From Gemmatimonadota bacterium (GTDB lineage Bacteria > Gemmatimonadota > Gemmatimonadetes > Longimicrobiales > Gaopeijiaceae), in assembly GCA_015664885.1 (NCBI GenBank), contig DQPL01000100.1, forward strand, positions 62,001 to 126,000: a DNA stretch of 64,000 nt, given 5' to 3'. Positions 1 through 64,000 of the stretch are shown here, piece by piece. The number at the start of each line of letters is the position of its first letter. Positions within the stretch are counted from its first letter, which is position 1. The notes below the pieces were generated by a model, which had not been told where the DNA came from, did not search any database, and worked only from the letters and a program-made list of their open reading frames with translations. A program made the position numbers and the translations under genes.

Positions 1-1647
1 ATGCAGTCCGGCTTCGGCGACGGCATGTACTGGGCAGCCGACCCACGGGACTCCCGATACTCCTACGGCAGCTCCAACGGCGGCAGCTACTTCCGCTACG
101 ATACCAGGACCGGCGACATACTCGACATCTCGCCCATCGAGCCGCCCGGAGAGAACTACCGCTTCGACTGGACGTCGCCGATGATGCTCTCCCAGCATGA
201 TCCGGACGTGCTCTACGTGGCCGGCAACCGGCTCTTCATCTCGCACAACCGCGGCTCTTCGTGGCAGCGCACGGAGGACCTGAGCCGCCAGATCGACCGC
301 GACGAGCTCGACATAATGGGGGTCAAGGGTCGCGACATCACGATCTCGAGAAACGACGGCACCGGCAGCTTCGGAGAAGCCGTGACCTTGGACGAATCAC
401 CCATCGACCCGAGCGTGCTGTGGGTGGGGTTCGACGACGGCAATCTGCAGGTGAGCCGCGACGGGGGAGCGACTTGGAGCGAAGTCTCCCGCAACGTTAT
501 CGGAATCACCGACGGCACCTACGTGAGTCGTATCACGGCCTCGTATCGTTCGCCGGGCACCGCGTATGCCGCGTTCGACGGCCACCGCGACGGGGACTTC
601 GCTCCCTATGTGTTCCGCACCGAGGACTTCGGCGGATCGTGGCAGCCGATTCAGTCGACGCTGCCCGAACTCGGCGTCGTGAACGTGATCGTCGAGCACC
701 CCGACAACCCCGACGTGCTCTTCCTCGGCACCGAGCACCACGCGTTCGCGAGCACGGACGCCGGCGCGAGCTGGGCGCAGATCCCCAACCTACCGACCAC
801 CCACTACGACGACATGCTCATCCACCCGCGCGAGAAGGACCTGGTGCTCGGTACTCACGGTCGGTCCTTCTGGATCTTGGACGACACGCGTGCGCTCGCC
901 GAGTGGGGCAACGCCTCCGGACCCGTGACGGTCTTCTCGGCGGACCGGAGCACGATCCAGGTCTACCGCAAGGACACCTCGTACCGCGGCCAGGCCGCGT
1001 TCGCAGGCACGAATCCGGTCGATGGCGTCGAGATCACGTACAAGTTGGGCGCCGGTGGCGGTGACGCCACGCTGAGCGTCACCAACGCCATGGGCACGAC
1101 CGTGCGCGAGATGCGCGTCCCGTCCTCGGCGGGCACACACAGGGTCAACTGGGACCTGCGTCACCCCGCTCCCGGCAGCGCCGACACCTGGCAGCGCTTC
1201 ATGAACCCCGAGCTCGCGCGTTCGATTGCGGATCGCGGTCCGTGGGTCTCACCCGGTACCTACGTGGTCACGGTGAACGCCCGTGGCGCCACCGCCTCCA
1301 CTCAAGTGGTAGTACGAGGCGACCCGGAAATGCCCATTACGGTAGCGATGTACGAGTCCCGTGAACGCTTCATGCTCGAGGCGCTGGCACTCACGGACGA
1401 AATCAACACGTACAGGAGCGAGAACGGCTTCGGCGGCGGCGGCAGGGGCCGAGGGGGCCGAGGTGCGCGTCTTCCGATCGATACACCGGCGGGCAAGCTG
1501 GCAGCGGCGGCCCGGACGGTTCAACAGGTATACAGCGCGCTCAACGGCGGTGGTGTACGACCTGGGACCCTGTATCCGCCAACGGAGAGCCAACGTGCGG
1601 CCGTCCAGAATGCGAGGGCGCTGTTCGAAGAAGTGCGGGGAGGCTAG
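1..1647 (+). CDS. BNR/Asp-box (sortilin-like) secreted glycosyl-hydrolase-type protein, 3' part
   Basis: The visible 548 residues are the C-terminal part of a VPS10/sortilin-like beta-propeller protein of the kind often annotated as glycosyl hydrolase or WD40/YVTN/BNR-like. Asp-box repeats of the form S/T-x-D-x-G-x-x-W recur: SHNRGSSW near residue 81, SRDGGATW near 149, TEDFGGSW near 207 and STDAGASW near 250. After the propeller comes a FlgD-like Ig domain (about 345-440, ending near GTHRVNWDLRHPAPG), then a Gly/Arg-rich linker and a helical tail. Family members are usually about 900-1100 residues with a signal peptide, so the N-terminal half and the real start lie outside the window; the ATG at base 1 is just the window edge. 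The gene is convergent with the next one, 13 nt away. Substrate is unknown and catalysis is not demonstrated for most homologues. The N-terminal stump at 62347-62646 belongs to the same family. Confidence 0.8.
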   Translation: MQSGFGDGMYWAADPRDSRYSYGSSNGGSYFRYDTRTGDILDISPIEPPGENYRFDWTSPMMLSQHDPDVLYVAGNRLFISHNRGSSWQRTEDLSRQIDRDELDIMGVKGRDITISRNDGTGSFGEAVTLDESPIDPSVLWVGFDDGNLQVSRDGGATWSEVSRNVIGITDGTYVSRITASYRSPGTAYAAFDGHRDGDFAPYVFRTEDFGGSWQPIQSTLPELGVVNVIVEHPDNPDVLFLGTEHHAFASTDAGASWAQIPNLPTTHYDDMLIHPREKDLVLGTHGRSFWILDDTRALAEWGNASGPVTVFSADRSTIQVYRKDTSYRGQAAFAGTNPVDGVEITYKLGAGGGDATLSVTNAMGTTVREMRVPSSAGTHRVNWDLRHPAPGSADTWQRFMNPELARSIADRGPWVSPGTYVVTVNARGATASTQVVVRGDPEMPITVAMYESRERFMLEALALTDEINTYRSENGFGGGGRGRGGRGARLPIDTPAGKLAAAARTVQQVYSALNGGGVRPGTLYPPTESQRAAVQNARALFEEVRGG

Positions 1648-1660
1648 CCCGGCGCAACCG

Positions 1661-2494
1661 CTACCGGCGTCTCCCGGAAGGCCGCTTGGTCACGACCTCG
1701 ACCGCTCCCAAGCGACCAGCATCTCCGTAACGGAAGAACGCATCGGTCGGCGTGAGCACGCGAATGCTCTCGATCTCGTTCGGATTCTGGTTGAGTAGCA
1801 TATCCGCTACGTCAGCCGGAAGCGTCGGCGCCACGTCGGCAACGAAATCGCTGGTGGAGGGGGGCGCATAGATCACCACGCCATCCATCACCAGCAATGC
1901 CGGGTGACACCCGCTGCCGAGGTCCCTGAGTTCCTGGATCGATGGGCGCCGCCGGCTCGATTGGATGCAGAACTGCATGCCGCCCCTGCCGTTCTGCTGG
2001 CGGATCTGGAGCCTCGGCGGCGCCTTTGTGCGCAGGACTTCGAGCATGCGGCTATTGCGCTGCGCGAGCCTCTCAATCGCCTCGGGCCCGATGAAGTCAG
2101 AGCCGCGGCCCGCGGTGAGCGCCTCGATTTCTCCGCGGGGTCGAACGTCGACGGCTACACCACGCAGCTCAATGGGACGCGGCGTGAGGTTGAGCGCCAG
2201 AACATCGCCGAGCACGATCGGCGTAACCGCCGCTAGCGCGTCGTACGCGAAGTGGTACGTGCTGATGATCTGAGAGCCGCGCGGCACAGCGTCGAATCGG
2301 AAGTAGCCCATGGAGTCCGTCAGCACCGCGATGCCGAGATCCGGGAACTGGACGATCACGCCCTGAACCGGAAGCCCGGAATGGCCGTCGAGCACCTCGC
2401 CCTCGACCCTGATCTGGGCCTGCGCTGGTACGGCGCAAACCAGCGCCGCGACCACGGCCACTCCCCGCCACGCGCGCATGCCGCGCTTCGTCAT
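1661..2494 (-). CDS. Secreted carboxypeptidase-regulatory-like / TonB plug-like protein
   Basis: 277 residues with a clear signal peptide (residues 1-26, ending in AQAQ). It is followed by a carboxypeptidase-regulatory-like beta-sandwich (about 28-105: VEGEVLDGHSGLPVQGVIV and a GYFRFDAVPRGS strand). The C-terminal half reads like an isolated TonB-receptor plug (ALLVMDGVVI near 201; a VEVVTKRPSGRRR end). There is no beta-barrel, so it is not a receptor by itself. A strong Shine-Dalgarno (GGAGGTGGG) precedes the ATG at 2494. It lies downstream of susC-susD on the same strand, separated by a strong terminator, so it is probably transcribed separately. It may be a periplasmic accessory of the SusCD system; that role is inferred from position and domain make-up. 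Confidence 0.7.
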   Translation of the reverse strand: MTKRGMRAWRGVAVVAALVCAVPAQAQIRVEGEVLDGHSGLPVQGVIVQFPDLGIAVLTDSMGYFRFDAVPRGSQIISTYHFAYDALAAVTPIVLGDVLALNLTPRPIELRGVAVDVRPRGEIEALTAGRGSDFIGPEAIERLAQRNSRMLEVLRTKAPPRLQIRQQNGRGGMQFCIQSSRRRPSIQELRDLGSGCHPALLVMDGVVIYAPPSTSDFVADVAPTLPADVADMLLNQNPNEIESIRVLTPTDAFFRYGDAGRLGAVEVVTKRPSGRRR

Positions 2495-2629
2495 GGTCCC
2501 ACCTCCACACGTGTCCTAGCTGTCCCTAACAGTGCACCGTCTCCGCCCAGGCCGAAGGAGTGACCTCCGTACAAACATACGCGCTGGCTCGTGTTCGGTG
2601 ACGACGCAGCGTCCCCGCCGGCACCATGC

Positions 2630-2664
2630 AAAAACCGCCCCCTGGCGCGAAGGCCAGGGGGCGG
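2630..2664 (-). terminator. Rho-independent terminator of the susC-susD operon
   Basis: A perfect 12-bp inverted repeat (2635-2646 with 2653-2664, arm CCGCCCCCTGGC, 6-nt loop) is followed on the minus strand by five T residues. It lies 24 bp past the susD stop codon, which is where the end of a leftward susC-susD transcript is expected. Confidence 0.88.
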
Positions 2665-2687
2665 CATGCCCTGTTACCGCCAGTCGA

Positions 2688-4049
2688 CTACGACGTGAAG
2701 CACTTCGACGTGCTGTCGATGTTTTCGTTGACCTGGCACTCGTCATCGGAGATCGGGAAGCACGAAGCGCGGCGTGCAACCGTCGCAAAGTACACCACGC
2801 CGCCACCATCCAGATGCGGGTGGTTCCACCGGTGCAAGTCCCAAAGCCTCCGCCCTTCCAGCCAGTTCGTCAGGTGCCGCTCACGGTCGAGAATATCCCA
2901 ACCGGTCATCGACGTCGGGTGTGCCCCGCCGCCGTCACCACCTGTAATCGAACCGATCGTCGTCGCGACGAGCGCGCCGAGACCGAAGAACGCACGGACG
3001 TCGTTGATCTTCGCCATGGCGCCCACCAGGTCAGCGTTGAGCAGCGCGTTCTCAGCCTCGAGAAGACGCATGTCCGTACCTTTCACCACAGGAATGTCAT
3101 CGTCCTTGGTGGGGTACTTTTCCTGACGGTAGTGAATCGTCTGACCGTCGGCGCCGTTCCCTGACGGGCAGCCGCTGGATGCGGCACCGCAATCGGTCCA
3201 CGGAGTACGCGGGTCGCCTGCGCCGTACGTACCGGCGAGCGTTCCCCATGCCGAGATCTCGTGACGGCCATGCGTCTCCGCCCAGATCTGGCTCTCCTCA
3301 CGACCGGAATTGGACGAATACTCCGCGCCATACACGAAGCTCGTCGGCACCTGCGCCGCCTCCGTCATCGCGTTGGCCCACTGCCCGAGGCCGACGTACG
3401 CTCCGGCCATCGCACCATGCGCGGCCGTTACGATGTCCGACGCTCCGGAAGACGAGCCGTGCGACACCGCCTGCTGCAACGCGGGGATGGCCCGTTGGAA
3501 CGCGGCCGTCCTCGGAAGCGCTACGCCCTCGTCGATCTCCCCGCCCGGCCCTGGAAAATCTGCCGAGTACGGGTTGCTGAAGACGACCTCGCAGAAGGCC
3601 TCACCGAACCAACGGTTGGCGAGACCCGCGAACAGGTACGCACGTGCCGTCAGCTTGTTGCCTGAAAAGGTGAACCCTTCGATGTCAGCCATCCGCTGCA
3701 GGCCACCCTCGGCCACCCAGCGCGCACGCTGGACGTCCGCCCAGCGACCGTTCGAGTCTTCCGAATCGAACAGACCCCGACGGTACCGTCCCGTCGAGAA
3801 GTAACTGCCCGAGCCGACGATCTCGTCAGACAGGATCGCACTCGTGAATGACATGTTGTCATAACCGACGGAGAAGTCGGCGGACATCCCGGTCACCAGG
3901 GCGTTGATGCCCTTCAAGGTATTCAGGTCCGCATCGAGAATCCGACCGGGATTCTTGACGTTGAACAGATCGTCGCTACAGCCGGTCATCCCGAACGTGG
4001 CCACGAGGGCCACGACGGGGAGCCAGCGGATCTTCATCAGTGATCTCAT
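2688..4049 (-). CDS. SusD/RagB-family outer-membrane lipoprotein
   Basis: 453-residue SusD-like substrate-binding lipoprotein, the surface lid partner of the SusC transporter encoded just upstream (20 nt apart, same strand). A type II signal peptide ends at a lipobox (FGMTGC) near residue 24, followed by the typical LFNVKNPGRILDADLNTLKGI start of mature SusD proteins. Helical TPR-like segments fill the middle, and the C-terminal WDILDRERHLTNWLEGRRLWDLHRW stretch is characteristic of the family. An AAGGA-type ribosome site precedes the ATG at 4049; a second ATG at 4037 is possible. Substrate cannot be deduced: no polysaccharide lyase or glycosidase cluster is nearby, and the surrounding genes favour peptides or other organic nitrogen compounds (inference). 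Confidence 0.88.
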   Translation of the reverse strand: MRSLMKIRWLPVVALVATFGMTGCSDDLFNVKNPGRILDADLNTLKGINALVTGMSADFSVGYDNMSFTSAILSDEIVGSGSYFSTGRYRRGLFDSEDSNGRWADVQRARWVAEGGLQRMADIEGFTFSGNKLTARAYLFAGLANRWFGEAFCEVVFSNPYSADFPGPGGEIDEGVALPRTAAFQRAIPALQQAVSHGSSSGASDIVTAAHGAMAGAYVGLGQWANAMTEAAQVPTSFVYGAEYSSNSGREESQIWAETHGRHEISAWGTLAGTYGAGDPRTPWTDCGAASSGCPSGNGADGQTIHYRQEKYPTKDDDIPVVKGTDMRLLEAENALLNADLVGAMAKINDVRAFFGLGALVATTIGSITGGDGGGAHPTSMTGWDILDRERHLTNWLEGRRLWDLHRWNHPHLDGGGVVYFATVARRASCFPISDDECQVNENIDSTSKCFTS

Positions 4050-4069
4050 GATGTGTTTTCCTTATGGCT

Positions 4070-7000
4070 CTAGAAGTCGATTTTGACGGAGAACTGGAAG
4101 CTCCTGATCGGCGGTAGGTTGTAGTACTCCTGCCGGAACAGCACCTCAGCCGACCCGTCCTCGAACGCCTCCGGATCTACACCCTCGTAGTCCGTCCACG
4201 TGCCGAGATTGCGACCCTGCAAGCGAACCGTCGCCGCGCGAATGCTCGACGGCAGCCACGCTTCCGGCACACGGTAGCTCAGCGAAGCCGACCGGATCTT
4301 GAAGAAGTCCGCCCGCTGCGTCCACATGCCGTAGCGCGTAACGGAACGGTCGCACTGCGCCCGCTCACCAGCGGTCAACGTTTCGCGGTTGCCGGCTGCG
4401 ATCGCGTCCACCGTGCCGCGGCACATCGGCCACACTTCACGACGAGCGTTCTGGTACGCGGTACCGGAGGACAGCCAGTGTCCACCCATGCCCTCGCCCA
4501 GGATGTCGAACGTCAGGCGCTGCCTGAACGTGATCGACGTGTTGAGGCCGAAAGTCCGCGTCGGCGTCGTCGACCCGAGGCACTGCTCCATGTAGTCGGG
4601 AGCCCCAACCTCGTCCGGGTTCTGCACACGGTCGTGGCAGAACGCCGGAAGCGGGAACTTCACCATCTCGCCGACCGTGCAGCCCTGCCCGATGAAGCCA
4701 TTACCGTCGAAGTCGGCAGCGCCCGACAACGCCGCTGTGCACTCGATCGGAGCCCGCACGTAGTTCCGCCATCCGATGCTGATGCTCGTGAGTTGACCGA
4801 GCGTGTTGACCACCGAAGTGTTCGTCGACAGACGACCACCGATGTCCCACGAGAGGTTGTCCGACGCGACCACGACCGCGTTGATGTAGATCTCGTGGCC
4901 CTTGTTGGTGATCTCGCCCACGTTACTGAGCTGGCGGCCCACGAAGCCGGCCGAAGGCAGCTGAGTGACGTTGACCAGCGCGTCGGAGGTGGTCTGGTCG
5001 TAGTAGGTGTACTCGAACGTGACTCTGTCGTTCAGCGTCGAACCCTCGAAACCGAACTCGTACTCGAGCGTGCGCTCGGGACCGAGATCAGGTTCTCCGA
5101 GGTTATCCGGTGTAACGGCGGGCTGCCCGTTGTCACCAGCAACTGAGCGCCATGTCCGCGCAGCGTCGAACAGGCCCGGAGCTTTTCCGGACTCGCCGAC
5201 CGCAGCGCGAAGCTTCAGCGTACCGAAGTTCTCGGGGAAGAAGCCTTCGTCGGAGATCATGTAGGCCGCCGAAGCCTTCGGGTACGGCTCGAGTCCGAAG
5301 TCCGAACCGAACGCCGAGTGACCGTCGATGCGCAGGCCAGCCGTCAAGAACAGCCTGTCGCCCAGGCCGATCTGCTCCTGAAGGAAGAATCCGCCGGTGG
5401 TCACTGTGGCGTTGTACTCACTGAAAATCTCCGTGATCGCGCCGGAGGTCAGAACCTTGTCACCCGGGCCGGCGAAGTCCTCACCGTTGCCGTTGATGCC
5501 CGAGCTGAAGTCGTTGTAGAGCTGACCACCCCACGAGAACGACGAGGCCATGCCCATAAGGTCGGCCTGCCAGGTGCCCGCGTAATCCAGCGTCAGCTTG
5601 CGGAACGTGCGGTCGTCGACTTCACGCGTCCCGAGTTGCTTATAGAAGAAGCCCCACGGCCGGGTTTCCCGGTAGGTGTTGCGGGTCCAGTCGATCCCGG
5701 TGTTCAGGCGATGGCTCATGCCGTTGCCGGGATTGTACAGAATGTTCAGACCCGTAACGAAGTGGTCGTTCAGGTTGTTGAGCTCCATGACGAGCGTCTT
5801 GCCGTCCTCGTCGTTCGTATAATCCGAACCGCCACGGAACACGTTCAACAGCAGACCCTCGGCGTTGTTGCCGTCGGGCAGCCAGTCGATGTTCTTGTGG
5901 GAGTAGAACGAGTTGAAGCGGATGTCGAGCTCGTCACTCGGCGAGAACGAGAAGTTGCCGCGTAGGCTGTGGTCAGCCTGGCCCTGGGCGGGGTTGGTGA
6001 AGCCGCCGGCCTCGCCACATGCCTTGAGGCCTTCCTCGTTCAGGGAGCACGCATTCGGGTTCATGACACCGCGCTCGTCACCCCAGGACGCCGACATGAA
6101 GTAGTTCATGCGCTCGGCACCACCACGTACCGAGAGGTTGTAGCGCTGCTTGTAGCCGTCCTTGAACCAGGAGCCGTTCTCGGGGCAGGACGGGTCGGCC
6201 GGGAACATCGAGTCTCCACCGCCCTCGGTGTAGTTACAGTTGTTCAGCCCGAGACCCGTGGGGTTCACATCTGCGTCGGGACCGATGTGGCCGATCGTGT
6301 TCATACCCTGATCGATGCTCAGGCTCCACGCCGCTGCGCCGGCGACGCCACGCTTGGTGAAGATCTGAATCACACCACCCGCGGCCTCCGTGCCATAAAG
6401 CGTCGTGGCTGCGGCGCCCTTGATGACTTCGATACGCTCGATGTCGTTCGGGTTGATGTCGTCGAACGGATTCGACTGCTGGTTGGCCTCGTCCGAGTGG
6501 ATGAGCCCCGTTGCGCGCATGCGCACGCCGTCGATGTAGACGAGCGGCGAGTTGCCCTGCGAGATCGAGTTGTTACCCCGCAGCTTGATCGTGCTGCCGG
6601 CGCCGATCATGCCGCCGTTTTGCAGCACGGTCGCACCTGTGGTGCGACCCTGTAGAATATCGGCGACATTCGACACCGGAAGCGCTTCGATCTGGGACTC
6701 GTTGATCTGCGTGATCGAGTTACCGATCTCGCGGCGCCTCGCGGACCCCGCGGTCCCGGTCACGACGACACCTTCCAGGCTGATCGCCTCCGAGCGGAGT
6801 CGTGCGTCAGAGGTAGCCGTCTGGCCGGCTGCGACCGTGACTTCAATCGTCTCACTGCCATAACCGATGTACTGGAACTGCACTGAATGCGTACCTACCG
6901 GCACGTTCAGCAGCAGGAACCGGCCAACGTTGTTGGCCAGCGCACCGATGTTCAGCGACGGGATGCTAACCTGGGCGCCAGCGATCGGCTGCCCGTTGGT

Positions 7001-7138
7001 GCCGTCCCGCACCGAACCCGTCACGGTGCCAGTCTGCGCTTGGGCCGGAGCCCAGCCGACCATCACCGCAAACGCCGCGACGGTCAGAGTGCGCAATGTC
7101 CTGCGGAGGATCCCTTTGCAAACAACGCTTCGGGACAT
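4070..7138 (-). CDS. SusC/RagA-family TonB-linked outer-membrane transporter
   Basis: 1022-residue TonB-dependent beta-barrel receptor. Order: signal peptide (1-34, ending in AQAQ), carboxypeptidase-regulatory-like domain (about 37-115, GTVTGSVRDGTNGQPIAGAQ), plug domain with the SusC signature (ILQGRTTGATVLQNGG, SPLVYIDGVRMR and IERIEVIKGAAATTLYGTEA at about 160-250), then a long TonB-dependent barrel ending with an aromatic C-terminus (SVKIDF). Size and layout are normal for SusC. A strong GAGGAGG ribosome site lies just upstream of the ATG. It is first in a two-gene leftward operon with susD, and the 274-bp region up to 7412 is the likely site of its promoter. It imports a ligand delivered by the SusD lid using TonB/ExbBD energy; the ligand is unknown. 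Confidence 0.93.
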   Translation of the reverse strand: MSRSVVCKGILRRTLRTLTVAAFAVMVGWAPAQAQTGTVTGSVRDGTNGQPIAGAQVSIPSLNIGALANNVGRFLLLNVPVGTHSVQFQYIGYGSETIEVTVAAGQTATSDARLRSEAISLEGVVVTGTAGSARRREIGNSITQINESQIEALPVSNVADILQGRTTGATVLQNGGMIGAGSTIKLRGNNSISQGNSPLVYIDGVRMRATGLIHSDEANQQSNPFDDINPNDIERIEVIKGAAATTLYGTEAAGGVIQIFTKRGVAGAAAWSLSIDQGMNTIGHIGPDADVNPTGLGLNNCNYTEGGGDSMFPADPSCPENGSWFKDGYKQRYNLSVRGGAERMNYFMSASWGDERGVMNPNACSLNEEGLKACGEAGGFTNPAQGQADHSLRGNFSFSPSDELDIRFNSFYSHKNIDWLPDGNNAEGLLLNVFRGGSDYTNDEDGKTLVMELNNLNDHFVTGLNILYNPGNGMSHRLNTGIDWTRNTYRETRPWGFFYKQLGTREVDDRTFRKLTLDYAGTWQADLMGMASSFSWGGQLYNDFSSGINGNGEDFAGPGDKVLTSGAITEIFSEYNATVTTGGFFLQEQIGLGDRLFLTAGLRIDGHSAFGSDFGLEPYPKASAAYMISDEGFFPENFGTLKLRAAVGESGKAPGLFDAARTWRSVAGDNGQPAVTPDNLGEPDLGPERTLEYEFGFEGSTLNDRVTFEYTYYDQTTSDALVNVTQLPSAGFVGRQLSNVGEITNKGHEIYINAVVVASDNLSWDIGGRLSTNTSVVNTLGQLTSISIGWRNYVRAPIECTAALSGAADFDGNGFIGQGCTVGEMVKFPLPAFCHDRVQNPDEVGAPDYMEQCLGSTTPTRTFGLNTSITFRQRLTFDILGEGMGGHWLSSGTAYQNARREVWPMCRGTVDAIAAGNRETLTAGERAQCDRSVTRYGMWTQRADFFKIRSASLSYRVPEAWLPSSIRAATVRLQGRNLGTWTDYEGVDPEAFEDGSAEVLFRQEYYNLPPIRSFQFSVKIDF

Positions 7139-7412
7139 GTTGCCTCCTCACCATAGAATGAATTTGGCCCGCCGCGGACCTCCGCAGCGAGCGGCTCCAA
7201 TAGAGCGACGTGAATCTAGGCCCGGGAAACGCTAAAACACAATGGTTTTCCAGGCCGATCCACCCCACGATATCGATACGGCTGGATCCAAAAAAGATTG
7301 CACCGCCCCCGTCCACTGAGACACAAGCTTGAAATATCGACGCAACACGCGCACTTTGCCGGACTTTTCGACATCTTAGCTGGCAAACTGACCCCAATCA
7401 GGACCGATCGTC

Positions 7413-7796
7413 ATGCTCTTTTACGCCCACTCAGGCCTTCGCTACCTGGTGCTCTTCGCCGGCATTCTCGTTCTGGGCTACGCCGTGTACGGACAGGCCA
7501 CGAAACGTGAATACGACAAGACCATGAGGATTCTGGCGGCTGTCTTCACGGGTTCGATCGACCTCACGGTGCTCTTTGGGTTCGCTCATTTGATGAGCGG
7601 CGTGTTCTACCCGCAGCTCAGCGGACACATCGCGTCGATGGTGCTCGCCGCGGTGGTGGCCCATCTGGTCTCGGCGGTGATGAAACGCCGCCCAATCGCG
7701 GAGCGGACGTTCATGCCCTACATCGTCAGCACATTGATCGTGCTGGGGCTCATCGCGACAGGCATCATGGCGATCGGTCGCCCGATCGTAGGCTGA
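7413..7796 (+). CDS. Small four-helix integral membrane protein
   Basis: 127 residues, almost entirely hydrophobic, with about four predicted membrane helices (roughly residues 7-25, 39-62, 71-90 and 103-123) separated by short charged loops such as ATKREYDKT and KRRPIAERT. The opening MLFYAHSGLRYLV with a His near the first helix recalls small heme-protein-like or COX-associated membrane proteins, but I cannot assign a family. It is transcribed divergently from susC. Function unknown; a housekeeping inner-membrane role is the safest description. Confidence 0.65.
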   Translation: MLFYAHSGLRYLVLFAGILVLGYAVYGQATKREYDKTMRILAAVFTGSIDLTVLFGFAHLMSGVFYPQLSGHIASMVLAAVVAHLVSAVMKRRPIAERTFMPYIVSTLIVLGLIATGIMAIGRPIVG

Positions 7797-7831
7797 TTGC
7801 TAGAGACGATGTCTGATCACTAGACTATCGG

Positions 7832-8302
7832 TCAGCGTCCAAACGAGAAGCTGAACGGAATCCGGAAACCGAGCAGCGGGATCCATGTCTCGTCCACTCC
7901 GTCGTCGTCCCCTATGGAATCCCTACCACCGCCCTCGAAGCCCATCACCGCCAGCGCCGCCGCTCCGCCCACGACCAGCGCCGAAAAGAAGAAGCTCTTC
8001 CGGTTGTCGATCTCGCGTCGGCTCGTCTGCACGATCGAGCTGCGCGGCACGGAGACCTGCATGAAGGTGGAGGGTGTCTCGACAACGAGGGTCACCGAGT
8101 CGCCCATTTGGTTCACGAAGCGACCGCTGACCGAGTTGGTCGACGTGTTCGCGAAGGCGAGCAGTCGCGCCAACTCCGTCTGATCCAGCTCGAGTCGGAC
8201 CTGATCAGTCGGCTGCAAAGTCGAGAGTTCAGTCGGCTGATAGGAGGCACAGCCCGCCAAGACAAAGGGAACCACGAAGAGAAGCGGACGGAATTTGACC
8301 AT
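7832..8302 (-). CDS. Hypothetical lipoprotein with C-terminal hydrophobic segment
   Basis: 156 residues. Residues 1-18 form a type II signal peptide with lipobox FVLAGC, so the protein is probably lipid-anchored. The mature part has a short beta-rich domain (about 30-95) containing DSVTLVVETPSTFMQVSVPRSSI, resembling small SH3-like domains that bind or sense ligands. A hydrophobic stretch follows (FFFSALVVGGAAALAVMGF, about 104-122), then an aromatic Ser/Phe tail. I recognise no named family. It is convergent with the preceding small membrane protein, and its promoter region (8303-8472) is shared divergently with the patatin gene. Confidence 0.6.
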   Translation of the reverse strand: MVKFRPLLFVVPFVLAGCASYQPTELSTLQPTDQVRLELDQTELARLLAFANTSTNSVSGRFVNQMGDSVTLVVETPSTFMQVSVPRSSIVQTSRREIDNRKSFFFSALVVGGAAALAVMGFEGGGRDSIGDDDGVDETWIPLLGFRIPFSFSFGR

Positions 8303-8472
8303 GTTTCGCGATCACCTTTTGGGTGAACAATGAAGGAAGGGCGGCTACATGAGTAAACGATCTGAATGCGAAAACGTGTCGCGCTGATGCCAACGCGACA
8401 AGCCATCCGCCCCTTGACTCGGGTAGGCACCCACCTCGACCATGGCATCGCGCTCGCCGTCCAGAAGGCTCT

Positions 8473-9669
8473 ATGACTCCTGTTCCACCACTCGGTCCTC
8501 TCGAGCAACTCCCCACCGCTACCCGCGCCGCTGGTCCACGTGACCTCGGGCTCGTGATGGGTGGTGGTGGCGCTCGAGCGGCGTACCAGGTGGGTTTTTT
8601 GAGGTACGTTGCTCGCAACTTTCCCGAGCTGAGAGTCCCGTACGTCACCGGCGCCTCCGCCGGGGCGATCAACGCCGCGCTGCTCGCGTCACATCACGGA
8701 AGTTTCCTGCAGTCGGTACGGGAATTGAGTCAGTTGTGGGGCAACCTCACCGTTGCGGACGTCTTCAATGTCGATGTTCGTTCGCTGACGCTGAACGGCT
8801 TTCGCTGGCTATGCCAGCTAGCCTCCGGGGGCATGGGAGGTGCACCGCGCGTGAGAGGGCTGGTCGACACACAGCCACTGCGTAATTACCTGACCGAGGT
8901 GCTTCATGCGGTCGACGGCGAGCTCACGGGCGTGCGCTACAACCTGGAGCGCGGCCGACTGAAGGCTGTCGCGATCAGCACGTCGTGTTACTCGACCGGA
9001 CGGTCGGTTACCTGGGTGCAAGGATCCGACATCCGCGCGTGGCAGCGCCCCAGGCGAAGGTCGTTGGCTGCGGTGATGACCGTCGAGCACGTGATGGCGT
9101 CCGCCGCGCTGCCACTCATCTTCCCCGCGGTACAGCTCGAAAACGCGTGGTACGGCGACGGTAGCATCCGTCTGACGGCACCGCTCTCGCCGGTACTGCA
9201 CTTGGGAGCCCGTAGGATTCTGGCAATCTCGACTCGCTATGACGGAAACCAGGATGAGGCCGGGCAGCCGACGATCTACGGGTACCCGCCCCCGGCTCAG
9301 GTCGCCGGCACACTTATGAACTCGATCTTCCTGGACCTGTTGGACCACGATGCGCTACGGCTCGAGCGGCTCAACCGGCTACTAGAGAGCCTGCCCCCCG
9401 AAAAACGAGACGGCCTCAAGCCGATCCGGCTGTTGACCCTCCGACCCTCACAGGACCTGGGCAGGCTCGCCTACGAGTACGAGCCCCAGCTGCCGAAAGC
9501 GTTCCGCTTCCTCATGCGCGGATTGGGAACCAAACAGACGCGCAGCCCTGATTTCTTGAGCCTGATACTCTTCCAACCGGACTATCTCCAGAAGCTCATG
9601 GAGGTCGGAGAGGCTGACGCCGAAGCCCGGGGTGCGGAGATCTTGGAGTTCTTGCGGGAGGACGCATAG
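8473..9669 (+). CDS. Patatin-like phospholipase
   Basis: 398-residue patatin-family serine lipid acyl hydrolase with a Ser-Asp dyad. The oxyanion-hole motif GGGGARAAYQVG (about 30-41), the nucleophile elbow G-A-S-A-G (about 58-62, Ser at the centre) and the catalytic Asp in WYGDGSIR (about 230-237) are all present, so it should be active. The usual patatin fold ends near residue 270; about 120 further residues (starting near GTLMNSIFLDLLDHDALRLERL) are typical of the long bacterial RssA/YjjU-like proteins. No signal peptide is visible, suggesting a cytoplasmic or peripheral-membrane lipid-remodelling role. The fatty-acid acyl-CoA dehydrogenase follows 48 bp downstream on the same strand, which fits release and oxidation of acyl chains (inference). 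Confidence 0.87.
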   Translation: MTPVPPLGPLEQLPTATRAAGPRDLGLVMGGGGARAAYQVGFLRYVARNFPELRVPYVTGASAGAINAALLASHHGSFLQSVRELSQLWGNLTVADVFNVDVRSLTLNGFRWLCQLASGGMGGAPRVRGLVDTQPLRNYLTEVLHAVDGELTGVRYNLERGRLKAVAISTSCYSTGRSVTWVQGSDIRAWQRPRRRSLAAVMTVEHVMASAALPLIFPAVQLENAWYGDGSIRLTAPLSPVLHLGARRILAISTRYDGNQDEAGQPTIYGYPPPAQVAGTLMNSIFLDLLDHDALRLERLNRLLESLPPEKRDGLKPIRLLTLRPSQDLGRLAYEYEPQLPKAFRFLMRGLGTKQTRSPDFLSLILFQPDYLQKLMEVGEADAEARGAEILEFLREDA

Positions 9670-9717
9670 CACGCCCGCCGAAGCCACGCGTACCTGCCCC
9701 GTATTAGACTTACAACC

Positions 9718-11649
9718 ATGGCAGACGACACGAAGCTCGCCACCGAACTCGAAGCCCGAGAGGTCGCCGAGTACGCTCGCGAGCAGGACTGGGAACGGCG
9801 CAGCTTCGCGCGTTCGATCTTCGAAGGACGATTCGAGCTGGATCTGATCCACCCCCACCCGGTTCCTGATCCGGAGGAGCAGGAGCGGGCGGCGGAGTTT
9901 CACGCGAAGCTGGAAGCGTTCTCCCGGGATCACATCGACGGCGACCAGATCGACCGCGACCGCCACGTCCCCCAGGAGGTTCTGGACGGACTCGCAGAGC
10001 TGGGCGCGTTCGGGATCAAGATTCCACGCAAGTATGGTGGACTCGAGCTGTCCCAGCTCTCCTACAATCGATCACTCGAGATCGTCGCCTCTCGATGCGG
10101 CTCGACCGGGGCGTTTCTTTCGGCCCACCAGAGCATTGGAGTACCGGGGCCACTCCTGAAGTTCGGTACTGACGAGCAGAAGGAACGGTACCTGCCCCGG
10201 CTCGCCGGGGGAGCCCTCTCAGCGTTCGCGCTCACCGAGCCCAACGTGGGATCGGACCCCGCCAACATGTCCACGACCGCGACGCTCTCCGAGGATGGAT
10301 CGCATTGGATCCTGAACGGCGAGAAGCTGTGGACGACGAACGGGCCACGCGCCGACATCATCGTAGTCATGGCGCGCACGCCAACGCCCGAAGGATCTCG
10401 CCGCAAGCCGATCACCGCGTTGATCGTGGAGACCGAGTGGGAGGGCGTCGAGACCGTACGCGAGTGCACCTTTATGGGGCTCAACGGACTCTCCAACGGA
10501 GTCCTTCGCTTCACCAATGTGAAGGTGCCACGCGAGAATCTGTTGTGGGCAGAGGGCAAGGGACTGAAGCTCGCGCTCATCACGCTGAACACCGGACGCC
10601 TGGCGCTGCCCGCGTTCTGCGCCGCGGCGGGCAAAGGCGCGCTCGAGATGTGCCGAGATTGGGCCGGGTCCCGCGTTCAATGGGGCCGTCAGGTAGGCAA
10701 GCACGACGCCATCGCACAGATGCTCGGCAGGATGACCGCTGAAACCTTCGCAATGGAGGCGGTGGTCGAGCTCACATCGGGAATGGCCGACGCGAAGACC
10801 TTCGACATTCGACTCGAAGCCGCGATCGCCAAGCTGTGGGCATCTGAAACCGGCCTGCGCATCGTAGACGACGCGCTGCAGGTCCGAGGAGGCCGCGGCT
10901 ACGAAACGCACGCCTCGCTGCTCGCGCGCGGAGACACGCCGTACCCCGTCGAGCGATATCTGCGTGACATGCGCATCAACACGATCTTCGAGGGCTCCTC
11001 CGAAATCATGCGCTTGTTCATCGCCCGCGAGGCCGTGGACACCCACTTAAGCGTCGCTGGTGACATCATCGACCCGAAAGCGTCGGCGGGTCAGAAGCTG
11101 GCCGCACTCTTACGGGCGGGCGTGCATTACGCCTGGTGGTATCCGTCGCGCTTCCTCGGCTGGGGCTTTTGGCCGCGCTACGCATCCTTCGGCACACTCG
11201 CAGGACATCTTCGTTTTGTCGAGCGGGCTTCTCGCAGGCTCGCCCGTTCGACCTTCCACGCCATGGTTCGATTCGGGCCCGGGCTCGAGAAGCACCAGGC
11301 GGTGCTCGGCAGGATCGTCGACATCGGCGCGGACCTGTTCGTCATGACGGCGTCCATCGTGCGTGCGAGAATGCTCACCGACCGGGGCAGTGACGAGACC
11401 GGTGCGACCGCGCTCTCAGACCTGTACTGCCGGCACGCCCGACGCCGGATCGCGGCGCGCTTCGACGCCCTCTTCATCAACGACGACGATGCCACCTACA
11501 GCATCGCCAGACGCTTCCTGGCGGGCGAGTTCGAGTGGCTCGAGCGCGGCATCGTCTCGCTCGAAACTTACCGTCAGCAGGTCGAGGCGGCCCTGGCCGC
11601 CGAAGCCGAGGCCGAGCCTTCCGTCCGGGAACCGGTGCACACGGGTTAG
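9718..11649 (+). CDS. Very-long-chain-type acyl-CoA dehydrogenase
   Basis: 643-residue FAD-dependent acyl-CoA dehydrogenase catalysing the first, alpha-beta dehydrogenation step of fatty-acid beta-oxidation. The core fold shows the FAD/substrate signature FALTEPNVGSDPANMSTTA (about 170-188), the WTTNG segment (about 204), the flavin-contacting ALQVRGGRGYETHA (about 385) and the IFEGSSEIMRLFIAREA block (about 423), where VLCAD-type enzymes carry their catalytic Glu. It is about 250 residues longer than the usual 380-residue enzymes. The extra C-terminal helical domain after residue 445 matches the layout of VLCAD/ACAD9, which act on long chains at the membrane. It is preceded by a patatin lipase and followed 4 bp later by heme A synthase, all on the same strand. 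Confidence 0.92.
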   Translation: MADDTKLATELEAREVAEYAREQDWERRSFARSIFEGRFELDLIHPHPVPDPEEQERAAEFHAKLEAFSRDHIDGDQIDRDRHVPQEVLDGLAELGAFGIKIPRKYGGLELSQLSYNRSLEIVASRCGSTGAFLSAHQSIGVPGPLLKFGTDEQKERYLPRLAGGALSAFALTEPNVGSDPANMSTTATLSEDGSHWILNGEKLWTTNGPRADIIVVMARTPTPEGSRRKPITALIVETEWEGVETVRECTFMGLNGLSNGVLRFTNVKVPRENLLWAEGKGLKLALITLNTGRLALPAFCAAAGKGALEMCRDWAGSRVQWGRQVGKHDAIAQMLGRMTAETFAMEAVVELTSGMADAKTFDIRLEAAIAKLWASETGLRIVDDALQVRGGRGYETHASLLARGDTPYPVERYLRDMRINTIFEGSSEIMRLFIAREAVDTHLSVAGDIIDPKASAGQKLAALLRAGVHYAWWYPSRFLGWGFWPRYASFGTLAGHLRFVERASRRLARSTFHAMVRFGPGLEKHQAVLGRIVDIGADLFVMTASIVRARMLTDRGSDETGATALSDLYCRHARRRIAARFDALFINDDDATYSIARRFLAGEFEWLERGIVSLETYRQQVEAALAAEAEAEPSVREPVHTG

Positions 11650-11653
11650 TCCG

Positions 11654-12568
11654 ATGCTTCACAGACGCGCATTCACTGTGTCCGTCGTGTGGACCCTCCT
11701 CCTGTTGTACCTGGGGAGCGTGGTGCACGCGACGGAGTCGAGCCTGGCCTGCCCCGACTGGCCCACTTGTTTCGGAACCCTGTTTCCCGAGATGTCGGGC
11801 GGCGTGTTCTGGGAGCACCTCCACCGCCTCGTGGCGGGTGGACTCCTTCTCATGTTCGCTCTCGCGACATGGCTGGCCAGAAAGGAAACCGCCGACCGCC
11901 CATGGGTCTTCAGGACCTGCTTGGCCGGAATGGCTCTGCTCGTCGTCCAGGCGCTGGTCGGGGGACTCACCGTCATCTATCGGCTGCCTGACCTCGTATC
12001 GACCACTCACCTCGCCTTGGCGTTGCTCTTCCTGGTATTGGCCACCCACGTCGCGTCAGCGACGAGCTGGTCGAGGGAAGCCTCGGCACCGGACGCCGGG
12101 GCCGCGCGCCGGGTGAGCAAATTCGCGACGGCAGCGGCCGTCCTCGTCTTTCTCCAGTCCGTGCTCGGCGGCCTTGTTCGCCACACGGACGCGGGCATGG
12201 CGTGTCCTGACGCACCACTCTGTCTCGGCCGACTCGTTCCGCCACTGGTGAACACGCCCATTATTCTCCACTTCGGACACCGCGTGGTTGGCATGCTCGC
12301 GCTGGTGGCGATCGTGTGGCTCGCGATCTGGGTCGTGCGCCAGGGCACAACCGACGCCATACGGACGTGGGCGCTACTCGCCGCCGGTCTAGTCGTCGCG
12401 CAGGTGTCGCTAGGATTTCTCTCGGTACTCACCGTGCTGGCGGTGCTCCCAGTGTCCTTCCACACGCTGGGCGCTGCCGCCCTTCTCACCGCGCTTGTGC
12501 ATTTGGCTACGCTCGCGCGTGTCTCCGCCGGATCGCCAACGCAGGCTCCAGAAACCCAGGCGGCCTGA
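11654..12568 (+). CDS. ctaA: Heme A synthase (COX15/CtaA family)
   Basis: 304-residue polytopic membrane protein that oxidises the C8 methyl of heme O to make heme A for aa3-type cytochrome oxidases. About eight membrane helices form two pseudo-repeats. Conserved heme-ligand and Cys-pair positions are visible: the first half has ACPDWPTC and EHLHR, the second has HTDAGMACPDAPLC, HFGHR and a late SFHTLGA. The open frame extends further upstream, but the ATG at 11654 is the natural start because the earlier residues are out-of-frame acyl-CoA dehydrogenase sequence and this ATG sits 4 bp past that stop. The DUF420 protein follows after 7 bp. No ctaB or cox genes are in view. Confidence 0.9.
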   Translation: MLHRRAFTVSVVWTLLLLYLGSVVHATESSLACPDWPTCFGTLFPEMSGGVFWEHLHRLVAGGLLLMFALATWLARKETADRPWVFRTCLAGMALLVVQALVGGLTVIYRLPDLVSTTHLALALLFLVLATHVASATSWSREASAPDAGAARRVSKFATAAAVLVFLQSVLGGLVRHTDAGMACPDAPLCLGRLVPPLVNTPIILHFGHRVVGMLALVAIVWLAIWVVRQGTTDAIRTWALLAAGLVVAQVSLGFLSVLTVLAVLPVSFHTLGAAALLTALVHLATLARVSAGSPTQAPETQAA

Positions 12569-12575
12569 GCTTCTC

Positions 12576-13013
12576 ATGGATCGTACGCAGCTCGGGGACA
12601 TGCTCGCGCTCGTCAACGCTAGCCTGAACACCACCAGCGCCGTGGCTCTCTTCACGGGCTTCTACTTCGTGAAGCGGAGATCCCTGCACATGCACCGCAG
12701 AGCGATGCTGACCGCGCTCACTGCGTCGGCGCTCTTCCTGGTCTTCTACGTGACGCGCGTCGTGATTACGGGCACGCACGAGTTCGCCGGCGAGGGAGCG
12801 GCACGCGCGGTGTACCTCTCCATTCTGTTCTCCCACATCGTGCTCGCTGTGCTACTCGTCCCACTCGTGCTTCGGCTCGTGTATCTCGTCAGGCGACGCC
12901 GGTTCCGCATGCACGCCAGGCTCGCACGCTGGACGTTCCCCATCTGGGCCTACGTTTCCGTGACCGGTCTGGTCGTCTATCTGCTGCTCTACCAGGTGTA
13001 CGGATACCGGTGA
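12576..13013 (+). CDS. DUF420-family membrane protein (YozB-like), probable oxidase-assembly factor
   Basis: 145-residue membrane protein with four or five helices, matching the DUF420/YozB family: VNASLNTTSAVALFTGFYFV, the HMHRRAM His cluster (residues 38-45), and YLSILFSHIVLAVLLVPLVL with a conserved His. Family members sit beside cytochrome-oxidase genes and are linked to maturation of heme-A oxidases; here it directly follows heme A synthase (7 bp gap), which supports that role. The start chosen is ATG 12576. The open frame continues upstream but only into ctaA out of frame. Its stop overlaps the start of the next gene. Confidence 0.8.
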   Translation: MDRTQLGDMLALVNASLNTTSAVALFTGFYFVKRRSLHMHRRAMLTALTASALFLVFYVTRVVITGTHEFAGEGAARAVYLSILFSHIVLAVLLVPLVLRLVYLVRRRRFRMHARLARWTFPIWAYVSVTGLVVYLLLYQVYGYR

Positions 13014-13918
13014 ACGCGAGGCCTGCCGGGGTTCGCTGGATGGGTTACCTGGAGGCAATCGCCGCGGCTTGCTTGTGGGGATCCTCCGGCATCTTCTCCG
13101 TGCATCTTTTTCGCATGGGCGTGCCGCCGGAGACCGTGGCCCTGCTTCGACCCGTGGTCGGCGCCCTGGTCCTGGTCGCGGTGTTCGGCGTCCTACGCCC
13201 CGCGTCGCTGCGCGTAAGCCGCCGCACGATTGTAATACTCGGGCTCGGAGGCGGCGTCACGGTAGCGATCTTCCAGTTGGCATACCAATTGTCGACCGAC
13301 GCAGTCGGCGTACCCACTACGGTCGCACTCCTGTACTTGGCGCCGGCACTCGTGGTCGCCGCCGCGGGGCCTCTCCTGGACGAGTGGCCTACCCGCACTC
13401 GGGTAGCACTCGTGGTCGTGACGCTCGTCGGTGTCTGGCTCTCCGTGGCCGGCGCTGAACACGTTCCTGCGGCTTTTGGTTCCGCAGGACTGGCCTGGGG
13501 AGCACTGGCCGGACTGAGCTACGCCACGTATACGCTCTTCGGCCGCTTCGCCAGCGCGCGTTACGGGGCTACGCCGACCGTGGTCTACAGCACAGTCGGC
13601 GCGTGCGTCGTGCTTACCGTGATCCTCCTGTCGGTCGAGGGCACAATCGCGCTACCGGACACCGTCAGCGCGTGGGCGCTACTCGTGGTTTTCGGCGCCA
13701 CCACGATCGCGCTGGCGCAGTTCCTGTTCTTCGATGCCTTGGCGAGGATCGAAGCGAGCCGAGCCTCCCTTGCGACAGCGATCGAACCCGTCGTGGCCGC
13801 GATCCTCGCAACTCTACTTCTGGACCAGGGTCTACGGTCCCTGGGTTGGATCGGAATCGTGCTCGTGGTGGCCGGTGTTGTCGGCGTGGGCGTGGCAGGA
13901 CGCCGCACGGCTCCCTAA
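13010..13918 (+). CDS. EamA/DMT-superfamily transporter
   Basis: 302-residue drug/metabolite transporter with ten predicted helices in two EamA repeats (about 10-145 and 155-298). Repeat signatures include AACLWGSSGIFSVHLFRMG near the N-terminus and AWGALAGLSYATYTLFGRFA at the start of the second half. The EamA-typical ASRASLATAIEPVVAAILA segment lies near 250. The start is GTG 13010, overlapping the stop of the DUF420 gene (GTGA), so the two are translationally coupled; ATG 13040 would be a shorter alternative. Such proteins export amino acids or metabolites; the substrate cannot be deduced. The gene is convergent with the histidine-kinase gene. Confidence 0.85.
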   Translation: MNARPAGVRWMGYLEAIAAACLWGSSGIFSVHLFRMGVPPETVALLRPVVGALVLVAVFGVLRPASLRVSRRTIVILGLGGGVTVAIFQLAYQLSTDAVGVPTTVALLYLAPALVVAAAGPLLDEWPTRTRVALVVVTLVGVWLSVAGAEHVPAAFGSAGLAWGALAGLSYATYTLFGRFASARYGATPTVVYSTVGACVVLTVILLSVEGTIALPDTVSAWALLVVFGATTIALAQFLFFDALARIEASRASLATAIEPVVAAILATLLLDQGLRSLGWIGIVLVVAGVVGVGVAGRRTAP

Positions 13919-13941
13919 ACCCCGTCAACTACGCGAACCGG

Positions 13942-14787
13942 TCAGCTACGCGCGAACGATACCTCAACCTCAGCGCCACCATCTGGCACGTTGCTCAGCT
14001 CCACGCGGCCTCCCATCCCCTCGATCAGCATGCGCGCGTGAGGCAGGCCCAGGCCGAGCCCCTCCTTCGACGTGGAGTAGAAGGGGTCGAACGCACGCTT
14101 GAAGGCCTCCTCGGTAAAGCCCTCGCCGCGGTCGCGCACTGTGACCAGGGCACGACCGTCGACGGCCTGCACGGTCACGTCGACCGTCGCTCCACCGCCA
14201 AAGCGGCCGGCATTGTGCAGGACCAGGTACAGGCTGTCCATGAGCACCTGCGCATTGACCGTGGCACGCACCGAAGCCTCGGCCAGTTGGATGCGGACAC
14301 CCACGTCCTGATCCGCGGCAAACTCGCGCGCCACATGCTGCACGAGCGGTACGATGTCGCAGTCTTGGCTCTCTCCAGCGGGATCCTCCAGAAAGAAGTT
14401 CAGGTCTTCGAGGGCACCGAGCGCGCGCTCGATGCGCTCGCGCAGCTCGCCAGCGCGCGCTTCACGACCTGCGCCCGTGAGCGGAGCACGCACGCTCGCG
14501 TCCAGGAACGCGCTCACGCGTCCGATCGCCTCTTTCAGGGCTGCCTGGCGCTCCGTCTCCCTGGGCGCCCAGCCTTGTTCCAGCGCGGCGTATAGATCGT
14601 GCTCCGGCGACCCGGCGTCGGCCTGAGGGCGTCGACCCCGACCGATGGCCTCAGCTGCGGCGGCGAGGCGCCGCTCTGCTTCGGCGCGCCCCTCCCCGAC
14701 CCCGGCCGCATGCGCCCCGGAGCGTCCCAGCAAGAAGCCAGCAACAGCCAGCACGACTCCAATAGCGATTCCGATCCCGATTTCCAT
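13942..14787 (-). CDS. Membrane-anchored histidine-kinase-like ATPase lacking the phosphoacceptor His
   Basis: 281 residues. One N-terminal membrane helix (5-22), an Ala/Glu-rich helical linker (25-90), a dimerisation-like helix pair (85-135) and an HATPase_c domain (about 145-281). The ATP-binding boxes are intact: N box LVLHNAGRF (189-196), G1 DRGEGF (219-224), F box FDPFYS (233-238) and G2 GLGLGL (243-248). In the H-box region the sequence is ASVRAPLTG (97-105), which lines up with HELRTPLTA and carries Ala97 where the phosphorylated His should be. It should bind ATP but not autophosphorylate in the usual way. No response regulator is adjacent. It may be a pseudokinase or act as a heterodimer partner. 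It is 30 bp downstream of the peroxiredoxin gene on the same strand. Confidence 0.75.
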   Translation of the reverse strand: MEIGIGIAIGVVLAVAGFLLGRSGAHAAGVGEGRAEAERRLAAAAEAIGRGRRPQADAGSPEHDLYAALEQGWAPRETERQAALKEAIGRVSAFLDASVRAPLTGAGREARAGELRERIERALGALEDLNFFLEDPAGESQDCDIVPLVQHVAREFAADQDVGVRIQLAEASVRATVNAQVLMDSLYLVLHNAGRFGGGATVDVTVQAVDGRALVTVRDRGEGFTEEAFKRAFDPFYSTSKEGLGLGLPHARMLIEGMGGRVELSNVPDGGAEVEVSFARS

Positions 14788-14817
14788 ACTGCTCCAGTAC
14801 GGTTGAAACGGACCCCG

Positions 14818-15264
14818 TCAGGCCCCCAGTAGCTCCGCGAGCATCACCATATGACCCTGCGGGGTCACGTTCCGCCACACCTCTCCCACCGTGCCGTCCT
14901 GCTCGATGAGGAATGTGCTGCGCTCGATGCCGATCCCCCACTTCGTCTCACCCCACACGCCGTAGGCCTCAGCGATCGAATGATCCTCATCGGCCAGAAG
15001 CGGAAAATTCAGCCCGAACTTGGCCCGGAACTCGGCGTGGGACTCCACCGAGTCGGGCGATACACCGAGCACGACGGCATCAACGCCCTCGAACCGCGGC
15101 ATGGCATCGCGGAAATCACACGCCTGAATCGTGCATCCCGGTGTGTCATCCCTGGGGTAGAAGTAGAGCAGAACTCGCTTCCCTCTCAAGCCCAGTAGCG
15201 AGACCTGCTCGCCCTGGTCCGAGGAAAGCGTGAAGTCTGGTGCGAAGGCGCCCTTCTCTACCAT
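14818..15264 (-). CDS. bcp: Thioredoxin-dependent thiol peroxidase Bcp (peroxiredoxin Q)
   Basis: 148-residue peroxiredoxin reducing peroxides and lipid hydroperoxides with thioredoxin. The peroxidatic Cys is in DTPGCTIQACDFRD, with the second, resolving Cys five residues later, as in atypical 2-Cys Bcp/PrxQ enzymes. The PDFTLSSDQGEQVSL opening and the FLIEQDGTV strand are family-typical. Start is the ATG at 15264, which shares its A with the TGA of the upstream V4R-domain gene (TGATG), so the two are translationally coupled. Antioxidant function is secure; the coupling to a V4R ligand-binding protein is the unusual part. Confidence 0.93.
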   Translation of the reverse strand: MVEKGAFAPDFTLSSDQGEQVSLLGLRGKRVLLYFYPRDDTPGCTIQACDFRDAMPRFEGVDAVVLGVSPDSVESHAEFRAKFGLNFPLLADEDHSIAEAYGVWGETKWGIGIERSTFLIEQDGTVGEVWRNVTPQGHMVMLAELLGA

Positions 15265-15998
15265 CAACCAGCCTCGACGCGCTCGGCCGAGTCCGCCCCT
15301 GACGGAATCTCCACGCCCGGCTCATCGATGAACCTGCCCTCCCAACGACATTGCTCGTCGCCCCGGCCCTGGCACAGGGAGTGTTTTACCTGGACGGCAC
15401 CTCCTCCGGTGTGTTCGAGGATCTCCTGGCAGAAACCGGACAGAAATGCACAAGCCTCTCCTCCCGGATCACTCTCGATGAAGACCAGCCCTCGGCCTTC
15501 CACCGTAAATGGACCTCGGCCGAAACCACCCAGGCGCCGCCCGAAGAGCCGCTTGAGCCGCCGCTTCACCCTCCCGCGGGCCAACGCATATTGGATGCGC
15601 TGGGGCATAATCCGGGTCCACTGGCTCGGACGGTCCATCGAAGCCAACAACCGTCCGGCACCGTAGAAGACCTCGTCGCCGTCCGGTCGCCGGATGACCA
15701 GGCGGAAGAGATCCATGACCTCCGAGTCCGCGAGGCGGACCCCCTTCTTCACGTCTTTCTGATACGTGCGGATCTGACGGTCGACCACGTCGCTCAGGCC
15801 CAGCCGACGAGGCATGGTCTGCGTAGGATCCTCAGCATCCAGGATCTCGGCGGGAAGATCCTGATCTCGGACCATCTCGAGCAGACGCAAGCCGACAATG
15901 GCCTGGACGCGTCGGGGAGGGATGGAGTCGGTCAACTCGCTAACGACCTGATGGGGGGGACTCGCAACCAATCTTACAGCGCTCGAGGTTCGCTGCAA
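15264..15998 (-). CDS. V4R (4-vinyl-reductase-type) ligand-binding-domain protein
   Basis: About 244 residues. The C-terminal half resembles a V4R domain, the small-molecule-binding fold of bacteriochlorophyll 4-vinyl reductase and XylR/DmpR-type sensors: FCQEILEHTGGGAVQVKHSL, then the C-x-G-R-G-D-E-Q-C motif near residue 208-216, where Cys residues flank an RGD-type turn. The N-terminal half (30-100) is helical and resembles the regions that precede V4R in standalone proteins. No DNA-binding domain is visible. The start is uncertain: no ATG is available near the frame start, and TTG 15998 is the most upstream choice. It overlaps bcp by one base, so it may sense a lipid or small aromatic compound relevant to peroxide stress (inference). 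Family assignment is by motif only. Confidence 0.6.
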   Translation of the reverse strand: MQRTSSAVRLVASPPHQVVSELTDSIPPRRVQAIVGLRLLEMVRDQDLPAEILDAEDPTQTMPRRLGLSDVVDRQIRTYQKDVKKGVRLADSEVMDLFRLVIRRPDGDEVFYGAGRLLASMDRPSQWTRIMPQRIQYALARGRVKRRLKRLFGRRLGGFGRGPFTVEGRGLVFIESDPGGEACAFLSGFCQEILEHTGGGAVQVKHSLCQGRGDEQCRWEGRFIDEPGVEIPSGADSAERVEAG

Positions 15999-16260
15999 CG
16001 CACGACTTTCTACGAGTTCGAAGTTTTCTTAAAGAACGTACTAATTTGAGTGTGACGCCCCGAGCCGTGTGCGGTATATACGGGTGCGTTCGGAACCTTG
16101 GTTCTGGGCGGATTCGTAAGCGGGGCGAGTGTAGAGGCTCTCGTGGCCCACCCTGGGGGGCTGGTTCTTCATGCCATGAGAGTCTTTGCCTCCCCCGCTT
16201 TCGTTTGTGCGACAACTCCGGCCCGTACCGCGTCATCTGCGCTTCCGGTAGCTTAGCGGC

Positions 16261-17379
16261 ATGAAGCGCTATCCAGCATTCGATCCCCCCGAGTACGTCG
16301 ACTGGGCCCCCGATTCGGCATTGGTCCGCTCGTTCGCGGAACGCATCAACGGCGACCCCGATCGCAGCCGCATCGTCGAGCAACTGAGCCAGGATGACCT
16401 GCTCGCGATGTACCGAAATCTGCTGCGCACGCGACTTCACGACATCGGGCTCAAGCGATGGGTCCACACTGGCATCATTTCCAAGGCGTGGCTCGGCACC
16501 GGGGAAGAAGCGGTCACAGTAGGCTCCGTGAGCGCGCTCGCTCCGGACAAGGATGTGGTGAGCCCGATGATTCGCAACGCTGGCGCCCTGCACATGATGG
16601 GCATGCCGTTGGCGGATATGTTCCGCGGTTACCTGTCCACCACCGACTCCCCGAGTCGCGGGCGCGACCTGCACATCGGCGACCTGTCCAACGGCATCAT
16701 CCAGCCGATCAGCCACATGGGGACAAGTGTCACGATCGTGGCCGGCGTCGCGCTGGCCGCGGTCAACCGAGGGGAAGACCGAGTGGCGCTTACCTGGGTC
16801 GGTGATGGTGCCACCAAAACCGCGGCCTGTCACGAAGGCATGAACTTCGCTGCGGTGCAGAATCTCCCAGTCATCTTCGTTATTCAGAACAACCGGGTGG
16901 CACTCGGGACCCCTGTAGAGCGGCATGGCGCCGGCGACCTGCACGACTGGCCCGCGATGTACGGGATCGAGCATTGGATCTGTGACGGCAATAACGTGCT
17001 CGACGTGTACGCGGCCACCAGGATCGCCGCACACCGGTGCCGGACAGGCCTGGGCCCCGCGGTTATCGTGGCCGACACCTTCCGAATGGGGGGCCATGCC
17101 ACGCACGATGAACGAGAAGCGAGGGACACCTTCGCGCCCGAGCTGTTCGCGGAGTGGGGCCGACGGGATCCTATCGGCCTCTTCGAGGCTTACTTGGAGG
17201 AACAGGGCGTCGGAACCGAGACGCTGCGGACCGTCGAAGCCGAGGTGGCGGACGAGGTCGAACGCGCGGCGGAGGAGGCTCTCGCCTCGCGTGACCGGAT
17301 TCCGGCACCGGAGCAGGCCCTCTACGAGGGCTTCTCCGAGGGCGGGGTCTTGATCGGCCTGGAAAACAGGCCGATCTGA
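16261..17379 (+). CDS. 2-oxo-acid dehydrogenase E1 component, alpha subunit (pyruvate/branched-chain type)
   Basis: 372-residue thiamine-diphosphate-dependent E1-alpha subunit that decarboxylates pyruvate or branched-chain 2-oxo acids. The ThDP motif runs from GDGATKT at 181 to the Asn pair in FVIQNN at 206-211, with the family's HEGMNFAA between. The RGRDLHIGDL loop (133-142) and the phosphorylation-loop-like RMGGHATHDE segment near 280 fit as well. Most E1-alpha genes are followed by E1-beta; here the next gene is a sigma factor, so the beta partner must be elsewhere. The 262 bp upstream (15999-16260) hold no gene I can recognise. Whether the substrate is pyruvate or a branched-chain acid cannot be told from sequence alone. 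Confidence 0.88.
   Translation: MKRYPAFDPPEYVDWAPDSALVRSFAERINGDPDRSRIVEQLSQDDLLAMYRNLLRTRLHDIGLKRWVHTGIISKAWLGTGEEAVTVGSVSALAPDKDVVSPMIRNAGALHMMGMPLADMFRGYLSTTDSPSRGRDLHIGDLSNGIIQPISHMGTSVTIVAGVALAAVNRGEDRVALTWVGDGATKTAACHEGMNFAAVQNLPVIFVIQNNRVALGTPVERHGAGDLHDWPAMYGIEHWICDGNNVLDVYAATRIAAHRCRTGLGPAVIVADTFRMGGHATHDEREARDTFAPELFAEWGRRDPIGLFEAYLEEQGVGTETLRTVEAEVADEVERAAEEALASRDRIPAPEQALYEGFSEGGVLIGLENRPI
17352..17376 (+). terminator. Hairpin over the end of the E1-alpha gene
   Basis: A perfect 9-bp stem (17352-17360 with 17368-17376, arm GATCGGCCT, 7-nt loop GGAAAAC) sits immediately before the stop codon. There is no T-run, so it could be a weak terminator or an mRNA 3'-end stabiliser rather than a classical rho-independent terminator. 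Confidence 0.4.
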
Positions 17380-17398
17380 GGTATCTTCAGTACAGAAA

Positions 17399-17413
17399 TG
17401 AGAATGATTCTCG
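17399..17413. promoter_or_regulatory. Fur-box-like 7-1-7 inverted repeat upstream of the ECF sigma gene
   Basis: TGAGAAT-G-ATTCTCG is a 7-1-7 palindrome with one mismatch, closely resembling the ferric-uptake-regulator unit (TGATAATnATTATCA). It lies 25 bp upstream of the sigma-factor ATG, where a bound repressor would block transcription or early initiation. Iron control of the sigma factor is inferred; the same repeat could simply be a small hairpin. Confidence 0.4.
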
Positions 17414-17438
17414 ACTAGGGACTGAGAAGCTCCGGGAC

Positions 17439-18068
17439 ATGGTCAACGCCAACCCCAAACAGCTCCGTGAATCCCTCCAGGCCACACCGCTGGAGGATCT
17501 CACCGACGAGCAGCTAGTCACCGCGCATCTGGACGGCCGTCCGGGCGCGTTCCAGCGCCTATACGATCGGTATCGGGACCGGCTCATCCACTTCATCACC
17601 CGGAAGACCGGGGATGGCGATCGCGCGCAGGACCTGGTGCAGGAAGCGTTCATCCGGGTGACGAGGCACCTGCACCGCTTCGACACGTCGAAGAAGTTCT
17701 CGACCTGGGTCTATACGATTGCGAGCAATCTCTCCAAGAATGAGCTGCGCAACCGTTCCCGGAGCCCACTAGTGCTCTTCCAGAGACTCACGAGCAATTG
17801 GGACGACGACCACCGCCCGCTGCAGTTCGAGGACTACTCGATGCGCCCGGACGATCTGTACCGGAAGCGATTCCTACGGCGACTCGTCGAGGACACGGTT
17901 AAGGAGTTGCCGGAGCACCACCGTCTCGTGTTCCACCTTCGCGAACTGGAAGGGAAGAGCTACGAGGAGATCTCCGAGATCACGGGTGTGAACCTCGGAA
18001 CGGTGAAGAGCCGCTTGCACCGCGCACGGAATTCGTTCGCCCAGCGCATCGAGCCCTTCCTCAACTGA
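17439..18068 (+). CDS. ECF-type RNA polymerase sigma factor (RpoE-like)
   Basis: 209-residue group IV sigma factor. Region 2 spans about 38-105 (AFQRLYDRYRDRLIHFITRK; DLVQEAFIRVTRHLHRFDTS; FSTWVYTIASNLSKNELR). Region 4 spans about 145-200 (LPEHHRLVFHLRELEGKSYEEI, then the VNLGTVKSRLHRAR recognition helix). No region 1.1 or 3 is present. An anti-sigma factor is expected nearby but the downstream gene, 22 bp away, encodes a soluble coiled-coil protein, not a membrane anti-sigma. A Fur-box-like palindrome lies just upstream of the start. It probably directs a stress or envelope regulon; the regulon itself is not visible. Confidence 0.9.
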   Translation: MVNANPKQLRESLQATPLEDLTDEQLVTAHLDGRPGAFQRLYDRYRDRLIHFITRKTGDGDRAQDLVQEAFIRVTRHLHRFDTSKKFSTWVYTIASNLSKNELRNRSRSPLVLFQRLTSNWDDDHRPLQFEDYSMRPDDLYRKRFLRRLVEDTVKELPEHHRLVFHLRELEGKSYEEISEITGVNLGTVKSRLHRARNSFAQRIEPFLN

Positions 18069-18090
18069 AGCGCCCCCACCTGACAGGGCA

Positions 18091-18759
18091 ATGTTCGAAG
18101 ACCTGAGATCCGCGTTCCGCGAAGCGTACGTGAACTTCAACAAGGAGCTCAACCGGGAGCATGTCCCGGAAACGGTCAATCGCCTGATTGGTGGCATGGT
18201 CGACGAGATCGCCGACGTGAAGGCCGAGGTCGCGCACCTCGAGACCCAAATCGCAAAGGCCGTGGCTGGGGCGGAGAACGAAAAGGGCCAGGCCGCGACC
18301 TGCCGGCGACGAGAGCAAATGGCCCGCGAGATCGGCGACTCCGAAACAGCCGACGTTGCCGCCCAGTTCGCGGAGAAACACGAAGAACACCAGCAGTTGC
18401 TCGAGCAGAAGGCCAAGGCGCTCAAGGCCGAGTTCGACTTCCGCGGTGAGGAAGTCGAAGAGATGATGGCGAAGGTCAAGGAGGCGCAGGCCAAACGCGA
18501 CTCGCTGTCGGCTACTGCAGGCCGGTCTGGCGCACGCGAGACTATCTCGGCGGCAGACGACCTCTTCAGCGAACTCGACCGCATGGCGGGGAAGATCGAG
18601 GATGAGCAGGCCGAGGGTGACGCGGCTGAAGCGTTCTCAAATCTGGATCTGGGTCCAGAGAAGTCGGACTACACCATCGACCTGAACGAGCCGCCGCCGC
18701 CAGAGCCGGACTACGACACGCGCTTGGCGGAGCTCAAACGCCGTATGGGTGAAGACTGA
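18091..18759 (+). CDS. Coiled-coil protein downstream of the ECF sigma factor
   Basis: 222 residues, highly charged and almost entirely alpha-helical: residues 1-165 look like a long coiled coil rich in Glu/Lys/Ala (DEIADVKAEVAHLETQIAKA, KHEEHQQLLEQKAKALKAEF). A less ordered acidic region with a PPPPEP linker follows near 205, then a short terminal helix LAELKRRMGED. No signal peptide or membrane helix. Heptad periodicity recalls PspA/IM30-type membrane-stress proteins, but sequence similarity is too general to name it. The 22-bp spacing suggests co-transcription with the sigma factor; a soluble partner or regulator of it is possible (inference). Confidence 0.6.
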   Translation: MFEDLRSAFREAYVNFNKELNREHVPETVNRLIGGMVDEIADVKAEVAHLETQIAKAVAGAENEKGQAATCRRREQMAREIGDSETADVAAQFAEKHEEHQQLLEQKAKALKAEFDFRGEEVEEMMAKVKEAQAKRDSLSATAGRSGARETISAADDLFSELDRMAGKIEDEQAEGDAAEAFSNLDLGPEKSDYTIDLNEPPPPEPDYDTRLAELKRRMGED

Positions 18760-18883
18760 CAGCAGCCGGGGGACGAGACACGCCGCTCTTCGCTCTGGGG
18801 ATCGGTAGTGGGGCCTCGGGGGTGCGCCTTCGTTGTGGTTCGTTGGGTACTTTGTTATTCGCGGGTTTCTTCGGCCGATCCAA

Positions 18884-19011
18884 CGCCGCTACGAGCGGCG
18901 TGCCTCGCCCTCCGCTGCTGCTTAGGGCACTTTTTGGGCGAAGTCCCTCTGACGGCGCTGCGAGCGGCGTGGCTCGTCCACCCTTAGGGCACTTTTCCGG
19001 CGAAGTCTCTT
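18884..19011. repeat. Degenerate direct repeat (two units of about 60-67 bp)
   Basis: Unit one (18884-18950) and unit two (18953-19011) share CGCT-[A/G]-CGAGCGGCGTG, then CTCG, CTTAGGGCACTTTT and GCGAAGT blocks with small indels. A third, weaker copy may lie at about 18840-18875 (GGGTACTTTG...GGGTTTCTTCGG). The last unit overlaps the 3' end of the minus-strand gene that stops at 18984. Function unknown; it looks like a family of intergenic repeats. Confidence 0.6.
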
Positions 19012-19475
19012 AGGAAGAGTAGGCCTGCGCACTCGCCGGCCAGGAAGAGGATGTCTTCCCGGCTCTTCGCGGAGAGTTCGCCGGTCCTAGTGCCGCCGCC
19101 ATCGACCACCAAGTGCCAGATGCGGCCGCCTCGCTCACCGAGAAAGATGGTGACGCCGTCAGAACCGTGGTCGTGCAAGGCGGGTGGCTCTCCGTCCTCC
19201 GAAACCGGAATCGCATTCTGATCGACCTCCAACCGCGCGGGGTCCTGACCTCGGTCGAGCACGAGAAACGCGTGAGGAACATCGTCCCCAGTGGTGTCAC
19301 GCCACACGATCGCTCCGCGCTCAGCTTGCGCCAGATAGATCGTCCGCCACAGCGGCAAAGCGAACCGGGACCGTTCACCATCCGCCCCCCAAAGCGCGAA
19401 CGCGCCCCGCGCGGGCTCCTCCTCCTTCGATTCCCGGTTAAGATACTGGGTCAGGTCAATGATCTCATCGCTCAT
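18984..19475 (-). CDS. Hypothetical cytoplasmic protein
   Basis: 163 residues starting at MSDEIIDLTQYLNRESKEE. The open frame runs 41 codons further upstream, but that extension (Arg-rich, no coding character) is unlikely to be translated. The protein has no signal peptide, membrane helix or Cys motif. It looks like a small mixed alpha/beta domain with strands such as TIYLAQAERGAIVWRD, HAFLVLDRG and GRIWHLVVDGGG, and ends in a helix (REDILFLAGECAGLLFLRDF). I recognise no family. Its 3' end lies inside a degenerate intergenic repeat, which has contributed the last few codons (FAGKVP). Confidence 0.55.
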   Translation of the reverse strand: MSDEIIDLTQYLNRESKEEEPARGAFALWGADGERSRFALPLWRTIYLAQAERGAIVWRDTTGDDVPHAFLVLDRGQDPARLEVDQNAIPVSEDGEPPALHDHGSDGVTIFLGERGGRIWHLVVDGGGTRTGELSAKSREDILFLAGECAGLLFLRDFAGKVP

Positions 19476-19623
19476 TGGACCAATGAAAGGGCGACTCGCT
19501 ACGCGCGTCAACGATTGCGTTGACACGCCACCGAGTCTGGTTCTCCCGCGGGCCTTCTCATAGATTTTTTGGGCCTGCGAAATCATGTAAAAGAGCACCC
19601 ATTCCTGGGATCAGTGGCACGAC

Positions 19624-19902
19624 ATGCAGAACTGGATCGGCGTAGCGATTTGGATCGTGATGGGGGCCGTGATCGGCCTTACCATGAGAGCGGTCATCAA
19701 GCGGCCCGAGGAAACGCCGGGGCACGCCGTGGTCATCGCCGTGCTCGGCTCGTTCGCGGCGGTCATCGGAGGCATGCTCGGCGTCGGCATCTTCCACCTC
19801 TACGACGGGTTGGCCCTGAGTCCAGGCGGGATGGGGGGCGGAGCGGTCTTCGCCGCAATGATGACCTTCGTCTACCGTTGGGGCATCCGGGGACTGATCT
19901 AG
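19624..19902 (+). CDS. GlsB/YeaQ-type small membrane protein
   Basis: 92 residues with three hydrophobic helices: GVAIWIVMGAVIGLTMRAVI (5-24), the Gly-rich VIAVLGSFAAVIGGMLGVGI (36-55) and GGAVFAAMMTFVYRWGI (72-88). This Gly-rich three-helix layout matches the transglycosylase-associated/GlsB-YeaQ-YmgE family of stress-related inner-membrane proteins. The fit is by architecture and Gly spacing, not a long motif. A strong hairpin follows directly after the stop codon. A general envelope-stress role is known for relatives; nothing more specific can be said here. Confidence 0.62.
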   Translation: MQNWIGVAIWIVMGAVIGLTMRAVIKRPEETPGHAVVIAVLGSFAAVIGGMLGVGIFHLYDGLALSPGGMGGGAVFAAMMTFVYRWGIRGLI

Positions 19903-19904
19903 AC

Positions 19905-19937
19905 TAGCAGCCCGTGGTAGAAGTACACGGGCTGCTA
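19905..19937 (+). terminator. Strong hairpin after the small membrane-protein gene
   Basis: Perfect 12-bp inverted repeat (19905-19916 with 19926-19937, arm TAGCAGCCCGTG, 9-nt loop) starting 3 bp past the stop codon. There is no T-run on the plus strand, so termination would be inefficient or Rho-assisted; position and stability still make it the likely transcript end. Confidence 0.6.
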
Positions 19938-19985
19938 AAACAGAGAAGGCGCCGGCCCGCGAGGACCGACGCCCATTCCCAATCC

Positions 19986-20064
19986 CGCTACGGAGAGGCA
20001 CCCGCCGTAGCGTTTGATTTCTAGAGAGGTGACCAAGCCTCCCCGTCCGGATTCTTGCCGGACG
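19986..20064. other. Two further hairpins upstream of the M20 dipeptidase
   Basis: An 8-bp stem (19986-19993 with 20005-20012, arm CGCTACGG) followed by TTTGATTT, and a 7-bp stem (20044-20050 with 20058-20064, arm CGTCCGG). With the preceding terminator they make three consecutive hairpins in 160 bp. They may be tandem terminators, a 5' leader structure of the dipeptidase, or a small RNA. I recognise no known riboswitch. Confidence 0.4.
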
Positions 20065-20162
20065 CCACTTGTGGATTTCCGGTATGGCAGATCATTCACT
20101 CCTCCACCCGTCCGTCGCCCCACGTAAATAACGACGCATGGGAAAGCGAAAGCGTTGCAGAC

Positions 20163-21539
20163 ATGTCTGACGCCCTGACTTTTATCGACACCAACCTCGG
20201 ACGTTTTCGGGAGGAGCTCAACGAGTTCCTGCGCATTCCGTCCATCAGCGCGAAGTCGGAATACGACGACGAAACGAGTCGGTCGGCGGAGTGGCTGGCC
20301 TCGCGCATGCGCGAGGCGGGACTAGAGGTCGAGGTTCTGGCCACCGAGGGTCACCCAATCGTTCTGGGCGAGTGGCGCGGTGCCGGCGCCAACGCCCCGA
20401 CCGTGCTCGTGTACGGGCACTACGACGTACAGCCTCCGGAGCCGCTGGAGCTCTGGACGTCGCCTCCTTTCGAGCCCACCGAACGTGAGGGCCGCATCTA
20501 CGCGCGCGGTTCGGCCGACGACAAGGGCCAGCTCTACATGCACGTGAAAGCGCTAGAAGCCCACCTCGCGACGAGCGGTTCGTTGCCCGTGAACGTCGTC
20601 GTGCTCGCCGAAGGTGAGGAGGAGGTCGGCTCGCCGAACCTGGTTCCGTTCGTCGATGCTCACCTGGAGCGTCTCGCGTGTGACGTCGTGGTTATCTCGG
20701 ACACGGGCATGTTCGCCGAGGGTCTGCCTTCCATTCTCTTCTCGCTCAGGGGCCTCGCGTATTTCGAGATCCACGTGCACGGCGCGCGCAGCGACCTGCA
20801 CTCCGGCGAGTTCGGCGGCTCGGTGATGAATCCGGGCAACGCGCTCTCCCAGATCATCGCGTCTCTGCACGATGATCAAGGCCGCATCGCGCTGCCCGGC
20901 TTCTACGACGACGTTGTCGAATGGGATGCCGAGACCCGCGCGCAGATCGCCGCGCTTCCCCACTCGGACGACGAAACCCGGGAAGAGCTCGGCGTCGCCG
21001 CTCTCGCGGGCGAGCAGGGCTTCAGTACGCTCGAGCGTCTGTGGATCCGGCCCACCTGCGACGTCAACGGCATGCTGTGCGGCTATACCGATGAAGGCGC
21101 TAAGACAGTCCTGCCGAACCATGCGATGGCCAAAGTGAGCTTTCGCCTGGTTCCGGATCAATCGGGCGCCAAGGTGAAAGAGCTACTCGAAGCGCATCTC
21201 CGCAACGTCACCCCTGCCGGCGTAACCTGGGAGCTCAAAGAGCTTCACGGAGGCCGACCTTGGAAGGCTCGCATCGAGGGCCCTTATTTCGACGCCGCCG
21301 CCGAAGCGCTGGAGGAAGCATTCGGTACCAAGCCCGTACCCATGGGTGGCGGCGGTTCGATACCGATCGTCGTGGAATTCGAAGAGCGCCTGCATGCTCC
21401 CGCGCTCCTGCTGGGTTTTTCGCTCCCGGGGTGCAATCTGCACGCTCCCAACGAATGGCTTTCTGTGGAGAACTTCGAGAAGGGAATCGGTGCCCTGGCG
21501 CTGCTTTACGACAAACTGGGCGCACACGCCGCAGACTGA
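20163..21539 (+). CDS. M20-family dipeptidase
   Basis: 458-residue di-zinc M20 peptidase of the carnosinase-like dipeptidase type, hydrolysing dipeptides in the cytoplasm. Metal-site motifs: HYDVQP (His and Asp, near 87), SADDKGQ (bridging Asp, near 121), the catalytic base pair in AEGEEEVGSP (near 155), SDTGMF (near 180), and a late His in GCNLHAPNEW (near 430). A lid/dimerisation domain with HGARSDLHSGEFGG lies in between. The start is ATG 20163 (MSDALTFIDTN); upstream frame extension has no coding character. It is convergent with trpE (18 bp apart). A closely similar paralogue begins at 62649. Confidence 0.9.
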   Translation: MSDALTFIDTNLGRFREELNEFLRIPSISAKSEYDDETSRSAEWLASRMREAGLEVEVLATEGHPIVLGEWRGAGANAPTVLVYGHYDVQPPEPLELWTSPPFEPTEREGRIYARGSADDKGQLYMHVKALEAHLATSGSLPVNVVVLAEGEEEVGSPNLVPFVDAHLERLACDVVVISDTGMFAEGLPSILFSLRGLAYFEIHVHGARSDLHSGEFGGSVMNPGNALSQIIASLHDDQGRIALPGFYDDVVEWDAETRAQIAALPHSDDETREELGVAALAGEQGFSTLERLWIRPTCDVNGMLCGYTDEGAKTVLPNHAMAKVSFRLVPDQSGAKVKELLEAHLRNVTPAGVTWELKELHGGRPWKARIEGPYFDAAAEALEEAFGTKPVPMGGGGSIPIVVEFEERLHAPALLLGFSLPGCNLHAPNEWLSVENFEKGIGALALLYDKLGAHAAD

Positions 21540-21557
21540 GAGCCGAGCGGGTATCGA

Positions 21558-23054
21558 CTACCCGCCGCTCACCATCGCCACCGCTTGCAATAGCGCTTGC
21601 GCCTTGTTCAGTGTCTCCTCGTACTCTCGCGACGGATCGCTATCGGCAACGATGCCGGCGCCTGCTTGCACGTAGGCCTTCCCACCCGTCGCGACCAGCG
21701 TGCGGATGGTTATCGCCGTGTCCATGCTCATCCCGCCGTAGTTGAAGTGGCCGACCGCGCCGCCGTACGGACCGCGCCGCACCGGCTCCAGCTCGTCGAT
21801 GATCTCCATGGCGCGTACCTTGGGCGCGCCCGACAACGTCCCGGCCGGGAAACACGCACGGAACACGTCGATCGCGCCGAGACCCTCCCGCAGCTTGCCC
21901 TCGACCTGACTCACGAGGTGCATCACATGCGAGTACCGCTCCACGACCATCAGCTCGGGCACGGTCACGGAGCCATACTCGGCGACGCGGCCGACATCGT
22001 TGCGCCCCAGATCCAAAAGCATGCGGTGCTCTGCGAGCTCCTTTTCGTCATGCAGCAGGTCATCCGCCAGAGCGCGTTCTTCGTCCGGCGTTCGACCTCG
22101 CGGTCGTGTCCCCGCAATGGGTCGAACGGTGACAGTCGAGTCCTCTACCCTCACGAGCACCTCAGGGGACGCGCCCACGAGGCTCACCCCGTCGAGCTCC
22201 AGAAAATACAGATAGGGCGAGGGATTCAGGCTGCGCAGTCCCCGGTAGACGTCGAAGGGAGTCGACCGCAGTCCGATGCCGAGTCTTTGGCTGAGCACAA
22301 CCTGGAAGGCATCTCCGGCCCGGATATACTCACGGATCCGCTGCACCCCCTGCTCGTACTCCTCCCGCGTCGAAGCACTCTCGAACGGGGGATCCGCATG
22401 GGGTTCGTCGGCCAACGCAAGCGGTGCGGGTGAGGGCCGCGTGCCAAGGCGGTCGATCACGTCCTTGGTCTTGTTGGACGCTTCTTCGTAGCGGTTTCTC
22501 AGCTCGCTGTCGGAGAGACCACTCTCGACTGGCACCGCCGCGATCGCCATCGCTCGACCGTGCAGATTGTCGATCGCCAGAACGACGTCGGTAAAGAGGA
22601 ACACTCCGTCCGGAAGCGCCAAGTCGTCCTCCGGCGGGTTCGGAAGATGCTCGATCTCGCGAACGACGTCGTAGGAGAAATACCCAACCGCGCCGCCCCA
22701 AAAGCGCGGCAGGCCGGGTACCTCGGCAGGGACCCGCGCCCGCAAGCGGGCATCCAAGTCGTCGAGCGGATCGTCCGCTTCGACCGTGCTCCATCCCTCA
22801 CCGGGGGTCCACCACGACACCTCGCCGCGGCAAAGTCTCCATGCGCCCGCCGGACGGGTTCCCAGAAAGGAATATCGGGCCCATTGTTCGCCGCCCACTA
22901 CAGACTCGAGCAGGAAGCCGAAGGGCGGCTCGACGAGCTTCGAGTAGGCGGTCACCGCGGTGTCGACGTCGAATAGGAACTCGCGCCAGACGGGCACCAG
23001 GCCGGCCGCACCGGCTAGGGCTTTGAACCGATCGAAGGAAGGAAGAATCTGCAT
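21558..23054 (-). CDS. trpE: Anthranilate synthase component I
   Basis: 498-residue chorismate-utilising enzyme making anthranilate from chorismate and ammonia/glutamine, first step of tryptophan biosynthesis. The N-terminal segment FGFLLESVVGG carries the LLES tryptophan-feedback motif, favouring TrpE over PabB. Catalytic-domain signatures include RPIAGTRPRGRT, DEKELAEHRMLLDLGRND, HLVSQVEGKL, FPAGTLSGAPKVRAMEII and AGAGIVADSDP. The start is ATG 23054 (MQILPSFDRFKALA); an open frame of 39 more codons upstream is antisense to hyuA. Its ATG shares bases with the hyuA start (CATG), so the two genes are divergent with no intergenic DNA. No trpG or trpD is adjacent, so this trp gene is separated from the rest of the pathway. 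Confidence 0.92.
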   Translation of the reverse strand: MQILPSFDRFKALAGAAGLVPVWREFLFDVDTAVTAYSKLVEPPFGFLLESVVGGEQWARYSFLGTRPAGAWRLCRGEVSWWTPGEGWSTVEADDPLDDLDARLRARVPAEVPGLPRFWGGAVGYFSYDVVREIEHLPNPPEDDLALPDGVFLFTDVVLAIDNLHGRAMAIAAVPVESGLSDSELRNRYEEASNKTKDVIDRLGTRPSPAPLALADEPHADPPFESASTREEYEQGVQRIREYIRAGDAFQVVLSQRLGIGLRSTPFDVYRGLRSLNPSPYLYFLELDGVSLVGASPEVLVRVEDSTVTVRPIAGTRPRGRTPDEERALADDLLHDEKELAEHRMLLDLGRNDVGRVAEYGSVTVPELMVVERYSHVMHLVSQVEGKLREGLGAIDVFRACFPAGTLSGAPKVRAMEIIDELEPVRRGPYGGAVGHFNYGGMSMDTAITIRTLVATGGKAYVQAGAGIVADSDPSREYEETLNKAQALLQAVAMVSGG

Positions 23055-25062
23055 GAGCGCCCCAATGTCCACACAGTCCTCGACAGCGTCAACGGCGCTC
23101 TTGGCGGTCGACACCGGCGGCACATTCACCGACCTGGTGCTGCTCCGTGAGGGTCGGATCAAGACGCTCAAAATACCGTCGACGCCGGATGATCCCGCTC
23201 AAGCCGTTCTCGACGGCATCGCAAGCATCCTTTCTGCGGACAACGCCTTCACGCTCCTCCATGGATCCACGGTCGCGACCAACGCGCTGCTCGAACGCCG
23301 GGGGGCTAAGGTGGTGCTCGTCACGAACCGGGGTTTCGAAGACGTCATCGAGATCGGCCGTCAAAATCGTCCGCAGCTGTACGCGCTGGTAGGTCACAGA
23401 CTTCCGCCGCTCGTCGACAGGCACGACCGACTGGGCGTCGCCGGTCGCCTCGGCCCACGAGGTGAGTTGATCGATGCGCTCGACGACTCCGAGCTGGGCG
23501 AGCTCGCGGGTCGTATCCTCGCGCGCGGGGCTGACGCTATCGCGATATCGCTGCTGCACTCGTATGCGAACCCGGACCATGAAGAGGCGGTCGCACGCGC
23601 CGTCGAGGCGACCGGGCTGCCTGTCTCGGTCTCGTGCCATCTGGTCCCGGAATTCCGCGAGTACGAGCGCACCTCCACGACGGTCGTGAATGCTTACGTC
23701 GCGCCGATCATGAACCGATACCTCGGTCGCCTGTCCGACGAAGCCGGCGCCGAGCGCGTGACCATCATGGGCTCGAACGGCGGTACGATTCCCGTCGATC
23801 GGGCTCGCAAGGAACCGGTGCATACCATCCTATCTGGCCCCGCCGGCGGTGTCGTCGGGGCACTGACCTGGGCCCGTCTCTCAGGTCACGACCATGTGAT
23901 GTCCTTCGACATGGGGGGCACCTCGACCGACGTGTCTCTGTGTCCGGGTCGACCACTCCGGACCCGCGAATTCGAGATCGCCGGACAGCCGACCGCGATT
24001 CCCGTCATCGACATTCACACCGTGGGTGCCGGGGGGGGATCCCTGGCACGGCTCGATGCTGGTGGCGCGCTTCGCGTCGGTCCGCAGAGCGCGGGCGCGC
24101 AGCCTGGCCCCATCTGCTATGGACGCGGCGGGTCCGGCGTCACTGTGACCGACGCCCACGTATGGCTCGGCCGTCTGCCTGCCGACGCCTTCCTGGGCGG
24201 CGATGACGCATTGGATCGAGAGTCGATCCGGTCACCACTAGAAGCGATGGCGCTTCGACTGGGCAAGAACGCGGACGACGCCGCCGAGGGCATCCTGGCG
24301 GTCGCTGATACGGCGATGGAGCGCGCGCTGCGCGTGATCTCCGTGGAACGTGGCTACGACCCGGCGGACTTCGCCATTGTGGCCTTCGGCGGCGCGGGAG
24401 GCCTTCACGTGGCCGAGTTGACTCGAAGACTCAGAGCCTTCAAGGCAATCGTGCCGCCGGATCCAGGACTACTGTCCGCTTACGGCATGCTGGCATCACC
24501 CATGAGTCGCGAGACTTCGCGCACGGTCCTGCTCTCGGCGGACGTTGATGACGCGCAGGCGTCCCTCGACGCAACCCTCGCAGAGCTCGAAAGCCAAGCG
24601 CGCTCGGAGATGCTCGACGAGGGCGCCTCGAAGGAGGATCTCACGGCAGAACTCTGGGTGGACGCCCGCTATGCCGGGCAGAGCTTCGAGCTCAGGGTGC
24701 CTGCGTCGAATTGGATCCAGCGTTTTCACGACGCCCACGAGGAGCGCTACGGACACCGACGGGAGACCGCTCCGGTCGAGGCCGTCACACTCCGGGCGAT
24801 CGTCACCGCGCCGCCACCGCCCCTGCGCGTGACTCGCCTGCGTGAAGCGCACGGGCCTGTCCAGGGCACGTCGATGCAGGTCGCCTTCGCCGGAGCCCGC
24901 ATCGAAGCCTCGCGCATATGGAGGAGCGACCTGGCAGCCGGCCACGAGTTCGTCGGTCCGTTCGTGGTGCAGGAGTACAGTGGTACGACGTGGGTGCCGC
25001 CAGGGTGGCAAGTCGCGGTGGATGAGTGGGGGTGTCTACACCTCACGCCTCCCTTCGAGTAG
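23053..25062 (+). CDS. hyuA: Hydantoinase/oxoprolinase A-type ATP-dependent amidohydrolase
   Basis: 669 residues. N-terminal Hydant_A_N domain (ALLAVDTGGTFTDLVLL, LLHGSTVATNALLERRGAKV) and the actin-like ATPase core Hydantoinase_A (SFDMGGTSTDVSL near 300; HTVGAGGGSLA near 345; GPICYGRGG near 380; VAFGGAGGLHVAEL near 475), followed by the acetophenone/acetone-carboxylase-like C-terminal domain. It hydrolyses hydantoins, 5-oxoproline or N-methylhydantoin with ATP, usually with HyuB; no HyuB is adjacent. Start taken as ATG 23053 with a GAAGGAAG ribosome site 10 nt upstream; ATG 23065 is an alternative. It sits head-to-head with trpE. It fits the window's organic-nitrogen scavenging theme. Confidence 0.85.
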   Translation: MSAPMSTQSSTASTALLAVDTGGTFTDLVLLREGRIKTLKIPSTPDDPAQAVLDGIASILSADNAFTLLHGSTVATNALLERRGAKVVLVTNRGFEDVIEIGRQNRPQLYALVGHRLPPLVDRHDRLGVAGRLGPRGELIDALDDSELGELAGRILARGADAIAISLLHSYANPDHEEAVARAVEATGLPVSVSCHLVPEFREYERTSTTVVNAYVAPIMNRYLGRLSDEAGAERVTIMGSNGGTIPVDRARKEPVHTILSGPAGGVVGALTWARLSGHDHVMSFDMGGTSTDVSLCPGRPLRTREFEIAGQPTAIPVIDIHTVGAGGGSLARLDAGGALRVGPQSAGAQPGPICYGRGGSGVTVTDAHVWLGRLPADAFLGGDDALDRESIRSPLEAMALRLGKNADDAAEGILAVADTAMERALRVISVERGYDPADFAIVAFGGAGGLHVAELTRRLRAFKAIVPPDPGLLSAYGMLASPMSRETSRTVLLSADVDDAQASLDATLAELESQARSEMLDEGASKEDLTAELWVDARYAGQSFELRVPASNWIQRFHDAHEERYGHRRETAPVEAVTLRAIVTAPPPPLRVTRLREAHGPVQGTSMQVAFAGARIEASRIWRSDLAAGHEFVGPFVVQEYSGTTWVPPGWQVAVDEWGCLHLTPPFE

Positions 25063-25172
25063 CGAACGACACGTAGAGCGCCGGTTGCACCCCCCGCAAG
25101 ACGGCCAGTCCCTGGTTATCGTTAGGGCTGCATGCAACGCAGCCGGCCCGTGGGCGCGACAGATAAGATGTG

Positions 25173-27488
25173 ATGAACGATGAGACAGCGACTGTGACTT
25201 CTGTGGCCAACGCCGCCCGAAACGGCGACGAGTTGCGCCCACCGTACCGGGAGGCCGCACTCGCTGGCTTGTTCGTATTCGCGCTCTACGCGCTGACTCT
25301 CGCGCGAACGACCGCGTTTTGGGACACCAGCGAGTACATCGCGACAGGGTATATCCTCGGCGTCCCACACCCCCCCGGCAATCCACTTTTCGTCGTGTTC
25401 GCGCGCGCGTGGTCCGTGCTTCTGGCTCCGCTGGGCATGTCGGTAGCCGTACGTATCAACCTGTTCAGCGCGCTCATGAGCGCCGGCGCGCACGCAATGT
25501 GGTTCCTCGTGGTGCACCACATCCTGCGCTTCTTCTCAGAGGATCGGCGCTTCCGAATCATCGGTGCATCTGCGGCTGTGCTCGTCAGCGCGACCGCCTT
25601 CACGGTGTGGAACCAATCCAACGTGAACGAGAAAGTGTACACCGTCTCACTGCTCACAATTGCTGTCCTGTCGTGGTTGGCGTTGCGGTGGCAGGAGCGG
25701 CTCGGGCGCGGCAAGGATGACAACCTGCTTGTCCTGATGGCCTTCATTCTGGCGCTGAGCGTCGGCAACCACCTCATGGCGTTCTTGGCGGCGCCAGCGA
25801 TCGGATTGTTCATACTCTTCGTGCGCCCCAAGGCGCTGCTCAATTGGCGCCTGTACGCCGCCGGCGTCGCGGTGATTGTGCTCGGGCTCTCGATCCATCT
25901 CTTTTTGCCGATTCGCGCCGGATTGGATCCCGTCATCAACGAGGCTGCTCCGACTTGTCCCAACATCGGTTCAGCGCTCGGCGCGGTCGTCACCTACGGG
26001 AAGGCGGGCTGCGCAGCGCTCGCTGAGGCGCTCAATCGTACTCAGTACGACAAACCAGGACTGTTGCCTCGCCTCGCGCCGCTGACCTCTCAGCTAGCCA
26101 ACTACCTACAGTACTTCGACTGGCAGTGGGCGCGCTCGCTCGACGGTAACTCGACCGTCTTCGCGAACTTGCGCCTTCCCTTCACGATGCTCTTCGTCGG
26201 CCTCGGGATGTGGGGTGCGATCGAGCACGCGCGCCGTGACCGCGCGAGCTTCGTGTTCATCGCCACGCTCTTCGCGACGCTGTCATTCGCGCTGTTGTTC
26301 TACCTCAATTTCAAGTACGGCTACTCGATGCAGGCGCCGGTCCAGGATCGCTCCCTGCACGAAGTGCGGGAACGTGACTACTTCTTCATCGTGAGCTTCT
26401 CGGTCTGGGGGCTCTGGGCCGGCATCGGTATCGCAACCCTCTGGCGCGAATCGGCACGAGAGATGGGGGTCGGCCTCGCCAAAGCGAGCCCCATCTTGAG
26501 CCTCGCGTTGATCCCACTCGTGTTCAACTTCTCCTGGGCGAGCCGGGCAAACGACTACGCGGCGAGGGACTGGTCCCACAACCTGCTGATGAGCGTCGAG
26601 CCGTACGGGGTGCTCTTCACGAACGGGGACAACGACACCTTCCCGTTGTGGTACCTGCAGGAGGTCGAGGGCATTCGCCGAGACGTGACCGTGATCGTGA
26701 CGTCGTACCTCAACACCGAGTGGTACACGGGTCAACTAAAGAGACTCACCGCGCCCTGTCCCGACGGAGTCGATCCGTCTTCGGACTGGTCCCGCATCCA
26801 ATGCCAGCGACCGTACACAGCGGAGAATACCGCCGCCGTGTACGTGTCGGACCCCAGTGAGGCACAGGGCAAGATCCCGCTCGTGGTCGACAGGCCGATC
26901 CGAGCCCCGACCAAGTCGATCATGCCGCTGTCCGATGAGGACATCAGCCGCGTCGCCCGCGTGGTCGTACCGATCGAGAACGACAGCGAAATTAGGCTGG
27001 GCAACGTGGTCGCCACGCTACCGGGAGGCACGACGCTCCTGCCGTGGCAGCAATACGCCCTCACGCTGATCAACGAAGTCATCGACGAACGCCCGATCTA
27101 TTTCGCGTCGAGCGGCAACGCCGCGGCGGCGCTGGGCGTGAGCCGCTACCTAGTGCGCCAAGGGCTCGCGTTCCGGCTCCACAACGGGCCCCTCGATGAC
27201 CAAGCGCCTGAGGGGTTCATGCAGATGGATCGAACACCCTACTCCAACGTAATTGGTGCGTGGATGGACCTTCCGCGTACTCGTACACTGCTCGACGATG
27301 TCTTCATGCACCGCACAGGGATCCCGGACGATTGGGGCCATTGGCCCGACCTCGCCACCATCGGGATTCCGAACTACTACGCTTGGACCTACCTCGCGAT
27401 GGCACAGGCCGCGGTCCAGAACTCCGACGAAGAGGCGCTCGCGACCTACCAGGCTCGGGCGGAGGCCTGGACGGTACTGGGCAGCTAG
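25173..27488 (+). CDS. DUF2723-family polytopic membrane protein
   Basis: 771 residues. The N-terminal ~440 residues form about ten membrane helices in the GT-C glycosyltransferase-like layout of DUF2723 proteins: ARTTAFWDTSEYIATGYILG with the catalytic-type acidic pair, GVPHPPGNPLFV, and NQSNVNEKVYTVSL. The C-terminal ~330 residues are periplasmic, with LFTNGDNDTFPLWYLQEVEG and the DVTVIVTSYLNTEW block typical of the family. Relatives are proposed to be lipid-linked-sugar transferases acting at the cell surface; the reaction is not established. ATG 25173 follows an in-frame GTG one codon earlier; the ATG is preferred. Confidence 0.85.
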   Translation: MNDETATVTSVANAARNGDELRPPYREAALAGLFVFALYALTLARTTAFWDTSEYIATGYILGVPHPPGNPLFVVFARAWSVLLAPLGMSVAVRINLFSALMSAGAHAMWFLVVHHILRFFSEDRRFRIIGASAAVLVSATAFTVWNQSNVNEKVYTVSLLTIAVLSWLALRWQERLGRGKDDNLLVLMAFILALSVGNHLMAFLAAPAIGLFILFVRPKALLNWRLYAAGVAVIVLGLSIHLFLPIRAGLDPVINEAAPTCPNIGSALGAVVTYGKAGCAALAEALNRTQYDKPGLLPRLAPLTSQLANYLQYFDWQWARSLDGNSTVFANLRLPFTMLFVGLGMWGAIEHARRDRASFVFIATLFATLSFALLFYLNFKYGYSMQAPVQDRSLHEVRERDYFFIVSFSVWGLWAGIGIATLWRESAREMGVGLAKASPILSLALIPLVFNFSWASRANDYAARDWSHNLLMSVEPYGVLFTNGDNDTFPLWYLQEVEGIRRDVTVIVTSYLNTEWYTGQLKRLTAPCPDGVDPSSDWSRIQCQRPYTAENTAAVYVSDPSEAQGKIPLVVDRPIRAPTKSIMPLSDEDISRVARVVVPIENDSEIRLGNVVATLPGGTTLLPWQQYALTLINEVIDERPIYFASSGNAAAALGVSRYLVRQGLAFRLHNGPLDDQAPEGFMQMDRTPYSNVIGAWMDLPRTRTLLDDVFMHRTGIPDDWGHWPDLATIGIPNYYAWTYLAMAQAAVQNSDEEALATYQARAEAWTVLGS

Positions 27489-27543
27489 CGGCCGCACGAT
27501 CGACGGCTAGCGCCCGGTGCTCGGCGGTTCGCGCCCCCCGCTC

Positions 27544-28512
27544 CTAGAGGTCGACGACCAGGCCGTGCCCCTCGGACTCGGCCGCCGCGAGCACCCGGGC
27601 TGCCACGGCCACGTCTTGAACCGCATTGCCGACCGACTTGAAGAACGTGATCTCGGAGTCTGCGGTCCTGCCCGGCACGCGCCCGAGCACTACTTCGCCG
27701 ATCTCGGCGATGATCACCGTCTCGTCGACCACGCCGTCACGGATCGGGCCCACGATGTCACCTGCCTCCTCCATCACCGCCTCACGTTGATCGACGATGA
27801 TGCGGGCGCGTTGCACGAGGGCGGTGTCGACTTCTCGCATGTCGAGCGTGTACGAGCCGACCCCGGTAACGTGCGTGCCGGGCTCCACGCGGGCGCCGTC
27901 GAAGACGGGTGTGGAGCTGCTGGTCGCGGCGATGATGATGTCCGCTCCCTCGATGGCCTCGTTCGCATCATCGACGCGCACAGCGCGCACGCCCACTACC
28001 TCCCCAGCTAGGCGATCCGCGGACGCTCCGCTCCGCGAAACCACCCGTACCTCCGTGATCTCGCGCACGCACCGGACCGCCTCGAGCTGCGTCCGAGCTT
28101 GCACGCCCGCCCCGAAAAGCGCCACGGTCTTGGCGTCCGAACGTGCCAACAGATCCGCCGCGAGCCCGCCCACTGCCCCGGTGCGTAGGGCCGTGAGCCA
28201 CGTGCCGTCCATGAGCGCTGTAGGACGACCCGTCAGCACGTCGAGCACCAGCACCACGGCGTGAATCGCGGGCAGGCCCCGGGCGGCGTTGCCAGGGTTC
28301 ACCGAAACCACTTTAGCCCCGGCGTTCCCGCTTTCTCGAAGATGGGCAGGCATGAAGAGACTGACCCCGTGCTCGGTCTCGAGCGCCAGACGCATCGGCA
28401 CGGTCGCCTCTTGCGCTGAGAGCGCGGCGAACGCCTCACGCATCGCGTCGATCGCGGCGGGCATGTCTACGCATGCCCGGACGTCGTCAGCGGACAGGAT
28501 TCTGATTTGCAT
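27544..28512 (-). CDS. Ornithine cyclodeaminase / mu-crystallin family dehydrogenase
   Basis: 322-residue NAD(P)-dependent enzyme of the OCD/mu-crystallin family, which includes ornithine cyclodeaminase, alanine dehydrogenases and imine reductases. The Rossmann motif FGAGVQARTQLEA (150-162) and family signatures PMRLALETEHGVSLFMPAH, VSVNPGNAARGLPAIHAVV, LTALRTGAVGGLAADLLA and GSYTLDMREVDTALVQRA are present. Substrate class cannot be read from sequence; deamination or reduction of an amino or imino acid is expected. It starts at ATG 28512, divergent from the FAD oxidoreductase, with which it could form a D-/N-methyl-amino-acid degradation pair (inference). Confidence 0.88.
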   Translation of the reverse strand: MQIRILSADDVRACVDMPAAIDAMREAFAALSAQEATVPMRLALETEHGVSLFMPAHLRESGNAGAKVVSVNPGNAARGLPAIHAVVLVLDVLTGRPTALMDGTWLTALRTGAVGGLAADLLARSDAKTVALFGAGVQARTQLEAVRCVREITEVRVVSRSGASADRLAGEVVGVRAVRVDDANEAIEGADIIIAATSSSTPVFDGARVEPGTHVTGVGSYTLDMREVDTALVQRARIIVDQREAVMEEAGDIVGPIRDGVVDETVIIAEIGEVVLGRVPGRTADSEITFFKSVGNAVQDVAVAARVLAAAESEGHGLVVDL

Positions 28513-28585
28513 GGCGGTCTGGAGAGATGCAGGATCTAACAGGCCAACCTATCCACACGCTCCTCGAGCCGCTCGTGACGACACC

Positions 28586-29770
28586 GTGAAAGCCGCCCCA
28601 GGACGGGTCCTGGTCGTCGGGGGCGGCATCTTCGGAATCACCGCCGCGCTCGAGTTGAGGCGCCGGGGGTGGCTGGTGACCGTGCTCGACCCGGGGCCGA
28701 TTCCCCATGAGGGAGCATCCTCGACCGACGTCAGCAAGGTCGTGCGCATGGACTATGGGTCCGACCGCTTCTACCACGAGCTGGCGGAACTCGCGCTCGA
28801 GGGCTGGGACCGCTGGAATCATGACTGGCCCGTGCCGTTCTACCACGAGGACGGGTTTCTGATTCTTTCGCCAACCCCGATGGCCCCGGGAGGGTACGAG
28901 TACGAGAGCTTCGAGGTACTGAGGGCTCGGGGCTACGCCCCCGAGCGACTGGATGCCAACAGCGCTTCGGGACGCTACCCCGAGTGGGACTTCACGCGGT
29001 ATCCCGACGGCTATCTCAATACGAGGGCGGGCTGGGCGGAGAGCGGCGCGGTCGTCGAGCGACTCTCTTCACTTTGCCGAGCTGCGGGCGTGACCTTCCT
29101 TACCGGCTCGATGCGCAGCCTCATGTCACATGGGTCCCGGGTGAGCGGCGTCGTCACCACGGGGGCAGATCGCATCGAGGCTGACCGAGTGCTGGTCGCA
29201 GCCGGGGCTTGGACCCCCGGCTTGGTGCCGTGGCTCTCCCATGTCCTCTGGCCCACCGCTCATCCCGTTCTCCACTTCCAGCCGGATGATCCGGACGCCT
29301 TCCGCGGTAGCGGCTTTCCTCCATGGGCCGCGGACATCTCGGGTACCGGGTGGTACGGATTTCCCGCTCTGCCCGACGGCCGTGTGAAAGTGGCACACCA
29401 CGGACCGGGCGCTCGCGCGCGCCCTGACGACCGCGGGGCTGTCTCCGCCGAGCACGAGGCTCGCACGAGGGACTTCTTGCGTTACTCGATCCCCGCCCTG
29501 GCCGATGCGCCCGTAGTCCATCGACGCGTCTGCATGTACTGCGACAGCTTCGATGGCGACCTGTTCGCGGCCGCGGACCCCAGCCGGGAAGGTCTCGTGG
29601 TCGCTAGCGGCGGCAGCGGTCATGGGTTCAAGTTCGCGCCGGCGCTGGGCGCCATCTTCGCGGATGTCCTGGAAGGACGCGACAATCGATTCGCTTTTCG
29701 CTTTGCCTGGCGCAGTCTTGGGCAGGTAGCGACTGAAGAAGCCCGTTTTACAGGAGGCCTCAGTGAGTAG
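28586..29770 (+). CDS. FAD-dependent amino-acid oxidoreductase (DAO/sarcosine-oxidase type)
   Basis: 394 residues from GTG 28586. An FAD-binding Rossmann motif GGGIFGITAALELRRRGW starts 10 residues in. The DAO-family features continue with SSTDVSKVVRMDYGSDRFYHEL, the VLVAAGAWTPGLVPWL segment and the C-terminal SGGSGHGFKFAPALG flavin-binding motif. The profile resembles monomeric sarcosine oxidase/N-methyl-tryptophan oxidase. An in-frame ATG at 28511 would add 25 residues with no homology and would make the start codon overlap that of the divergent OCD gene; GTG 28586, next to the FAD motif, is favoured. It likely oxidises an N-methyl or secondary amine amino acid. The small zinc-ribbon-like gene overlaps its 3' end. 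Confidence 0.85.
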   Translation: MKAAPGRVLVVGGGIFGITAALELRRRGWLVTVLDPGPIPHEGASSTDVSKVVRMDYGSDRFYHELAELALEGWDRWNHDWPVPFYHEDGFLILSPTPMAPGGYEYESFEVLRARGYAPERLDANSASGRYPEWDFTRYPDGYLNTRAGWAESGAVVERLSSLCRAAGVTFLTGSMRSLMSHGSRVSGVVTTGADRIEADRVLVAAGAWTPGLVPWLSHVLWPTAHPVLHFQPDDPDAFRGSGFPPWAADISGTGWYGFPALPDGRVKVAHHGPGARARPDDRGAVSAEHEARTRDFLRYSIPALADAPVVHRRVCMYCDSFDGDLFAAADPSREGLVVASGGSGHGFKFAPALGAIFADVLEGRDNRFAFRFAWRSLGQVATEEARFTGGLSE

Positions 29771-30023
29771 TTACCACCACTGTTCGAAATGCGCATCGGA
29801 TCAAATGATGGACGGTGCCTACTTCGCCGACCCCGGCGGCCAGCGCGTCGTAGTGGGCATCGACCGACACCCGCACGTCGGACCTCTCGCGCGCAGCGCG
29901 AGCACCCAGGTCCACGCGAGACTCTGCGGCTCGTGCGGATTCGTCGAGCTGTACGCCAATCAGCCGGCCGAACTCTACGAAGCGTACTGCAACGCGGGGC
30001 GGGCCACGGAGCCGCGAGCTTGA
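29763..30023 (+). CDS. Small zinc-ribbon-like protein
   Basis: 86 residues starting with GTG 29763, overlapping the oxidoreductase stop by 8 bp. Two Cys pairs, HCSKCAS near the N-terminus (residues 7-10) and LCGSCGF (54-58), give a four-Cys zinc ribbon separated by about 45 residues. The last third is acidic and helical (QPAELYEAYCNAG). Such tiny proteins are commonly nucleic-acid-associated or chaperones of larger complexes; no specific family recognised. Overlap suggests co-translation with the FAD enzyme. Confidence 0.62.
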   Translation: MSSYHHCSKCASDQMMDGAYFADPGGQRVVVGIDRHPHVGPLARSASTQVHARLCGSCGFVELYANQPAELYEAYCNAGRATEPRA

Positions 30024-30027
30024 GCTT

Positions 30028-30372
30028 CTACGTGCTGAGCCGCGGAATGGTCATGTTGTCCGGGAACAGCCGGTCTCTTGGAGGCAGCGCGTGAATGCCG
30101 TCGGCGTCCACCACCAGAAACAGGCGGTGAGCCTTCTCCTGATTGAGAGGATGGAGGCTGGGCAGGGTGATGCCGCCCCAGCGCTCGCGGTCCTCCTGGT
30201 TCCGCACGCCCGCCGAGCTATAGTGGGAGTTCGGAGCCTCAACGCGCCGGGCGGCCGCGATCTTCCTCGCACGCCAATGGCGGTACCAGAGCCGGCAAGC
30301 AACCCCGCCGATGACCAGCGCAACGGCGGCTTCAATCCAAAGAATCATCACACCAACATCGTTTAGATCCAC
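30028..30372 (-). CDS. Small membrane-anchored protein
   Basis: 114 residues starting GTG 30372: one N-terminal membrane helix (VMILWIEAAVALVIGGVACRLWY, 8-30), a basic stop-transfer segment (RHWRARKIAAARR), and a soluble tail of about 65 residues (HRLFLVVDADGIHALPPRDRLFP). Orientation is probably N-out, tail cytoplasmic by the positive-inside rule. No family recognised. It is convergent with the zinc-ribbon gene (4 bp apart) and 39 bp downstream of the SbcDC-like fusion gene. Confidence 0.6.
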   Translation of the reverse strand: MDLNDVGVMILWIEAAVALVIGGVACRLWYRHWRARKIAAARRVEAPNSHYSSAGVRNQEDRERWGGITLPSLHPLNQEKAHRLFLVVDADGIHALPPRDRLFPDNMTIPRLST

Positions 30373-30411
30373 TACTCGGCGTCGTCACGGACGCGCCGTG
30401 GTCCACTCTAT

Positions 30412-32946
30412 CTACGACGAGAGCTCGTTACGAAAGGTTGCAGTGCCACGGGCGGGCTTCGCAGGCGCCCTCAGCAGAGTCCTTCCGGGACCGGCCGCGG
30501 CCGGCCGCAAAGCCGGTCCCACGCCCGATGCCTCGTCTCGAACCTCGAGTATAGAATCGAACAACTCGGGGCGTGCGTCTACCGCCTCGCCACCGCTGAA
30601 CAGGATGACGCGGGGGATCTCGCTCAGCAGCTCTTTGGTGAGCACGAGCGTCCGAATACGGGCCTCGAGGTCGAGTCGGTCGAAGGGCTCGGCAAGCACG
30701 AGGGAAGCCATCAATTTCCCGTTCGCCGCCACCAGCGAAGCCGCTGCGAGTCGCACCGCGATGCGAGCCGTCGCTCGATCTTCCTCCGAAACTAGAGCCA
30801 GCACAGAGCGGTCTCCGTTCAGGACCGCCCGGCCCGCCACCATCGACACCGTCAGAATCCGGCCGCCAGAGATTCGGCAAAGAAACCTCGAAGAGCGGTC
30901 GAGCAGCATGTCAGTGGCCCTTACCGACCGTGCTGAGCGTACCCGTCGCAGCGCATCTACAACCGCGCTCAGCGCGCCGCGAGCCTGAGTGGGCGGTACG
31001 GAAACGACCTCTCTCTCAGAAAGCTCAGAGAGGCGTGCGCGCAGCAGCTCGGCTCCCTCGGAGCCGGCCTCGAGCGCCGCATGGAAGCGAAGAGATTCTC
31101 CTTCGAGCTCCTGCAAATGCGACGGCTTGAGTTCGAGCTGCTCCCAGCGGCTCTTCCACCAGCTCCCGTCCTGGACGATGGACTCCCAGTCTTCGTTCAG
31201 CTCTGCCAGCACCTCTTGGTAGTGACTCTCGAGCACGCGACCGCACGTGGGACACGGCGCGTCCGGTCCAGCCGCCTCCAATTTCTTGAGGCGGGCCCGG
31301 ACCTCGCGTGCGCGGTCCCGATAGGCGTTGAGAGTGGTCTCCGCGTCCTGGCGTTCACGCAACCAACCCATGGTCGCGACTTCGAGATCTCCGTCGACCT
31401 CCACTACATCGGCCCTTAGCCCACGTAGGTCTCTTTCCGCGGCTCGGAACTCCGCCGCCACCTGTTCCAAGTGGACGCGGACCGCGCCGCGCCCGCTGCG
31501 CTCAACGAGCCTCACCGGTGCCGCTGATGGCACCGGCTCGACGGCCGCGGTCTCACCAGCTCTCAACAGCGCCGCATCCACAATGGCGAGGCCCCGGCTC
31601 GCCGCGACTGCTTCCGTGGCGAGCGAGATGGTCTCGTCGAGGGTATCGGCGCCCTGCCCGCTCCAAAGCCGGCGAAGGGGTCCGGGAGGCCCATCACCAC
31701 CTACCTGCACGAGCAATGCCTCGACGGCCTGCCGCGCGTGGCCTGCCCCTCCGATCACTGCCGTCAGCCCCTTGGGGAGGGAAGTACTGACCCGGCCGAC
31801 CCCCGGCACGTCTCCGTCCAGGGAGTCGAGAAGTCCGATGGGCTCACGCTCCAACGTGCCCACGAGATCGTCCGGAACGAGCTCTATGATCACTTTCTGC
31901 GTGGTCTCGGTCAGCAGGCCATCCCGCTCGAGCTCGCCTTCCAGCGCGTCGCGCAGAAGCCCGGGTGCATCGACCGGAAGCCAGGCCGCCGGGGGCACGC
32001 GCGGCTCCCTGCCGACCTCAACGGCCAGGTGTAGTGCGCGGCGCCTCAACCCCGTGAGCTCGTCTCCTTGCAAGGCCAACAGGTCTTCGGGGGATGCTCC
32101 TTCCAGCCTCAAACGCACGATCTTGCCGTCGATACCACCGGGGACTTCCGCCACGACCTCCCGCACACGACGCCGCAGTCGGTCGGCGTTGCCTGAAACG
32201 ACCTTGATGGGGGCCAGCGCGACTACGGGCCGGCCGGGAATGGGATGGAAGACGACTTCGTCCCGCTCCAGATCGACGGTTAGGAATCCCTTCTCGTCCG
32301 CGGCTTCGTCCCATGGGTCGAGAGCGACGCGCTCCAGCGATCCGGGGTATCGCGCGTTGGCAACCACGTTGCTACGTCGGTGCTCACCTCCCAGCGCGAT
32401 GTAGTCCCACTCGTCGGGATCGACATGCACGCCCCGCTCGCCGGCAGGGTCCGTAGATCCGTGAATCACGAGTAGGTTCCAACGCATCTTAGGGTCGGAT
32501 TCTGGCAGCGCGGCAGGGTGTCGCACGGTAGCCCGGTAGGGGACCAGGCAAGCATGGAGGTCGAGGCGCTCCATGAGGATGGATCGCGTCAGGCCTGTTG
32601 CCGCTTCGACGTTGGGAAAGGTGTCGAGCACCGCGAGCGCACCCGGGTCAGCGGGTCGGCGCGGCGTGTCCCTCGGACCCGCGACCATGAGCACCGGAGC
32701 CTCCGGCAGCGAAGAGCGAAGCGACTCGAGGCCTCGTGCGAGGGCGACGACGGCACCCGCCGGCGGGTCGGGACGGTCGAAGACGTCTCCAGCTACGACG
32801 ACGACATCAGGTGCGATGCGAACGAGCTCCTGCACCGCTCGCTCGAATGCAGCGGCGACATCGCGTTCACGCAGGTTCGCGCCCCGCTCTACGCGACCGT
32901 ACGCGCGAAACCCCAAATGGAGGTCGGAGAGGTGCGCGACGATCAC
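30412..32946 (-). CDS. SbcD/Mre11-SbcC/Rad50-like single-chain fusion with degenerate active sites
   Basis: 844 residues. Residues 1-240 have the SbcD/Mre11 metallophosphoesterase fold: SDLHLG (D8, H10), AGDVFD (D54), VIHG (H162), then the SbcD-like RYPGSLERV and KGFLTVDL strands. The nuclease site is eroded: motif III is GPRD (90-93) instead of GNHD, and motif V GGEH (186-189) instead of GHxH. Residues 240-390 resemble SbcD capping segments. Residues 390-844 look like a shortened SbcC/Rad50: a loop GGAGHARQ (399-406) where Walker A belongs, coiled-coil arms (490-560 and 575-680), an intact zinc hook C565-P-T-C568, a signature-like SEEDRATARIAVRLA (720-734) and Walker-B-like LAEPFDRLD (751-759) with Asp replaced by Ala. 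So it should still dimerise through zinc but probably neither cuts DNA nor hydrolyses ATP normally. It starts GTG 32946, overlapping the upstream stop (GTGA). Confidence 0.75.
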   Translation of the reverse strand: MIVAHLSDLHLGFRAYGRVERGANLRERDVAAAFERAVQELVRIAPDVVVVAGDVFDRPDPPAGAVVALARGLESLRSSLPEAPVLMVAGPRDTPRRPADPGALAVLDTFPNVEAATGLTRSILMERLDLHACLVPYRATVRHPAALPESDPKMRWNLLVIHGSTDPAGERGVHVDPDEWDYIALGGEHRRSNVVANARYPGSLERVALDPWDEAADEKGFLTVDLERDEVVFHPIPGRPVVALAPIKVVSGNADRLRRRVREVVAEVPGGIDGKIVRLRLEGASPEDLLALQGDELTGLRRRALHLAVEVGREPRVPPAAWLPVDAPGLLRDALEGELERDGLLTETTQKVIIELVPDDLVGTLEREPIGLLDSLDGDVPGVGRVSTSLPKGLTAVIGGAGHARQAVEALLVQVGGDGPPGPLRRLWSGQGADTLDETISLATEAVAASRGLAIVDAALLRAGETAAVEPVPSAAPVRLVERSGRGAVRVHLEQVAAEFRAAERDLRGLRADVVEVDGDLEVATMGWLRERQDAETTLNAYRDRAREVRARLKKLEAAGPDAPCPTCGRVLESHYQEVLAELNEDWESIVQDGSWWKSRWEQLELKPSHLQELEGESLRFHAALEAGSEGAELLRARLSELSEREVVSVPPTQARGALSAVVDALRRVRSARSVRATDMLLDRSSRFLCRISGGRILTVSMVAGRAVLNGDRSVLALVSEEDRATARIAVRLAAASLVAANGKLMASLVLAEPFDRLDLEARIRTLVLTKELLSEIPRVILFSGGEAVDARPELFDSILEVRDEASGVGPALRPAAAGPGRTLLRAPAKPARGTATFRNELSS

Positions 32947-34241
32947 GTGGCGGCGACGCCTCCCCCCAGGGCTCGGAATCCCTCGATGAGATCGGTTGGT
33001 GGCAGGGCCGCTTGGCGTCCCGCTACGAGCAGAACCTCATCCTCGTCGCCCACGCACGGGCGAGTGAGCGCGACCATCGACCAACCGTCGACCGCCTCGG
33101 TGGCAGGGTCGGAGTGGGGGCCCCAGACCAACACTCCCCTCGCGGAGACCCGCTGCCTCAGCGCTGCTTTCGCCCGAACGGACAGTCCTCCCGCGCCGCC
33201 CAAGGACTCGAGCGCCGCACCGTCCACCACGACCAGGTCGTAGCTCCCGGAAAGTCCTTCGATGAGATCGTCGAGGTTGCCTACTGCGACGAAAGAGCGC
33301 TCGGTGCTACCCACCTCCAACCCAGTCTCGAAGTGGTCTCTCCCGAGCTCCACAACATCCCCCAGTCGCTCCAGCACGTGGACTGATCCGGTCGGGTGTT
33401 CTCTCATGACCATGCGAGGCAGAGGTGACGCGCCGCCACCAACCACGAGTACGCGCCAAGATGCTTCTAGCGGAGGCATGAACCTGCGACCCACCGCGAC
33501 GTCCCACGGAATCACCGCGCTCACGTCCGAGAGTCCGATCGCTCGCCTCACGTGTCCAGCTTCGAGCAACACGCGCGACGCTAGGCCATCTTCCGAAAGC
33601 CGCCGGTCCTCCACTCGTACCGGAAGGGCCGTCGCCGCGCGGACCGCCTTCACTTCGATGTGGGGGCGAGCGCCCAGCACGACCCCATACATCATGCCGC
33701 CCAACGAGAGCAGCGCGAGGCATCCGATGAGCAGAAACGAAGGCACCGGCGATCTAGGAAGCATGAGCCCGGTGACAGCGAAACCCATCGCCGCGCCTAC
33801 CGCGGCCGCGGCGCCCGGGCCCGCCCTGGCACCCCTGCCATCGGTCAACGAGGCAGTGCTCATGCCGCCGAGCACGGTCCCGCACGTGTACAACGGCAAT
33901 GCAGCCATGATGGCGAGGCCGAATCCCTGACCGATGGCGGTATCACCGAGCTCGCCAAGCGCACTCCACGACGTGGCGTACGAAGCTGCCGCGAGGAACG
34001 AGGCCAGGCAGAGGATCCAGCGGAGGCGAATGCGGCTCACGAGACGCGGACCGGGACCGGGCGCACTCCACAGGCCGATCGCGAGCGCCGCCGCTTCCAC
34101 CACCAAGACGGTGCTGAGCGACCGCATGAGGCCGGTGCCAGCATACAACAGCACGCCGATGGCGATCTCCGCCGCAGTCGCACACGCGACTCCCACGAGC
34201 AGAGCGGGCAGCCATTCGGCTCGGCGGCGCAAGCTACTCAA
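32943..34241 (-). CDS. Membrane protein with spermidine-synthase-like C-terminal domain
   Basis: 432 residues from TTG 34241, chosen because it overlaps the upstream stop as TTGA and is preceded by GGGAGGGTGG; the open frame upstream only repeats the flavin-reductase antisense. Residues 1-205 hold about six membrane helices (WLPALLVGVACATAAEIAIG first, SFLLIGCLALLSLGGMMYG last). Residues 255-430 form a Rossmann methyltransferase fold of the spermidine-synthase type: WRVLVVGGGASPLPRMVM, VHVLERLGDVVELGRDHF, and YDLVVVDGAALESLG. Fused transporter/spermidine-synthase-like proteins are widespread, and many lack polyamine-binding residues; I cannot confirm polyamine synthesis. It is translationally coupled on both sides, to flavin reductase and to the SbcDC-like fusion. 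Confidence 0.75.
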   Translation of the reverse strand: MSSLRRRAEWLPALLVGVACATAAEIAIGVLLYAGTGLMRSLSTVLVVEAAALAIGLWSAPGPGPRLVSRIRLRWILCLASFLAAASYATSWSALGELGDTAIGQGFGLAIMAALPLYTCGTVLGGMSTASLTDGRGARAGPGAAAAVGAAMGFAVTGLMLPRSPVPSFLLIGCLALLSLGGMMYGVVLGARPHIEVKAVRAATALPVRVEDRRLSEDGLASRVLLEAGHVRRAIGLSDVSAVIPWDVAVGRRFMPPLEASWRVLVVGGGASPLPRMVMREHPTGSVHVLERLGDVVELGRDHFETGLEVGSTERSFVAVGNLDDLIEGLSGSYDLVVVDGAALESLGGAGGLSVRAKAALRQRVSARGVLVWGPHSDPATEAVDGWSMVALTRPCVGDEDEVLLVAGRQAALPPTDLIEGFRALGGGVAAT

Positions 34242-34723
34242 GTCACCACCCTCCCGTACGCTCCGGCGAAGAAGAGCAGTGCTCCACGGTCCGAGCAACC
34301 GGATGCGATCACCCGGCCCAGCACGATGGAGTGGTCCCCTCCCGGCATCACTCCGTTGGTCTCGCATTCCAACCAGGCCGCGGCGCCCTCGAGAACCGGG
34401 CTCCCGTCCGATGCGCCGCGCCAGGCAACGTCATCGAAACGTGTCTCCGGTGGCTCCAATGCGAATCGCTTGGCGATGTCGGCCTGATCCTCGGCCAACA
34501 CACTGACCGCGAACGTCTGTGCGGTAGTCAGCTTGTCGTGCGAGGCTGCTGCTCTGTCGATACAGACCAGGATGAGCGGAGGGTCGAGCGACACGGAAGT
34601 GAACGAATTCACCGTAACGCCCCAAACCGCGGACCCGTGCGCGCGCGCGCAAACCACTGCGACGCCCGTGGGGAATCGGCCCATGACCTCCCTGAACTGA
34701 AGCGAATCCAGTTGGTTCATCAT
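34238..34723 (-). CDS. Flavin reductase-like FMN-binding protein
   Basis: 161 residues from the ATG pair at 34723/34720 (MMNQLDSLQFREVMGRF); the open frame extends 15 codons further without coding character. The flavin-reductase domain signatures FPTGVAVVCA, GVTVNSFTSVSLDPPLILVCID, FAVSVLAEDQADIAKRFA and a late GGDHSIVLGRVIA are clear. These split-barrel proteins use NAD(P)H to reduce FMN/FAD for a partner monooxygenase. No monooxygenase is adjacent, so the physiological partner is unknown. It is first gene of the coupled run leading to the spermidine-synthase-like protein and the SbcDC fusion. Confidence 0.88.
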   Translation of the reverse strand: MMNQLDSLQFREVMGRFPTGVAVVCARAHGSAVWGVTVNSFTSVSLDPPLILVCIDRAAASHDKLTTAQTFAVSVLAEDQADIAKRFALEPPETRFDDVAWRGASDGSPVLEGAAAWLECETNGVMPGGDHSIVLGRVIASGCSDRGALLFFAGAYGRVVT

Positions 34724-34844
34724 TGCCCTAGAACACTTCGCGGCGGCGACCGGGAAATGGCACGCCACCGCGTTTTCAGCTTGCCCCCAGGGGGGTCCGC
34801 ACTAGCTTTCGAGGCCCTTGAGCCGTACTTGAACCGAAGGCCCT

Positions 34845-35855
34845 ATGCGTAGGAAATCCCTAGCGATTGCGGTGATCTTAACCGTGGCCTCGGGCTGCGA
34901 CAACGTTGGTTGGGGCGGGGTCGACGTGAACTTGAAGCCCCCTCGCACCAAGGCCGAGCTGGCAGCGGAGACTCCGGGTCCTGCTGCCTTCGCGGCAGAG
35001 GAATCGGAGGCTCTGCCCGAGCTCCCGAACGGACCCATTCTTCTTGCGGGCAGGCGTAGCGGCTCCGAAGCAACCCTGACTGTGGTGGGCGAGATACAGG
35101 GCGATGCAATCGGCGCATTCGTGAGCGATTCCGAGGTCCGGGGATTCCGCGACCGTTTCACCGCCGAGCTGCTCGCACCCGGCTCCGAGTGGGTGCTCTT
35201 TGCACAGGGCGTTAGAGTCGGCCGCTTGACCGCCACATCGGCAGGCCTCAATGAGGAGTATTGCGTACCACGACCGACCATTTCCGGGGTGGTCGAATTG
35301 GTGCCGAGCGCCATCGGCGTCGAGTTGCTGATGGCTCTGCCTGCGCAAGCGGCGTCCGCACGCGCCTACAACGCGTATCGGGTCCACCGGCACAACTACG
35401 ACCAGCGGGTCGCCTCCCTGACCCTCGCTGACGAGGCGATTCCCCGGCTGGGCGCCGCGTGGCCCCCCGACGGAACCCTCTCGATACGTGCCGATATCCA
35501 GGCGTTCCAGATGGTGGGCGCGCCCCGAGAGGCAATCGCGGCAACCTTTTTGTATCGCGACCAGTTCGGAGCCTCCGCCGACAGCGCTGGCGCATACTCG
35601 CTTTTCGTGATGGGAAATGCGTCGGCAGAGGAGTACCAGCGCGCCTACACGTGGTACCGTCCGGTCGATAGTGAGGGCAAGGGCGCACCGCGCTATTTCG
35701 ATCATCTGGACTGGGACGGTGACGGCACCGAAGAGGTTCTGCTGGAGGTCTTCGGGTCCGAGCGACGCTGGTTCGCGGGACTAGCCCAGCGGAGCGGAAC
35801 CTGGGTTCGTACATTTGAGGACTCCTGCCTGCGATCCGAAGCCGCGGGCGGCTGA
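34845..35855 (+). CDS. Unknown lipoprotein coupled to the BtuFCD-type transporter
   Basis: 336 residues with a type II signal peptide (MRRKSLAIAVILTVASGC, lipobox TVASGC), so it is lipid-anchored. The mature part has no recognised domain: a Pro/Glu-rich linker (25-65), several beta strands (ATLTVVGEIQGDAIGAFV, VSGVVELVPSAIGVELLMA), and near the end HLDWDGDGTEEVLLEVFG, reminiscent of an FG-GAP/EF-hand-like calcium loop. Its stop overlaps the substrate-binding-protein ATG by one base (TGATG), so it is translationally coupled to the BtuF-like gene and probably works with that importer. Function otherwise unknown. Confidence 0.65.
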   Translation: MRRKSLAIAVILTVASGCDNVGWGGVDVNLKPPRTKAELAAETPGPAAFAAEESEALPELPNGPILLAGRRSGSEATLTVVGEIQGDAIGAFVSDSEVRGFRDRFTAELLAPGSEWVLFAQGVRVGRLTATSAGLNEEYCVPRPTISGVVELVPSAIGVELLMALPAQAASARAYNAYRVHRHNYDQRVASLTLADEAIPRLGAAWPPDGTLSIRADIQAFQMVGAPREAIAATFLYRDQFGASADSAGAYSLFVMGNASAEEYQRAYTWYRPVDSEGKGAPRYFDHLDWDGDGTEEVLLEVFGSERRWFAGLAQRSGTWVRTFEDSCLRSEAAGG

Positions 35856-36748
35856 TGCCGCGCTGCGCGTCGAGCACTTTTCTTCGTCGGACGCTGGCGG
35901 TGGTCAGCTTCGTCACCGCCGCGTGCGCAGGCGAGACTCCGGCCGACGAACACCCTGAGCAGGCCCTTCCTGAAGGCATCAGCGTCGTGGACGCGTCAGG
36001 GTCGCAGCGATTCTTCGCGACTCCCGCCAGGCGTGTGATTTCACTGGTGCCGTCCGCCACCCAGACGCTGCGGGCCCTGAGGACCGACTCCCTGCTGGTC
36101 GGGCGCACCGATTTCGACGTGCAGGACTGGTTGGCGCACCTCCCGTCCGTAGGTGGTGGCCTGCAGCCCAACCTCGAGGAGATCGTGGCGCTGAGTCCCG
36201 ATCTGGTCATCCGTTTCCACGGCGAGCAAGACTCGCGCACACCCGCGCGGCTCGACGATCTGGGTATCATGCACATCGCTGTCCGCCCGGACCGCCTCCA
36301 AGACTTATACGCTGGTGCGATTCTCTTGGGTCGCGTAACCGGTGCCGACTCTGCCGCCGACTCGCTGGTCCGTGCGCTCGAGGCCGGCCTCGCCGAGTTG
36401 TCGCAACGGGTCGAGCAGCTCCCGCGCCTGCGCGCGGTGTACGTGCTTGGCGGCACGCCGCCATGGGTAGCGGGTCCGGACACCTACATCGACGAAATCA
36501 TCCGACTGGTGGGCGGAGACAACGCCTTCCAGGATCTCGGGGCGCTGTATTCCGCGGTGAGCCCCGAGGAACTGCGCGCGAGGGAGATCGATGTCGTCTT
36601 GGTGAGCGATGCGTCACAGTTCGATGCGACACTCACGCCGCAGGCGCGCATCGTCGAGATCGGTGACGCGCTCGAGATCCCGGGTCCGCATGTGGTCGAC
36701 GCCGCGTGGCGCGTTGCTGAGTTGCTGCACGGCACTTCCTTACGATGA
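35855..36748 (+). CDS. Periplasmic substrate-binding protein, BtuF-like (corrinoid/iron family)
   Basis: 297 residues with lipobox (FVTAAC) near residue 22. Class III substrate-binding protein of the BtuF/FepB/FhuD superfamily: RVISLVPSATQTLRALRTDSLLVGRTDF at about 48-75, PNLEEIVALSPDLVIRF near 108, and a C-terminal YIDEIIRLVGGDNAFQDLGALYSAVSPEEL. The RVISLxPSxT opening with a D in the next segment is especially BtuF-like, so vitamin B12 or another corrinoid is likeliest; siderophores are possible. It is coupled at 5' to the unknown lipoprotein and at 3' (overlap of 4 bp) to the permease. Confidence 0.85.
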   Translation: MPRCASSTFLRRTLAVVSFVTAACAGETPADEHPEQALPEGISVVDASGSQRFFATPARRVISLVPSATQTLRALRTDSLLVGRTDFDVQDWLAHLPSVGGGLQPNLEEIVALSPDLVIRFHGEQDSRTPARLDDLGIMHIAVRPDRLQDLYAGAILLGRVTGADSAADSLVRALEAGLAELSQRVEQLPRLRAVYVLGGTPPWVAGPDTYIDEIIRLVGGDNAFQDLGALYSAVSPEELRAREIDVVLVSDASQFDATLTPQARIVEIGDALEIPGPHVVDAAWRVAELLHGTSLR

Positions 36749-37737
36749 ACCGGCTCACCCTGGCGACACTCCTCGGAGTGACGCTGACGATCAGCGTCCT
36801 GGCCGGCGTGCGCTTCGGTTCGGTGCCGCTGACCACCTCTCAGGTGTTCGCGGCCCTAACGGCAGGAGATGTCGAGATGCATCGCGACATCGTGCTGCAA
36901 CTTCGCCTCCCTCGGATACTGCTTGGGGTGCTCGTCGGGGGAGGTCTCGCGCTCGCCGGGGCCACCTTCCAGGCGCTGTTACGCAATCCGTTGGCGGAGC
37001 CATACATCCTCGGCATTTCCGGCGGTGCGTCGGTCGGTGCGGTCACGGTGCTCGCCTTGGGCTGGGCGGGACTGGGATCGTGGAGTCTTCCCTTGGCCGC
37101 CTTCGCCGGAGCGCTCCTTGCGATCGTGCTGGTATTCCGAGTGGCCACCGCCACGGGGCAAGCGATGGACGTGCGCGTCCTGTTGCTCGCAGGCGTTGTC
37201 GTGGCGGCGTTTTTCTCCGCCTGCATCGCCTTCATACTGTCGGTCTCCTCGGCGCGCACGGTTCAGAGCGTGGTTCTCTGGATCATGGGTAGCCTCGCCA
37301 ACGCGAGCTGGCAGAGCGTGCTGCTCGCGGCCGTTTACACCGTGCCAGCCGCGGTCGTCCTGATCGCGCTTGCTCGCCCGCTCAACCTCATGGCGATCGG
37401 CGAGGAGACCGCCCACTACCTGGGCGCCGATGTCGAAGGCGTGAAGCGCACCGCCCTCGTCATCGCCGCGCTGATCACCGCCGCCGGTGTCGCGGTGGCC
37501 GGCGTGATCGGCTTTGTAGGTCTCGTCGTGCCACACGCCATCCGCCTGCTCATCGGGTCCGATCACCGGGCGCTATTGCCGCTCTCCTTCTTGGGTGGCG
37601 CGGCGTTTCTTACGCTCGCGGACCTGATCGCGCGCTTGGCGCTGGCGCCGACCGAGATCCCGATCGGTGTGATCACCGCCTTCGTGGGCGTCCCGATCTT
37701 CCTCGTGCTGCTGCGCCGCAGTCTGGCTGGGACATGA
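36745..37737 (+). CDS. FecCD-family ABC permease (corrinoid/iron importer)
   Basis: 330 residues with about ten helices of the BtuC/FecCD type: RLPRILLGVLVGGGLALAGATFQALLRNPLAEPYILGISGGASVGAV, MDVRVLLLAGVVVAAFF, FVGLVVPHAIRLLIGSDHRALLPLS near 250-275. Acts as the homodimeric inner-membrane channel for the BtuF-like receptor. The ATG overlaps the end of the receptor gene by 4 bp (ATGA), and the gene overlaps the ATPase gene by 4 bp, so the whole importer is one transcription unit with the upstream lipoprotein. Confidence 0.92.
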   Translation: MNRLTLATLLGVTLTISVLAGVRFGSVPLTTSQVFAALTAGDVEMHRDIVLQLRLPRILLGVLVGGGLALAGATFQALLRNPLAEPYILGISGGASVGAVTVLALGWAGLGSWSLPLAAFAGALLAIVLVFRVATATGQAMDVRVLLLAGVVVAAFFSACIAFILSVSSARTVQSVVLWIMGSLANASWQSVLLAAVYTVPAAVVLIALARPLNLMAIGEETAHYLGADVEGVKRTALVIAALITAAGVAVAGVIGFVGLVVPHAIRLLIGSDHRALLPLSFLGGAAFLTLADLIARLALAPTEIPIGVITAFVGVPIFLVLLRRSLAGT

Positions 37738-38522
37738 GATTCGAGGCGCGTGACCTGGTGGTACGGTATCCCGGCGCGCAACGACCGGCGCTCGACGGCA
37801 TCTCCATGACGGTACCGGACGGATGCCTCTACGCGGTACTAGGGCCCAACGGATCGGGCAAGTCCACGCTCATGCGCTCGCTGATGGGGGCGCTCGAGCC
37901 GACCTCTGGCGGTAGCTATATCGACGACCGCGAGGTGGGCACGTGGGACCGTCGGGAGCTCGCGCGCGCGGTCGGAGCAGTCGCGCAGTCGGAGACTCTG
38001 GCCTTTCCGCTCACGGTTCGTGAGATGGTCGGCATGGGACGCTATCCTCACCTCGGGCCTCTCGCGGGGGAAGGCGACGCGGACCGGGAAGCCATTGCGA
38101 CGGCCCTAGCCGAGTGTGATGTGACGGAGTTCACCGCCCGAGACGTGACAACGCTCTCAGGCGGAGAGCGCCAACGCGTGCGCATCGCACGAGCCCTCGC
38201 ACAGCAGCCGCGAGCACTCGTGCTGGACGAACCGACCAATAGCCTCGACATCCGTCACGAGATGGCGATCCTGGAGTTGCTGCGCCGTTCGGCGGACGCG
38301 GGACTCACCGTCATCGTCGTTACGCACGGCCTCGATCTCGCAGCTCGGTTCGCCGACCGCATGTTGCTACTCTCGCAAGGTACGGTGGCCGCCGAGGGCA
38401 CACCCGCGGAGGTCGTGACAGAACAGACGCTAGCCGGCGTCTATTCGTGGCCGGTATCGGTCACGACCGATCCCGCGACGGGGACGCCGAGAGTCACACC
38501 CCTACGGGACGGACAGACCTAG
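37734..38522 (+). CDS. ABC transporter ATPase, BtuD/FecE type
   Basis: 262 residues. Walker A GPNGSGKST (38-46), Q-loop region VGAVAQSE, signature LSGGERQRVRIARAL (140-154), Walker B ALVLDEPTN (162-170), D-loop SLDIRHE and H-loop His in VVTHGLD. All catalytic residues are intact. It drives import through the FecCD permease upstream (4-bp overlap). It ends 5 bp from the convergent rsgA gene, so transcription from the two sides must meet here; no terminator hairpin is obvious in between. Confidence 0.93.
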   Translation: MRFEARDLVVRYPGAQRPALDGISMTVPDGCLYAVLGPNGSGKSTLMRSLMGALEPTSGGSYIDDREVGTWDRRELARAVGAVAQSETLAFPLTVREMVGMGRYPHLGPLAGEGDADREAIATALAECDVTEFTARDVTTLSGGERQRVRIARALAQQPRALVLDEPTNSLDIRHEMAILELLRRSADAGLTVIVVTHGLDLAARFADRMLLLSQGTVAAEGTPAEVVTEQTLAGVYSWPVSVTTDPATGTPRVTPLRDGQT

Positions 38523-38527
38523 CAGCC

Positions 38528-39451
38528 CTATCGGGCTTCTTCGGCCTCGACTCGCGCGGTCAGGTAGCTCTGGTACCGGGAGTCGAAGATGTCGCCCGCC
38601 TCCAGTGCAGCCCTCACCCCGCAATCTGGTTCGTGGACGTGCGTGCATCCGCGAAAGCGGCACAACTCGGAAGGGCCCGCAAACTCCGGGAAACAAGCAG
38701 CGATCTCCTCTGGCGCCACCCCCCACAGGGCGACGTCGCCGAATCCGGGTGTGTCCGCCACCAGACCGCCGCAAGCGAGCGAGATGATACGCGAACTCAC
38801 CGTCGTGTGCCGCCCGGTCTGGGTTTTCCGGGAAAGTTCGCCCGTGCGCAGTTCGAGCTCAGGATCGACGGCGTTGAGCAACGACGACTTCCCCACACCG
38901 GACGGTCCGATCAAGGTCGACGTGCCCTCACACATCCTCTGGCACAGCAACTCGACGCCCACGCCCGTCTCGGCACTGACGGAAAGCACCTCATAACCAA
39001 CCGTCTGGTACATAGGCGCGAAGATCGCTTCGACTTCGGGCGCACCCGGGGCGTCGAGCTTGTTGATGACCAGGATCGATTGCATCCCGCTCGCCTCGCC
39101 CAGCATCAGCAGACGATCGATCAACTGGACGGTGGCGTCCGGATTCTTGGCGGAGACCACCATGAAGGCCTTATCAAGGTTGGCCGCGAGCAGCTTGGGC
39201 GCTCGCCCCCCCCTACCCCTGCGCACCAGCTCTGTCGAGCGCTCCTCCACGCTCTCGATCGTCCAAGCATCACCCGAGCTGCCCACCGTCACGATGTCCC
39301 CGATGACAACGCGGCTGCCCGTGCGCCGTTGCTGCTTGAGACGTCCGCGCAACGACGCTTCGATCTCCCGGTCGTCCTGCAAACGGATGCGGTACACCCC
39401 TCCACCCGCCTCGTGTACCCTACCCCTCACGCGCACGGCTCCCGGATACAC
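38528..39451 (-). CDS. rsgA: Ribosome small-subunit-dependent GTPase A
   Basis: 307-residue circularly permuted GTPase that helps mature the 30S subunit. Order: OB-fold (10-75, HEAGGGVYRIRLQDDREIEASL), G4 (NKLD near 137), G1/P-loop GPSGVGKSS (near 190), G3 DTPGFGD (near 235), then the zinc-binding knuckle CRFRGCTHVHEPDC (near 262-275). GTG 39451 is the first possible start and sits against the hairpin 39455-39486, so little leader is available if a transcript starts downstream of the sigma gene; read-through from the sigma gene is the alternative. Confidence 0.93.
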   Translation of the reverse strand: MYPGAVRVRGRVHEAGGGVYRIRLQDDREIEASLRGRLKQQRRTGSRVVIGDIVTVGSSGDAWTIESVEERSTELVRRGRGGRAPKLLAANLDKAFMVVSAKNPDATVQLIDRLLMLGEASGMQSILVINKLDAPGAPEVEAIFAPMYQTVGYEVLSVSAETGVGVELLCQRMCEGTSTLIGPSGVGKSSLLNAVDPELELRTGELSRKTQTGRHTTVSSRIISLACGGLVADTPGFGDVALWGVAPEEIAACFPEFAGPSELCRFRGCTHVHEPDCGVRAALEAGDIFDSRYQSYLTARVEAEEAR

Positions 39452-39454
39452 GAA

Positions 39455-39486
39455 GCCCCCCGCCGGAACCAGTTCCGGCGGGGGGC
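39455..39486 (-). terminator. Strong hairpin between the sigma-factor gene and rsgA
   Basis: 15-bp perfect inverted repeat (39455-39469 with 39472-39486, arm GCCCCCCGCCGGAAC) lying 35 bp past the sigma-factor stop and 3 bp before the rsgA start. No T-run follows. It can end the sigma transcript or partly attenuate read-through into rsgA, and it may occlude rsgA initiation. Confidence 0.65.
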
Positions 39487-39521
39487 CAAAGAGTCCGACC
39501 GCGTCACGGCCGGCTCAATCA

Positions 39522-40424
39522 TCACGCAGCAAAAGACTCCAGCGCGTTGCCCTTCACACCATCGCGCAACCGTCGCAACGCACGATCGCGCAGTTGACGA
39601 ATCCGTTCGCGAGTCACGCCCAGCATGTTCCCGATCTCTTCGAGCGTGTGCTCACGCTCACCTTCGAGACCGAAGTACAGACGGAGAACCTTCGCGTCGC
39701 GTGTTTCGAGAGTGGATAGAGCCTCCGTGATGGTCTCGGTCAGCAAACGACTCTCGACCTCGAGTTCGGGCTCGGCCGCTTCTTCTGTGATGAAGCGCTC
39801 AACGAGCTGCGAGTCCTCCGAATCACCGATGGGCGCGTCGAGACGGATCTCGGCGGCGTTCAGCGTCTGCAAGGATTCGACCAACTCAGGCGTCAAGAAT
39901 GTCGCCTCGGCCAACTCCTCCGTCGTCGGCTCGCGCCCTTTCTCCTGCTTCAGGCGCTCTTTCTCGCGAAATATCCGAGCCAGATCGCTCGCCCGGTTGA
40001 GGGGAACACGAACCGCCCTGCCGTGGTTGGCTAGCGACGCCAAAATGGCCTGACGAATCCACCAGACGGCATAACTAATGAACTTCACGCCCTGCTCGGG
40101 ATCGAATTTCCGCGCAGCGGTAACGAGTCCGACGTTCCCCTCTTGGATCAAGTCCGTGAGAGAGACGCCGCGATTCTGATATTTCTTAGCAACACTGATC
40201 ACGAAGCGTAGGTTCGCTCGCGCCAGCTCTTGGATCGCCTCCTGGTCACCCTTTTGGGCCAGAGCGCCGAGTTCTTTCTCCTTGTCAGGAGTAATGAGCT
40301 CGTGGCGACTCACGTCTCGGAGGTACTGATCAAGGGCGCTCTGCTCCTCCACGCTCGCGTCGAAGCCCGAGAGAAGATTTCCCTTCCCCCGACGCTTGCG
40401 CTTGCTAGTAGTGGCAGCGGCCAT
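39522..40424 (-). CDS. RpoD-type (primary or group 2) RNA polymerase sigma factor
   Basis: 300 residues: short basic N-terminus (SKRKRRGKGN) and no region 1.1. Region 1.2 (ALDQYLRDVSRHELITPDKEKELG, 29-52), region 2 (ELARANLRFVISVAKKYQNRG; FDPEQGVKFISYAVWWIRQAI, 66-125), region 3 (REPTTEELAEATFL, 160-175) and region 4 (RLYFGLEGEREHTLEEIGNML, VTRERIRQLRDRALRRL, 245-290). Regions 2.4 and 4.2 are fully typical of housekeeping sigma factors, and this short form is found as the main sigma in several phyla. It might equally be a group 2 (RpoS/HrdB-like) sigma. On its 5' side on the minus strand is a TTGACA box at 40543-40548. Confidence 0.9.
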   Translation of the reverse strand: MAAATTSKRKRRGKGNLLSGFDASVEEQSALDQYLRDVSRHELITPDKEKELGALAQKGDQEAIQELARANLRFVISVAKKYQNRGVSLTDLIQEGNVGLVTAARKFDPEQGVKFISYAVWWIRQAILASLANHGRAVRVPLNRASDLARIFREKERLKQEKGREPTTEELAEATFLTPELVESLQTLNAAEIRLDAPIGDSEDSQLVERFITEEAAEPELEVESRLLTETITEALSTLETRDAKVLRLYFGLEGEREHTLEEIGNMLGVTRERIRQLRDRALRRLRDGVKGNALESFAA

Positions 40425-40762
40425 CGTGTCTATTCTCCTTCAAGTCCTGGTTCACCGATCCTCGTCGAGAGGATCTGTGAGTGGGGGGGGGCGAAAGTTC
40501 GCTGAATCTTCAGCCGTTTAAGGTGTCCGCCGGAGCCCGAACTGTCAACAAAACTCTAGCACTTTTGTTACTTCTCAGATGGTTCAATGGTTTCCGCCTG
40601 GGCGCCCCAGGAGTATGACGACCCACAAGGGTCGAACAGCACTCGACCTGGGCCAGGGGGCTCGACCTCTGCTAACCCCTGTCCTTCGAAGGGGTTCCTC
40701 GCTTTACACCCGTATGTCACACCTGGTTGCCGCACCCGCAACGGTGTTTCTACTTTGGGACA
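40425..40762. promoter_or_regulatory. Divergent promoter region between the sigma factor and the PP2C phosphatase
   Basis: 338 bp without a convincing gene. On the minus strand a consensus-like TTGACA lies at 40548-40543 about 120 bp upstream of the sigma gene, but the -10 is poor (ACCTTAAAC, 19-20 bp away). A 6-2-6 palindrome GCTGAA-TC-TTCAGC (40501-40514) lies between it and the start, a possible operator. The plus-strand side leading to the phosphatase contains several short GC-rich inverted repeats. I see no tRNA or known ncRNA in it. Confidence 0.4.
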
Positions 40763-41536
40763 ATGACCACCTTCGTCGGCGTCGGCCTCAGCGACATCGG
40801 GCGAGCTCGGACGCGAAACGAGGACAGCCTCGCGCTGCTCCTGTCCGGCGGCATCGCTGTGATCGCGGACGGGATGGGTGGGCACCCGGGGGGTGACGTC
40901 GCAAGTCGGATCGCGGCCACCCACACCGCGAAGATGCTGAACGCACAGCTCGGATCCGAGGCTCCGCCTCAGAGCGTGTTGGATGAAATGCACTCTACCA
41001 TGCTTGAATCGGTGATGTCGGCTCACCAGGCGATTCGGGAGGCTGTGGCGCAAGACGAGGAGCTGGAAGGAATGGGCACGACGCTCACGGCCGTCGCCCT
41101 CGATCTCGCTACGCGGGAGTACGTGTTCGGGCACGTGGGCGACTCGCGCGCCTATCGTCTCAGAGCTGGCGAGCTCGTCCAGCTGACACGGGATGACACC
41201 TGGGTCCAAGAGCGAGTCGACGCGAACGAGCTGACACTCGAGCAGGCGCGAAACCACCCCTATGGCCACATCCTGACACAGTGCGTGGGGCTGGAGGAAC
41301 CGCCGGTCCCCCACCTACACGATGGCACCGCGCTCGCTGGGGATGTGTTTCTGCTTTGCTCCGACGGGCTGGTCGGCATGCTAGAGGACGAGGACATCGC
41401 GCTCATTCTTCGGGAGCAATTGGGCGACGCCGGTGATCCCGAAGTCTTAGAGCCGGCAGCCCACGCTCTCGTGGCGGCGGCGAATGAGGCGGGTGGCTAC
41501 GACAACATCACTCTCATAATACTTCTGATTGCGTGA
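40763..41536 (+). CDS. PP2C-family serine/threonine protein phosphatase
   Basis: 257 residues from ATG 40763. Metal and catalytic motifs of bacterial PPM/PP2C (PrpC/Stp1-like) enzymes are all present: SDIGRARTRNEDSL (10-23), IADGMGGHPGGDVAS (33-47), GTTLTAVALD (near 100), HVGDSRAYRLR (near 120), LLCSDGLVGML (near 197) and GGYDNITLI (near 245). It removes phosphate from Ser/Thr-phosphorylated proteins, usually opposing an Hanks-type kinase such as PknB. No kinase is within the window. It is soluble, with no membrane helix. Confidence 0.92.
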   Translation: MTTFVGVGLSDIGRARTRNEDSLALLLSGGIAVIADGMGGHPGGDVASRIAATHTAKMLNAQLGSEAPPQSVLDEMHSTMLESVMSAHQAIREAVAQDEELEGMGTTLTAVALDLATREYVFGHVGDSRAYRLRAGELVQLTRDDTWVQERVDANELTLEQARNHPYGHILTQCVGLEEPPVPHLHDGTALAGDVFLLCSDGLVGMLEDEDIALILREQLGDAGDPEVLEPAAHALVAAANEAGGYDNITLIILLIA

Positions 41537-41566
41537 TCGGACCGTCCAGAAGACTTTAACAGCGTT

Positions 41567-42865
41567 CTAGGCGCTGCCCACAGGATGCGTAATCCGCTCC
41601 AGCACCTGCTCCGCGGGCACCTCTCGGCGCTCGAAGGTGAAGACCCTCAGCACTCGCGCGGTCGCGTAGAGCTGTTGCGCGAGTCTGGGCAGGTCCAGCA
41701 AGCCCGGCAGTCCCGCCAATCCGAGGCGGCTTATCTCTCCCCCTCGCCGCTCGACGAGCACGTCGAGCTGAAACATTTCGGGCTTCGCCGGGAAGTCGAT
41801 CACGACTTCACCCGATTCGAGTCCCAGTTCCGCGGCGAGGTCGTCTTCAACCACCCGTTTCCACGGGGAGTCGCCAACGGCCCAGTCCTCGACTTGGCGT
41901 CCGGCGAGGTCAGCCGCGGTGAGCTCGAGCGCGCGTTTCGGGAGACGCCGATGCCTCAGGGCCGGCAACCACCGAGTGGCAATCCTTTCCGCGATCTCTC
42001 CATCGTCCTCGCGTGCGCGCCGACCGATTTCGTGCAGCAGCTCTTCGTCGGTAGGGCCGATCAGCTCTTCTGGATCGAGAAGACCCGCCCTGACCGACTC
42101 CTCGACGATGCGCTTGTATAGACCTGTGGCCGCGCGCACCCCGTGGTGCCAATAGACGTTCCTGAACATCTGGTACTTGGCGAACAGAAGCGACTCGAGC
42201 GCGGCGATCGCCTTTTCGTGCACACCGACTTCGAACGCACCGGTTTCCGGATCCTCGAGCAACGCGAGTCCCTGCAGCAGCCGTGAGACATCGACCTCAC
42301 CGTAGGGCACACCGCAGAAGCGGGCGTCGCGGCGCAAGTACTCCATCTTGTCGAGGTCGAGACTGCCGCTCACAAGCCCCCGAAGCGGAAGCCCGCTCTC
42401 GCCAGAGATGATCTCATGGATCCGATCCGGGGCGCTGAGGCCAAGAGGTGCGAGCGCGTCACGCAGCGTCTGCGATGCGAAAAAACGCTGACTGACCTCC
42501 TCGTGATGCACCGGCACGTGCTCGGCCTCCAACTCCTCCAGGGCGTGAGAGAACGCGTAGTGCCCGATGTCGTGCAAGAGACCTGCATAGGGCACCAGCT
42601 CCTCGCCCTCCCATGCCTCCGGCGCCACACCGCCGCGATCTCGCAAATGGCGCAACGCGACCGACGTCAGGTGATAGACCCCGAGCGCATGATCGAAGCG
42701 CGTATGCGTGGCGCCCGGATAGACGAGGTGCGCCAGTCCTAGCTGACGGATGTACCTGAGTCTCTGGAACTCGGGGGTATCCACGATGCGAACGGCTGTG
42801 GCATCGAGGTGGATCGTGTTCCAGAGAGGATCCCTGATCGTTTTTCCGGGGACCGTAGTGCTCAT
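41567..42865 (-). CDS. HD-domain phosphohydrolase (dGTPase/SAMHD1-like)
   Basis: 432 residues. H...HD...D metal motif: H in TRFDHALGVYHLT (55-67), HD in LLHDIGHYAFSHALEELE (near 95-112), and D in SGSLDLDKMEYLRRDARFCGVPYGEVD (near 165-190). The order and the YGEVD loop match SAMHD1/YdhJ-type HD enzymes that act on dNTPs or related nucleotides; the exact substrate is uncertain. The C-terminal third lacks known domains. The ATG overlaps the stop of a dihydrofolate-reductase-like stump (ATGA), so it may be translated by coupling to that remnant. Confidence 0.88.
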   Translation of the reverse strand: MSTTVPGKTIRDPLWNTIHLDATAVRIVDTPEFQRLRYIRQLGLAHLVYPGATHTRFDHALGVYHLTSVALRHLRDRGGVAPEAWEGEELVPYAGLLHDIGHYAFSHALEELEAEHVPVHHEEVSQRFFASQTLRDALAPLGLSAPDRIHEIISGESGLPLRGLVSGSLDLDKMEYLRRDARFCGVPYGEVDVSRLLQGLALLEDPETGAFEVGVHEKAIAALESLLFAKYQMFRNVYWHHGVRAATGLYKRIVEESVRAGLLDPEELIGPTDEELLHEIGRRAREDDGEIAERIATRWLPALRHRRLPKRALELTAADLAGRQVEDWAVGDSPWKRVVEDDLAAELGLESGEVVIDFPAKPEMFQLDVLVERRGGEISRLGLAGLPGLLDLPRLAQQLYATARVLRVFTFERREVPAEQVLERITHPVGSA

Positions 42866-43035
42866 GGGCTAAATATCGGGATGCCGCAGGGAGTAGCGAA
42901 TAGGTGAACGGGACGACCCTCGGCGACGCTGCCGTCGTCGATGGCGGGGTCCATGAAGATCCAGTTGAACTCGCCGTTCGGGCCAGCGATATAGCCGTCG
43001 AGGCTCATCGCCATGGAGTATCGCAAGAGCCGCAT
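42862..43035 (-). pseudogene. N-terminal stump of a dihydrofolate-reductase-family (RibD C-terminal-like) protein
   Basis: A 57-codon frame starts MRLLRYSMAMSLDGYIAGPN and continues GEFNWIFMDPAID. This is the canonical N-terminus of RibD_C/dihydrofolate-reductase-family proteins (first beta strand, SLDGYIA, then the W-x-x-MDP segment). After about residue 38 the similarity stops and the frame ends in a short unrelated tail (VHLFATPCGIPIFSP). Normal members are 170-220 residues, so this is a truncation. Its stop overlaps the HD-hydrolase ATG, so it could still serve as a translated leader. It is 9 bp downstream of the penicillin-acylase gene. Confidence 0.7.
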
Positions 43036-43044
43036 GTCACCCTC

Positions 43045-45471
43045 CTACCGGCCCGGCCGCAGGTCGATCTTCAGCGACGTCGCCGCTTCGATCTTGTCGC
43101 GTGAATAGAAGATCGGGTGGAATTGGTCGTTGGCCCACATCTCGAAGAGGTTGCGGTAGAACGGCGAGTCGGGATCGCCGCTTTGGCCGGGCGTGTTCAT
43201 GCCGACCGCGCGGTCCCAGTCCCCGGTATCGACGATGATGCGGAAGGATGCACCGCTCGTCTGGTTGTTGCCGTTGCCGGTCTGGTTCACGGTCGAACCG
43301 TAGCCGCCCCGCGGCAGCGGCCCCACCTCGAGGCGAGCTCTCGTACTAGCGTCGACCGAGGTGCCGAGTGGGTGCCGTAGGAGAACGTGATGGTAGTCCG
43401 GCAGGCCATAGATCCAGCCACCCGAATCGGGCCCGAGCCGCTCGGTGAGGCTCGCCATGGCTCGCACCAGAGCATCCATGAGCAACTCGTCACGCGCGGC
43501 CATGGGATCGACACCCAACTCGCCCGGCGGTACCATGATCGTCTCGATCGACTTCTTGAGTCCGACGTTTATCGACACTCCAGCGGGCACGAGCGCCTGC
43601 GTGATACCACGACGGATTTCTCCTTCCCACGCAGCGTACAGCCCTGCCGCGGCGGAGCGCTTGTCCATCACGTAGTCCCAGTCGAGCAACAGACCAGCCG
43701 CCCTCTTGGTGCGGTTGTCGGGGGGCTCGATCTCCTCGAGCATCGGCACGAGCTGCCGCGCAGGAATGGAGAGCTCGTCGGTCTGCAGCCGCATCATGTC
43801 GGCCATTGAGAAGCGCGTGCCGTTTCCCAGCACCTCGACGACGCGCAGCCAGCGATACGGATCGGTCCACGTGAAGCCGACGGCGTCCATGTACTGGTAG
43901 TCGCGGGGCACGAGGTCGTTGTTCGCCGTCGCAAAGTATCCTTCAGGCGGATTCGAAACGTGTGGCTTGGCCTGGATCGGCAGGTATCCGTCCCACTCGT
44001 AGCGGCCGTCACCCGGTACTGGCACGAGCCCGCTCCAGTTCCGGCGCACCGGCGCGATGCCCACCGACTGCCACCCGATGTTTCCGGCTCGATCGGCCCA
44101 CACCATGTTCTCGCCGGGAATGTTCGAGTACGAGCACGCCTCGCGGAACTCTTCCCACGTCGTCGCCTGATCCATGCGCAACGACGCGAGGTAGGGCGCT
44201 CCCCCGACCTCCATCCAACCGGCGCGGACGGCATAAGCGAGGTGGCGATCTTCGTCCTCAAAGACGACCGGCCCGTGGCGCGTGTATTTGAGATCAACAC
44301 TGTGCGGGCCCTGACCCTTCACCGGAATCTGCTCCGTGATGACGGTCATCGCCTCCCACTCACCACGATACGAGTACTCGTTCGGGTTCGAGGGATTGGT
44401 CTCGTAGACGTAGAGGTCTTCCGCATCGGTCGCAAAGACCGTCAGGCCCCACGCGCCGTACTGGTTGTGTCCGATCGATACACCCGGCAGACTAGGCTCA
44501 CCACCGCCGATGACGTCCCACCCGGGCGCGACGAGGTGCACCCAATAGCGCAGGGAGGGCGCAGCCTGGGCCCGGTGCGGATCGTTCGCCATGAGGGGAT
44601 ATCCGCTCTCGCTACGGCTCCCCGCGACGACCCAATTGTTCGAGCCCACGTCCTGCTCCACATCGTATGCAACCGTCCGGGACGCCAGCTCGGCCGCCTG
44701 TTCGAGCATCGCGAAGCCGTCTGCGTCGGCGCGACGCTCGGGCGCGATGTCCTCTGGCCGGAACCGAACGGAAGCACGGAAGGCGTTATAGAGGCCGAGG
44801 ATGTCCTCCGAGAGCGCTGCCCCGTCGAGTGCAGGGTCGAGCTCGAGCAGGGGATCGCCTGGCCCGTACGTGTTCAGGTCCTTGACGGTCTGAGCGCCTA
44901 CCTGAGCCACCAACCGCCCAGTCCGCAGCTCCGCGCCGATATTGCCCAACAGCCCCTGATGCCGAGAGATCACCACCTCGGGCGTCCATAGGCCGGGTAC
45001 GATCCCCAGCAGCTGGAACTCAAGGGGCAGCAGGCTGGGATCGCTTCGCGTCCGCCTAACATATGCGTTGATGCCCTCGACGTAGGCGCCGATGATCTCG
45101 ACGCCGTTGTCGTGATAATGACTCAGCTCTTGCTTCAGATCTCGCCTGAACTTGAAGAGCCGAGTTCCGATGTCCCTCTGTAGTTCCCTGGGCCCGAGGA
45201 TCTCCGACACCGTACCTGTCGCCTGACGGCGCCAGAGCTCGAGTTGGAAGAGCCGGTCGCGCGCGGCGTTCCACCCCTGCGCATAGAAGAGGTCGTGCTC
45301 GGTTTCGGCATATATGTGGCTGATTCCCCAGCGATCGACCAAGATCTCGACAGGTTGCTCGAGGCCATCAGCTTCGAGGCGTGTTGTCTCCTGAGCGCGA
45401 GCGACTGGGCTGAACGCGAGCACCAGGCAAACCGTGAGCGTCGAGCAGTAGAACCGACCGGTGATTGTCAT
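43045..45471 (-). CDS. Penicillin acylase family N-terminal-nucleophile hydrolase
   Basis: 808 residues with signal peptide (1-26, ending ARAQ). Alpha-chain features: EILVDRWGISHIYAETEHDLFYAQGWNAARDRLFQLELWRR (41-82). Autocleavage and the N-terminal Ser nucleophile lie in DVGSNNWVVAGSRSESGYPLMANDPH (S277); the SNN triplet is the conserved beginning of the beta chain. Downstream are EYSYRGEWEAMTVI, RHGPVVFEDE, SNIPGENMVWAD and the C-terminal GYGSTVNQTGNGNNQTSGASFR. It should be exported and processed to an alpha/beta heterodimer hydrolysing amides (penicillins, acyl-homoserine lactones or N-acyl amino acids); which amide cannot be deduced. Confidence 0.92.
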   Translation of the reverse strand: MTITGRFYCSTLTVCLVLAFSPVARAQETTRLEADGLEQPVEILVDRWGISHIYAETEHDLFYAQGWNAARDRLFQLELWRRQATGTVSEILGPRELQRDIGTRLFKFRRDLKQELSHYHDNGVEIIGAYVEGINAYVRRTRSDPSLLPLEFQLLGIVPGLWTPEVVISRHQGLLGNIGAELRTGRLVAQVGAQTVKDLNTYGPGDPLLELDPALDGAALSEDILGLYNAFRASVRFRPEDIAPERRADADGFAMLEQAAELASRTVAYDVEQDVGSNNWVVAGSRSESGYPLMANDPHRAQAAPSLRYWVHLVAPGWDVIGGGEPSLPGVSIGHNQYGAWGLTVFATDAEDLYVYETNPSNPNEYSYRGEWEAMTVITEQIPVKGQGPHSVDLKYTRHGPVVFEDEDRHLAYAVRAGWMEVGGAPYLASLRMDQATTWEEFREACSYSNIPGENMVWADRAGNIGWQSVGIAPVRRNWSGLVPVPGDGRYEWDGYLPIQAKPHVSNPPEGYFATANNDLVPRDYQYMDAVGFTWTDPYRWLRVVEVLGNGTRFSMADMMRLQTDELSIPARQLVPMLEEIEPPDNRTKRAAGLLLDWDYVMDKRSAAAGLYAAWEGEIRRGITQALVPAGVSINVGLKKSIETIMVPPGELGVDPMAARDELLMDALVRAMASLTERLGPDSGGWIYGLPDYHHVLLRHPLGTSVDASTRARLEVGPLPRGGYGSTVNQTGNGNNQTSGASFRIIVDTGDWDRAVGMNTPGQSGDPDSPFYRNLFEMWANDQFHPIFYSRDKIEAATSLKIDLRPGR

Positions 45472-45548
45472 TGGACCTCCAACCTCTGTGTGCTTTTGGG
45501 ACAGGACCCTGCGGACACCCTACGCGGTTGATAGACCCGCACGCAATC

Positions 45549-45640
45549 TCACTCCTCGACGATCGTGAACGTGCCAGTCGCGCGACGCTGTGCGAGCAGA
45601 CGCTCGACCTGGCGATGCCCCTCGAGAAGGCCCTTCAAGC
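45549..45640 (-). pseudogene. Orphan C-terminal coding tail between amidohydrolase and penicillin-acylase genes
   Basis: On the minus strand, in a different frame from the amidohydrolase, about 30 codons with protein-like composition read GLKGLLEGHRQVERLLAQRR and then ATGTFTIVEE before a stop at 45551-45549. No start is visible. It looks like the C-terminal end of a lost gene; family not recognised. Low confidence. Confidence 0.3.
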
Positions 45641-45642
45641 CC

Positions 45643-47313
45643 TTACGCCTCGTGCATCGTGGTGCCGCCCACCACCGTGCGAACGACCTGGATTTCCTTG
45701 ATGCGATCGGGGTCCACGTCGTGCGGATCCTCGGCCAGGATTACGAAGTCGCCGAGCTTACCCGCGGTTATCGTGCCCTTCTCGTTCTCCTCAAAGGACG
45801 CGTAGGCGCCGTTCACGGTGCACACCTTGAGCGCCTGATCGACAGTGATGCGCTGACTCGGGCCCCACACCCGCCCAGAGAAATCTTTCCGAGTCACCAT
45901 CGACTGGATGGCCATCAGCGGCTCATAGGGGCCGGGGCTGTGGTCCGACGCCGGGGCGACTGGGATCCCGTAGTCGAGGAACGACTTGTGGGCGAACATC
46001 CACTCCATCTTCTCCTCACCGTACTCGATCCACTTTTCACCGTGGTAGTGGGCGTACGTGTAGAACGGAGCTGGGATGACGCCGCCATCCGCGATCCTCT
46101 GCAGCAGCGACGGATTGACGAGCGAACAATGTTCGATGCGATGGCGAGCGTCCGCACGCGGCCACTCGCGCTGCACGCGCTCGTAGGCATTCAAGACCAT
46201 GTCGATGGTCACGTCGCCGTTCGCGTGAATGGCCACCTGCCAGCCAGAGCGGTGCGCCTCTTCGACGACTTCATGCACCTGCTCCTGCGTCATCGTCATG
46301 ATGCCGAAGTCGTCCGGCCGTCCAGCGTAGGCAGTGCTCATGGCCATCGTGCGCTCCGACGCCGACCCGTCCGCGACGTATTTCACAGCGCCAATCCTCA
46401 GCCATTCGTCGCCGAAGCCAGTCCGGATCCCGCCACCGTTGAGCGACGGGAACGAACCGCCGCTAGCCAGGGCATGCATCCGGAACGTGAGATCACCCGC
46501 TTCGCGCGCGTCCTGGTACGCCGTGAAAGCAGCGGAGCCCGTGCTCGCCTGATGCACCGACGTCAGGCCTTGTGCGTTCATTTGCCTGCAGATGAGCGCG
46601 ACCCCTGCAGCCCGCTCCGCTCGCGTTGAGGTCGACACGACATTGAAGGCGCCGCGCGCGCGCTCGGCGACCTTCCCCGTCAGTTCGCCATTCTCCCTAT
46701 AGAAATGCCCGCCGAACGGGTCCGGCGTATCGACGGTAACGCCGGCGGTGGCGAAGGCCATCGAGTTGTAGACGCCGGTATGGCCGCCCCGGTGCCCCAC
46801 GACAATCGGGTGATTCGTACTCACTGCGTCGAGGTCGAGTCGATTCACTGGGCGACCCTCCTCCTGCTTGGTATCGTCATACATGTAACCCACGATCCAT
46901 GCTCCGGGCGGCGTCTCGCCGGCTCGTGCCCGGAGCGCCTCCTGCATGAGAGCGATACTGCCCAGGTTGGTGTCGACGTTCTTGAGCGCGTTGAGCCCAG
47001 CGCCTGAGGGGTGCGAATGGGCGTCGATGAAGCCAGGAACGACCGTGCCGCCGGCAGCGTCGACGATCGCGGTACCGGGACTCACGAGGTTTTGCACGTC
47101 GTCATTGGATCCGACCGCCACAAATCGGCCGTCCTTGATGGCAAATGCCTCCGCAACAGGCTGAGCATCGTCCTGGGTGAGCACGTTGCCGTTGACCACC
47201 ACCAGGGCGGGCGCAAGTCCGCTTTCATCCGCTTCTGGAACGCACCCTGAGGCCAATCCGGCGGCCGCAACCGTGCCGAGACCAAGGAAGCCTTTCCGAC
47301 TAATCTCACTCAT
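45643..47313 (-). CDS. Exported amidohydrolase (YtcJ-like metal-dependent hydrolase)
   Basis: 556 residues. The N-terminus has a SRKGFLGLGTVAAAGLASGC sequence combining a TAT-like SRKxFL motif and a lipobox, so it is likely an exported, folded lipoprotein. The amidohydrolase-3/YtcJ fold shows VPGFIDAHSHP (HxH metal motif, about 96-106), further metal residues in GHRGGHTG, AIHANGDVTID (His), and RHRIEHCSLV, ending in DFVILAEDPHDV. It hydrolyses C-N or amide bonds of small molecules; substrate unknown. Upstream of it on the other strand is an orphan lipoprotein-like reading frame, and downstream is an orphan coding tail. Confidence 0.87.
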   Translation of the reverse strand: MSEISRKGFLGLGTVAAAGLASGCVPEADESGLAPALVVVNGNVLTQDDAQPVAEAFAIKDGRFVAVGSNDDVQNLVSPGTAIVDAAGGTVVPGFIDAHSHPSGAGLNALKNVDTNLGSIALMQEALRARAGETPPGAWIVGYMYDDTKQEEGRPVNRLDLDAVSTNHPIVVGHRGGHTGVYNSMAFATAGVTVDTPDPFGGHFYRENGELTGKVAERARGAFNVVSTSTRAERAAGVALICRQMNAQGLTSVHQASTGSAAFTAYQDAREAGDLTFRMHALASGGSFPSLNGGGIRTGFGDEWLRIGAVKYVADGSASERTMAMSTAYAGRPDDFGIMTMTQEQVHEVVEEAHRSGWQVAIHANGDVTIDMVLNAYERVQREWPRADARHRIEHCSLVNPSLLQRIADGGVIPAPFYTYAHYHGEKWIEYGEEKMEWMFAHKSFLDYGIPVAPASDHSPGPYEPLMAIQSMVTRKDFSGRVWGPSQRITVDQALKVCTVNGAYASFEENEKGTITAGKLGDFVILAEDPHDVDPDRIKEIQVVRTVVGGTTMHEA

Positions 47314-47452
47314 TCTACCCCCTAGGGCCTCAGGAAAGCGATGCGCACGGACCGCACAGGATCATCGTACGGGGCTTTCAGAGATGCGGCCAGCATATTG
47401 GCCAACGTGCGGGACTGTTGCATCGGGGCCCGTTCGGCTTCAGCGTTCTCTC

Positions 47453-47545
47453 ATGAATCGCGCGATCCCCCCACTAGCCATCGCCGTTCTGACGGCTGCG
47501 TTCGCCTCTTGCAATCAGGACAGCCCTATCGATCCGGCCGGCTGA
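47453..47545 (+). CDS. Very short lipoprotein-like reading frame
   Basis: 30 codons: MNRAIPPLAIAVLTAAFASC then NQDSPIDPAG and stop. It is a textbook type II signal peptide with lipobox FASC and a 10-residue mature tail. It could be a real lipopeptide like entericidin, or more likely the start of a truncated lipoprotein gene. It occupies the 270-bp gap between two leftward genes and reads rightward. Confidence 0.4.
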   Translation: MNRAIPPLAIAVLTAAFASCNQDSPIDPAG

Positions 47546-47583
47546 CGCGATGCGGAACTGAATGACTACAAGGACCTCTAGTC

Positions 47584-48900
47584 CTAGCCCACTCGATCGC
47601 AGGCAGCGGCGAACTTCTGCACGCCCTCGGCGATATCCTCTTCGCTGATCAGCATCGAGGGCCCGAGTCGGATACAGGTGCCGTGCAGCCCACCCTGCCC
47701 GACGAGAACGCCCTCGTCGCGGGTGGCCTCGAGCAACTTGGAGGTACGCTCGATGTCTGGCGCCTTGCTGGTCGGGTCCTTCACGATCTCGAGCGCCTGC
47801 ATGAGGCCCATGCCCCGAACGTCTCCAATCCAGGCGTGGCGGCTCTGGATCTGCTCGAGACCTGCACGCAACTGAGCCCCGCGGGCCTCACAATTAGCGG
47901 GCGCATTCTGCTCGCGTAGCACGTCCTGCGTAGCACACAACGCCGCCATGGAGACGGGCGTGCCGCCAAATGTCGAGATCGTCTTGCCTTTCCAACCGTG
48001 CGCGACCTCGTCCGTGGTGATCGTGGCACCCACCGGAGCGCCGTTGGCGATGCCCTTGGCCATGACCATGATGTCGGGCACGACCCCCCAATGGTCGATG
48101 CCGAACCAGTGGGTTCCGCACCGTCCGAACCCGGTTTGTACTTCGTCGATGATGAGTAGACCACCATAGCTCCGGATGACCTCCGCGGCCTTCTGGAAAT
48201 ACCCTGCAGGAGGTACGACGTAGCCCGCCACACCCTGGATGGTCTCAGCGATGAAGGCAGCGGGGCGGCCGTTGGTCGTCGTGTAAATCACCTCTTCGAG
48301 GTCGTCGATGAACTTGTCGACACAGGTGTCGTCGCACGGCTGCTTGAACGGGCATCGATACGTGTTGGGTGACATCGCGTGCTTGATACCCGCGACCGGT
48401 GTCGCAAGTGGCCGCCATCCGGAGTGCGCCGTCACACTCGTCGCCATGAACGAGCGGCCATGATAGCCGACTCGGAGAGCGACGATCTCGCTGCGGCCCG
48501 TGGCGAGGCAGGCCATCATGAGCGCGGTCTCGATCGCCTCCGTGCCCGAGTTGCTGAAGAACGTGCGCTTTAGCTCCCCAGGGGCGATATCCGCAAGGCG
48601 CTTCGCGGCCTCCACCTGCGGCTCGTTCGCGTACAACGTCGAGATATGCCCGAGCTTGTTCATCTGCGACGTCATCGCGTCGACGACCCGCGGATGGCAG
48701 TGGCCCACGGAAGTAGTGAGGATGCCGCTGAACAGATCCAGGTATTCGCGCCCTTCGGCGTCCCTGACGCGGACACCCTCGCCTTCCACGAGGGTGAGCG
48801 GCTCCGAGTACATGTGCAACAACGAAGGCAGCAGGTACTCCTTCTGCGCCTGAACGATCTCGGCGCCCGTCGCGCCCGCGCTCGCAGTCGAAACTGTCAT
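47584..48900 (-). CDS. Class III PLP-dependent aminotransferase (AGXT2/beta-amino-acid type)
   Basis: 438 residues. Class III signatures: DAEGREYLDLFSGILTTSVGHCHPRV (45-70), FSNSGTEAIETALMMA (near 112), GYHGRSFMATSVTAH, LLIIDEVQTGFGRCGTHWF (near 235), then VMAKGIANGAPVGA, whose Lys binds PLP, and FGGTPVSMAAL. Similarity is greatest to AGXT2-like beta-aminoisobutyrate/beta-alanine:pyruvate aminotransferases, which give methylmalonate or malonate semialdehyde. The gene lies 31 bp downstream of methylmalonate-semialdehyde dehydrogenase, which oxidises exactly these products, so the pair likely forms a beta-amino-acid degradation operon. Confidence 0.9.
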   Translation of the reverse strand: MTVSTASAGATGAEIVQAQKEYLLPSLLHMYSEPLTLVEGEGVRVRDAEGREYLDLFSGILTTSVGHCHPRVVDAMTSQMNKLGHISTLYANEPQVEAAKRLADIAPGELKRTFFSNSGTEAIETALMMACLATGRSEIVALRVGYHGRSFMATSVTAHSGWRPLATPVAGIKHAMSPNTYRCPFKQPCDDTCVDKFIDDLEEVIYTTTNGRPAAFIAETIQGVAGYVVPPAGYFQKAAEVIRSYGGLLIIDEVQTGFGRCGTHWFGIDHWGVVPDIMVMAKGIANGAPVGATITTDEVAHGWKGKTISTFGGTPVSMAALCATQDVLREQNAPANCEARGAQLRAGLEQIQSRHAWIGDVRGMGLMQALEIVKDPTSKAPDIERTSKLLEATRDEGVLVGQGGLHGTCIRLGPSMLISEEDIAEGVQKFAAACDRVG

Positions 48901-48931
48901 GGTCTTCTCGCGGTCCGTGACGCGGATTCAC

Positions 48932-50371
48932 TCACCAGCGTGAGATGACAACCCGCTGATCGGTGTAGAAGAAGATGCCGTCACGCCCCTGCGCTTTCAG
49001 GTCTCCGTAGAACGAGCCCTTGGAGCCGCCGAACGGGAAAAACGCCATCGGAGCAGCGACGCCGATGTTCACTCCGATCATGCTGATGCCGGCCTGATAT
49101 CGGAATTCGCGCGCCGCCTTGCCACTCGTGGTGAAAATCGAACACGCGTTGCCGTAGCGACTGGCGTGCATCATGCGGATCGCCTCGTCGATGTCCTTGG
49201 CACGGTTGATTCCGGCGACCGGACCAAAGACCTCCTCGGTAGCGATGGACACGTCTGGCGGCACGTCCGCGAAGACCGTAGCGCCTACCCAGTAGCCGCC
49301 TTCGAGCCCCTCGACTGTCGCGCCGCGCCCATCCAGCGAGAGCTTGGCCCCGTCGGACACCCCTTGATCGATGAACGCGTTCACCCGGTCACGGTGTGCC
49401 GCCGAGATCAGCGGACCCATGTCGGTGCCGGGCTGAAGGCCGTCACCCAATCGGATCGATGCGGCTGAATCGAGCATGCGGTCCCTGATCTGAGCATGCG
49501 CATCGCCCACCCCCACGATCACGCTGCCCGCTAGGCAGCGCTGTCCTGTCGAGCCGAAGATAGACCCGGAGCACGCTTCGAGAGCCACGTCCATGTCCGC
49601 GTCGGGCAGCACAATCATGTAGTTCTTCGCCCCGCCGAGCGCCTGCACACGCTTGCCAGAGGCCGATGCGCGCGTATGCACGATCTTCGCAACATGGCTC
49701 GAGCCCACGAAGGACACGCCGACGATGTCCGGGTGGTCGCACATCGCCTCGACCGTCTCCCGCCCCCCATGAACGACGTTGAGCACTCCGGGCGGCAGAC
49801 CGGCCTGCTCGGCGAGCTCGACGATCTTCTGGTGCGTGAGCGGATCCTGCTCGCTTGGCTTGAGCACGACGCTGTTGCCGGTCGCTACGGCGTAGGGCCA
49901 GAACCAGAGCGGGATCATGACCGGGAAGTTGTACGGCGTGATGATGCCGAACACGCCCAACGGCTGGCGCCACGACGCGCTGTCGATTCCCGCCGCGATC
50001 TGCTCAACGGTGTCGCCCATCATGAGCGTCGGCACGCCGCAGGCGTGCTCGACGTTCTCGATGCCGCGTTGCACCTCCCCGCGCGTCTCCGGCAGCACCT
50101 TGCCGTGCTCGGTCACCAACAGTCGAGCCAGCTCCTCCTTATGCTCCTCCAACAGTGACTTGAGCCGAAAGAGAACGCGTGCGCGTTCGGGTGCCGGCGT
50201 GTCGCGCCACGCCGGGTACGCCGCCTTCGCAGCTTGAACCGCTGCGTCCATGTCGGCCGCGGTGGAGAGCGGCACCCGCCCGATCTCTTCGCCGGAGGCG
50301 GGGTTCATGACGGCCAAGGAATCTGTCCCCGAAGCCTCGCGCCAGGCGCCGCCTACGTAGTTCTTGATCAT
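48932..50371 (-). CDS. mmsA: Methylmalonate-semialdehyde dehydrogenase (CoA-acylating)
   Basis: 479 residues from ATG 50371 (MIKNYVGGAWREA); a TTG six codons earlier is less likely. Aldehyde-dehydrogenase fold with MmsA features: FGIITPYNFPVMIPLWFWPYAVATGNS (near 128), SFVGSSHVAKIVH (near 220), LGGAKNYMIVLPDAD (near 245), and the nucleophilic Cys in STGQRCLAGSVIVGVG (near 280). The NYMIV and GQRCLA contexts are diagnostic of CoA-acylating MMSDH. It converts (methyl)malonate semialdehyde to propionyl- or acetyl-CoA with CO2 release in valine, beta-alanine and thymine catabolism. Upstream in the operon with the class III aminotransferase. Confidence 0.93.
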   Translation of the reverse strand: MIKNYVGGAWREASGTDSLAVMNPASGEEIGRVPLSTAADMDAAVQAAKAAYPAWRDTPAPERARVLFRLKSLLEEHKEELARLLVTEHGKVLPETRGEVQRGIENVEHACGVPTLMMGDTVEQIAAGIDSASWRQPLGVFGIITPYNFPVMIPLWFWPYAVATGNSVVLKPSEQDPLTHQKIVELAEQAGLPPGVLNVVHGGRETVEAMCDHPDIVGVSFVGSSHVAKIVHTRASASGKRVQALGGAKNYMIVLPDADMDVALEACSGSIFGSTGQRCLAGSVIVGVGDAHAQIRDRMLDSAASIRLGDGLQPGTDMGPLISAAHRDRVNAFIDQGVSDGAKLSLDGRGATVEGLEGGYWVGATVFADVPPDVSIATEEVFGPVAGINRAKDIDEAIRMMHASRYGNACSIFTTSGKAAREFRYQAGISMIGVNIGVAAPMAFFPFGGSKGSFYGDLKAQGRDGIFFYTDQRVVISRW

Positions 50372-50419
50372 CGATTCCGTGCTCTTCAACGGTCCAACAA
50401 AGGGCGATGGGCTCGGACG

Positions 50420-52015
50420 CTACATGCGCGGGCTGGCACCCGAACTGCGCACAGCCGGGGAACACGTGGGCCACTGTCCGGGACCACCGCCACGCCCCGT
50501 GATCACCGTACGCCGCTCGCGGCTCACGCGAACCGGGTCCTCCGAAGCCAAGTAGATCAGCGACGCGGCGAGTACCGCGTTGTTCTTGAGATCGTCGATT
50601 ACGAGCTTGTCGAAGGTGTCGCGGTGGGTGTGCCAGGTGTGGGAGCCGTAATCCCAGGAGAGCGCCCCCAGATTGAAGCCCGGTGCCCCGTGGCATACGA
50701 ACGAGGCGTAGTCGGAGCCGCCGCCGCCGGGGTTCCCGGGGAGCTGCAAGTTGATGCCGGCGGAAACCTCGGCCGGCACCTGTGCCAGCCAACCAGCGAG
50801 CGAGCCCGCGGCCTTTGTGAGGCCCTGCGCGCTCATGTTCACGATACGGCCCGTGCCGTTGTCCTGGTTGAAGAGCACCTGCAGACCCTCGACCACTTCA
50901 GGATGGTCTTCGGTGAAGGCCCGTGAGCCGTTGAGGCCCTGCTCCTCACCGCTCCACAGTCCCACCAGGATCGTGCGCCGTGGGTTCGGATACACGTCCT
51001 TGAGGATGCGCATGGTCTCCATCATGAGCAGCGACCCGGAACCGTTGTCCGTCGCACCGGAGCCGCCCTCCCAGGAGTCGAAATGCGCGGAGAGCATCAC
51101 GTACTCGTCGGGCAACTCCGTGCCGGGGATCGCGGCGAGCACGTTATAGACAGGGACCTCGCCTCGGTTCTCGGCCTCCGCGGTAACGCGCAGAACGGGG
51201 TGGCTTCCCTCCTTCGCCAGCCGGTGCACGAGACCGTAGTCCTCGCACCCGAGTTCGAAGGTGGGTGTTTCGCGGTTGTACGCGTTGAAGACACGCGTAG
51301 TCCCGTACGACCCCGGCCAGTTCGATGTGATGATTCCCGCCGCTCCGGCCCCTTCGAGGGCCGCGTGCAGGTCGCGCCTGCGACCATCGGTCGAACCGGT
51401 AGCGCGCAGGCTCACATTCCAAGCCTGTTCAGCCTGTTGGCGTGCCTGCGCCATGGCCTGCACGGACGCCCGCGTGCCGAACTCGGTCCACTGCTCGTCC
51501 GCGCGACAGGTCGGCTCGGGGTACGACATCATGACCCAGGTGCCACTCACCGTGCCCAGGAAAGCCTGCCAGTCGGCCGGCGAATCGATCGTCGGCAGGT
51601 ACGTGACCGCTCCCTCTACCGGCTCACCGCCGGTACCGGGGCTCCACGCGAGAATGCGCCCTTCCAGCGAACGGACGCGAGGCTCGACCAGGTCGATGTG
51701 GCTCACGCCGCGGTCCCAGCCCTCCCAGGTGCCGTACTGCTCCGTTCGGGCCTCGATGCCCCAGCCCTGGAACGTCTTCACGGCCCAGTCCTGGGCGCGC
51801 TCGATGCCAGGCGACGCCGTCAGGCGCGGTCCGATGGAGTCGAGCAGAGCGGTCCCGAGCGTCTCGAACTGCGAATTGTTCATGGCCTGATCCCAAATCT
51901 GCTGCAGCACGGGATCGTCCGTAACCATGCGCTGGGCGTCGACCGCGCGGGGGGTCGCGACCAGGAGGGTCGCCAAAGCCACTACGAAGGGAATCGGACG
52001 AAGTCTGATGTGCAT
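50420..52015 (-). CDS. Secreted M28-family metallopeptidase
   Basis: 531 residues from ATG 52015, six nucleotides after an AGGTG ribosome site. Signal peptide 1-27 (ending VDAQ). A PA-like insert precedes the M28 catalytic domain, which shows zinc ligands SAHFDSW (His), GATDNGSGS (Asp), WSGEEQGLNGS (Glu base and ligand), FNQDN (Asp) and WHTHRDTF (His). A di-zinc aminopeptidase or carboxypeptidase acting outside the cytoplasm is expected. The final segment RRTVITGRG...WPTC looks like a natural family tail. It lies 30 bp upstream of mmsA and 20 bp downstream of the P1 peptidase, both on the same strand. Confidence 0.9.
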   Translation of the reverse strand: MHIRLRPIPFVVALATLLVATPRAVDAQRMVTDDPVLQQIWDQAMNNSQFETLGTALLDSIGPRLTASPGIERAQDWAVKTFQGWGIEARTEQYGTWEGWDRGVSHIDLVEPRVRSLEGRILAWSPGTGGEPVEGAVTYLPTIDSPADWQAFLGTVSGTWVMMSYPEPTCRADEQWTEFGTRASVQAMAQARQQAEQAWNVSLRATGSTDGRRRDLHAALEGAGAAGIITSNWPGSYGTTRVFNAYNRETPTFELGCEDYGLVHRLAKEGSHPVLRVTAEAENRGEVPVYNVLAAIPGTELPDEYVMLSAHFDSWEGGSGATDNGSGSLLMMETMRILKDVYPNPRRTILVGLWSGEEQGLNGSRAFTEDHPEVVEGLQVLFNQDNGTGRIVNMSAQGLTKAAGSLAGWLAQVPAEVSAGINLQLPGNPGGGGSDYASFVCHGAPGFNLGALSWDYGSHTWHTHRDTFDKLVIDDLKNNAVLAASLIYLASEDPVRVSRERRTVITGRGGGPGQWPTCSPAVRSSGASPRM

Positions 52016-52043
52016 GGTCTTCACCTGGATGATCTGGTTCTGG

Positions 52044-53291
52044 TTACCGTGAATTGCCCAGTGCCGGCGCCGCTCGCTCCATGATCTCCCGGAGACGGTC
52101 CTGCGGTAGCGCCGGCACTGTATAACCGTTGATGCCTGTCAGGGTTTCCGCCGCCAACATCGCGTTCAGTATGGCCTCCTCCGTCGCATGCACGGACGCG
52201 GTGATCAAGCCGTTCATCCTGTCGTTTGGCAGCATCTCCAGAGCGACCACGTCGGCGCGCTCGGCCGCGGCGCGTCGGTTGGCTGTACTGAACCCGATGA
52301 AGATGTCACCGGATCCGTTGTGGCCCATGCCCCCGATGCGTGCGAGCCCGAGCGCCGTCCGGGTGACGAGTCTCTTGATCTGAGTCGGGAGCAGCGGCGC
52401 GTCGGTCGCCAACACGATAATGATGGAGCCGGCGCTTTCGGGGATCGGCTCCAGTTCTCCACCAGCATCCGATGGCACCGCGCCGGCTTCGCCTGCAGTG
52501 TCGCACCACGGCACCCCACGACGCCTGATCCGCGCGGGGACCGACCGGTCCGCATAGCAGGCCCCTGGCGTCGGCATCATCTCGCCAACGGGCAGCCCCG
52601 CGATGCGCAGGTCCCCGCGCGCGCCTTGGTTACACTGGACCAGGATGCCGATCGTGTAGTCACCGACGATGCGAGACGAGCTGCCGATGCCGCCTTTGAA
52701 GCTGTGACAGCGCATTCCCGTTCCGCCACCGACGGCCCCCTGCTGCACCGGCCCCGAGCTCGCGCCGTTCAGCGCCTCGAACGCGTGCTCCGGCTTCACG
52801 TGAAAGCCGTTGATATCGTTGAGACTTCCGTCGTAGGTCTCCGCAACGACCGGGAGCGCCCACAAGAAGTCCGGGTCTCGCTGCCGCATCCAATCGATGA
52901 CCGCATCCCGCACGACACCCACGCTGTGCGTGTTGGTGATCAGGATCGGGCCCTCCAGGATCCCGGAGTGCTCGATCCAGGTCGTGCCCGTCATCTCGCC
53001 GTTCCCGTTCAAACTGAACCAGGCAGCGAACGTCGAGTCACCGGCATTACGGCCTCGCGGCAGGATTGCCGTTACACCTGTGCGCACCGGACCCTCGCCT
53101 ACCACGAGCGTCCCCTGCCCGCGAATGATCGTGCTGTGGCCGACCTCCACACCCGCGACATCCGTGATCGCGTTGTTCGACCCGGGAGTGCCCGTCAGCG
53201 GGATGCCGAGAGCCCGCGCGTCGGGGACTCCCTGCGCGCCGCCAAGAGTCGGCGCGCAGAGCACGAGCAAGACAACGAGCGCGCACCTCAC
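52044..53291 (-). CDS. P1-family N-terminal-nucleophile aminopeptidase (DmpA-like)
   Basis: 415 residues from GTG 53291, whose GTGA overlaps the stop of the EVE-domain gene; the longer frame upstream repeats EVE antisense. Signal peptide VRCALVVLLVLCAPTLGGAQG. The family features NAITDVAGVEVGHSTI, GGGTGMRCHSFKGGIGSSSR and AGSIIIVLATDAPLLPTQIKRL are all present; the Ser of GSIIIVLATD is the predicted autocleavage site and nucleophile, giving alpha and beta chains. Such enzymes release N-terminal L- or D-amino acids from small peptides, amides and esters. Periplasmic or secreted, in a row of peptidases (M24, P1, M28). Confidence 0.9.
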   Translation of the reverse strand: MRCALVVLLVLCAPTLGGAQGVPDARALGIPLTGTPGSNNAITDVAGVEVGHSTIIRGQGTLVVGEGPVRTGVTAILPRGRNAGDSTFAAWFSLNGNGEMTGTTWIEHSGILEGPILITNTHSVGVVRDAVIDWMRQRDPDFLWALPVVAETYDGSLNDINGFHVKPEHAFEALNGASSGPVQQGAVGGGTGMRCHSFKGGIGSSSRIVGDYTIGILVQCNQGARGDLRIAGLPVGEMMPTPGACYADRSVPARIRRRGVPWCDTAGEAGAVPSDAGGELEPIPESAGSIIIVLATDAPLLPTQIKRLVTRTALGLARIGGMGHNGSGDIFIGFSTANRRAAAERADVVALEMLPNDRMNGLITASVHATEEAILNAMLAAETLTGINGYTVPALPQDRLREIMERAAPALGNSR

Positions 53292-53752
53292 CCCTTGTAG
53301 CCCGCCATCTTCTTCACGTGGGCGAACTCCTTCTTCGTCACCGCCTGCACCGAGAGACGCCCGTAGCGGATGAGCTCCATCTGCGCGAGCGCGGGGTCCG
53401 CCTTGAGTTCCGGCAGTCCCACCTGTTCGTGGAACTTGGCGACGAACTCGACGTCGACCATCCACCAGCGCGGGTTGTCAGGATCGGACTTGGCGTCGAA
53501 GTACTTCTCATTCTTGTCGAAGGCGTAGTGATCCGGGTAGGCCTCCTTACAGACGCGTGCGAGGCCAACCACTCCGGGTGGCTTGTCGTTGGAGTGGTAA
53601 TACAACACTTCGTCCCCCACGCTCATGGCCCGCATGTTATTGCGGGCCATGTAGTTACGTACGCCCTCCCAACAGGTAGACCCGTCCTTCTCCAGGTCGT
53701 CGATGGAGTAGACGTAGGGCTCCGACTTCATGAGCCAATACTGATTCGCCAT
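53288..53752 (-). CDS. EVE-domain protein
   Basis: 154 residues from ATG 53752 (MANQYWLMKSEPYVYSIDDL); 14 upstream codons in frame lack coding character. The EVE/PUA-like fold is evident: WLMKSEPYVYS, CWEGVRNYMARNNMRAM, VGDEVLYYHSN and PGVVGLARVCKEAYPD. These domains bind modified bases in RNA or DNA (thymocytin-1-type readers), and bacterial single-domain copies are conserved but poorly understood. It is translationally coupled to the P1 peptidase downstream (4-bp overlap) and 53 bp downstream of the MATE exporter. Confidence 0.92.
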   Translation of the reverse strand: MANQYWLMKSEPYVYSIDDLEKDGSTCWEGVRNYMARNNMRAMSVGDEVLYYHSNDKPPGVVGLARVCKEAYPDHYAFDKNEKYFDAKSDPDNPRWWMVDVEFVAKFHEQVGLPELKADPALAQMELIRYGRLSVQAVTKKEFAHVKKMAGYKG

Positions 53753-53804
53753 ACACGGTGTCGCTGTCTGATCGAGGGACGCCAAGGTGCCCAAACGAGG
53801 GGCC

Positions 53805-55250
53805 CTATAATGGGGGCCCGCCCGCTTCGGGTCGAGTCAGGCTTCCGCTTTCCCCAAGATCGACCTTGATGTCCCGCCACTTCTCTCGCCGGAAGACGAA
53901 GACGCTCAGCGTCGCGCGAGTAAAGTGCGCTAGCACGATCGCGAGCCAGATGTCGCGCGGATCGAGTGTCGAGAACGTCTGGATGATGAAGCACATCCCA
54001 AGCGGGACGACGATCTGTGATGCCATTGAGATGTACATCGGGCTCTTGGTATCGCCGGTGCCCTGAAGGCCGCCGGTATACGCCAAAGCGACCGTGATGA
54101 AGAGGCCCGACACCGCAAGATACCGAAGCAACTCGACGCCCAGCCCCAGCACCACCGGGTCGTCCATGCCGAATATGCCGAGCAGCATACTCGGTATCAG
54201 CAAGAACAATACGCCAATGGACGCTGCGAGCATGAGCCCGATACCGGCGGCAGTGCGGACCCCCTGACTGGCCCGTTCGGGCTTTCCCGCACCAAGATTC
54301 TGCCCAGCGACCGCGGCCGTCGCGCCCATGATGCCGACCGACGTCCACGTGATGAACGAGAAGAGCTGGGTATAGCTCACGACATACGCGGCCTGGGCTT
54401 GTCCGCTCATCGCTAGCGACCCGATAAACGCGAGCAAGAATACTCCGCCGATGTTCATCGCCACGCCTTGAATGCCCGTGGGCAACCCGAACTTGAAGAG
54501 TTGGCGGATGATGTTCCAATCGGGCATCAAGTTCATGCCCCTGTGGAAGGTCACAACCCATTTGCCACTGAACAGCCGTACCATCGCGAAGCCGCTCACG
54601 AGGGCACCGGCGATTACGGTGCCCATCGCCGCGCCCTTGGTGCCGAAGGCTGGGATCGGACCCAGACCTCGGATGAAGATCACGTTGAGGGCGATGTTCA
54701 GAATCGTGAGCGCGATGCCGAGTCGCAGCGGAGTCTTGGCGTCACCCGCCGAACGAAGCGCGCCTCCGAGCATGAAGAAAAGCAGCATGCCGAACGAAAA
54801 GACGAACATGATGCGCAGGTACGGCAGCGCTTCGATCTGCACTTCGGGGGCCGCGTTGACGAGGTCGAGCAGCACGGGTGACAAGAGGTACCCGATGGGC
54901 GCCATGATCACCAAGACGAGCAAGACCGCGGTCAGGAACGCCTGGTAGACCGTGCGATTCACCTTGTCGGGTTCGTTCGCACCCGTGAAGCGCGCGACCA
55001 GCACACCCATGCCCGTGAAGAGCGAGCTGATGAAGACGATGACGACGAGAAAGATCTGCCAGGACACGCCAATCGCGGCATTGCCGGTATAGCCGACGTA
55101 GTTGCCCACCATGACATGATCGACGATTCCCTGCATGCCGCCGATGATGTTCTGGAGCATCGTGGGCCACGCGAGCTTCCACACGGCTCCGCGGATCGGT
55201 CCCTCCACGATCGAGCGGTCGAACGCCTTCCCCGTCTTGGGCGCGCTCAC
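53805..55250 (-). CDS. MATE-family efflux transporter
   Basis: 481 residues with twelve helices in two MatE repeats, starting with GTG 55250. Signature positions: VWKLAWPTMLQNIIGGMQGIVDHVMVG (20-45), NAAIGVSWQIFLVVIVFISSLFTGMGVLVARFTGA, FGLPTGIQGVAMNIGGVF and GATAAVAGQNLGAGKPERA. It exports cationic drugs or metabolites using Na+ or H+. No drug-resistance specificity can be inferred. Downstream of the M24 peptidase by 24 bp on the same strand and upstream of the EVE gene. Confidence 0.93.
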   Translation of the reverse strand: MSAPKTGKAFDRSIVEGPIRGAVWKLAWPTMLQNIIGGMQGIVDHVMVGNYVGYTGNAAIGVSWQIFLVVIVFISSLFTGMGVLVARFTGANEPDKVNRTVYQAFLTAVLLVLVIMAPIGYLLSPVLLDLVNAAPEVQIEALPYLRIMFVFSFGMLLFFMLGGALRSAGDAKTPLRLGIALTILNIALNVIFIRGLGPIPAFGTKGAAMGTVIAGALVSGFAMVRLFSGKWVVTFHRGMNLMPDWNIIRQLFKFGLPTGIQGVAMNIGGVFLLAFIGSLAMSGQAQAAYVVSYTQLFSFITWTSVGIMGATAAVAGQNLGAGKPERASQGVRTAAGIGLMLAASIGVLFLLIPSMLLGIFGMDDPVVLGLGVELLRYLAVSGLFITVALAYTGGLQGTGDTKSPMYISMASQIVVPLGMCFIIQTFSTLDPRDIWLAIVLAHFTRATLSVFVFRREKWRDIKVDLGESGSLTRPEAGGPPL

Positions 55251-55274
55251 AGGTTCGAGAGGGTCAGCTTGGGC

Positions 55275-56651
55275 CTACCAAACCAGGTGGAATCGGTCCT
55301 GGCGACGGAACACCCAATGGCGCTCGCCTTCTTCGTCCAAGTACGCCTCCTCCTCCTGACGGCACGAGGCCGGCTTGCCGCCCCACTCGGGGATCGGCGT
55401 CGTCGCTTGCAGCTCGATGGAGTGCCAGGTCGAGGCCAGCAGCACCGCGTCCCCACGGACCGGGACACCTTCCTGCCCGTCCCAACGCCCGATGAGCGGC
55501 CCCGCCCCGTGACCGTGATCCCCGATCGGATGTGTGTATACGGTTCCGTTGATACCCTCGGAGCGCATCTGCGCGAGTGTGCTCGCGAGAATCTGATTTC
55601 CGGTCAGGCCCGGCTCCATATGTGAGAGCAAGATGTCCTGGAGCCGGTTCGAGTTGGCTAGGCACTGCTCCAGCCCGGCTGGAACGTTAGTCTCGCCGTC
55701 CTTCAGGACGTAGCCGAGGTGTTGCGTGTCCGTGTGCAGATTCAGGCCCACGACGCCGTAATCGGTCCAGAGTAGATCTCCCTTCTGGATGACCTCGCTT
55801 CCGCTCCCGACTTCCCCGGCCCGCTGCACGCCGACGGAGGTCTGGAACCAAGTCGTGTATCCGAGGTCGCGCAGCTTCTGGCGCATCCACCAAACGACGT
55901 CGTCGGTGGTCGTCACTCCGGGTGTGATGACGGAGTTCGAGAAAGCCTCGCTGATGATCGCGTGCACGGTCTCTTCGATCTTGCGATAACGCGGCATCAT
56001 CTCGGGAAGTCGCAGCGCGATGTAGTTCATGGCGAGGCGCGACTCACGCTTGACGCGCCCGACGTACTTGTCACCGAGGGCCTCGAGCAGCTCTTCGGCC
56101 TCGCCTGAGTGTAGCCCGTCCGAAAAGGCCCAAACGGGGTCGATATTGAGCACGATATTGTCGGGGTCACGATCCTCGACCAGCTCGCGCAGCAGGTCCC
56201 ACTGCTCGCTCCCCACCAATTCGGCGGTAGGTTGCGTGGGCGCGGGCCGCGTGGACCGGAAGGCTTCGAATACGCCCCCTTGGCTCGTGCCACCTAGCGC
56301 GAGTCGCTCGAGCGACCCGTCATCGCGGCGGGTGATGACGTAGATCGAACGACGACGGGCGGCAAACGTCGTCGGCGAGGTGATGGACCAGAACACTGGG
56401 TCCTCAGCATACTCGCGCATCGATAGAATCCACATGCCCACGTCGTACTCGGCCATGAGCCCCGGAAGAATCCGCTGCATGCGCGTGTCGAGCCATGCCT
56501 GCTGCTCCTGGGCCTGGTCCCTTAGCGAGGGCAGGGGATGGATGCGGGCCGGCGCGTTCTCAGGGACGTGCGCGGGAGCCTGCGCCGACGCGGCAAACGG
56601 AACGACTGTCGGCACCAAGCAGCACGCAATAAGAACCAGCTTCGACTTCAT
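55275..56651 (-). CDS. Secreted M24-family metallopeptidase (Xaa-Pro peptidase-like)
   Basis: 458 residues with signal peptide (1-24, ending ASAQ). An N-terminal creatinase-like domain (residues 40-215) is followed by the pita-bread catalytic domain. Metal-ligand regions are the TDYGVVGLNLHTDTQHLG (two Asp plus His), IGDHGHGAGPLIG (His), and Glu-containing HSIELQATTPIPEWGG; they depart from textbook M24 (DxG...SDxTRT), as in this secreted subfamily. It probably acts as an aminopeptidase on Xaa-Pro peptides. The first gene of the leftward peptidase run; the 56652-56911 region upstream holds no gene except antisense shadows. Confidence 0.8.
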   Translation of the reverse strand: MKSKLVLIACCLVPTVVPFAASAQAPAHVPENAPARIHPLPSLRDQAQEQQAWLDTRMQRILPGLMAEYDVGMWILSMREYAEDPVFWSITSPTTFAARRRSIYVITRRDDGSLERLALGGTSQGGVFEAFRSTRPAPTQPTAELVGSEQWDLLRELVEDRDPDNIVLNIDPVWAFSDGLHSGEAEELLEALGDKYVGRVKRESRLAMNYIALRLPEMMPRYRKIEETVHAIISEAFSNSVITPGVTTTDDVVWWMRQKLRDLGYTTWFQTSVGVQRAGEVGSGSEVIQKGDLLWTDYGVVGLNLHTDTQHLGYVLKDGETNVPAGLEQCLANSNRLQDILLSHMEPGLTGNQILASTLAQMRSEGINGTVYTHPIGDHGHGAGPLIGRWDGQEGVPVRGDAVLLASTWHSIELQATTPIPEWGGKPASCRQEEEAYLDEEGERHWVFRRQDRFHLVW

Positions 56652-56911
56652 GGAGTCGTCCCCTCAGGCCGTCTTCGTTGGATGAAGCGAAGCAAGCTAC
56701 CGGCGTGCCGCATCGTCCGCCATCGGCCGTCACCGCTCGCGGCATGATGGGGCTGAACCGCCGTTGGCGTGCTTGCCTCCCGATACCCGACTGAGGTAGT
56801 GTGGCCAAATGGACACTTCTCTCCTGATCTCGGCGGGTGAGTTTGAATAACCGATGTCAGTACATAGAGGGGGGGATATCGGAGTGAAAGTGCCTAAAAA
56901 GGGGCTCAGAT

Positions 56912-57118
56912 ATGCCAAGTTCTAGGGGTGGCCATCCCCGGAAGCCCGATGCGTTGAAGAAACTTCACGGAACGGCTCGCAAAGACCGCACGGTTGGGCC
57001 AAATGCCACGGCCACCGGGATGCCCACTCGCCCCACGGGGTTGAATCCCCAGGCAGTCCGAGTGTGGAAATTACTCGGTCCTAACATCACCCGGCGGACT
57101 GGTTCGACAAGTACGTGA
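56912..57118 (+). pseudogene. Fragment of a phage P27-type terminase small subunit
   Basis: 68 codons: SSRGGHPRKPDALKKLHGTA followed by RKDR is the typical N-terminus of P27-family terminase small subunits (the G-R-P-R-K-P-x-x-L-K-x-L-x-G-T-A-R consensus). The next segment [16 protein letters not shown] fits the family's A-x-x-x-W-x-x-L-x-P helix. Then the frame ends; real proteins continue for another 50-90 residues. It follows a good ribosome site (AAAAGGGG) and no other phage gene is near. A short DWFDKYVKG reading frame (57097-57138), like the end of an S9-type peptidase, lies immediately after it in another frame. Best read as a prophage scar. Confidence 0.65.
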
Positions 57119-57137
57119 AAGGCGAGCAGGGCTCCCC

Positions 57138-58547
57138 GTGACCAAGAGCCGCTTCAAGGTCCCACATACGTTGGTCATCCTCTTCGGGATGGTGGTCCTG
57201 GCCCAGATTCTCTCGTACGCGCTTCCCGCCGGGGAATTCGACCGCGTGGAGAATGCCGCCGGACGACTCCAGGTGGTGCCGGGCAGCTTCCACTTCACGC
57301 CGGACGCACCGGCGGTGTCGCCCCTGGCCAGCCTGACCGCCATTCCCAGGGGTCTCAGCGGAGCGCACGAGATCATCTTCTTCGTCTTCCTCATCGGCGG
57401 AGCCTTCGCCGTACTGCGGGCGACGGGGGCGGTGGATGCCGCGGTGGGTGCCATTCTCAGACACTGGGGGGATCAACCCTTCTGGTTGGTAGCCGGCGGA
57501 ACCACCCTGTTCGCGGTCGGGTCGAGCACGATCGGGTTCGGGGAGGAGTACTTTCCCTTCGTCCCCGTCCTCGTCACCCTGGCCCTCGCCCTCGGATACG
57601 ACAGGATCACGGCAGTGGGGATCATCATGGTCGGGTACGGGGTCGGGTACGGCGCTGCACTCATCAACCCCTTCACGGTGCTGCTCGCCCAGGACGTCGC
57701 GGGACTCCCACCCGCTTCAGGTCTCTGGTACCGCGCGGTGCTCATGGTCGTCTTCCTCCCCATCGGCATCCACCACCTCTGGTCGTACGCGAAGAAGGTG
57801 AAGCGCGACCCGTCGGCGAGCCTGGTGGCCGACATCGATGTGCCCGAAGGCATGTCGATTTCCAGCGGCCAGGATGGGGTGGCCGCGGCAGACCATCACC
57901 CGATGACCACCTCGCACAAGCTCGTACTCGTCGCGGTGGGCGTGGCTCTGGCCCTCCTCGTCTACGGGCTGAGTGAGTGGCAGTGGTATCTGGTCGAAAT
58001 GGGTGCCGTCTTCGTGGCGCTCACTGTGGTCATGGCCATCATCGCCCGCCTGAGCCCGGACCGCACAGCCGTGGAGTTCGGCGAGGGCGCGGCGTCGCTC
58101 ACGAGTGTCGCCCTGATGATCGGCGTGGCCCGGAGTATCCAGGTCGTGTTGAACGACGGTGGCATCGTGGACACCCTGGTCCACGGCATCAGCCTTCCCC
58201 TGCAGCAGCTTCCGGGGTCCCTTGCCGCCATGGGCATGTTCGTCGTCCAGAGCCTCGCCAACTTCTTCATCCCCTCGGGAAGCGGTCAGGCCTATGTCAC
58301 CATGCCGATCATGGCGCCGCTTGCCGACCTCGTGGGCGTGAGCCGACAGGTGGCCGTTTTGGCCTTCCAGTTCGGCGACGGGTTCACCAACATCCTCGTT
58401 CCCACCCAAGCCGTGATCGTAGGTGCCCTGGCGATGGCAGCGATTCCCTATGACCGTTGGCTGCGCTTCATCATGCCCTTCATGGTGAAGATCTGGATCG
58501 TGGGCTCGATCGCATTGGCCGTCGCGGTTTTGATCGGGTACGCCTGA
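57138..58547 (+). CDS. YfcC-family (DcuC/AbgT-like) transporter
   Basis: 469 residues with about 12 helices, starting GTG 57138. YfcC-type features: [103 protein letters not shown], and the late [25 protein letters not shown]. The family is thought to move amino acids or dicarboxylates; substrate is unsettled. It is followed 30 bp later by an SDR dehydrogenase on the same strand, so they may be a catabolic pair. Confidence 0.87.
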
Positions 58548-58577
58548 GACAACCCCTCGAAGAGCGGAGAGAAATAC

Positions 58578-59336
58578 GTGGACTTCACGGGCAAGCGGGT
58601 ATTGGTCACGGGCGGTAGTCGGGGCATCGGCTATGCGGTGGCGGAGGCCTTTCTCGCCGCCGGTGCACGCGTCGCCGTTAACGGCACGACCGGGCAATCT
58701 GTGAACACCGCCCTCGAGAGGCTGGGCGGTGGCCCGAACCTGGTTGCGGCGCCCGGCGATATTGGAACCGTGGCCGGTTGCGAGTCGGCAGTACAGACCG
58801 CAGTCGACGCCTTTGGCGGGCTCGACATTCTCGTCAACAGCGCCGGGATCGGTTCCGGGAGACCCATCGAAGATTCCGACGAGGCGATGTGGGACGCGCA
58901 CGTCGACGTCAACCTGAAGGGCACATTCTTCTGTTGCCGTGCGGCGTTGCCTGCCTTGCGCGAGTCCAAGGGCAATATCGTGAACATCGCCTCGGATGCC
59001 GGCTTGATCGGGGTGCCGGGCATTACCGTGTACTGCGCGTCGAAGGGCGGGGTCGTGAACATGACCCGTGCCATGGCGCTGGAAGTCGCGCCGGACGTAC
59101 GGGTCAATACCGTTTGCCCTGGTTATGTCGATACCGACATGATCCGCCGCGACCATATCGACAAGAAGGACGACCCGGAGGCGGCAGAGCAGAGGATGAT
59201 CGACTACGCGCCGCTGAAACGCATTGCCACGCCGGCCGAAATCAGCCAGTCGGTGCTCTATCTGGCTTCGTTCGACGCACGGTTCATTACGGGTGCCGCG
59301 TTGGCCATCGACGGGGGCTCGACCGCGGGCCATTGA
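58578..59336 (+). CDS. SDR-family NAD(P)-dependent oxidoreductase
   Basis: 252 residues, start GTG 58578. Classical SDR: TGGSRGIGYAV cofactor motif (11-21), LVNSAGIGSG (NNAG variant), NIVNIASDAG (catalytic Ser), YCASKGG (Y-x-x-x-K) and VCPGYVDTDM. A C-terminal TGAALAIDGGS is typical of 3-ketoacyl-ACP reductase/glucose dehydrogenase-like enzymes. Oxidises or reduces an alcohol/ketone, substrate unknown. Downstream of the YfcC-type transporter; convergent with the MFS gene (12 bp apart). Confidence 0.9.
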   Translation: MDFTGKRVLVTGGSRGIGYAVAEAFLAAGARVAVNGTTGQSVNTALERLGGGPNLVAAPGDIGTVAGCESAVQTAVDAFGGLDILVNSAGIGSGRPIEDSDEAMWDAHVDVNLKGTFFCCRAALPALRESKGNIVNIASDAGLIGVPGITVYCASKGGVVNMTRAMALEVAPDVRVNTVCPGYVDTDMIRRDHIDKKDDPEAAEQRMIDYAPLKRIATPAEISQSVLYLASFDARFITGAALAIDGGSTAGH

Positions 59337-59348
59337 CCTCCACGCGGA

Positions 59349-60707
59349 TCAGGCTCCGACGCTGACGTTACCACCGATCGGAACGACACGTCTGTAGTCT
59401 TCGAAGGCGAACCAGATCGTAACGAGCGTTCCTACTACGGCGATCACCAAGAACAGCTGGATCATGCTCTGCCAACCCCAGTTCACGACCATCCTGCCGC
59501 CTGCGATGAGGTACAGCATGGAGGCGGAGTAGCCCGCCATGTCGACCAGCCCAACCAGGAATCCACAGTGTCTTCCGCCGAATTCATTCGAGAAGATACT
59601 CACCGGCAGATAATACGCCGGCGCTAGCGTGAGCCCGTAGAAGAACAGGATCACGATCGTGAGTGGGAACTTGACGGGGCTCGGAACGATGGGTAGCGCG
59701 TTCAGGGCCCAAAGCGCCGCAACGCAAACGCAGGTCCCCCCCAACATTCCGCCGAGGAGGCCGATTCGTCCCTTTCTCGAGACTCCGTCGTAGAGGAAGC
59801 CACCGGCAATCAAGGCCAGCACACACCCGATGGGAAACGCGGCGGACCAAGCACTGGCCTGGGAGGATGAGACCCCCTCGAAGGAGCTGAGATAGAGCGG
59901 AAGAAAAAGGATGAACTCCATGAGGACGGTCGTGCACATGATACTCAGGCAGATCAACCAGACCCGTCCGCTCTTCGCGAATGCCCACAGTGCTTCGGCC
60001 GGATTCTTGTCCTCCAAGAAATGGAGCGTGCCTGCTTGGGGAACCGCTTCCGGCTCGTGACGGGATGCCTCGGGCTCGGCCTTCGCGTTCCGCGATGGCA
60101 GCCCCGCATCCTCTGGACGCGCTTTCAGATAGAAGGTGATGAGCGCCGCGCCACACAATGCGATGACCCCGGCGATGCGGAAGACGTTCTGCCAGGAGAA
60201 GAGCGTGAGAAGTGCTCCCAGGAACACCATGGAAATGGAAGCGCTTAGACGAGAACTGGTGGAGATCATTCCCCACACCCTCCCGTACTTCGCAGGGGGG
60301 TACCAGACCCTGATGATGCCTGCCATGGCAGGCCAGCTCGCTGCCACGGCGAATAGCATCACGAAGTTCAAGCCGGCGAAGATGGTCTCTGAGCTTCCCC
60401 AGCCAAAAGCGAAGGTGAGGAGCGCCGAGACGACGAGAGCCACTAGGAATACCCTGCGCCCGCCGAGCCAATCTGCGATCACTCCGGTGAGGAGTTTCCC
60501 GGTGATCATGCCCGCGGTTCCCCAAGCAGCGATATCCCCGTAGCTCGCTTCGTCGAGGCCGAGGCTCAGGTCCTTCACCATTTCCGGGCTCGCGACCGGG
60601 AGCGCGGTCCTGGAGAAGATGAAAGCCATGTACCCGGTGAACATGCACCCGAGGGTGATGAGTTCCCAACGCGACCTGCTCGGAGCCGGATCGCTGTTCG
60701 CGATCAT
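59349..60707 (-). CDS. MFS transporter
   Basis: 452 residues from ATG 60707; a TTG seven codons earlier is less likely. Twelve predicted helices with MFS features: ITLGCMFTGYMAFIFSRTAL, the loop-2 motif GVIADWLGGRRVF, and second-half loop LYDGVSRKGRIGLLGG. Resembles OPA/phthalate-type anion:cation symporters (glycerol-3-phosphate/hexuronate). It lies 27 bp downstream of the Ldh-family pseudogene on the same strand, suggesting the original operon imported and oxidised a hydroxy acid; the oxidase half is now broken. Confidence 0.88.
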   Translation of the reverse strand: MIANSDPAPSRSRWELITLGCMFTGYMAFIFSRTALPVASPEMVKDLSLGLDEASYGDIAAWGTAGMITGKLLTGVIADWLGGRRVFLVALVVSALLTFAFGWGSSETIFAGLNFVMLFAVAASWPAMAGIIRVWYPPAKYGRVWGMISTSSRLSASISMVFLGALLTLFSWQNVFRIAGVIALCGAALITFYLKARPEDAGLPSRNAKAEPEASRHEPEAVPQAGTLHFLEDKNPAEALWAFAKSGRVWLICLSIMCTTVLMEFILFLPLYLSSFEGVSSSQASAWSAAFPIGCVLALIAGGFLYDGVSRKGRIGLLGGMLGGTCVCVAALWALNALPIVPSPVKFPLTIVILFFYGLTLAPAYYLPVSIFSNEFGGRHCGFLVGLVDMAGYSASMLYLIAGGRMVVNWGWQSMIQLFLVIAVVGTLVTIWFAFEDYRRVVPIGGNVSVGA

Positions 60708-60734
60708 CGTATCACGTGAGCCGGGCAAGGCGGG

Positions 60735-61720
60735 TCAGCCTTCTGCGACGAAGTCGATCAGACTACTCAGCAGGTTCTGCTCGACCTCGATCTCGTCATG
60801 GTCGAGGATTTTCGATCTGATTCTGTCTCCCCGCTCCCCAGGGACCAGAACCTCGTCCACCCCTTCGAGTTTCTTCGCGCCCCGGATCGCCTCGGTCATC
60901 TTGGTGGTCTCTTCCAAGAACCTCTTCATACCGATCATGGCTTCCGGGTCGATCGCGATGACGACGTTGCCGTCGTGATCACTCTCGTTCAGGAAATCCC
61001 CGCCGACCAGAGCACCTCCGATGATCTGTACCATCAACGCCAATCCTGCACCCTTGACCCCTTGATCGAACGGGCGAATGGCGCCTTCCATGATCGCTGC
61101 CGGATCCGTCGTTTCCTTCCCGTCTTTGTCATATCCGAGTCCGTCGGCAACCTGGTCCCCCCGTGTCTTCGCCTCCACCAGTCCGTAGTAGGAGATGCCG
61201 GACGAGGACATGTCGAGCACGATGGGGTCACCCTCGGTCGGGATGCCCCAGGCTATGGGGTTCGTACAAAACAGAGGCTCATGAGACCCATGCGGAGGCA
61301 CCATCCCGAAGGGATAGCTCGACATTGAAATCCCGATCAGACCTGCGTCCGCGATCTTTCGTGACCAGTAGCCCATGGCTCCCGAGGACCCATCCCCGGT
61401 ATGCGTCCCCACGATGGCGATGCCCGTCTCTTTGGCCTTCCCGATGACCATCGTGACGGCCTGTTCCAGAGCGACCGCTTCCATGGAGAGGTTCGCGTTG
61501 ATGATTGCCGTAGTGGGGTCTCCTTTTCGACGGTCGGCTGCTGCGCTTTTTCATGCTTTGGCATGCCTTTGCCGATCAGCTTCACGATACCCTGGTCGTT
61601 CCCGCGTAACTGGGCATACATGAGCATGTCCCGGATGATCTCGGCCTCTTCCTCGGAGTACCCGTACTTTAGAATCGCCTTCGTGGTCAACTCGGACAGT
61701 TCCTGGCATGAGATCTTCAT
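60735..61720 (-). pseudogene. Frameshifted Ldh-family (malate/lactate/ureidoglycolate-type) dehydrogenase
   Basis: The two halves lie in different frames. N-terminal part from ATG 61720: MKISCQELSELTTKAILKYG, then EEAEIIRDMLMYAQLRGNDQGIVKL, which is the typical beginning of the family. C-terminal part continues TTAIINANLSMEAVALEQAV, GTHTGDGSSGAMGYWSRKIAD (NAD site), FCTNPIAWGIPT and VLDMSSSGISYYGLVEA. The downstream frame is displaced by -1 (one base apparently lost) somewhere in 61505-61535, near the sequence GAAAAGGAGACCCCAC on the minus strand. Joined, it is about 329 residues, normal for the family. So it is a recent single-event lesion or an assembly/sequencing error. A separate ATG at 61484 gives a 249-codon frame lacking the N-terminal domain. 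Confidence 0.8.
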
Positions 61721-61889
61721 TGGATGGCCTTTGGGGTCCTTCTCAAGTGAACCTCGAGGCCAGGCATGCACTGGCCGTCTCTTCGTCTCGCTCGTCACAG
61801 ACAAAGGTGCGCCTCTCGAAAACGCAAGTCACTCCGCCCACTAAGATCGAAAGAAGTCTTGGGCGCTTTATTACGATTCAATCGCCGTA

Positions 61890-62204
61890 TTGCCCACGCC
61901 GAGCCCGCTGGGTAGACTCCGCGCCAGGCTGAGGGCCACCCCCTTCCACGCGCGTACATCGCCCCTGAGCCAGGCCCAGAATTGGCGTCGCTGGTCGGGG
62001 CATCTCGCGGTGAGCTCATACGAGCTTCATCACGATCGCGAGTACTGGGCCATCCGCAATTCTGCGGCTCTGATCGACGTGTGCGCGTCTCGGTACCGCA
62101 CCCCCATCGCGGGCCTGTACCTCTGTGGAGCGGGCACACACCCCGGCGGCGGAGTGACGGGCATGCCGGGCTTCAACGCGGCGGGAGAGATTCTCCGGGA
62201 CTAG
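61890..62204 (+). pseudogene. In-frame chimera: aminomethyltransferase N-terminus joined to FAD-oxidoreductase C-terminus
   Basis: 104 codons from TTG 61890. Residues 20-63 ([42 protein letters not shown]) are the start of a GcvT/aminomethyltransferase-family protein. Residues 67-104 ([20 protein letters not shown] then [17 protein letters not shown]) are the C-terminal FAD-binding end of a phytoene-desaturase/amine-oxidase-type NAD(P)/FAD oxidoreductase. The junction is near 62085. Most of both genes is missing, so this is a deletion scar fused in frame rather than a working protein. Confidence 0.75.
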
Positions 62205-62346
62205 GGGACTTCTCCTCCTGGCTTCGGGAGGCTTCTTGCCAGGATCGCCAGGAGTTGGTAAGCCTGTATTTCCAGGTTGATCGGGATCTGAAGTCTCTCG
62301 ATTCGGCAACCGATCGCTGCGGCATTTCGCGCCAATGGAGAAAGCA

Positions 62347-62646
62347 ATGAAGATCCGTTCCTCTGTCGTTTCAATCTTGATTCTCGCTTTCTCGGTTGCC
62401 TGGTCGCCTCCGTCAGCTCAAGGAGCTCAAGACGTTCAGGACAATGAGAGCCGGATGAACGCTGAGACGTTCGAGGGTCTCGAGTTGCGCAACATCGGGC
62501 CGGCGTTCAAGTCCGGACGGATCGCCGATCTGATCATTCATCCCGAGGAGGCACAGTCCGAGGCGGCAGCCCTAGGCGTAGATCTCGTTCGAGCGGGTGC
62601 TCCTTGGGTTGGCGGGAACCCTTTGCCGAGGGGACCGGGTGGCTGA
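62347..62646 (+). pseudogene. N-terminal stump of a second BNR/sortilin-like secreted protein
   Basis: 99 codons from ATG 62347 (MEKAMKIRSS starts 4 codons earlier at 62335). Signal peptide (1-27), then NAETFEGLELRNIGPAFKSG and RIADLIIHPEEAQ, the conserved beginning of BNR/VPS10-like proteins of the same family as the protein at 1-1647. After about residue 68 similarity stops and the reading frame ends after an unrelated Pro/Gly-rich tail. A full gene would be ~3 kb, so this is truncated. It ends 2 bp before the M20 dipeptidase start. Confidence 0.75.
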
Positions 62647-62648
62647 GC

Positions 62649-64000
62649 ATGAGTGACGTGCAGGCGTACATCGGAGATGGACTGCAGCGCTTTACAGACG
62701 AGATTTTCGAGTTCTTACAGATCCCCTCCGTAAGCGCCAAGTCGGACCACGACGCCGACACGCGCCGCACGGCCGAGTGGCTACACGCGAGGCTGGTCGA
62801 CGCTGGACTTGAGGCCGAGGTCATCGATACGCCCGGTCATCCGATCGTCTTGGGTGAGTGGCGAGGGGCGGGTGAAGGCGCTCCTACGGTCCTCGTGTAT
62901 GGTCACTACGACGTGCAGCCTGCCGAGCCCGTTGAGCTCTGGCATTCTCCGCCCTTCTCACCGGAATTCCGCGAGGGCCGTCTCTACGCTCGTGGCTCCG
63001 CCGACGACAAGGGGCAACTGTACCTTCACGTGAAAGCAGCCGAGGCGCATCTGAAGGCCGGCGACGGACTCCCGGTGAACCTCATCATACTGGCGGAGGG
63101 GGAAGAAGAGGTGGGCTCGCCGAACCTGGTGCCCTTCCTCGAGGAGAACTGCGACCGGTTGGCATGCGACGCCATTGTCATTTCGGATTCGGCCATGTTT
63201 GCACCGGGGCTGCCGTGTCTCCTCTTTTCGCTACGGGGCCTGGCCTACTGTGAGATCCACGTGGACGGCCCATCCAGCGATCTGCATTCCGGCAGCTACG
63301 GCGGTCCGGTCGTGAACCCCGCCATGGCTCTCTCGCAGATACTGGCCAGCCTCTTTGATGACGACGGCCGCATCGACATCGACGGCTTCTACGACGACGT
63401 GCTCGATTGGGACGACGAAACGCGCGATAGCATCCGAAACTTGCCGTTCGATGAAGAGGAGTTCGCGACGTCGATCGGAACTACCCTCGCGGGAGCCGAG
63501 AAGGCGTATTCGGTCAACGAGAGGCTCTGGACCCGACCGGCCTGCGACGTGAATGGCATCCTTTCGGGCTACACTGGCGAAGGTGCGAAGACCGTGCTTC
63601 CGGCAAATGCCATGGCCAAAGTGAGCTTCCGCCTGGTGGCGGACCAGAATCCCCAGCGTGTCTTCGATCTGATGCGAGCGCATGTGGCCAAGGTCGCGCC
63701 TGAGGGCGTCACGGTGCGGGTCGAGGAGCTGCACAGTGGTATGCCCTGGCGAGCTCAGCTGAGCGGCAAGCTCAAGGAGGCCGCGACGACCGCCTTGATC
63801 AAGGCCTTCGGTGCGGCACCGGTGCTGGCCGGCGAGGGCGGTAGCATACCGATCGTCTGTGACTTCGAGCGGGTTCTGGGTGCGCCCGCACTGCTCGTCG
63901 GCTTTTCGCTGCCCGGGGCGAATGAGCATGCACCGAACGAGTGGTTCCCCCAGGAGAACATCGAGAAGGGGATCCGAGCCCTGGCCTATCTCTACGAGGA
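62649..64000 (+). CDS. M20-family dipeptidase, second copy, 5' part
   Basis: Starts at ATG 62649 (MSDVQAYIGDGLQRFTDEIF) and runs off the window after 450 codons, so only the last handful of residues are missing by comparison with the 458-residue paralogue. The same zinc motifs are present: HYDVQP, SADDKGQ, AEGEEEVGSP, SDSAMF and ANEHAPNEW. The two copies are collinear throughout with long shared blocks (for example GHPIVLGEWRGAG, RGSADDKGQLY, AKVSFRLV). It therefore duplicates a cytosolic dipeptidase activity. It directly follows the BNR stump, from whose promoter it may be read. Confidence 0.9.
   Translation, partial: MSDVQAYIGDGLQRFTDEIFEFLQIPSVSAKSDHDADTRRTAEWLHARLVDAGLEAEVIDTPGHPIVLGEWRGAGEGAPTVLVYGHYDVQPAEPVELWHSPPFSPEFREGRLYARGSADDKGQLYLHVKAAEAHLKAGDGLPVNLIILAEGEEEVGSPNLVPFLEENCDRLACDAIVISDSAMFAPGLPCLLFSLRGLAYCEIHVDGPSSDLHSGSYGGPVVNPAMALSQILASLFDDDGRIDIDGFYDDVLDWDDETRDSIRNLPFDEEEFATSIGTTLAGAEKAYSVNERLWTRPACDVNGILSGYTGEGAKTVLPANAMAKVSFRLVADQNPQRVFDLMRAHVAKVAPEGVTVRVEELHSGMPWRAQLSGKLKEAATTALIKAFGAAPVLAGEGGSIPIVCDFERVLGAPALLVGFSLPGANEHAPNEWFPQENIEKGIRALAYLYE

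Follow-up and report, generated by a model that had tools for sequence, protein, structure and literature searches.

The closest described systems are the SbcCD/Mre11-Rad50 complexes, in which head and hook are coupled, so that the contribution of the Rad50 hook and coil has been hard to isolate. Both subunits may occur in one chain: in Mimivirus R555 and twelve other fusions Mre11 is N-terminal and Rad50 C-terminal, R555 retains Walker A, Walker B and the D-loop, the fusions of Anaerostipes and of a Bacillus phage miss one P-loop segment, and the known cases are sporadic and tied to mobile elements (PMC3175470). Two dimer interfaces of human Rad50 are formed by the apex of the hook and the coil next to it, and yeast Rad50 with shortened coils loses its function (PMC11661359). 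Among all known sequences of the phosphoesterase fold, whose metal site comprises seven ligands, an arginine at the position of the catalytic histidine was described only in LpxH (UDP-diacylglucosamine pyrophosphohydrolase), an active enzyme in which this residue makes a bidentate salt bridge to the substrate phosphate, with Mn1 as the proposed activator of the attacking hydroxide (PMC5016852).

The gene considered here lies in the window, the whole stretch of 64,000 nucleotides of a Gemmatimonadota genome that was analysed. It has in common with SbcCD/Mre11-Rad50 both predicted subunit folds, the zinc hook, the gene order, the genomic place and vertical descent, while it differs in the loss of Walker A, the signature and the Walker B aspartate, in the replacement of the catalytic histidine by arginine along with the loss of metal-2 ligands, and in much shorter arms that are often part of one chain. 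Its domain order is that of R555, whose ATP-binding motifs it lacks. Fusion of Mre11 and Rad50 was already known (PMC3175470), and the new part is that a whole clade has lost both sets of active-site motifs and kept the hook, a state for which no precedent was found in the open-access full-text literature, nor was any report there on SbcCD in Gemmatimonadota or on a pseudo-Mre11.

Predicted architecture and the two active sites

The gene runs on the minus strand, as do all the features given below, from a GTG start at 32946 to a stop at 30412 (30412-32946), and encodes a single chain of 844 aa, as the earlier note had read it; the reading frame is backed by orthologues and dN/dS. The proposed Mre11-Rad50 identity was borne out by family models, phmmer and structural alignment. 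The phosphoesterase and cap domain (residues 1-315, 32002-32946) is matched by NCBIfam Mre11/SbcD models over residues 4-288 (best E 2.4e-13) and by Mre11 in a phmmer search of the PDB (9e-12), and the AlphaFold2 model built with 46 related sequences (mean pLDDT 89.3, pTM 0.86) aligns with Mre11 at Z 27.6, so that by prediction the Mre11 phosphoesterase and cap fold is present. The Rad50 kinship of the C-terminal half is weak by sequence, with NCBIfam Rad50 models matching the hook surroundings (E 2e-4) and phmmer the Rad50 C-lobe (708-791, 0.003), and clear by modelled structure, where a Rad50-like head was looked for and found: the model matches the Rad50 ABC head 3qkt_A with Z 16.6 over 249 residues (model span 369-817), which points to a bilobed head of Rad50 type. 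Lobe I takes up residues 371-490 (31477-31836) and lobe II residues 660-825 (30472-30969), and between them the model places a coiled-coil hairpin carrying the hook (491-647, 31006-31476), which is among the most conserved parts in the window's family (f1). The SbcC/Rad50-like half had been called shortened, a description that holds for the coiled coil and not for the head, since both lobes are present in the model.

The motifs of the phosphoesterase site are SDLHLG (7-12), GDVFD (53-57), GPRD (90-93), VIHG (160-163) and GGEH (186-189), and their fate was counted over 80 distinct f1 sequences, with ligands assigned after PMC5016852. The metal-1 ligands are retained almost throughout: D8 in 80/80 and H10 in 79/80 (D8-x-H10, 32917-32925), the bridging D54 (32785-32787) in 78/80, and H189, the last residue of the GGEH that stands for GHxH (32380-32391), in 78/80. 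The metal-2 set varies instead. Where GPRD stands for GNHD (32668-32679), N91 is lost in all 80 sequences and the catalytic His92 is replaced by arginine in 79; H187, the first histidine of GHxH, survives in 6/80, and H162 of motif IV in 49/80. Thus a two-metal nuclease site (GNH(D/E) plus GHxH) is not present in the window protein, and metal 1 is kept. The earlier note had spoken of an eroded nuclease site, and this stands as regards the metal-2 ligands and the catalytic histidine, though not for the metal-1 ligands, almost perfectly kept, or for the fixed arginine. Because the metal-1 ligands are near-invariant while the metal-2 set varies, the site is, judging from the alignment, better called remodelled into one metal plus arginine, in the manner of LpxH, than evenly eroded. 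The likeness is partial: LpxH belongs to the same metallophosphoesterase superfamily, but it has all seven metal ligands, is active and differs in inserted domain and context, whereas the window protein lacks the full set. The window protein is likely catalytically dead, a statement kept at that strength because arginine at the same position is known in the active LpxH; retention of the metal-1 ligands could serve folding alone.

The ATP site was found without a single intact element (Walker A, signature or Walker B) in the window protein by motif and alignment searches, in line with the loss claimed from the sequence. At the Walker A position the protein reads GGAGHARQ (399-406, 31729-31752), with arginine for the P-loop lysine and no serine or threonine; a Walker A motif occurs in 0/80 altered f1 sequences vs 17/17 canonical relatives. 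Across 49 aligned rows the lysine position holds arginine in 39, and tryptophan or leucine in other lineages, and the serine or threonine is missing from almost all of them. A pattern search returned the SGGE signature in 3/80 altered f1 sequences, and the region aligned with the signature in P0001 reads SEEDRA. The position of Walker B and the D-loop, SLVLAEPFDRLD (748-759, 30670-30705; LVLAEPFDRLD being residues 749-759), has lost the Walker B aspartate and kept that of the D-loop.

The zinc hook, by contrast with these sites, was confirmed as intact: CPTC occupies residues 565-568 (31243-31254), CxxC recurs in 80/80 f1 sequences, and the model sets it at the coil apex, in the loop between helices 493-562 and 576-605. 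What the window protein lacks is a long coiled coil. Its P-loop and hook lie 166 residues apart (140-230 in f1) vs 373-375 in canonical relatives; between hook and D-loop the count is 188 (143-226 in f1) vs about 336, some canonical rows reading 371 where the script picked a later SLD. The arms are thus shortened by more than half in the altered form. In canonical Gemmatimonadota SbcC (L054-L073) the spacing between Walker A and hook is near-constant at 373-375 residues, which suggests that arm length was under strict selection, later abandoned in f1. The stretch that f1 keeps corresponds to the hook and adjacent-coil dimer interfaces of human Rad50.

Descent, selection and neighbourhood

The sample comprised 196 related genomes, 116 of f1 and 80 outside it. 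Homologues with the same motif changes, which the earlier note had proposed to seek across Gemmatimonadota, were found as strong matches in 93/116 f1 genomes, internal stops being listed for very few of them; the gene is apparently missing in some f1 genomes (genera g12 and g15) and therefore seems not to be essential everywhere. In the other families f2, f3, f6, f7 and f9 of the order and class, the matches were moderate and fell on their SbcD, and the cases examined have separate SbcD and SbcC with GNHD, GHxH, GPNGxGK(S/T), CPTC and SGGE. Conversely, a canonical SbcC query retrieved full-length genes in these five families, whereas its matches in almost all f1 genomes were limited to a segment of about 130-160 residues of the altered gene that surrounds the hook. 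Public relatives are uncultured Gemmatimonadota MAGs, bar one record titled Gammaproteobacteria (bacterium Ww582, L132), which has a Gemmatimonadota-type altered gene and neighbourhood and is probably a mislabelled or contaminated MAG.

Gene order is shared between f1 and sister families with intact SbcCD, and runs from a flavin reductase through a membrane/spermidine-synthase-like gene, SbcD and SbcC to a convergent large membrane protein. The f1 Mre11 domains are monophyletic (SH-aLRT 100) in a quick tree that includes canonical SbcD and carries a long-branch warning. On the evidence of sequence and synteny the window gene is the vertically inherited, in-place orthologue of SbcD plus SbcC. 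The suggestion that it modulates the true SbcCD was not supported, as a search of the window's genome found no canonical SbcCD elsewhere and the gene is itself the SbcCD orthologue. Neighbourhood, tree and the lack of a canonical copy elsewhere in the genome likewise rule out a paralogue or a horizontally acquired extra copy; a phage or plasmid origin found no support, a search of phages having given a single weak match, to the Mre11 domain, and chromosomal synteny being conserved. Fused and split forms are separated by five changes on the f1 tree (L045 not counted as split, and the L100 gene cut by a contig end), which implies that fusion arose several times, and active-site loss common to both forms makes fusion secondary. 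The f1 fusion therefore departs from the sporadic, mobile-element-linked fusions known so far in being vertical, of several origins and secondary to active-site loss.

Sampled exceptions outside f1 were single ligand changes in L067, L070 and L073 and the locus L063 (2502-6084, family f3), in which a degenerate SbcD (GDRD, GHHP) stands beside a fully intact SbcC. The latter was considered as an evolutionary intermediate and rejected: its closest SbcD relatives are in f3 and f2, indicating an independent loss in which histidine again became arginine.

The gene has been maintained under purifying selection (whole-gene dN/dS 0.03-0.18 in nine pairs), which agrees with the idea of a maintained pseudo-complex and rules out a pseudogene. 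Mean pairwise identity in canonical SbcC is 73% in lobe I, 79% in lobe II and 50% in the hook region, and in the fused f1 clade 49, 64 and 71%, with 72% in the Mre11 domain; as the two groups differ in depth the contrast is valid within each of them, and so read it indicates that the hook moved from among the least conserved to among the most conserved parts.

Translation is coupled to the upstream partner gene (32943-34367), whose stop overlaps the start of the altered gene by 4 bp (GTGA) and whose product combines, by prediction, six membrane helices with a degenerate domain of spermidine-synthase fold. Partner orthologues pass the MFS_SpdSyn cut-off in f3 and fail it in f1, and some split f1 lineages (L036, L039, L040, L065) have the membrane domain without the enzymatic one, which shows that erosion of the partner runs parallel to that of the altered gene. 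Membrane tethering through the coupled partner had been put forward from the sequence; the coupling to a membrane gene is there, and the tethering itself is what we infer from it. The flavin reductase (34238-34768; Pfam Flavin_Reduct 1.9e-40) marks the upstream end of the syntenic neighbourhood, and directly downstream of the altered gene lies a small membrane-type protein of 114 aa (30028-30372), conserved in the window's fused clade, for which no family match was found. Scans for sigma-70 promoters and terminators near the operon gave no more than chance.

A scaffold and its alternatives

We lean slightly towards an ATP-independent scaffold, dimeric through the zinc hook and flanking coil, with a phosphate-binding pocket made of one metal and arginine, and probably membrane-linked; that it dimerises, binds DNA or a phosphate and sits at the membrane is what we infer from the features above. 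On this reading the SbcCD of f1 would have ceased to be an ATP-driven nuclease and become a structural device that works without ATP. Two chains would pair via the hook and flanking coil, possibly also through an interface of the Mre11 dimer type, forming a short, permanent clamp or bridge, and the pocket would hold a phosphate (of the DNA backbone, a DNA end or a nucleotide) without two-metal chemistry. The translation-coupled partner, a membrane protein that in some lineages has lost its enzymatic domain, would place the clamp at the membrane. Given that yeast Rad50 with short coils is inactive, such a short-armed clamp would have to work unlike known complexes. That the whole family should have an ATP-free and permanently engaged hook clamp of this kind, with its one-metal and arginine pocket and anchored via a co-eroded partner, is a more tentative and rather doubtful extension.

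That the enzymatic role could be relaxed is probably due to other machines, and YhaO/YhaN-like, AddAB-like or acquired SbcCD proteins could have taken over end processing. The window's genome has PDDEXK_1-domain ORFs of AddAB-like appearance. The contig of the window also holds, outside it, a YhaO/YhaN-like pair with intact motifs (L034, 8147-12087); such pairs likewise combine a phosphoesterase with a Rad50-like ATPase partner, and differ from the altered gene, their distant kin, in having intact motifs, separate genes and a hydrophobic, probably transmembrane hairpin at the hook position of the coiled coil. Some f1 genomes (L165 and L166) have the altered gene together with an intact E. coli-type SbcCD (1050-aa SbcC, CPVC hook), and L167 has it with another intact SbcCD-like pair; these extra copies were probably acquired.

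An alternative that we regard as unlikely, and that ranks next to the scaffold, is that the protein is still an enzyme, namely a phosphodiesterase or nucleotidase with one metal: Arg92 would take the place of the second metal and of the catalytic histidine, and a new substrate would be acted on without ATP. Metal-1 ligands and arginine that are near-invariant across f1 while metal-2 ligands drift would suit an enzyme of this sort, as would LpxH, active with an arginine that binds the substrate phosphate and with Mn1 as the proposed hydroxide activator (PMC5016852). However, LpxH keeps the seven ligands and f1 does not (N91 lost in all, H187 in 74/80), Pf Mre11 H85S is dead for exo- and endonuclease activity (PMC8007570), and in a subclade (L122, L125, L126) metal-1 ligands or the GxRD motif are gone too.

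Less probable still is a regulator or decoy subunit of the YhaO/YhaN-like, AddAB-like or acquired SbcCD machines, which would bind the machine or block DNA ends. Candidate targets do occur in the family, the YhaN-like gene being strong in about 74/116 f1 genomes and in 0/80 outside f1, and E. coli-type SbcC being present in 20/121 f1 genomes; nonetheless the altered gene is kept in near-complete f1 genomes with no YhaN match (e.g., G006, G028, G051 and G056), and the hydrophobic hairpin of YhaN makes hook-to-hook pairing with it unlikely. A comparison with defence systems gave a weak match of the window protein, in the coiled coil, to LmuB (8.6e-5).

It is very improbable that a non-canonical P-loop (lysine to arginine, GRxRR) still binds ATP in the Rad50 manner and lets the complex cycle: the model keeps the strand-loop-helix geometry and arginine prevails at the lysine position, but tryptophan or leucine replaces it in other lineages, serine or threonine is absent, and the signature and the Walker B aspartate are gone too. 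Finally, a decaying SbcCD relic en route to loss, which the lost catalytic motifs and the gene's absence from some genera might recall, is close to refuted by the low dN/dS, by the invariant CxxC and the metal-1 ligands kept at about 98% across deep divergence, and by the 93 genomes with strong matches, nearly all of them listed free of internal stops.

Significance for Mre11-Rad50 biology

The f1 proteins have shed their ATP-site motifs, metal site 2, catalytic histidine and most of the coil, whereas strong selection has preserved the hook across dozens of genera. The retention of the hook suggests that tethering alone can merit keeping, and the altered f1 proteins make it possible to test a Mre11-Rad50 that serves as tether or scaffold only; if the scaffold reading is true, the clamp would be a natural separation of hook tethering from the nuclease and ATPase roles. 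Next to LpxH, until now the only phosphoesterase described with a fixed arginine at the position of the catalytic histidine, the family represents a second such lineage. For Gemmatimonadota in general, annotation of a gene as 'SbcCD' need not imply a role in end processing.

Follow-up and report, generated by a model that had tools for sequence, protein, structure and literature searches.

What is an Mre11/Rad50-like protein doing at the end of an operon with a flavin reductase and a membrane protein, and can it still work as a repair nuclease? The locus lies in the window, i.e., the whole 64,000-nucleotide stretch of Gemmatimonadota DNA analyzed here, and comprises three minus-strand ORFs, each open and stop-terminated: a flavin reductase (34238..34723; 161 aa), a membrane protein with a spermidine-synthase-like domain (32943..34241; TTG start; 432 aa), and an Mre11-like/Rad50-like fusion (30412..32946; GTG start; 844 aa) whose motifs are gone from both catalytic halves. 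An earlier note had all three genes overlapping stop to start, and we found both 4-base junctions: TTGA (34238..34241), joining the flavin reductase stop to the start of the membrane gene, and GTGA (32943..32946), joining the membrane gene stop to the start of the fusion. Such overlaps are common in operons, so a lone one is unremarkable. Of 63 homologous junctions between membrane gene and Mre11, 42 repeat this overlap, with fused and split forms alike, a recurrence that is more than one genome could show and supports the coupling. A scan for consensus promoters and terminators gave no signal above chance. The neighboring transporter genes (36745 and 37734) likewise show 4-base overlaps.

The first gene is a flavin reductase, as had been read from the translation: Pfam Flavin_Reduct covers residues 14-158 (E = 1.5e-40), and the protein is FMN reductase-like, of the HpaC/FerA/HsaB type, with an NCBIfam FerA-like score of 143 bits that falls under the equivalog cut-off of 260. 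The AF2 model of the membrane protein (pLDDT 91.7) has six long N-terminal helices, presumably membrane-embedded (aa 11-190; 33672..34211, minus strand), and a divergent spermidine-synthase-like fold (aa 193-408; 33018..33665, minus strand). The sequence match to SpeE is weak (E = 0.001) and below the family cut-offs (PRK00811, 18.3 bits vs. 260; speE, 12.7 vs. 249.55), but the fold is recovered in the model, with a Foldseek match to spermidine synthases (4yuv; E = 1.4e-9); synthase activity is putative. The synthase domain is absent in some lineages, where the relatives retain the N-terminal helical part. An f3 homologue (P0007) matches the fused MFS/spermidine synthase family NF037959 (110 bits; cut-off 40), whereas the window protein has no match to it at E = 1, and some relatives differ from that family in having no synthase domain.

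The fusion itself was modeled with high confidence (AF2, mean pLDDT 90.5) with Mre11 at residues 1-314 and a Rad50 head at 369-817, in agreement with the SbcDC-like identity first suggested for it; Pfam finds a calcineurin phosphoesterase domain. The nuclease and capping domains (aa 1-315; 32002..32946, minus strand) superpose on Methanocaldococcus jannaschii Mre11 (4tug) with Z 27.6 and rmsd 3.2 over 285 residues, and the Rad50 part matches 3qkt (Z 17.4, rmsd 3.6, 250 residues), i.e., an ABC-type head with a coiled-coil insertion. In these VIA-align results, only residues 1-315 are spanned by at least a fifth of the rows, and the Rad50 rows stand at ranks 44 and 46. The Mre11 part thus precedes the Rad50 part in one polypeptide, as in Mre11/Rad50 fusion proteins (Yoshida 2011).

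Within these folds the catalytic motifs are degenerate (all on the minus strand). Phosphoesterase motif III reads GPRDTP (aa 90-95; 32662..32679) against GNHDxP in intact relatives, and motif V reads GGEH (aa 186-189; 32380..32391) against GHYH, so that the two-metal active site (DxH, GDxxD, GNHD, H, GHxH) is incomplete. In the Rad50 half, within the N-lobe-like region (aa 369-470; 31537..31842), the residues corresponding to the Walker A loop (aa 399-406; 31729..31752) read GGAGHARQ instead of GPNGxGK[ST]; this relic was placed by inspection of the flanking alignment. The C-lobe-like region (aa 691-805; 30532..30876) has no SGGE signature, and its Walker B is altered to LAEPFDRLD, both likewise placed by inspection. 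In between, a CPTC zinc-hook motif (aa 565-568; 31243..31254) marks the tip of the coiled coil, which is shortened.

These changes are shared by a large set of homologues. We reduced 124 sequences with an Mre11 domain to 97 distinct ones, of which 82 were classed as dead and 12 as intact, while G077, G093, and G037p, with motifs partly changed, were set apart as "semi." The census excludes G024 (gene broken by a stop), L151 (Mre11 part not covered), and sequences of 250 residues or fewer (e.g., L144 and L172), and it covers all but 8 of the 47 f1 genomes having a match. The 12 intact relatives have all nine scored Mre11 positions. Among the 82 dead sequences, Asp8 (81), His10 (80), Asp49 (80), and His208 (79) are kept; Asn84 and His85 are kept in none, the latter being replaced by Arg in 80 and Ser in 2, and His206 and His173 are kept in 6 and 50, respectively. 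We take Asp49, Asn84, His173, and His206 to be the ligands of the second metal, of which Asp49 is kept, and His85 to be the catalytic residue; the four residues that presumably form the first metal site are all kept in the dead clade.

The ATPase half tells a similar story. Walker A (GxxxxGK[ST]) is absent from the full stop-to-stop frames of all 82 dead sequences (the Rad50 half being covered in 79) and present in 11 of 11 intact ones having a Rad50 frame. The SGGE signature was not found at its C-lobe place among 78 Rad50 parts; an xSGGE string in two of them (G000 and G001) was sited by inspection at the H-loop. Walker B has kept its second acidic residue in part of the clade. The hook is kept: CxxC occurs in all 78 Rad50 parts of at least 300 aa, a count that excludes four dead sequences with too little of this part (G049, L168, L184, and L190), as CPTC in 56 and as CPLC, CGRC, CSVC, or others in 22, and zinc binding is predicted. 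Dead and intact proteins have the same net charge over the Rad50 part (-3.1 per 100 aa), with no positive shift in the dead ones. A reading as a working SbcDC repair protein is thus unsupported because all 82 distinct members lack both sets of motifs, nuclease and ATPase, a double loss missed in the earlier note, and for the same reason we rejected an active SbcCD fusion.

The dead sequences, kept in a family of environmental bacteria, form one clade in Gemmatimonadota: a single branch (SH-aLRT 97) sets all 82 apart in a tree built without the trait columns. The sister families have intact two-gene Mre11-Rad50. Against its genus mate, the window fusion has a dN/dS of 0.088 (Mre11, 0.062; hook, 0.058; N-lobe, 0.166), lower than for either operon partner (membrane gene, 0.253; flavin reductase, 0.200), and values over eight comparisons of fused or half proteins range from 0.036 to 0.262. 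These ratios indicate strong purifying selection on the fusion. Judged by sequence identity, conservation is inverted in the dead clade, from heads to hook: the hook core (60.7%) is the best conserved portion of the Rad50 half, above the N-lobe (27.5%) and C-lobe (36.3%; n = 52), compared with 48.2, 65.5, and 72.1% in intact proteins (n = 10). The Mre11 domain is similarly conserved in both (56% dead vs. 54% intact). Based on the low dN/dS and the inverted conservation, the fusion is not decaying. It is dispensable, as no match occurs in 10 of 58 f1 genomes and one more has only a weak, different one; the copy in G024 is interrupted by a stop.

We favor, with a probability of roughly 0.55, the reading that the fusion is a direct descendant of two-gene Mre11-Rad50 that lost both activities and was kept as a zinc-hook scaffold. 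Since the cutting and ATP sites are destroyed and the hook is kept, it is probably now a structural tether of DNA. Two fusion molecules would be linked at their hooks by one zinc ion held in common and the Mre11 halves would dimerize, giving a bridge that neither cuts nor depends on ATP. The surviving single-metal site, with Arg in place of His85, may form a pocket that binds phosphate or DNA ends and holds them without cutting, and the coupled membrane protein, usually with the flavin reductase, may anchor or regulate the fusion. The DNA binding, dimerization, and zinc invoked here are predictions from fold and motif. Rad50 heads bind DNA when ATP-engaged; since the fusion head is unable to bind ATP in the normal manner, this DNA binding may have gone as well. 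It is very unlikely, in our estimate, that the family as a whole was converted to a membrane-anchored, zinc-hook-joined chromosome tether gated by flavin redox or hook thiols, i.e., an ATP-free SMC-like device.

Whether the other two genes belong to this function depends on the neighborhood. Among 76 testable loci (6 of the 82 distinct homologues had too little upstream DNA), 69 carry at least one of the two partner genes, membrane gene or flavin reductase, upstream in the same orientation, and 48 carry both; homologues in unrelated contexts, which would have spoken against the linkage first proposed, were not seen. It is possible, though we would not call it probable, that the fusion is a hitch-hiker, with the flavin reductase and membrane gene doing a job of their own (e.g., with the divergent transporter) and the fusion merely lying downstream in a conserved stretch, an arrangement that is compatible with a tether. 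The transporter genes, the RsgA cluster (32 of 51 clustered loci), and TMEM260-like genes (29 of 51) are syntenic too, and seven genomes (L198, L202-L206, and L214; two of f1 and five of f2/f3) have the flavin reductase and membrane gene without Mre11-Rad50. Against this, the 4-base coupling, shared by fused and split forms, joins an Mre11 that in f3 stands as its own unit, free of such coupling; six loci with no membrane-gene match keep the flavin reductase ending 3-150 bases before the fusion; and in the sister-family genome L207 the pair is followed, in the same orientation, by a HerA-like gene and by Mre11 and Rad50, both intact. The operon may have a putative membrane-associated genome-maintenance role, as the earlier note proposed, a reading weakened because the pair lives without the fusion in those seven genomes, other flanks are syntenic, and the synthase domain is sometimes missing.

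Some neighbors were also noted in their own right. The flanking divergent transporter is FecCD/BtuF-like. The HerA-like gene has no Pfam match, and its NCBIfam HerA match is weak (E = 8e-4), falling far short of the cut-off. The gene upstream of it in L084 and L085 looks NurA-like by inspection only; neither copy has a Pfam match and the L084 copy has no NCBIfam match, and the NurA Pfam search gave a match in 1 of 98 genomes.

It is unlikely that the protein was repurposed off DNA, as a zinc-hook scaffold or zinc/redox sensor of a complex with the membrane protein and flavin reductase. The frequent coupling to the membrane gene, the partners at 69 loci, and a hook that outranks the rest of the Rad50 half in conservation would fit, and RloC offers a precedent of a zinc hook regulating a non-repair enzyme, in which zinc inhibits and hook mutations activate (PMC2610378). 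The Mre11 domain is conserved as in intact relatives, which would be odd if DNA had been abandoned, and 13 of 76 loci have no membrane gene and 22 no flavin reductase match near the fusion. We consider a residual nuclease, i.e., a one-metal phosphoesterase cutting DNA or a nucleotide without ATP, quite unlikely: the four residues retained in 79-81 of 82 sequences would allow it, but His85 is replaced by Arg in 80, Asn84 is lost in all 82, and His206 is lost in 76. We equate the His85 position with H84 of E. coli SbcD. The E. coli H84Q variant is described as nuclease-deficient (PMC6265447). A decaying pseudogene of an unneeded repair complex, to which the two lost activities, the interrupted copy (G024/L144), and the absence from 11 of 58 f1 genomes could point, is scarcely credible given dN/dS values that already contradict it, full-length frames in dozens of genomes, a confident fold, and one site at which Arg has become fixed in 80 of the 82.

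A phage origin and Lamassu-type defense were also rejected. A viral scan returned 53 pattern-matching stretches, none of them a relative, and the clade's loci share synteny with ordinary genes of the chromosome, which speaks against a phage origin. Lamassu-type defense (LmuB plus partner) was set aside, with a weak coil match (E = 8.6e-5) and no Lmu match at E = 0.001 in 10 flanking proteins. The PADLOC mad3/mad8 and other transporter ATPase matches were read as generic ABC matches.

If the fusion is such a tether, cutting and resection have presumably passed to other enzymes, namely, an AddAB/RecB-type nuclease and a pair that we take to correspond to YhaO/YhaN, the phosphoesterase and coiled-coil ATPase of the window genome. 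Candidates for both occur in that genome, which has two PDDEXK_1 frames and just two SbcD-like genes (the YhaO-like one and the fusion). Canonical Rad50 (best E under 1e-60) is found in 1 of 58 f1 genomes vs. 23 of 40 outside, and a YhaN-like protein (E under 1e-50) in 34 of 58 vs. 0 of 40. This complementary spread suggests a route by which the enzymatic work may be replaced. The replacement story is incomplete, since 16 of 47 carriers have no strong YhaN match, some of these genomes being themselves incomplete. The single canonical Rad50 in f1 adjoins an integrase-like gene.

Mre11-Rad50 is regarded as an ATP-driven nuclease, and its scaffold role is hard to split from catalysis. Evolution seems to have made this split here, with the catalytic residues gone and the hook and folds selected in dozens of genomes. 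The dead clade may thus serve as a natural test of the zinc hook and Mre11 fold acting alone and as an example of a repair enzyme turned pseudoenzyme in bacteria, for which "SbcD" or "exonuclease" labels assigned by similarity would be misleading.

Compared with known systems, the fusion has the domain order of Mre11-Rad50/SbcD-SbcC (nuclease, capping, N-lobe, coiled coil with CxxC hook, C-lobe) and both folds, and differs in the loss of phosphoesterase motifs III and V, Walker A, and signature, in a far shorter coiled coil, and, across the clade, in halves that are often fused (split forms also exist) and in an operon with a flavin reductase and a membrane protein. The YhaO/YhaN-like pair of the window genome also combines a phosphoesterase with a coiled-coil ATPase, but its YhaN-like protein is a separate gene with a P-loop (L087; GPNEAGKST). 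In the titles and abstract openings of the top-listed open-licence PMC papers, a set that excludes subscription papers and preprints, no catalytically dead Mre11-Rad50 fusion is described. Mre11/Rad50 fusions, with Mre11 first and Rad50 second in one polypeptide, are described from mimivirus, Clostridium kluyveri, Deferribacter, and others (Yoshida, Claverie, and Ogata 2011, PMC3175470). They are described as sporadic, several lie on viruses or plasmids, and R555 keeps the ATP-binding motifs and most metal residues, with one P-loop segment unobserved in two fusions. This R555-like retention was not found in the dead clade, which differs further from those fusions in its chromosomal synteny, its descent as a single clade, the loss of both activities, and the lack of a viral relative in the scan. 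RloC carries ABC ATPase motifs together with a tRNase domain, the passages cited describing no Mre11 domain, and shares with the fusion a zinc hook on a Rad50-like protein, serving there as a switch outside classical repair (PMC2610378).

The 844-aa fusion encoded in the window is a protein of the Mre11-Rad50 kind by descent and fold, yet it fails that family's catalytic tests. The Mre11/SbcD match in sequence libraries spans residues 3-290, and of Rad50 they detect no more than traces. An AlphaFold2 model built from 47 family rows (mean pLDDT 90.5) was compared with known structures; residues 1-314 matched Mre11 (4tug, Z 27.6, rmsd 3.2, 285 aligned), a match lengthened to residue 358-363 by 3av0 and 3tho, and residues 369-817 matched the Rad50 ABC head (3qkt, Z 17.4, rmsd 3.6, 250 aligned). 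Because these matches cover both parts, the full Mre11-Rad50 layout is present, and the predicted order is nuclease domain, capping domain, linker helices, head N-lobe, short coiled coil with CPTC at its tip, and head C-lobe. The host genome comprises 3.96 Mb in 136 contigs (completeness 99%).

To define catalytic loss, we used a census of 97 distinct Mre11 domains (124 before duplicate removal), of which 82 were dead (lacking catalytic motifs), 12 intact, and three partly changed. Mre11 and Rad50 are encoded by two genes, with canonical motifs in each, in most of the relatives examined from sister families f2 and f3 and from other families of this class (GNHD and GHYH for Mre11; GPNGxGK[ST], CPTC, SGGE, and LDExFGSLD for Rad50). 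The exceptions are G077 and G093, in which Mre11 motif III is changed and Rad50 is intact; the G077 locus (L077, 5002-8575, family f3) reads GDRD and GHHP and is perhaps an independent partial loss on the nuclease side. In f1, the family that includes the window genome, motif III is lost in all 39 rows examined. Residue numbers follow Pyrococcus furiosus Mre11, for which PMC3175470 names H173, H206, and H208. Intact Mre11 domains keep all nine motif positions (12/12 at each). Dead ones keep Asp8 (81/82), His10 (80/82), Asp49 (80/82), and His208 (79/82), while Asn84 and His85 are kept in none (position 85 being Arg in 80 and Ser in two), His206 in six, and His173 in 50 of 82. Every intact row with a Rad50 frame (11 of 11) carries a Walker A string; none of the 82 dead rows does, scanned as full frames (79 including the Rad50 half). 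The hook is retained, with CxxC in all 78 scorable dead Rad50 parts, and the second Walker B acidic residue is kept in the closer relatives of the window fusion, since the region reads xxEPFDRLD. Judged by these motifs, the fusion clade is doubly dead, in its Mre11 and its Rad50 half.

With an 11-fusion alignment as query, a search covering a single genome for each species returned 431 pattern matches; 169 relatives were confirmed, and the best 80 of these represent 77 loci. All 77 carry titles of Gemmatimonadota/Gemmatimonadetes, Gemmatimonadales, Gemmatimonadaceae, Gemmatimonas, or Longimicrobiales; three are of the intact type (L195-L197) and 74 of the dead type by readable motifs, one of these being a Rad50 half only and a few having single motifs unread by the pattern. 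A scan of viral contigs found no relative. In a quick tree of Mre11 rows, some of them long, built without the nine motif columns, all 82 dead rows fell on one side of a branch (SH-aLRT 97). Fused rows number 53 and split rows 27 among the 80 dead rows classified, and the tree shows at least six state changes. A match (E under 1e-30) occurs in 47 of 58 f1 genomes, 39 of which are in the motif census. Outside f1, 23 of 40 genomes have a canonical Rad50 (best E under 1e-60); within f1 only one of 58 does, and there it adjoins an integrase-like gene. This locus (L089, 718-7400, genome G037) holds a second Mre11-Rad50 pair, in which Rad50 has its P-loop, and a neighboring tyrosine-recombinase-like gene; it probably sits on a mobile element, and the same genome also has a dead fusion.

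A HerA-like gene adjoins intact Mre11-Rad50 in some f2 relatives and in those from f6 and f7; the window genome contains no match to it. Such an ATPase lies next to Mre11 and Rad50 at the Gemmatimonadota loci L084, L085, L195-L197, L207, and L082. At L084 and L085, a NurA-like-looking gene lies upstream, giving an archaeal-style resection cluster; the HerA-like and NurA-like members from these loci had no Pfam match.

The fusion is maintained by selection. By NG86, with some comparisons near synonymous-site saturation, the window fusion set against its genus mate has a dN/dS of 0.088 (Mre11 0.062, hook 0.058, C-lobe 0.111, and N-lobe 0.166). The membrane gene (0.253) and the flavin reductase (0.200) have higher values, and another seven fused or split-half comparisons span 0.036-0.262. 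Conservation is inverted between heads and hook core: identity is 65.5% and 72.1% in the heads and 48.2% in the hook core of 10 intact Rad50s, versus 27.5%, 36.3%, and 60.7% in 52 dead fusions. Mre11 identity is similar in the two groups (56.2% in 52 dead, 53.9% in 12 intact). We favor, at a probability of roughly 55%, a structural tether: two molecules would dimerize through zinc at the hook, the Mre11 halves would also dimerize, and the assembly would hold DNA or another phosphate-bearing partner independently of ATP, with the membrane protein of the operon as a possible anchor or regulator.

An earlier note had described this operon as three genes overlapping stop to start, and both the positions and the overlaps were confirmed. 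The flavin reductase (34723-34238), the membrane protein (34241-32943), and the fusion (32946-30412) all lie on the minus strand and overlap by 4 bases each (TTGA and GTGA). The adjoining transporter genes also overlap by 4 bases, which is commonplace in operons. The survey of co-occurrence that the note had proposed was run on the 76 of 82 distinct dead loci with enough upstream DNA (profile matches with E under 1e-8 within 3.5 kb): both partners lie upstream on the same strand in 48, the membrane gene only in 15 (two of which, L061 and L075, have a weaker flavin reductase fragment), the flavin reductase only in six, and neither in seven. At the boundary between membrane gene and Mre11, 42 of 63 junctions overlap by 4 bases and seven by 1 base. 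Both genes also precede Mre11-Rad50 on the same strand, with a gap, in six of the seven f3 loci retrieved together with flanking DNA (L077, L078, L081, L086, L088, and L215; the exception is L083). In several of these, the gap holds a small antisense gene (cluster 16) for a lysine-rich protein (L077, 8718-9038; L088, 8390-8764; L086, 5410-5787), whose L077 copy had no Pfam match above the cut-off. The neighborhood seems to predate the loss of catalysis, because the f2 locus L207 has flavin reductase, membrane gene, HerA-like gene, Mre11, and Rad50 in order on one strand.

The partners may instead merely hitch-hike, an explanation that is compatible with a tether and that we consider a serious, if somewhat less probable, possibility. 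The pair occurs without Mre11-Rad50 in seven genomes (f1 L198 and L202; f2/f3 L203-L206 and L214), and the flanking FecCD/BtuF-like transporter, RsgA, and TMEM260-like protein are also syntenic, so a tight functional link is weakened. The divergent operon at 34845-38522, syntenic in the family, encodes an unknown protein, a periplasmic binding protein, a FecCD permease, and an ABC ATPase; it would serve iron, cobalamin, or siderophore uptake and is a possible partner of the flavin reductase. Downstream, the TMEM260-like (protein O-mannosyltransferase-like) membrane protein (25170-27488) is syntenic in 29 of 51 loci clustered. The membrane protein of the operon has six long helices and a divergent spermidine-synthase fold; some lineages have the helical part alone (~200 residues), and in P0008, from an f2 relative, the spermidine-synthase domain gives way to a short-chain dehydrogenase read in the same frame. 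At locus L079 (8804-10510), the membrane domain shares one open frame with a short-chain dehydrogenase that takes the place of the spermidine-synthase domain.

Lys/Arg occupies Mre11 position 92 (residue numbering of the window fusion) in 98% of dead versus 0% of intact domains, position 260 in 99 versus 17%, and position 206 in 100 versus 58%; per-residue net charge of the Rad50 part is equal in the two groups. A scaffold for something other than DNA is an unlikely reading. A residual one-metal enzyme is more doubtful still. Of the metal ligands, the kept Asp8, His10, Asp49, and His208 bind metal 1, and Asp49, Asn84, His173, and His206 bind metal 2.

The window genome has a YhaO-like phosphoesterase and YhaN-like ATPase pair with a P-loop (L087, C115:41.1-45.1 kb, 3147-7087), ~48 kb from the fusion, and two PDDEXK_1 frames, which we read as AddB/RecB-type; catalytic Mre11-Rad50 is therefore plausibly dispensable to the cell. 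SbcD-like matches in this genome were the YhaO-like gene and the fusion, and none further. The YhaN-like ATPase (E under 1e-50) occurs in 34 of 58 f1 versus none of 40 other genomes, a distribution complementary to that of canonical Mre11-Rad50; among the 47 f1 genomes with a match, it is present in 31 and absent from 16.

At the level of titles and abstract openings, the literature searched held no description of a clade dead in both Mre11 and Rad50 halves. Mre11/Rad50 fusions were described in 2011 from mimivirus, five bacteria, some eukaryotes, and a phage, in a paper that calls them sporadic, several being on plasmids or viruses, with one P-loop segment unobserved in two (PMC3175470). According to the same paper, R555 retains the ATP-binding motifs and most metal residues (PMC3175470); the window clade is dead in both halves. 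In RloC, a Rad50-type hook serves as a zinc-responsive switch outside repair (PMC2610378).
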